Assembly (NCBI GenBank): GCA_029834535.1
Contig: JAQMWT010000644.1
Coordinates: 1 to 20,765 of the forward strand
Direction: 5' to 3'
Length of the DNA stretch: 20,765 nucleotides
Source of the DNA: Chrysophaeum taylorii
Taxonomy: Eukaryota > Sar > Pelagophyceae > Pelagomonadales > Pelagomonadaceae
Shown here piece by piece: positions 1-20,765 of the stretch; the stretch's first letter is position 1, and every line of letters starts with the position of its first letter. The notes beneath the pieces were generated by a model. That model did not search any database, had not been told where the DNA came from, and was given only the letters and a program-made list of their open reading frames with translations. The translations under genes were made by a program, and so were the position numbers.

Positions 1-360
1 TGGGCTTATTTACAAGACCAAACAAATCAACATGCTATTTAAAACAGGATGACTTGAGACTGAAGAATGGATTAATTCTCGAGCAGTCAGTCTTTTGTTG
101 GGGAATGGGAGGAAAAACCCGTACAAGTTTCCGCGGCTTGTGTAGGAAAAATTTTAATTTTATTAGCTATGCGAGTGCATATGACCAGTGGCCGACCCAA
201 CTCGGTCACAAACCAAATTAACTGGTGGTCAAATACCGTCACACAACAGATATGTACAGTAGACTACCGCTAAACACATTGTCGCATTGTACTCGTAATC
301 AGGCGTAAACTGATCACTCCATTATACGCACAACACAGTTGGGTTGACACACCTACGCAT
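1..360 (-). other. Leader of a minus-strand copia-type element, no gene seen
   Basis: On the minus strand this follows the LTR (375-778) and PBS (361-374), so it should be the untranslated leader of an element that leaves the left edge. It is AT-rich and I see no convincing reading frame. A 76-codon frame at 322-552 runs through the PBS and LTR and has no coding features. Confidence 0.4.
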
Positions 361-374
361 CTGGGCCCATAACC
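361..374 (-). promoter_or_regulatory. Primer-binding site, initiator tRNA-Met anticodon-arm type
   Basis: The minus strand reads GGTTATGGGCCCAG immediately after the LTR end ...TCTCTCCA. This is the complement of CTGGGCCCATAACC, the anticodon stem-loop of eukaryotic initiator tRNA-Met. Drosophila copia is known to prime from this internal tRNA site rather than from the tRNA 3' end. The match fixes the orientation (minus), the 5' LTR identity of 375-778 and its inner boundary. Confidence 0.8.
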
Positions 375-778
375 TGGAGAGATTTGACCCTCTCCGGGTT
401 ACATGGTAGAGACTGCGTGCAGTCTTAGGCGTGTACAGACCATTCCGCTTGTCACATGCTACTACACAAGGTAGGGATTTAAGCCCTAACTCCTTAAGGA
501 CATTAGGTCCCATAGAAGCGTTTACACTGACAACGAGGAACGAAGCCTCCATTACTTAAACAGACAACCCCATACCTGACGGTACGCACCTGGAGGTCTA
601 CTCCTTGTTGGAAGTGGACTGCAGATCTAATTCTTCATAATCTGAGATAAAAGGGCGGAGGGGGGTAAGGAAGGAAAGAGGGAAAGCCGTATTACGGAGA
701 GAAAACCCTCTTGCAGAGATAGGTGTGAAAGGCGTAAAATGCTCCAGTGTCGTACACATAATAGTGTAGCTCTCTGGA
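375..778 (-). mobile_element. Copia-type 5' LTR, copy 1
   Basis: This block of about 404 bp recurs with few differences at 15231-16776, where it is split by an inserted element. On the minus strand it starts TCCAGAGAGC and ends TCTCTCCA, directly followed by a tRNA-Met-type PBS, so it is a 5' LTR whose element continues off the left edge. The ends are not the usual TG...CA at the 5' side. Its outer end abuts the MULE, so either element may have landed at the other's border. It carries no gene. Confidence 0.8.
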
Positions 779-786
779 TGTAAATT

Positions 787-960
787 GTATTTTGTGTCAC
801 AAATTGTATTTTATTTTTATAGGTGTCACGTCCTAGTTTTTTTAATATTTTAATATGTCACTCTTTTTGAATTAATTGTTATAAATGTCACAACTCTTGC
901 ACTTAAATTTAAGTATTGTCGCAACCTACTTGTAAACTCTTATCAGTGTCACTTTTTTTT
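787..960. repeat. MULE left subterminal repeat array
   Basis: AT-rich DNA with recurring GTGTCAC or TGTCAC blocks spaced roughly 30-45 bp apart, between which AAATTGTATTTT or AATTGTTATAA recurs. Near-reverse-complement units appear at 4235-4520. Arrays of this kind at both ends commonly bind transposase; that role is inferred. Confidence 0.7.
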
Positions 961-1078
961 TGACGCTCTTCGTGTAAGTGTCGTGTATTGTGTAATAATT
1001 GCTATCAGTGCTACACTATTGTCACGTAATAAGATGACTCAACACAGCGCGCCGCAGCAGGTGACGCACCTCAACGCA

Positions 1079-1119
1079 GCGCGCCGCAGCAGGCGGCGCG
1101 GGTGCCTGCTGCGGCGCGC
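1079..1119. repeat. GC-rich perfect hairpin with direct repeat arm
   Basis: A 15-bp arm GCGCGCCGCAGCAGG (1079-1093) is followed by 11 bases and its exact reverse complement (1105-1119). The same 15-mer also occurs at 1047-1061, so the region has two direct copies and one inverted copy. It lies inside the MULE between its left array and the transposase 3' end. Otherwise I see no gene between 960 and 1534. Confidence 0.8.
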
Positions 1120-1534
1120 GGGCACGCGCTCTTCCATCTTATCCTCTTCTCTCCAACGGCGTTGGCGACATCACGTCACGAGACGGGACGACACGACACG
1201 GCACGGCTCGCCGCTCGGTTATTTTCTCGCGCGTCGCTTTACCAGCACTACCTGCCATGCATTCAAAGCAGCTCGCGGCCTCTTATTAAATTTTGCGCTT
1301 TACATCGTTTGTGTTGAGCGAAGAATCGTCAGTCTGAGATTCAGGTGACGATGGTGTTGTTGTGCGGACTTGTCTGGAGTCGCCAGGTGCGACACAGGAG
1401 GGAGGGACGTAGGGAGGTAGGAGGAGCCGAGCTGCTTCGGTGATGATAATCTTCTTAAGAAGATGATGACGCTGACGAGGTCCAAGTTGCCGATATTGAA
1501 ATGACGGTGATGGTGGGGAGCGAGTGGAGCCAGT

Positions 1535-4166
1535 TTAGAGAACGGCGTTGTTACCCGGGAGCTGGCGAAAAGCCTCAGCGCTGGCATGGGCTGCCCGAGC
1601 GGCTGTCTGGCGAAGATGACGGTGGGGTTCCTCTTCGCTCTCCTTTCTCTCCTTGTCGTCGTCACTGTCGTCCATCCGTGGGTGATTCCGCTCCGCTCTC
1701 ATCCTCTTCGCAGCGGCCTTGACGGCGTCGTTGCGGCCACCGCCGCGCTTCATTTTGGGCCTTCCGCGAGGCCGTGGGACGGCGAGCGGCTTGGTAAGGG
1801 CCGTCTCGGACGGGACCACCGAGCCAAAGTCCGGCACAGGCAACTGACCGGCTGCAAGGTACTGAGACTTCATCAGGGCCGTCGTGTCGAGGCGCGAGAC
1901 GCACTCCTGCAGCGTCTTGCCCGCGCACTCATTGATGACAGCGGCAACGTGAATGCACGGAAACTCGTTGACTTGGGTCCGCCACAATCGCAGGTTGGGC
2001 AGTCACGGTGGATATTCACGTGGAAGACGCGTCGACTGCAGAAGGCGCGCGCCCCCCCCGCCAGACCAGGCGATGCGCGTCACTTGATCCCTCGCGGCCA
2101 CTTCGACCTCGGCGAGCTTGCCGATCGCTTTTGTCGTCGCAAATGTCGACATGCTGCTCGCCTCTGCCGCATACTTGTCAATCTTCTCCTCGCTCATCTC
2201 GACGAAGCGAACAAGTGCAGCAGCCGGGTCCTCGATTTCCCGGACCTCCTTTAGCAGAGACCAGAGCGACTCGACCTGGTTTGAGGTGTGCTTCTTGTGG
2301 AGGAGACCCGCGTTCTGCAGCGCGCACTGAACATCTCGGGAACTTGTCCACGAACGATTTTTCCTTCGGCGAGCTTCGTACGCAACCTGCTGTGCGTGCT
2401 CGCTCGTCGCCTCCACCTGTGAAACGTCTGTCGCTAACACGAGATTGACAACATTGAGAGTGACAAAAGGCGACATTGCGAGACTCGGACGAATACGAAG
2501 TTGAAGTACCGATCCTTGGCTCCCTTGGTGCCGGATTTGCCGGCGAGCAAGGTTCCTCTGTGCTCCTTGCACAGAAACATGCGTCCACGATGAATTTCAT
2601 TCTTAATAGCGGCAGCACCGCCCTTATCGCCGTCGACGATGAACACGGTGGTGGCAGTGTCGATCTTTTCCTCGCCGTAGTACTCCTTACCCTCGCGGAA
2701 CAGTCGGGACCAGCTCTCCGTGGACTCGTTCTCGGTGGTGTGCATGAAGACGAGGGGAGTGATGTGGTAGTTCGAGTCGTAGCCCGTCACGGCGCCGAAA
2801 TTACCGCCGTCGACATGCTTGGCCCTGGCGAAATCGGCCGCAAACACTGGCTTGATCAAGTTGCCCTGGAGCATCCTCCAGGTCGTGGGCGGAGCGACGA
2901 CCCAGCCCCTGTAATAGACCTTGTCCGGATCGGCCCGCGGCAACGTTGCCTCGTCTAGGGTGACCTGCTTCTCACGGGGCCGGCCCTTGTTCAAGTGCTT
3001 GAGGTCCGCCTTGGCGCGTGCTACGACGATAGCGTTCATTTGATCGGCGGTGGCAGTGAGCAACTTGGCGTGCCAGCCCGCGTCCTGTAGCGCTTGGATG
3101 TAAGGCTTGATCTTCTTCAGGTTGTCGCTCGGCTTTCCACGGAGCTGGAGGGCAGCCATCGACGTCACACGCGTTACTAGGTCTTCGGAAGGGGTCACAA
3201 GACAAATGGGTGCGAGTACCGCCTTGACTCCTGAGCGGGGCACGGACATGCGGTTTTCCCTTTGGGACTGCACGGCGGCTTGAGCCAAGACTTCCGCCGA
3301 GTAAGCCGTCCTGCGATCGCGGTGCGGGTGCGAGTCGGCGTCTTGTCTATCACGACGCCCATCGACCGAGAGCATCCCGCAATCCGGGTCGTGTCGCTTG
3401 AAGTTTACAAGCTTCCAGGACGCGACGCCTGAGACCTCGCGGCGGCGGGCGTCGAATAAATGGGAACACGTCGGCTGCGTACAGACCGTTCGCAGCTGCG
3501 TACGGTTTTGACGGGCTTGACTTTGGAGCGCGGATGGGCCGTGTCGAGGAACGTAAGGAACGACGCACCCGAGGCCTCGGAGTACTCCATCGCCGTCACC
3601 AGCGCCCCCTTTTTGGATTTCCAGCTCGTCACCGACTCTTCCTTCTCGCCGTTGTACGAGTTCAGCACGGCGCGCGCGCGTAACAACTCCTCGGCGCGCA
3701 GTTCTTTATCCCAGTCGACCGTACTGAGCTCCCTCAGCGAGCGCGGAGCGCGCCAGGACTGCTCCTCGTCCTCCGCCGCGATCCGTGCCTTGCGCTCCTT
3801 ATCAGCCTTGGCCTTATTGGCCTTCTTCTCGGACTCCGTTAAAGCCGCGCGCCGCACGAGCGCCGCGGCCTCCTGCTCAATCTCTTCCTCCCCAAAACTC
3901 TCCTCCTCCGACGACTCGCCGAGCGCGATTGCCACCGCTGCTAAGTTCTGCGACACAGGAGCCATCGTCGGCGGCACTGATGTCATCGGCGGCACTTCTG
4001 TCTGCAGCACGCTCTCCTCTAGCTTGGCAACAACTCCGTAGACTGGAGCGCGCTGCTTGCGGCAAGAAATGATTATGCGCGCTAACTTCTTACCTTGCTT
4101 CGACCGTGCCCTTGACTTCTCGAGGGTGCCGAGCGGGTTGAGGAGCGCTTCCTTCCTGTCGTCCAA
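1535..4166 (-). pseudogene. MULE transposase, broken by frameshifts
   Basis: Four overlapping minus-strand frames together read as one Mutator-superfamily transposase. The N-terminal piece (4166-3405) is charged, with an acidic run and a K/A/R-rich helix. A second frame carries a WRKY/FLYWCH-like finger remnant ending in WKLVNFKRHDPDC near 3420-3385. The core (3375-2434) has AADFARAKH with D181, ESW at 220-222, VDGDKG at 247-251 and CKEH at 269-272, the usual first D, conserved E..W, second D and C..H of MULE cores. The third acidic residue is E101 in TSNQVES (frame 2572-2003, near 2272). A SWIM finger follows: its CxC half is in one frame near 1990 and PCIH in another near 1960. An AT-hook core PRPRGRPKMK lies near 1775-1750, then an acidic tail. 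Frame changes near 3490, 2450-2560 and 1965 make it a pseudogene. Long antisense frames here are shadows. Confidence 0.85.
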
Positions 4167-4234
4167 CCTTCAAACTGCCCACGAGCTTCATACCGAAAGG
4201 GGTAACCGCCAGGGGTAAGGAAAGCAACGTGAAG

Positions 4235-4520
4235 CAACTCAAACTTGTGACACTTATTTACAATTTTTAAAGAAGTGTGACGCTAAAAAATATTTTACCA
4301 GAAGAAAAATGACACTTATAACAATTTTACAAAAGGCTGTGACACTTATTACAATTTTTTTTACAATGGCAGCCTCTACACCAATTTTGTTATAGTAGTG
4401 ACACTTTTAACAATTACATGTATCTTAATGACACTTATAACAATACAGGGTTAAGCGGTTTACATATACCAATTTTATTTTTAAAATCACATATAACAAT
4501 TTGCACCTCTTAAAGGACAC
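4235..4520. repeat. MULE right subterminal repeat array
   Basis: At least five units of GTGACACTTATAACAATTT type (for example near 4247, 4310, 4340, 4400 and 4430) followed by degenerate CACATATAACAATTT units. They are inverted relative to the left array at 787-960 and so mark the other end of the MULE. The last clear unit is near 4485-4500. Confidence 0.7.
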
Positions 4521-4660
4521 ATATAACCGAATACTTCTTTTTTTAACCTAAGCCCTGCCTAAGCTGCTTTAGGTTCGCCAGGCTTTGAGTTTAGTCCTAA
4601 ACCCTGAGTGTTGTTGTTTATCGTTTTCTACTTACTAGGTAGACATTTTGACCGTTGAAA

Positions 4661-4740
4661 ATATGAGAAGTATTGAGAAGTTTTGAGAAGTATTGAGAAG
4701 CTCTGAGAAGTTTAGAGAAGTTTTGAGAAGTTTAAAGAAG
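4661..4740. repeat. 10-bp tandem repeat, about 8 units
   Basis: Eight consecutive 10-bp units with consensus TTTTGAGAAG fill these 80 bases with one to three changes per unit. The flanks (4521-4660 and 4741-4990) show no gene I can support. Confidence 0.85.
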
Positions 4741-4991
4741 GATTTTGTTGCTGAGTCAGTACGTTCCGAAACAGAACACGGACTCGGCGCCGCCAAGGGG
4801 CACGAGCGCGGCACGGAGTTTCTAGAAGATTGGATTCATTTGCCCCTTTCCTTACGGGTTACCTGTGGGCCCTTTCGTCTAGAGACTTCGGTTGTGGGAA
4901 CCTTGTCGTTCGCGACTCGCCGCACGCGATGCCAAAAAAGATGATAAATATCGCGCTCTTGACCCTTACCCTGATTCTACTCTCAACCTTC

Positions 4992-5089
4992 AAGCAAGGG
5001 GTTATTGATAAGCAAGGGGTTATTGATAACCCCTTGCTTCAACCATAACCCCTTGGTTGAAGCAAGGGGCTATCAATAACCCCTTGCTT
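4992..5089. repeat. Cluster of nested hairpins built from AAGCAAGGGGTTAT
   Basis: The unit AAGCAAGGGGTTATTGAT occurs at 4992-5009 and again from 5010. There it forms a perfect 14-bp stem with TG at the centre (5010-5039). A second hairpin of 14-bp arms with one mismatch is at 5060-5089. Between them TTCAACCA and TGGTTGAA (5038-5061) form an 8-bp stem with 8-base loop. The arms overlap, so alternative folds exclude one another. Confidence 0.85.
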
Positions 5090-5618
5090 TAAGTCTCTCA
5101 TAGGCTCCATAGTCATAGCGCCATACTTTTCGCGATGGAGGACGGTGCCTTCTGAACCCGCTCCTTGTGAAGGAATCGGTCCTCCCGGCGTAGGTTGGCA
5201 CCTGTTCGCCTCCCTTGCGAGGGCACCGGTCCTCCCGGCGTAGGGTGGCACCTGTTCTCCTCCCGAACGGGCCTGTTGGCTTCCGGGACGTTCGCAGCGG
5301 GACGAGGTATGGTCGGGGGGCGTGGAAGGAAGTTGACGACGAAGTTGACAGTGAGTCCGAATGTCCGCGGTCTCAAAAATGAGGCGAAGATAGTTCACGT
5401 ACGGCCGGGTCTCATTAAGGCACTCCGAATATTTCACATAAGCACGAAAATATGGTACTCCCTCGCTCATGACCGTGACAACTGGCGACAGACCATCCAC
5501 GTGCCCTCTGACCGCCCGACGACTCTGATTGCACGCGCCGCGGTGCTGGGAGTAAATAGCCGACGCCCCATGCATTGGGCCGGCCTTTAGTTTATTAGTT
5601 AGTGGTGACAGCTGCCAG
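5090..5618. other. No gene seen apart from a tandem repeat
   Basis: Between the hairpin cluster and the gene at 5619 there are only short frames on both strands without recognisable domains. A two-copy 50-bp repeat lies inside and is listed separately. Confidence 0.5.
5177..5265. repeat. 50-bp tandem duplication
   Basis: The block beginning CGGTCCTCCCGGCGTAGG is repeated with a 50-bp period (5177 and 5227), the second copy differing at a few bases and running to about 5265. It is GC-rich and carries no evident gene. Confidence 0.8.
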
Positions 5619-6191
5619 ATGCACGGGGAGGGCGCGAGGAGCGAGAAGCAAAAGTACGCCCGCGAGAATATCGAGAATCGGCTTTTCATGAAGTTCAAGA
5701 ATCAGCTGAACGGCAGTGAGCAGCTGTAGCGGCCGGTCAACTACGTCGAGATCGGCTGGAAGAAGCTCGACGCCTTCCTCGACCAGTTCGAACACAAGTA
5801 TGCCAGGGTCAAGTGGTTCAAGCCCTCGGCGCCGCAGCCTTCGACGGGCGAACGGCTTGTTGCTCAGGAGGCCACCCGAGATGCCCAACGTGATGCCCTC
5901 GCGGCCCTGTGCGAAGAGCTTCCGCCGACGTCGATCGAGACGGCAAAAAGGATGGACCTCGTGCGAAGGGCCAAGCTGATGGGCCTCAAGCTCCAAGTCC
6001 CTAGGACCGACGGCAAGCCCGGCACGCGCCAGAAAGTCGCCGAGCTCCGCAAGGCTTTCCTCGGGACACTCCGCCCCTCGGCCAAAGAGGCGCCCGCTCC
6101 GTTCGCTCCCGCTCCCGCGCCCGCGCCCGCCGCACCGTTCCCGCCCACCTCACCTTCAACCGCTTCCGACGTCGATATGGCCGCGTCTTGA
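5619..6191 (+). pseudogene. Unknown GC-rich protein gene with one in-frame stop
   Basis: An ATG at 5619 opens a frame of 191 codons to TGA at 6189-6191, interrupted once by TAG at 5727-5729. The third-position GC bias and charged helical composition continue on both sides of the stop, so it reads as one gene with a recent nonsense change, or as a gene starting at a downstream Met such as 5952. The N-terminal part is Lys/Glu/Asn-rich. The middle has VEIGWKKLDAFLDQFEHKY and a helical stretch with many Arg, Ala and Glu. The C-terminus is an Ala-Pro tract (roughly residues 160-178) ending in SDVDMAAS. I do not recognise the family. It lies between MULE and Helitron A, and could be a host gene or cargo of an unrecognised element. 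Confidence 0.5.
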
Positions 6192-6397
6192 ACGCAACAC
6201 CTTTGCGGGCCCTTGACTGCCCGAGGGCCCGAGCGGACGAACCCGTCAAGCCAGAGCGCATAGCAGTAGTTCGTCTAGATGTACGTCATTTGTACAAGTG
6301 TAGTATGTAGGCAAATCAGGTTGCATTCGTTCCGTTGAGAAAGGGAGAGAGAGAGATTATCTACATTGTAAGAAGAACTGTTCTCTTGAAGTCGTCA

Positions 6398-6777
6398 ATG
6401 GGCGGAACGATGAAGATCAGCGAAAGCGAGTGTCTCAAGCTCGCGAAATTGCTTGAGGCCGAGGCCCTCCCGGCGGCGTGCAAGGAGGTTGTCGCCAAGT
6501 CGGGGAAGAACAAGACGGCCTGGGAGGGCGCCTCGCACAGGTGAGAGTGGAGGTCCGTTTTGACTTTTGCATAGGGATTTCATGATTTCGAAACATACCC
6601 AACTTCAGCGTCGTCTTACATCTTCCCGCGGCGTCGGCAACTAGCGGCGCTTCAACTGTATCACCAAGCCGTATCATGTATGTATCTTTTAGAGCGCGGT
6701 TCCGGCCGCGAACCGTGCCGTCGTGCCCGATGCGTTTCGAAACACTAGCCGTATGTAGTATTGGACGCGTGCGCTAA
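6398..6777 (+). CDS. Possible small two-exon gene, unknown function
   Basis: From ATG 6398 (or 6410) a short frame encodes an amphipathic stretch, KISESECLKLAKLLEAEALP, with later GKNKTAWEGASH. The frame meets TGA at 6542, but a consensus donor CAG/GTGAGA lies exactly there (GT at 6541). A pyrimidine-containing acceptor ends in CAG at 6608, which would give a 68-base intron. Joining keeps a frame open to TAA at 6775-6777. The second part has no clear domain and may be non-coding. Unspliced, the product would be 48 residues from 6398. The family is unknown. The stretch 6192-6397 shows nothing. Confidence 0.25.
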
Positions 6778-7132
6778 TCATCCGTCGGCAACTTACGTTT
6801 TATGTCGCGAGGATCTCGAAACATACCAAGCTGTGTCTGTGATAACTAACTAGGACCTGGGTGCCTCTGTCAAGACTCCCCCAAAAACGTTCTGGCTCAT
6901 GTTTGCTGTCTCCTCCGCCTCATCTCTTCTTGTTGCTCTCACCACGCCTCTTCCCCCGTCTGCTTTACCATCGCCTTTCTCTTGTGTTGAGCGAGAGTTG
7001 ATAAATAACGCCGGCCGGCCCACTGTCTTGAGCGAGGTGCCAGAGTGCGGGTTCTTTTCATAAGCATTGTGCACTTGACCTAATAATCCTTTGGTTGAAA
7101 AACTAGCCCTCTTCGATTGAAGAAAGAGAGAG
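6778..7132. other. No gene supported
   Basis: A 74-codon minus-strand frame (6850-7074) lacks recognisable features. A short motif TCGAAACATACC recurs near 6590 and 6822. Nothing else is apparent before the Helitron derivative. Confidence 0.4.
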
Positions 7133-7149
7133 TCCTAACTACTAATCGA

Positions 7150-7304
7150 CAGTCAGTCAGTCAGTCAGTCAGTCAGTCAGTCAGTCAGTCAGTCAGCCAG
7201 TCAGTCAGTCAGTCAGTCAGTCAGTCAGTCAGTCAGTCAGTCAGTCAGTCAGTCAGTCAGTCAGTCAGTCAGTCAGTCAGTCTGTCTGTCTGTCTGTCTG
7301 TCTG
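7150..7304. repeat. (CAGT)n then (CTGT)n microsatellite
   Basis: About 130 bases of CAGT repeats with a single CAGC variant near 7195 are followed by about 24 bases of CTGT repeats. The array sits immediately after the Helitron 5' end. The inverted copy B has a (CAAA)n run at the equivalent place. Confidence 0.95.
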
Positions 7305-7310
7305 GTCGGT

Positions 7311-7497
7311 CTGTCTGTTAAATGTTGACTGCTAATGTCTGTCTGTTAAATGTTGACTGCTAAGAGGGGGGTGTGTGGGGGGAGCATGAAGGATGTGGGT
7401 GGGTTTGTGGGGTCTGTTTGTTTGTCTTTAAATGTCGACTGCTAAGAGGGGGGGGTGTGTGGGGAGCATGAAGGATGTGGGTGGGTTTGTGGGGTGT
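7311..7497. repeat. Tandem units of about 26 bp and about 80 bp in Helitron A
   Basis: CTGTCTGTTAAATGTTGACT is duplicated at 7311 and about 7337. A longer unit, running from TTAAATGTTGACTGCTAAGA through the G-rich GGGTGTGTGGGG to GGGTGGGTTTGTGGGG, occurs near 7346-7411 and again near 7427-7495. Copy B has a single version (about 16526-16586). Confidence 0.8.
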
Positions 7498-7612
7498 GAG
7501 GGATGTGCCTGACGGGCGGAGATAAGGACGCGGGACCTAGTCAGGGTCATCGCCGTCTGTTTGTTTGTCCCTCGATTTAGGGTAAGGATCATGTAGGCCC
7601 GCGAGCCAGCCA

Positions 7613-8197
7613 TTGATCCTCGAAGCCGTCTACGGCGACCTCGCAGACTATTTCCACGACCCGCGGCGGCTCTTTCAGCGCACCATTCTCACGCCCCGTC
7701 GAAACGATGTTGTCGATGCTGACAACGCGCGCATGACCGCGGCCTTTTTTTCCCGGAGACGAGGTGTCGGAGTTCTTTTCGGCAGACTAGGTTGGGTCGG
7801 AAGACGACGCCTCGCTCTTTACAGTCGAGTTTTCGACTCCCTGACAACCAACGGCATGCTGACTTTGATCGCGAGCTTAAAGTCTTCGCAACCTCGACCC
7901 GTCGCACGGCCACTGCAACGGTACCAGATACATGATCGATCGTGTCGTGTCACCGAGGCTCCTCCAACCTGTATCCCTTAAGGCCCGCCGACGCCAAACG
8001 ATCAACAAGAGCCAGGGCCAGACGCCCCGCGAGGTCGGCGTTCTCTTGCCCAAGCCCGTCTTCTGCCACGCCCAGCTCTACGTGGCTCTCTGTCGATCGG
8101 CAACCCCGAGGATGTGCTCTTCTGAGTCGACGATCCTACCCCACACGTGCTGCGCAATACCGATAAGCCCCCTCCCGGCGTCTACACGCGCACTGTA
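7613..8197 (+). pseudogene. Pif1-type Helitron helicase, C-terminal fragment (copy A)
   Basis: Pieces in two or more frames match the end of the Helitron Pif1-like DNA helicase. Near 7620-7740 AVYGDLADYFHDPRRLFQRT and ILTPRRNDVVDADNARM match the segment before the 1B region. Near 7908-7935 [11 protein letters not shown] carries the CNGTR hallmark. At 8005-8090 [22 protein letters not shown] are helicase motifs V-VI. The RepHel N-terminus, Walker A and Walker B are missing, and frames change between segments, so it is a non-functional remnant. The same truncated stretch is in copy B, so the truncation predates the split of the two copies. Confidence 0.85.
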
Positions 8198-8548
8198 GGA
8201 GAGCTTACTGGGCCAGGTGAACTTACTGGAACCAGGTGAACTTACTAGGGTTAGAGATTGGGGCAATGTGAACTAAGTGACCAGGTGAACTTACTGAGAC
8301 CAAGTGAGCTTACTGGGGTTTTTGGAGTAAACTCAAAGGTTAGCGGCGTGTGCGGATCAAAGCAGCTTAAATTGGCGGGAGTGAGAGCGACGAGTTCAAA
8401 GGAGAGTGGGGTGAGTGGATGTGAGCACGAGTGGATTTACGCCGAATTTTACTGGGGTTGGAGATTGGGACTAGGTGAACATAACGGGATTAGGTGAACT
8501 TACTGGGGTTAGAGATTTGGAGTAGGTGAACTTACTAGCCTGCACTTG
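8198..8548 (+). repeat. Subterminal GGTGAACTTACT repeat array, copy A
   Basis: The 3' third of Helitron A holds about nine variants of AGGTGAACTTACTGG, several followed by GGTTAGAGATTGGG. The same array lies inverted at 15514-15862. Between the clusters is a common spacer with GATCAAAGCAGCTTA. Confidence 0.85.
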
Positions 8549-10022
8549 TCGATGACCTATTGATCACTGGTACCAACACTGCCAAAATTGCGTCTCTTCG
8601 CACCGCTCTGGAGACCGAATATGCGGTGCATGGGGGTGTACCAGGGTCGTAACCGTAGATGGAGTACGTGTGCGGGGTGATACGAGGAGCATCCGGGTGG
8701 ATAGGCGGTGGAAGGGTGTTGAGGATTTCCCGAAGAACAGCATCCTGGGCTCGTTGGGTGTCGTGGAGAATCGCGAAGGAGGCTTATTGGGCGGAAAGAT
8801 GAGCTTTTGCTTGGGCGAGATCGGATTTGATTTCGTTGTGAGCGCGGGCTTCGGCGTCAAGGCGGGCGTTGGCGCTGGCGAGTGCGGTTTGAGTTGCGAT
8901 CAAGGCGTCGTAGAGAACTTCGGGGTTCATGGAGGAGGGAGGAAGGGTGGTGTTGTCGGAGAAGTTGCCAGGGCCGTCACAACCATAGGTGGCGTAGTTG
9001 CGCGGGTGGAGGCGTTGGTCTTCGGAGAGGAGTGTGCCATGTACCGGGGTAATAATGGCAGTGGTGTCGGAGATGGGGACTTGAGTGTGGAGTGGTGGTG
9101 CTGTGTTCGATGAAAGCGAACAAGGTGATGGGGCGGTGCCTGGAGAGGCAGACGAAGGTGGGGTTGTGGATGGGGTGACGACCGGGATGTTCGGTGGGAC
9201 GATCGGGACGGACGGTATGGTGACCGGGGTGGTCGTAGCTTGTGGTGTTGTGACCGGAGTGGTCGGGGCTGGTGGTGGTGAAGCGGGAGCGGTGGCAACA
9301 TCGGGAGGAGCTGCGGCGGCTATAGTTGGAGGAGCGAGCGGGACGGTCGGAGGGGAGGTTCTGCTGTAAATGGCGTCGATCCGTTTGGCCCTATGCTGGT
9401 AGAGCTGGTGAAGCATTGCGCGGCTGGCGGCTGCGACAGCGTCGAACTGCAGTGGGGTATGTAGCTGCTTGTACAGCTGCCGAGACAGATCGAGGTGGGC
9501 GGCTACTCGGGCACGGTGGGCGGCGGAGTCCGCGGCGAGTGCGTCGAGTTGATCGTCGTCGATATCTTCTTCGTCGTCGTCGTCGGGATCTTCGTCGTTG
9601 GCGGCATGGTCGGCGGCATGGTCGGCGGCATGGTCGGCGGCGAAATCGTCTGCTAGTGGTGCGATTGCTTGGTGAGGGTCTTGGTCGTGGTCTTGCGTGC
9701 GCGACATCTTGTGCTGCGAGTCGCGGGACGTGGTTGGGGGCTGTGGGTCTTGACGTGTGAACGTGCTGGGGGTGGGGTCCGGGGTGGTGGGTGAGGGTGT
9801 ACTCGCTGGGGCGGGTGCAGGAGGGGTTCCGCCGGTAAGAGCGGCGAGCTGGTTCTGCATCTGCTGGAATTGCTGGTCGCGTGCGTTGTCGCGTGCGGCT
9901 TGATCTTGCTTGAGTTGATCGATAGTTCGAGCGTGCTCTTGCTTCAGGTCATCGATATCTCGAGCGTGATCTTGTTTCAGTTGTTCGAATTCTCGTCGCA
10001 TATCTTGGTTGCCGCGAGACAT
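8549..10022 (-). pseudogene. Gag-like coiled-coil protein of an LTR element, truncated
   Basis: ATG at 10022 opens 412 codons to TAA at 8784-8786, and the same frame continues in a similar style to the Helitron A boundary at 8549, where it is cut. Residues about 8-60 form a heptad coiled coil (repeats of DDLKQEHARTI type). Pro/Thr/Ser-rich linkers, tandem DHAA repeats and an acidic run (about 145-160) follow, then a helical Ala/Gln/Arg-rich block (about 165-215), a long Pro/Thr-rich linker and a final helical segment after residue 370. There is no zinc knuckle. It is called gag-like from position: a sequence close to the initiator tRNA-Met PBS lies 155 bases upstream (10178-10188). A host coiled-coil protein is the alternative. 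Confidence 0.4.
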
Positions 10023-10177
10023 CTTGGGCGAGGATGATGTCGTGGTTGGGATCTTGGCGTGACTTGAGTTGGGGGGGTGGCGTCGAAGTGAACTTCGATA
10101 GCCTGTCGAGGTCGGGACGTCGAGCGAGCGATTGTCTCCGAGTAACGCGAGATTAAAGGACTCCGCGACTGTGACAA

Positions 10178-10188
10178 GGGCCCAAACC
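10178..10188 (-). promoter_or_regulatory. Possible degenerate tRNA-Met primer-binding site
   Basis: The minus strand reads GGTTTGGGCCC, one base short of GGTTATGGGCCC found in the PBS at 361-374. It is preceded by TCTGTCTCTA, loosely like the LTR end TCTCTCCA. If real, the gag-like frame at 8549-10022 belongs to a minus-strand copia-type element. Confidence 0.35.
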
Positions 10189-10381
10189 TAGAGACAGAAA
10201 ATTTGATGTCACCTGGGCGGAGTCCTTGTTGCAGTGGTAGAAGTGCTTGTCCTCTGTGCGTCCTGTCTCCTTCGACGCAGGGACAGCACTTGACAGTATC
10301 AGGTGACGGGCTTCTTGAGCGTGTACGTAGTAGGTTAGCGATAGTGAGAGAGGGGGGGGGTGGGGGTCATGACGAAAATGA
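10189..10381. other. Junction between the minus gag-like unit and the plus MTase element; no gene
   Basis: If the PBS at 10178-10188 is real this stretch is an LTR remnant. It ends in a G-rich run (about 10350-10367) after which the acidic frame of the MTase element opens. I find no second copy of it in the window. Confidence 0.3.
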
Positions 10382-10627
10382 ATTTTCTACCTCAAAGATG
10401 TTAACGTAACGTCCGATCCCCAAGACGATCAACCTGATGAGGGCGAAGCCGAAACCGATGAACAAGACGACAACGGACACCTCGGCTTCTACGACGACAA
10501 CGGTCAGATAAACCTCTACGACGACACCATTCCCGAAACCAATGATGAAGATGACTCCGGCGAAGGCTACGCCAAACGCCACAGTGACTACGTGCGTGCT
10601 CTCCACCAGAGGCGGCTTTTTCGCTGA
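10382..10627 (+). CDS. Acidic segment at the 5' end of the MTase element (partial)
   Basis: The frame is open from 10382, after an in-frame TGA, to TGA at 10625-10627 and has no ATG of its own at the start. It is rich in Asp, Glu, Gln and Asn (for example DPQDDQPDEGEAETDEQDDN) and has HLGFYDDNGQINLYDD. It is probably the C-terminal part of gag or a gag-protease linker whose upstream portion was lost. The stop overlaps the ATG of the protease frame as TGATG (10625-10629). Confidence 0.4.
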   Translation: MFYLKDVNVTSDPQDDQPDEGEAETDEQDDNGHLGFYDDNGQINLYDDTIPETNDEDDSGEGYAKRHSDYVRALHQRRLFR

Positions 10628-11043
10628 TGGTTGCCGACGACGCCTGTGCCGCCAACCACATCTTACTTCATCAGGCACCAAACCTCAAGATGACGAATTT
10701 CCCGACCCCATCAACTATTTCCCCAAGAGTCGCGGATTTCCTTTGTGCAGCTTACACCCCAGAAAAGAACTCAAAGAAGACTAGCTCGCTGCACGGATGC
10801 AATGGACCCGGCACCGAAACCTTCTTGATTGACGGTGGCGCATCTTTTTGGTTTACGCGCACAATTCAAAATTTTGTCCCTGAAACCATACGCCGAATTC
10901 CCGAACACACCACTCATATGGGACGAGGCACTCTCACCAGCCACTCATCGGTGTTAAACCGTTGTATCTGCAGGCTGCAGGTCTCTCTTCAAAGGATACA
11001 CAAGACAAAACCGGTTACGCTTTATATCTCGTATTTATGGTAG
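10627..11043 (+). CDS. Retroviral-type aspartic protease of the MTase element
   Basis: The frame has 138 codons from ATG 10627 and is open from 10588. Residues 66-73 read FLIDGGAS, the catalytic D[S/T/G]GA motif of retropepsins, with Asp69 at 10831-10833. Residues 74-101 (FWFT, QNFVPETIRRI, MGRG) fit the copia protease pattern of a Phe-containing strand followed by a Gly-x-Gly turn. The sequence after about residue 104 looks out of frame, and the natural continuation is in the -1 frame, which leads into the methyltransferase. It would cut the polyprotein. I am confident of the motif, less so of the exact ends. Confidence 0.65.
   Translation: MVADDACAANHILLHQAPNLKMTNFPTPSTISPRVADFLCAAYTPEKNSKKTSSLHGCNGPGTETFLIDGGASFWFTRTIQNFVPETIRRIPEHTTHMGRGTLTSHSSVLNRCICRLQVSLQRIHKTKPVTLYISYLW
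10953..10959 (+). promoter_or_regulatory. Candidate -1 ribosomal frameshift heptamer GTTAAAC
   Basis: G TTA AAC lies in the protease reading phase inside the 160-base overlap (10884-11043) between the protease and methyltransferase frames. A -1 slip there moves directly into the methyltransferase frame. The heptamer is of the N NNA AAC class, and this exact heptamer is a documented slip site in arteriviruses. A downstream stimulatory structure is not obvious by eye. Confidence 0.35.
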
Positions 11044-12356
11044 TCCCGCAATTCAGGCAAGGTCTTCAAGTTATCGCAACATCTCAGCTCAAAGCTCTGC
11101 ATGTACAAGCAACCGACCCGCCCCTGCCCCACGAGCCCTACCTCTACGAGCTTCTCAAGTCCTCAACCTCAGACCCCCACAATGGCTCAGCAGACCTCTC
11201 TGCGCAGTCACAAACCCCTCTGCTCAAAACAGCCATTATTGCAGGTGGACTCCACCAGGAAGGTTTCGACACTTTTCGCAAACGATTCGACAAACGCCTT
11301 ACTGTCGTGGTCACCTGCGAAATCAACGATATCCTGCGCACCCGTGCGCAACAACTCTTCCCGCACGCCCTGCACTATGCGGACCTCAGAAAACTCAATG
11401 CCGCACTCCAAACCCACAAAATACGACCCCCTACATTCGACCTGGCAGTTTTCACATTGCCCTGCCAACATCTGAGTGTAATGAAAGACTACGACGGCTA
11501 TGCCACTCCGGTCACCGCCGACATCTTCGTCAAAGAACAAATCCGCTTCGTTCGTTTCACGCTCCCGACCGATGCCATTGTCGAGAACGTACCTCCCAAC
11601 CCCCGAACTCACCACGAGTATGCTCAACTCGCCAAGGGTTATCAGCGCTTAGGCTACTTCCGCCACTCCGGCGTCTACAATGCCTCTGCTTTTTGTGAAG
11701 TCATCAGCAAGAAACGCTATCTCGCTGTGTATGCCCGGCACCCGCTCACCGGCTACAACCTCGAGAAAACCGCCTCAACTTGGTTAACCTCGCCTCCGAG
11801 CATGGTTCCTCTCCTGGACCCCAGTTACAACATCCCTGACGATGTCTGGATCGCCAAACCCGCCCTTCGTGGTACAGTGCCCCGCTCCACATTGGACTAC
11901 TACCAGCACAAGGCTACCTACTACTACAAGCCCGCCAACGCCTCGAAACTCTCGATTTCCGAAAATGCCCGCATCTGCCAAATGCTCGCACGTCTCAACA
12001 AGCCCTTCACGGATCTCGGTCTAGATGCCGACGGCACCCCCTACGCCGCGATGGCGTCCATATCCCACCTCCTGGTTTTCACGCTCCTGCACAACCATTT
12101 GTCGCAACACCCCACTCTCGCCGCTTGGAACACCATCCGCTGTTTTCATGCCTCAGAGTCTCAATGTGCTTACCATTTGGATGGAACCATCACCGGCACC
12201 GCCGCTACTGCCGTCGCATGTGGATACTTCTCGCGCGCCTCCCTCACCCTACATTCCAGGCCCCCTAAGATTTTGGACTGTTCCCATCAACCCGCAGTCT
12301 TATCCCCAACGCACTCCTTTCCCTGGATGTTCCCAAGGGCACCGCCTTTCTGGTAG
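10962..12356 (+). CDS. C5 cytosine DNA methyltransferase domain in a retroelement
   Basis: The frame is open from 10884; no ATG is near, so it is probably made as part of a polyprotein. Numbering from codon 10962, the order of C5-MTase motifs is visible. Motif I-like IIAGGLHQEGF is at 92-102 and motif II CEIND at 119-123 (the acidic residue that would hold AdoMet ribose). HYADLRKL is at 138-145. Motif IV FDLAVFTLPCQHLS is at 159-172 with catalytic Cys168. Motif VI ENV is at 208-210 and motif VIII-like SKKRYLAVYARHP at 249-261. Motif IX-like KLSISENARICQ is at 329-340 and motif X-like YAAMASISHLL at 361-371, where the usual GN is lost. The region between VIII and IX is short, so target recognition may be minimal. 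Expected activity is 5-methylcytosine formation on DNA. Residues after 400 are unknown. The frame ends at TAG 12356, with the -1 frame continuing. Confidence 0.8.
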   Translation: MYLQAAGLSSKDTQDKTGYALYLVFMVVPQFRQGLQVIATSQLKALHVQATDPPLPHEPYLYELLKSSTSDPHNGSADLSAQSQTPLLKTAIIAGGLHQEGFDTFRKRFDKRLTVVVTCEINDILRTRAQQLFPHALHYADLRKLNAALQTHKIRPPTFDLAVFTLPCQHLSVMKDYDGYATPVTADIFVKEQIRFVRFTLPTDAIVENVPPNPRTHHEYAQLAKGYQRLGYFRHSGVYNASAFCEVISKKRYLAVYARHPLTGYNLEKTASTWLTSPPSMVPLLDPSYNIPDDVWIAKPALRGTVPRSTLDYYQHKATYYYKPANASKLSISENARICQMLARLNKPFTDLGLDADGTPYAAMASISHLLVFTLLHNHLSQHPTLAAWNTIRCFHASESQCAYHLDGTITGTAATAVACGYFSRASLTLHSRPPKILDCSHQPAVLSPTHSFPWMFPRAPPFW

Positions 12357-12373
12357 TCGCTTACACCACCTCC

Positions 12374-15283
12374 TTGGCCGCCGCTCACAGCTGTTCGCGC
12401 CCGTCCACTTGGGTCCACTATATGAATCGTTCGCATCCTGGCTTTGCAGCGATCGACTCACAAGGGCGAATTGCTCTCGATGACCCCAAGGGACTCCTAA
12501 TGTCCAAAGCACGTCCCACTTACGCGGACTATGTCGGCCACATCGGAGACAAGCTTCAGAAGAGCACCAAGTGCTGCTCGGTCACTGGCTCGTACCCCAC
12601 CAACACGAGCTACTCCAATGCCTTGCTGCTGATCTCTCCAGACCACATTCGTTACGCGACCCTCAACGAAATCGCAAAATTTGGACACCACTCGGACCCG
12701 GAACTGCTCCGCCTGTTCAAACAGCACCCGCCGTACTTCGCGTTCAAGGCACTGGCCAACGCCGTCCCGCACCACATGTTGCAGGCAAAGTACAACGCTG
12801 TCATCGCATTCCACGAATCGCACCACCACGTGAACCTTCACGTCGAATGGGCCACGATACGCCACGGCATCCCCAGCCCCGGAGACATCAACCAGGTTGC
12901 AGAATTCTTCTCGGCCATCTCCAGCCGTCTCTTAGCTGAGGAAGACCTGAACCTCACCTCCCTCTTCAATGCCGTTGCAGATGCTCACCATGATGCGATC
13001 CGCAAACCAAGCGAATCGACAAGCCTCGAGACGCTTCTTGCAGAGGCAACCGTTGCTAAAATCCGAGTCGACAAGCGACCCAGCCCCCCCAGCGCTTCGA
13101 CTGCTGCTCTGCCTCCCTTGCACCAGCTCGGCACCATTCAGCACGCCAAAAGAGTGCTTTTGGTCACTCGCTGGCACCGCATACACCACAAACAACCCGA
13201 GATTCTTCGCCGCACGATCGAAGCTAATGTAACGAATCTCCGCCCAGGTGATGATCGGTATCTGCAAGACTGCAGTGAATGCAAGCGCTGCCAATCGCAT
13301 GTAAGCTTCAGTCACAAAAACAATTCATGGCCACAGGACGAACTGGCCTACGCTCCCGGCCAACACCTCCACATGGATGTATCATACCCGAGCATCCGCA
13401 AGTGCTACGGCGGATTTCGCTATATCATGCACTTTGTGTGTATTATCTCAGCACACAAATGGGTCTATTTCCTGCGGAAATTAGACGCACAGGGTGTTCT
13501 GGCCGGCATCCTCTATGTGGTCAATGTGATTAAAGTCGAATTCGATGTCAATGTGAAGATCATATCCTCTGATGCCATCTCAACTTTTCGCTCCGAAGCT
13601 TTCCACCCCCTCAAGGTGCAGCTTGGTCTCCAACTCCAAATCCTTGGTCGCCACCTCCACAAGCGGAACTTTGCTGAAAACATTATCAAGGAAAACACCC
13701 GAGGCACCGTAGTTCGCCTCCTCGACCTTCGCAGTGTACGCATCGAAGGAAAGTCTATTGCCGCTGAATATTATCACCCATTTGCTCTCCTGAATAAGAT
13801 CCAAGCCGACAACCAGCGCTCTCATAGACTGCCCTCGCGCACAAACATGCCATGCACCGCTCCCCGGCGTATCATGTCACCCATGCCACCGCTCTTGAAG
13901 CTTCTCCCCTTTGGCGAACCTGTCACTTTGGTCTACGCTCAAAGTCACAAGCTGGAACCCTCCAGCGTCCCCGCCTCTTGCATTCATAGTAACAACTATC
14001 TCCCGAACCTCCCCGGGACGGACCTATTTATCCGAGATGTTCACAGCTCTATCTTGCTTGTACATCAAGAGCGATATGGGAAAATCGTCACCTCAAACGA
14101 CTTCCATGTCGACGCAGACATGCCAGTCAACCGTAACAAGGAGATCGAACGGATCAAAGCACTCGCACAGATCCCAACAAAGGCACGACAAGAGCACACG
14201 CTACCAGCTATAAGCGAACAGCAAATGCCGGAAGTTAGACAGGAATCAAAAAATGAGGGTGAGACTCACGAAGACGAGCACGATGATAAACCTAGCGATG
14301 ACGACGAACACAAAGAACCGGATCCAACTCCCGCTGCTGATTCAAGTCCCGTCAGCGACGCGACATCTGAACAGGATTTTTCGTTCCTCAACCGGTCACC
14401 TCCGCCGGATGGTAGCATTCCGATGCCCAAACGAAAAGATCGCCTAGAGGTTGTTCTCGACGATTCAGGTTTTACTCCAGTTCTCGTGCATCGCAACCAG
14501 AGCGACAAACTCAAGGCAGATCTCAAGGAAGAACGCGGATTCCGCGTCCCTAAAGATCAACTCTATATCGTGAAACGTGTTGACGATGGAAAACTCTTCA
14601 CCAGACGCATTCTCGCCTCCGAGTATGGTCGCAACTGGAAATACCAGCAGGAGCAATCCACGGCTCACGCCACAGCCAACATGTCCAGCACATTGATGTT
14701 CCTCATCAATGTCAGCGCTCTGCACCAGGGCCACGCCGCCAGCATCGCCTCAGCTCTCAACATTCGAAGAGATGCTAAGCCGCCTAATGATGTCCCGAAA
14801 GGATGTCTCCTAGCAAGTACCACACAAGACTATGGTATCATGGGCGGCACCGCACTGGATTTGCAGAGAGAAACCGACGCAGAACTCTTGTATGTTGACT
14901 TCCCCAGGAAGCCATACCACTCATCTGTGTTGGTTGACCACCTTGATAACGACAATTCTGTTCTCGAGAACTACGTGTGCCATGACGAAATGTCACCGGC
15001 AGAGTACTATGCGCGTCAATGGAATCAAGAATTTTGTTGTATGGGTTCCTCTCTTTTGTGGGACATCTCCGCGCATCAACACTGCCATCTAGCTTCTCGT
15101 CACAGGCATGCCTTCATGCATGATTCTGGCGAACTCGGACACCTCTTTCTAAGTCAAAGTGATCCGAATCAAGATATTCTCCAAGAAGTCATGGACTATG
15201 ACTTGCAGCACATCCATCACGTCGTGTTACTGGAGAGATTTGACCCTCTCCGGGTACATGGTAGAGACTGCGTGCAGTCTTAG
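12374..15283 (+). CDS. Integrase-containing pol polyprotein of the MTase element (3' truncated)
   Basis: 969 codons from the nominal start; the frame is open from 12269 and overlaps the methyltransferase frame, so it is probably one polyprotein. Residues 1-250 are of unknown function. An HHCC finger has H268, H271 (or H272), C300 and C303. The retroviral integrase core has D335 in HLHMDVSYP, D400 in IISSDAISTF and E435 in NFAENIIKEN, the last position matching the usual NGxAE; the D-to-E spacing is one residue shorter than the common DD35E. From about 600 to 720 comes a charged linker with acidic EDEHDDKPSDDDEH. The remaining 250 residues show no RT motif. The last 17 codons (after 15231) are translated from the inserted copia LTR, so the true C-terminus with RT/RNase H is lost or lies beyond 20765. 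Confidence 0.75.
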   Translation: MAAAHSCSRPSTWVHYMNRSHPGFAAIDSQGRIALDDPKGLLMSKARPTYADYVGHIGDKLQKSTKCCSVTGSYPTNTSYSNALLLISPDHIRYATLNEIAKFGHHSDPELLRLFKQHPPYFAFKALANAVPHHMLQAKYNAVIAFHESHHHVNLHVEWATIRHGIPSPGDINQVAEFFSAISSRLLAEEDLNLTSLFNAVADAHHDAIRKPSESTSLETLLAEATVAKIRVDKRPSPPSASTAALPPLHQLGTIQHAKRVLLVTRWHRIHHKQPEILRRTIEANVTNLRPGDDRYLQDCSECKRCQSHVSFSHKNNSWPQDELAYAPGQHLHMDVSYPSIRKCYGGFRYIMHFVCIISAHKWVYFLRKLDAQGVLAGILYVVNVIKVEFDVNVKIISSDAISTFRSEAFHPLKVQLGLQLQILGRHLHKRNFAENIIKENTRGTVVRLLDLRSVRIEGKSIAAEYYHPFALLNKIQADNQRSHRLPSRTNMPCTAPRRIMSPMPPLLKLLPFGEPVTLVYAQSHKLEPSSVPASCIHSNNYLPNLPGTDLFIRDVHSSILLVHQERYGKIVTSNDFHVDADMPVNRNKEIERIKALAQIPTKARQEHTLPAISEQQMPEVRQESKNEGETHEDEHDDKPSDDDEHKEPDPTPAADSSPVSDATSEQDFSFLNRSPPPDGSIPMPKRKDRLEVVLDDSGFTPVLVHRNQSDKLKADLKEERGFRVPKDQLYIVKRVDDGKLFTRRILASEYGRNWKYQQEQSTAHATANMSSTLMFLINVSALHQGHAASIASALNIRRDAKPPNDVPKGCLLASTTQDYGIMGGTALDLQRETDAELLYVDFPRKPYHSSVLVDHLDNDNSVLENYVCHDEMSPAEYYARQWNQEFCCMGSSLLWDISAHQHCHLASRHRHAFMHDSGELGHLFLSQSDPNQDILQEVMDYDLQHIHHVVLLERFDPLRVHGRDCVQS

Positions 15284-15513
15284 GCGTGTACAGACCATTC
15301 CGCTTGCCACATGTTACTACACAAGGTAGGGATTTAGGCCCTAACTTCTTAAGGACATTAGGTCCCATAGAAGCGTTCACACTGACAATGAGGAATGAAG
15401 CCTCCATTAATTAAACAGACAACTCCATACCTGACGGTACGCACCTGGAGGTCTACTCCTTGTTGGAAGTGAACTGCAGATCTAATTCTTCATAATCTGA
15501 GATAACAATATTT

Positions 15514-15862
15514 CAAGTGCAGGCCAGTAAGTTCGCCAGTAAGTTCACCTGGTCCCAATCTCTAACCCCAGTAAGTTCACCTGGTCCCAGTAAGTTCACC
15601 TAGTCCCAATCTCTAACCCCAGTAAGTTCGTCGTAAGCCCACTCGTGCTCACATCCACTCACCCCACTCTCCTTCGAGCTCGTCGCTCTCACCTCCGCCA
15701 ATCTAAGCTGCTTTGATCCGTACACGCCGCTAGCCTTTGCGTTCACTCTAAAAACCCCAGTAAGTTCACTTGGTCCCAGTAAGTTCACCTGGTCACTAAG
15801 TTCACCTAGTCCCAATCTCAAACCCCAGTAAGTTCACCTGGTCCCAGTAAGTTCACCTACAG
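15514..15862 (-). repeat. Subterminal AGTAAGTTCACCTGGTCCC array, copy B
   Basis: About ten copies of the TAAGTTC core lie in two clusters (15525-15640 and 15755-15862). Most are in the form AGTAAGTTCACCTGGTCCC, and some are joined to CAATCTCTAACCCC. Spacing alternates between about 17 and 33 bp. Confidence 0.9.
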
Positions 15863-15888
15863 TGCGCGTGTAGACGCCGGGGGGGGGC

Positions 15889-16448
15889 TTATCGGTATTG
15901 CGCAGCACGTGTGGGGTAGGGAGGAGTCGTCGACTCAGAAGAGGATATCCTCGGGGTTGCCGATCGACAGAGAGCCACATAGAGCTGGACGTGGCAGAAG
16001 ACGGGCATCGCCAAGAGGACGCGGACCTCGCGGGGCGTCTGGCCCTGGCTCTTGGTGATCGTTTGGCGTCGGCGGGCCTTACGGGATACAGGTTGGAGGA
16101 GCCTCGGTGACAACGACACGATCGATCATGTATCTGGTACCGTTGCAGTGCCCGTGCGACGGGTCGAGGTTGCGAAGACTTTGAGCTCGCGATCAAAGTC
16201 AGCATACCGTTGGTTGTCAGGGAGTTCAAAACTCGACTCTTGAGAGCGAGGCGTCGTCTTCCGACCCAACCTAGTCGGCCGAAAAGAACTCCGACGCCTC
16301 GTCTCCGGGAAAAAAAGGCCGCGGTCATGCGCGCGTTGTCAGCATCGACAACATCGTTTCGACGGGGCGTGAGAATGGCGCGCTGAAAGAGCCGCCGCGG
16401 GTCGTGGAAATAGTCTGCGAGGTAGCCGTAGACGGCTTTGAGGATCAC
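15889..16448 (-). pseudogene. Pif1-type Helitron helicase, C-terminal fragment (copy B)
   Basis: Same remnant as copy A. AVYGYLADYFHDPRRLFQRA and ILTPRRNDVVDADNARM lie near 16440-16320, and TKSQGQT and LYVALCR in another frame near 16050-15960. Walker motifs and the Rep domain are absent, and frames change along the segment. The truncation start is the same as in copy A. Confidence 0.85.
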
Positions 16449-16592
16449 TGTCTGGCTCTCGCGCCTACCTGATCCTTACTCTCGCGCCTACCTGATCCTT
16501 ACCCTAAATCGAGGGACAGACAAACAAACCCCCCACCCTTCATGCTCCCCACACACACCCCCCCCTCTTAGCAGTCGACATTTAAAGACAGA

Positions 16593-16626
16593 CAAACAAA
16601 CAAACAAACAAACAAACAAACAAACA
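16593..16626. repeat. (CAAA)n microsatellite
   Basis: About eight CAAA units close to the 5' terminus of Helitron B. It sits where copy A carries its (CAGT)n/(CTGT)n array. Confidence 0.95.
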
Positions 16627-16776
16627 TCTGTCGATTAGTAGTTAAGATATAAGGGCGGAAGGGTAAGGAAGGAAAGAGGGAAAGCCGTATTACGGAGAGA
16701 AAACCCTCTTGCAGAGATAGGTGTGAACGGCGTGAAATGTTCCAGTGTCGTACACATAATAGTGTAGCTCTCTGGA

Positions 16777-16785
16777 CCCCTCAAC
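16777..16785 (-). promoter_or_regulatory. Polypurine tract of the minus copia element
   Basis: The minus strand reads GTTGAGGGG immediately before the LTR start TCCAGAGAGC. A purine run at this position is where plus-strand DNA synthesis would be primed. It supports this LTR being the 3' one and the flanking DNA up to 19455 being inside the element. Confidence 0.6.
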
Positions 16786-17460
16786 GTGTGAAAGGATGGT
16801 TTATGCATTTCAGACGTTCTTGAGACGGAACTTGTGCAATATACGTGAGAACAGCGAACATTGGAACAAACAACAACAAGACATGGGAAGTTAACATGAC
16901 AGATTAATTTATGAGGTCGGGCGTGTCGTGATATTGCGCAAAGAAGCGGTATCCACAACATCAGATGTGTGGTCCAATTCATCCTTGCTATTATTGCAGA
17001 GCATTTAGCAAGCAGTGGTAAGTCACCTGGGAAACCATCCCGTCTCATCGTGAACGTCTGGAAGGTTAATTCGGGGAATGAAAGGTTATGTTCCCTATAT
17101 CCTCAGAACACGACAGGCGGCATCTAGAACTACACGAGAAAGGTTAAGTGTATAGTGCTACATACCTCGGGACGCGCTAGACCATGATGATGAGCGTAGG
17201 CACAAATCAGAGGACTATTAGATTGTGTAGAAAGGAAGAAGAAGGGTAAGGAAAAGACCACGTTCTCAACGGACGGATAAGGGTAAGAGGCAGCAGATTT
17301 CTCTGCACCCCCTCGAGATGTCTTAAGCGCAAGGTGCGACTGTAGAGCATCTCTTGAGAAAGATGATGATGAAGAAGAAAGAAAAAAGGAAAGGGAGGAG
17401 AATACAGTCTTGATGGTCGCAGAGGTCACATAAGAGGCATCAAGAGTGTAACAGGGTGTC
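16786..17460 (-). other. 3' region between envelope-position ORF and polypurine tract
   Basis: Pyrimidine-rich on the minus strand. Two frames (17048-16635 and 17516-17130) lack domains, the first running on into the LTR. I see no supported gene. Confidence 0.4.
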
Positions 17461-19107
17461 TTAGGGCTTGGACTTGGTGGAACTGAGAGTCGACTTGACG
17501 CTTTTGAACAGAGCATTACGAAACACAGCTACGACAGACAGTGTGTTAAAGCTATCTGAGGTAGTGGACGTTACTGGTTCGAGGGTATCGGTATCGTCTT
17601 CGCCAGCTTCTGCTGTCAGGCGGTGAACGCCAATAGTAGAATGGTGTGGTACCATACGAAACGTGAGTGCAAGTAAAGCATTCAGTAGGGATGGCACTAG
17701 TGAGTCAAGTTGTACGGTGTCCAGTTGGTTTTCCAAAAAGTTGGACTCAGCGAACGGATCCGAGAGGATATAAGGGTCTTCCAATTCACATGCGAAGGGA
17801 ATGCTTTGAATACACGAGAGCAAATTATCACGTATACGATGGAGGTGATCGTCCGTGGAGGAATGGTTGGCGGCATATTGATCATGAGCTGTCAGCGTTA
17901 AGCGAGACAGTAGCTCTGTGATCTTGAACAGTGTTACAAACGACACGTGTGCATTGGCTGTAGGAGGAAAGAGCCGGTTTTCCAGGGAGGTAATTGAAGC
18001 AATGGTTGCCTGTAGATCTGTGTGCAGAGATAGATTCTCAGCGCTAAAGGTGCTGACCTTGCGAATATATAGGCGAAGAGTTTCCTGGAGTTGTTCGACT
18101 TGTTGACGCAAAGCATCGACATCATCAGGCGAGGCAGAAGGAGCAGGGTGTGTCGATGGCGAAGACATTTCCAGAGTAGATTCTGATGAGGGAAGTGAGT
18201 AGTTAAATGACATTTCCGTCAACACATGCTGTGCAAGTAGAGGGTATTTCGTGTTTAGGAAGTGCAGAAAGTCTTGACGTTCGGCCGAAGTATAGGTGGA
18301 ACCGAACATTACATCCAAGAGTGATGGCGGCTTTGTATCGTCTGAGGATGATACGTAGTCGTCAAGGTGTTGTACCCACGATTGGAGAACAGTATGAATC
18401 ACATGGTGGTATTTGGTGGGCTTGAACATAGCCTGAGTTTTACGAGCTTGTGTTCGCTCGAGCGTTACAAGAAAGTTAAGATGCTCCAGGTGCATCTGAG
18501 TAATAAGCCGAAGGTCCAGTGCCAATGGTAATTGAGTAGTGGAGTCTGTGGCTGCATCGGTTACCGATAAGACTAAATGAGCAAGTGACGAGTGTCGCGT
18601 TAGATTTCTGGTCAAGATGAACTGTAGCTTTTGGCAAATGACACGTGCGTATGATGGTTGCGCGTATATGTACCAGCTGAGCACCCGTACAGAGGTTTGG
18701 AAGGATAGCACATGTGCACATAACGTTAGGTTGTATGGGCGCCTGATCGGTGTTGTGACAAGCACAAAAATGTTAGTGGTGATAGTTGAGATGGGAATGA
18801 GACCATTCTTCTTGTGGTCATCTGTGTTGATGTGACTCAGTACTTCAGTGGGGAGTTCACTAGGTGCTTGTGACTTCGAATTATGTGGTAGAAGCAAGAA
18901 ATGTAGCTGTCCTAAGTTGTTGAGGCATCGCGTACATAGGATGACAGATGAAACGTTCACGTTTGGGGCCTCTGTAGCCAATAGAAGCAATAGCAGGAGC
19001 AGCTTCCAAAATGTAGTAATGGGTAGGCGCATGGATATGAATCGTAAGTTCCACAAACAGTTAGTCGATTCATATCGAGTTGAGTGCCGTGAGATTTCCG
19101 CTCGCAT
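17461..19107 (-). CDS. Uninterrupted ORF in envelope position, putative secreted/membrane glycoprotein
   Basis: 548 codons. Met26 (ATG at 19032-19030) is the likelier start, because it gives a classic signal peptide: MRLPITTFWK followed by eight Leu and ATEA. Six or more N-glycosylation sequons are visible (NVS, two NLT, NYS, NLS, NHS). A coiled coil spans roughly residues 325-375 (DALRQQVEQLQETLRLYIRK and onward). A weakly hydrophobic LVPSLLNALLALTF is near 465-480. I see no clear C-terminal transmembrane helix and no furin-type site. The family is unknown. Its place, downstream of RNase H and upstream of the polypurine tract and 3' LTR, is where plant Sireviruses and errantiviruses carry envelope-like ORFs. 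It is intact although the adjacent pol is decayed. A captured host gene is the alternative. Confidence 0.5.
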   Translation of the reverse strand: MRAEISRHSTRYESTNCLWNLRFISMRLPITTFWKLLLLLLLLATEAPNVNVSSVILCTRCLNNLGQLHFLLLPHNSKSQAPSELPTEVLSHINTDDHKKNGLIPISTITTNIFVLVTTPIRRPYNLTLCAHVLSFQTSVRVLSWYIYAQPSYARVICQKLQFILTRNLTRHSSLAHLVLSVTDAATDSTTQLPLALDLRLITQMHLEHLNFLVTLERTQARKTQAMFKPTKYHHVIHTVLQSWVQHLDDYVSSSDDTKPPSLLDVMFGSTYTSAERQDFLHFLNTKYPLLAQHVLTEMSFNYSLPSSESTLEMSSPSTHPAPSASPDDVDALRQQVEQLQETLRLYIRKVSTFSAENLSLHTDLQATIASITSLENRLFPPTANAHVSFVTLFKITELLSRLTLTAHDQYAANHSSTDDHLHRIRDNLLSCIQSIPFACELEDPYILSDPFAESNFLENQLDTVQLDSLVPSLLNALLALTFRMVPHHSTIGVHRLTAEAGEDDTDTLEPVTSTTSDSFNTLSVVAVFRNALFKSVKSTLSSTKSKP

Positions 19108-19454
19108 AACAGAAGAGATAACGGGGCGTCAGGGACACGGAAGCTCTCAAGAAAGAGAGAACTCGTTCAATCAGCAAATCCATGTTAGGCCATCCTGGAG
19201 TGTCAGATTGTAGTAAACAGGTTCAGCTGGTGTCGGTGAGACAGCAGCAGCCTGGGAGGTAGTCGGAGTGACAGTGGTTATGGTTGTCGCTTGAACCAAC
19301 TTGGAAGGCTCGGCCGTGGAGAGCGAGGCAAATGTCCTTCGAACGACCGGAGATGCCACGGCCACGGCCACGGGAGTGCCAAGAAAGACATGAGTGACAC
19401 TCACACGACACACGTACAAAAAATGTGCAAAAGAAGGTAGGGCCGGCTAGTTTG
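19108..19454 (-). other. Spacer with a small Thr/Pro/Ala-rich frame (19171-19419)
   Basis: An 82-codon frame has a Val/Ala-rich hydrophobic stretch (GTPVAVAVASPVV) and a Thr/Ser/Pro-rich remainder. It may be a broken upstream part of the envelope-position ORF or non-coding. No family is recognised. Confidence 0.25.
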
Positions 19455-20765
19455 CTAGTTTAACGACGTTGTGGTCACTAGGGTTAGGCATCTTGAATCC
19501 TGTAAAGGATTGTCGTCAGAGGCATGATGCATACCGAGTAGAGAGCGAACGGTGGAGAACTCAGCAGCAAGTGGCTTTGTAAAACCATCCGCCACGTTCA
19601 GCTTGCCGGGAACATGATGGACTCGTATTTTCTGTAGTGAGATATACTCACGGATTTTAAACCATCTGGTCGACAGTGCCTTGGATCGAGGACCCATCTG
19701 GGTTATTAGATGTGAACAGCGGCAGCATTGTCAGACAAGAGAGGTAGGCTTCAGATGAAGCGCATATCTTCAGCAATTGGGTTGTCATTGTCATCGAAGT
19801 CACATCAGCGGTGTTCTCACCATTAGCATTGTTGACGTAGAAGGTGGGGTTGACGACAGGAGAGTTCCAACAGCAGCTTGCGTAGCCAAACAGCTTCATC
19901 AGCACAAAATACTGAGGGCAATCAACTCAGCTTCGTGAGTTGAGCAGGAGACAATCGTTGAAGTTTGCTTTTCCAACCAATAAGGCAGTGAAAAGATAGA
20001 AGACAAACCCGGTGGTAGATTTCCTATCTTCCTGTGCTAAGGAAGGGGCATTGTCAGCGTCAACCATGGCAACTAAGAACCATGGCAACTAAGGGGTCAA
20101 ACTGTCCAGTAGATACATCCTGTGGTTGGTAGTCAACCACAGTGGATAGATCAATTCGATTAGCGGAGAAGTGCGAAGGTGAGCTTCAATGGCATTACCT
20201 TTAGGGTGAAACCAGAGGCGAAGTGAGCGGTTTTCCGGCTTGAGGTAGCGAATGCTCTAGCATTTGACGTGAACGTGGTGCATGCATACCACGCGAACAT
20301 CTGCCCAAGGCTTGCGAGAAGTCGGGTCTGCAGGCAACTTGCATGAACACCAGCTTGCTGGCTGAGGTGGCAAAGTGCGAGATTGATGTACAACTCTGTT
20401 TCAGTGCTGGGAGTGCCATCTTTATACTTGAAGGACGATGACATAGGATATTTAAGCGGGGTCGTTGCTGCAAGACTGGGTGATCAGCGAAGAGTTCATC
20501 CAGCTTGGCTTGCACATCCAGAGAAATGGGCCGTCAGATGTGCGACACACACGCATGCCTAGGAGGTACGGACAGGTTCAAACTGCTCTACAGCATACCG
20601 TTTGTGGAGGGCATCCTGTAACTTGTACGAAGAGGGTCGTCATTGGACACAATAACAAAGTCGTCTGGCTACGCCACTGCATACGACGAACTTAGCATGT
20701 GCGGATACTTGCTATTATAGGCTGCAGAGTCCGAATAGTACACGTAACTGAACTGAAGTATACCA
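19455..20765 (-). pseudogene. Copia reverse transcriptase / RNase H, decayed, 5' end outside window
   Basis: Several minus-strand frames together match the end of Ty1/copia pol. Near 20665-20645 DDFVIVSNDD is the RT YVDD-box segment with its first residues lost. GPISLDVQAKLDELF and RPDFSQALG with CSRGMHAPR (about 20530-20270) match the RT thumb. RNase H pieces follow: STHEAELIALS near 19935, ADEAVWLRKLLLEL near 19900, SDNAAAVHI near 19720. Last comes the intact-looking tail FKIREYISLQKI, HHVPGKLNVADGFTKPLA and RSLLGM (19660-19540), the hallmark copia C-terminus. Stops and frameshifts separate the parts, and an insertion appears to separate the two RNase H blocks near 19750-19830. It is non-functional. 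Confidence 0.85.

Follow-up and report, generated by a model that had tools for sequence, protein, structure and literature searches.

A predicted C5 cytosine methyltransferase as a regular part of pol in a Ty1/copia retrotransposon family of the alga Chrysophaeum taylorii

In the genome of the alga Chrysophaeum taylorii, a predicted C5 cytosine methyltransferase domain is a regular constituent, kept under selection, of pol in a Ty1/copia retrotransposon family (here family A), lying between the protease motif and the integrase. The stretch of DNA analysed (20,765 nucleotides, hereafter the window) is contig C644, one of the 697 contigs of the 70.8-Mb genome. A first-pass annotation of the window, made from the letters alone, had proposed such a domain inside a copia-order retroelement and was right about it, but was silent on the state of the copy in question, which is dead: a fragment with its frames broken.

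The layout of the window copy is best read against a much more complete copy of the same element on contig C96 (locus L041). By blastn, window positions 10407-11183 align to positions 2457-3234 of the C96 element at 95.5% identity and positions 11180-15230 to its positions 3513-7564, with around 278 bp that are present in the C96 copy missing between protease and methyltransferase. The window copy shifts frame near 12350 and stops at 15230, short of the reverse transcriptase (RT), which in a blastn comparison with the C96 copy is absent from the window except for a stray 76-bp piece. No LTR match was found within the window at E 1e-3. That these parts belong to one element follows from the collinear copies found elsewhere in the genome. 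The features are:

10407..10624, plus strand: 3' part of the gag region, end approximate (blastn against the C96 copy; gag frame in L041 1400-3133)
10588..10944, plus strand: start of pol, including the LIDGGAS protease motif at 10825-10845 (tblastn with L041 pol residues 1-119, 91.6% identity)
11180..11183, no strand: junction of the ~278-bp deletion relative to the C96 copy (blastn alignment blocks)
11202..12164, plus strand: predicted C5 cytosine methyltransferase core, motif I-like to motif X-like (PF00145; L041 pol residues 300-620, 94% identity)
11460..11468, plus strand: motif IV PCQ with the catalytic Cys (sequence; Cys in 44 of 45 copies)
11583..11591, plus strand: motif VI ENV (sequence; Glu in 43 of 44 copies)
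11706..11720, plus strand: motif VIII-like SKKRY (sequence; Arg in 43 of 45 copies)
11958-11972, plus strand: motif IX-like SENAR (sequence)
12305..15229, plus strand: remaining pol up to before RT, in a frame different from that of the methyltransferase (tblastn with L041 pol residues 668-1642, 95.6%)
13124..13753, plus strand: integrase region, HHCC and D,D,E by eye (95% identical to the C96 integrase region)
8548..8623, plus strand: stray 76-bp RT fragment of the same copia family (98.7% to element positions 8233-8308)

The domain does lie inside the interval 10884-12356 originally assigned to it, with the core taking up only 11202-12164, but that interval spans two frames rather than the one supposed: the frame holding the protease motif closes at 11043 and the methyltransferase frame is open from 10962. 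The flanking protease and integrase had been named from their motifs. The putative protease is identified by LIDGGAS and position only, no Pfam protease family being found in the scanned window frames or in the C96 pol frame, whilst the integrase, whose motifs are indeed visible downstream, gives a weak match to PF00665 in the window (E 0.01) that falls below the cut-off.

The window domain is almost certainly a C5 cytosine methyltransferase and part of a copia pol, the enzyme assignment following from the HMM match, the order of the motifs and their spacing. The comparison with PF00145 that the first-pass annotation had set as a check returned a match to the window frame 10962-12353 (464 aa) above the cut-off (23.9 against 22 bits, E 3.2e-5). 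Of the 19 aligned family members, searched individually with an E limit of 0.1, 18 match PF00145 (best E 2.5e-12) and none matches any other Pfam family; with NCBIfam, the top match for two members taken alone is TIGR00675 (dcm), below cut-off. The PCQ, ENV, CEIND, motif VIII-like and motif IX-like segments first noticed by eye are all present in order, and the motif IV Cys, motif VI Glu and motif VIII Arg follow one another in the proportions of copies listed above. The C96 copy places Cys and Glu 40 residues apart and Glu and Arg 44, compared with 41 and 41 in the DNMT2 and 41 and 37 in the DNMT5 of the host. The canonical S-adenosylmethionine (SAM) motif I is FxGxGG, from which the family A motif, IAGGL, departs, one Gly being kept in 42 of 43 copies. 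A profile search of solved structures gave one weak match (8yf3, E 0.34), and a structure model built from the window sequence alone, as a single sequence, had a pLDDT of 31.5, too low for the fold to be used. Queried with the window protein, L041 pol residues 190-800 and alignment A2, protein searches to E 0.01 identified no homologues outside this genome, and a scan of viral contigs found none either.

More of the architecture is visible in the C96 copy, in which a 578-aa gag frame (1400-3133) is followed by an overlapping pol frame of 1952 aa. Within pol, LIDGGAS lies at residue 80, the methyltransferase at 305-620 (PF00145, E 1.1e-7), the integrase from about residue 941 (WHRIHH at 957, CSECKRC at 990; rve E 0.006 at 1016-1110, under the cut-off) and RVT_2 at 1686-1933 (E 1.6e-38). 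A search of the genome for copies reaching RT had been suggested at the outset, and the presence of PF00145 and RVT_2 together in this frame, along with the clustered integrase spacing described below, bears out the copia order. A stop codon at 8953-8955 is followed by another frame of 296 aa. The C96 LTRs (208 and 196 bp, 88.9% identical) have the ends TAGAGA...TCTCTA and are bordered on both sides by the 5-bp duplication CTCAC. On contig C104 the LTRs are 95.9% identical, with a TATCC duplication if the 5' LTR begins two bases before the blastn border; LTRs and a target-site duplication are thus found in both of the copies examined. After the LTR comes GGTATCAG, which we take to fit the initiator tRNA, and the element seemingly uses a tRNA primer.

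Two methyltransferase queries of the genome gave 129 and 130 matches. Merging the rows used at gaps below 1200 bp yields at least 134 methyltransferase loci on 104 contigs; such totals are lower bounds (the best candidates were scored), with a few doubled-looking contig pairs acting in the opposite direction. A methyltransferase lies upstream, on the same strand and within 4 kb, of 75 of the first 90 integrase matches listed, where chance would predict about 0.004 per match, and the gap between the two has a median of 805 bp and clusters sharply around 775. Likewise, 43 of the first 57 RT matches listed have a methyltransferase 2-9 kb upstream. The idea that the methyltransferase, protease and integrase frames were joined by chance is refuted by these collinear copies.

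The domain is also under purifying selection, like its neighbours. Nei-Gojobori dN/dS was calculated with one row per copy for pairs with dS >0.1; the pairs are not independent and dead copies are among the rows. The median is 0.161 for the methyltransferase core (45 rows, 896 pairs), with values of 0.154 for the protease region (38 rows, 534 pairs), 0.236 for the linker (43 rows, 804 pairs), 0.199 for the C-terminal part of the methyltransferase (45 rows, 910 pairs), 0.360 for the stretch that follows it (41 rows, 580 pairs) and 0.133 for the integrase (33 rows, 440 pairs). RT is reached by four rows only and so has no value.

The window holds several other features. Inverted repeats of around 1 kb (7346-8542 and 15535-16601) flank the methyltransferase fragment; by their motifs these flanks might be Helitron-like, and Pfam found no helicase family in two translated pieces of them. 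A direct repeat of around 400 bp occurs at 374-778 and 15230-16776, its second copy being split by about 1.15 kb and terminating the copia fragment. On the minus strand, 17461-20515 contains other copia fragments, with a gag-like frame and RNase H/RT pieces that by eye resemble loci L075 and L073; 2437-3375 contains a piece of MULE transposase (PF10551, narrowly missing the cut-off at E 8.5e-6), and 1538-1987 gives a weak SWIM match; and 8784-10022 contains a proline-rich frame of 412 aa with no confident family.

Family A is not alone in the genome. Its next RT relatives, on contigs C560 and C214, are 42-44% identical to it. Profile A1 matches the family B piece of C560 (94.5%, E 8.4e-8) with a score of 55.1, compared with a maximum of 26.4 in 200 shuffles, in a piece for which Pfam alone lists no domain; at 25% identity, family B still keeps the catalytic Cys and Glu. 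Family C (C42), with an RT 37.5% identical to that of family A, has the order protease-like stretch (by eye), domain, integrase, RT. Its domain has no match in Pfam and shows by eye TPPC and QSRER, with AEM in place of the expected ENV. The domains of families B and C are alike by blastp (E 4e-6). Against family C, A1 alone scores within the shuffles (20.7, maximum 24.8), whereas alignment A2, which includes family B, scores above them (43.0 against 23.4; 75%, E 2.5e-5), and the link between A and C, as drawn from these alignments, is one that depends on family B. The same Cys is aligned in A, B and C at 18-26% identity.

A family C query gave 125 matches genome-wide, and family D (C344) matches family C at 44% over the second half of the domain. 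Loci L073, L074 and L075 belong to additional copia families in which a divergent methyltransferase-like domain occupies the same position in pol, Pfam listing no methyltransferase domain in L073. The domain, or part of it, is recognised in C560, C42 and C344 by comparison and in C214 by eye only, and no clear sister lacking it was seen among C560, C214, C42, C344 and C483, the C483 frame as read starting after the domain. Related domains occupy the same place in copia families whose RTs are only 34-42% identical, and a single capture that predates the split of these families is likely.

A second, Ty3/gypsy family was reached via an open frame adjoining the copy on contig C314:

L055 3923-10000 (minus strand), L056 1-2385 (plus strand) and L061-L070: gypsy family with a C5 methyltransferase-like domain before RT, in one frame

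In L055, RVT_1, RNase H, H2C2 and rve share one frame with a match to PF00145 that, in this long frame, lies under the cut-off (19.7 against 22, E 6e-4); in L056 the match is above it (23.2). Each of the eight aligned gypsy members has a PF00145 match within an E limit of 0.1 (best 6.7e-6), the match being confined in the tables listed to the N-terminal ~50 profile positions. Motif I is FSGAGG in this family, and by eye the domain continues with SPPC, a Glu 38 residues on, RVR and a motif IX-X-like end. It is preceded by a protease-like stretch (by eye) and placed before RT, mirroring the copia case. The median dN/dS of 0.065 (23 of 28 pairs of eight rows, the rows forming two groups) indicates strong purifying selection. 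A 192-aa query around the gypsy motif I gave 152 matches, many over the first 130 residues only.

Direct likeness between the family A and gypsy methyltransferases was not found. That does not establish that they arose separately, since hhalign likewise finds no likeness between the copia profile and host DNMT2. A short stretch is common to the gypsy domain and family C (blastp E 0.004), and among the host enzymes the gypsy domain matches DNMT2 with E 2.6e-4 and DNMT5 with E 0.49 by blastp; there are also weak DNMT2 matches at E 0.08-0.5.

These two host enzymes are the other PF00145 genes recognised among 57 matches, in a search that scored 123 of 474 candidates and in which introns split genes, so that more may exist. 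L001 is a DNMT2 (human DNMT2 structure 1g55, E 3.9e-39) and L002 an SNF2-type DNMT5, which matches 7r76 (entry name Rad8, presumably the Cryptococcus DNMT5) with E 3e-143 and carries an SNF2 domain later in that frame. In Cryptococcus, DNMT5 is known as a maintenance-only enzyme. Adjoining L001 is a gene for a light-harvesting protein (best match VCPI-6, E 2.3e-17; also near FCP8 and peridinin-type chains), which points to a host alga with a red-derived plastid.

Between family A copies, C-to-T changes occur at 0.038 in CpG, 0.042 in CpT, 0.023 in CpA and 0.028 in CpC; they are commonest before T, slightly exceeding those before G, and there is no strong or clear footprint of CpG decay between these copies. 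CpG observed/expected is 0.95-1.05 in copia loci and 1.24-1.28 in two gypsy loci, and is lower in the copia loci than in two host-gene loci (1.26-1.46).

What might the domain do? By analogy with the tested SymbioDIRS enzymes, from which we infer both substrate and benefit, we lean modestly towards a pol-resident C5 methyltransferase that would act on freshly made DNA of the element itself or at its landing sites. The element's protease would release the domain, which would share the virus-like particle with integrase and RT and methylate cytosines of the new DNA copies, or at the sites where they land. A host enzyme of DNMT5 type that keeps CG methylation would then maintain the mark, and with it the element might camouflage or tune down its new copies. 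We favour self-methylation because methylation of an element's own DNA has been proposed before for retrotransposon DNMTs and because SymbioDIRS DNMTs methylate CG in yeast (PMC5890265); the LINE and gypsy DNMTs showed no activity in the same yeast test, a result called inconclusive (PMC5890265). Self-methylation is harder to square with the degenerate motif I in family A and with the absence of clear CpG decay.

Both of the latter would suit a non-catalytic domain, one that binds DNA or RNA and serves to guide the integration complex or to package the genome, as would the AEM that replaces ENV in family C. We regard this as unlikely, if worth keeping in view: binding alone would need none of the Cys, Glu and Arg residues that all but one or two family A copies keep, nor a Cys that aligns across families A, B and C. 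Methylation of RNA in the manner of DNMT2, with the element transcript or the tRNA primer as substrate, strikes us as more doubtful still. It would accord with the apparent use of a tRNA primer and with a gypsy domain that, of the two host enzymes, is closer to DNMT2, but the copia domain resembles DNMT2 only in a short stretch at motif IV, and those retrotransposon DNMTs described as active act on DNA (PMC5890265). That chance or misassembly placed a trapped host or bacterial gene here, as the window copy with its several broken frames might by itself suggest, is exceedingly improbable given the clustered spacing at many loci, the single open frame with RT and the purifying selection.

As the PF00145 genes found in the host comprise a DNMT2 and a DNMT5, and the enzymes conserved in the many copia and gypsy copies are of at least two unlike kinds, de novo C5 methylation in the alga might come from retrotransposons alone, the elements writing the methylome and the host copying it, although we consider this improbable. 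Carriage of a methyltransferase looks like something that the mobile DNA of this alga has long maintained. If these readings are true, a single alga harbours C5 methyltransferases in both large superfamilies of LTR retrotransposons, where they sit upstream of integrase or RT and directly past the protease region, and copia elements have retained one across families with RTs only 34-42% identical; carriage would be a long-term strategy rather than a rare accident, and the genome would be well suited to testing why transposons methylate DNA.

Retrotransposons carrying DNMTs are already known, the first-pass annotation having named those of dinoflagellates and charophytes: LINE and DIRS elements in dinoflagellates and gypsy elements in Klebsormidium are described in a 2018 paper, which also cites two earlier reports that link DNMTs to RT domains (PMC5890265). 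A later text names 'LTR Copia and DIRS' as DNMT3 carriers in one sentence that cites the 2018 paper (PMC12344493), but in its available text no copia element is described and the words 'Aureococcus' and 'pelagophyte' are absent, and the paper cited describes LINE, DIRS and gypsy carriers. A literature search, in which subscription papers fell mostly outside, found no copia element reported to carry a C5 methyltransferase. Among brown algae, the Sola1-1 transposon of Ectocarpus encodes a protein combining ParB with a DNA methyltransferase; it differs in being a DNA transposon and in that its enzyme is predicted to modify N4-cytosine or N6-adenine, not C5 (PMC12477816).

The nearest parallel is KnitGypsy-Dnmt3 of Klebsormidium nitens, in which a C5 methyltransferase is likewise encoded within the Pol frame of an LTR element and which, like the copia family described here, is expanded and intronless with Ka/Ks below 0.2; it differs in being a gypsy rather than a copia element and in its charophyte host, and its enzyme belongs to the DNMT3 clade (PMC5890265). 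SymbioDIRS-Dnmt3 and SymbioLINE-Dnmt of Symbiodinium resemble the copia family in their captured DNMT, high copy number and conserved key residues, but are DIRS and LINE elements, the Symbiodinium LTR Copia elements being without a DNMT domain in that account (PMC5890265). Given this difference in element class (copia as opposed to LINE, DIRS and gypsy), a capture separate from those in dinoflagellates and Klebsormidium is plausible. What the copia family shares with the elements of the 2018 paper is a DNMT in the element's own frame, many copies and purifying selection (PMC5890265).
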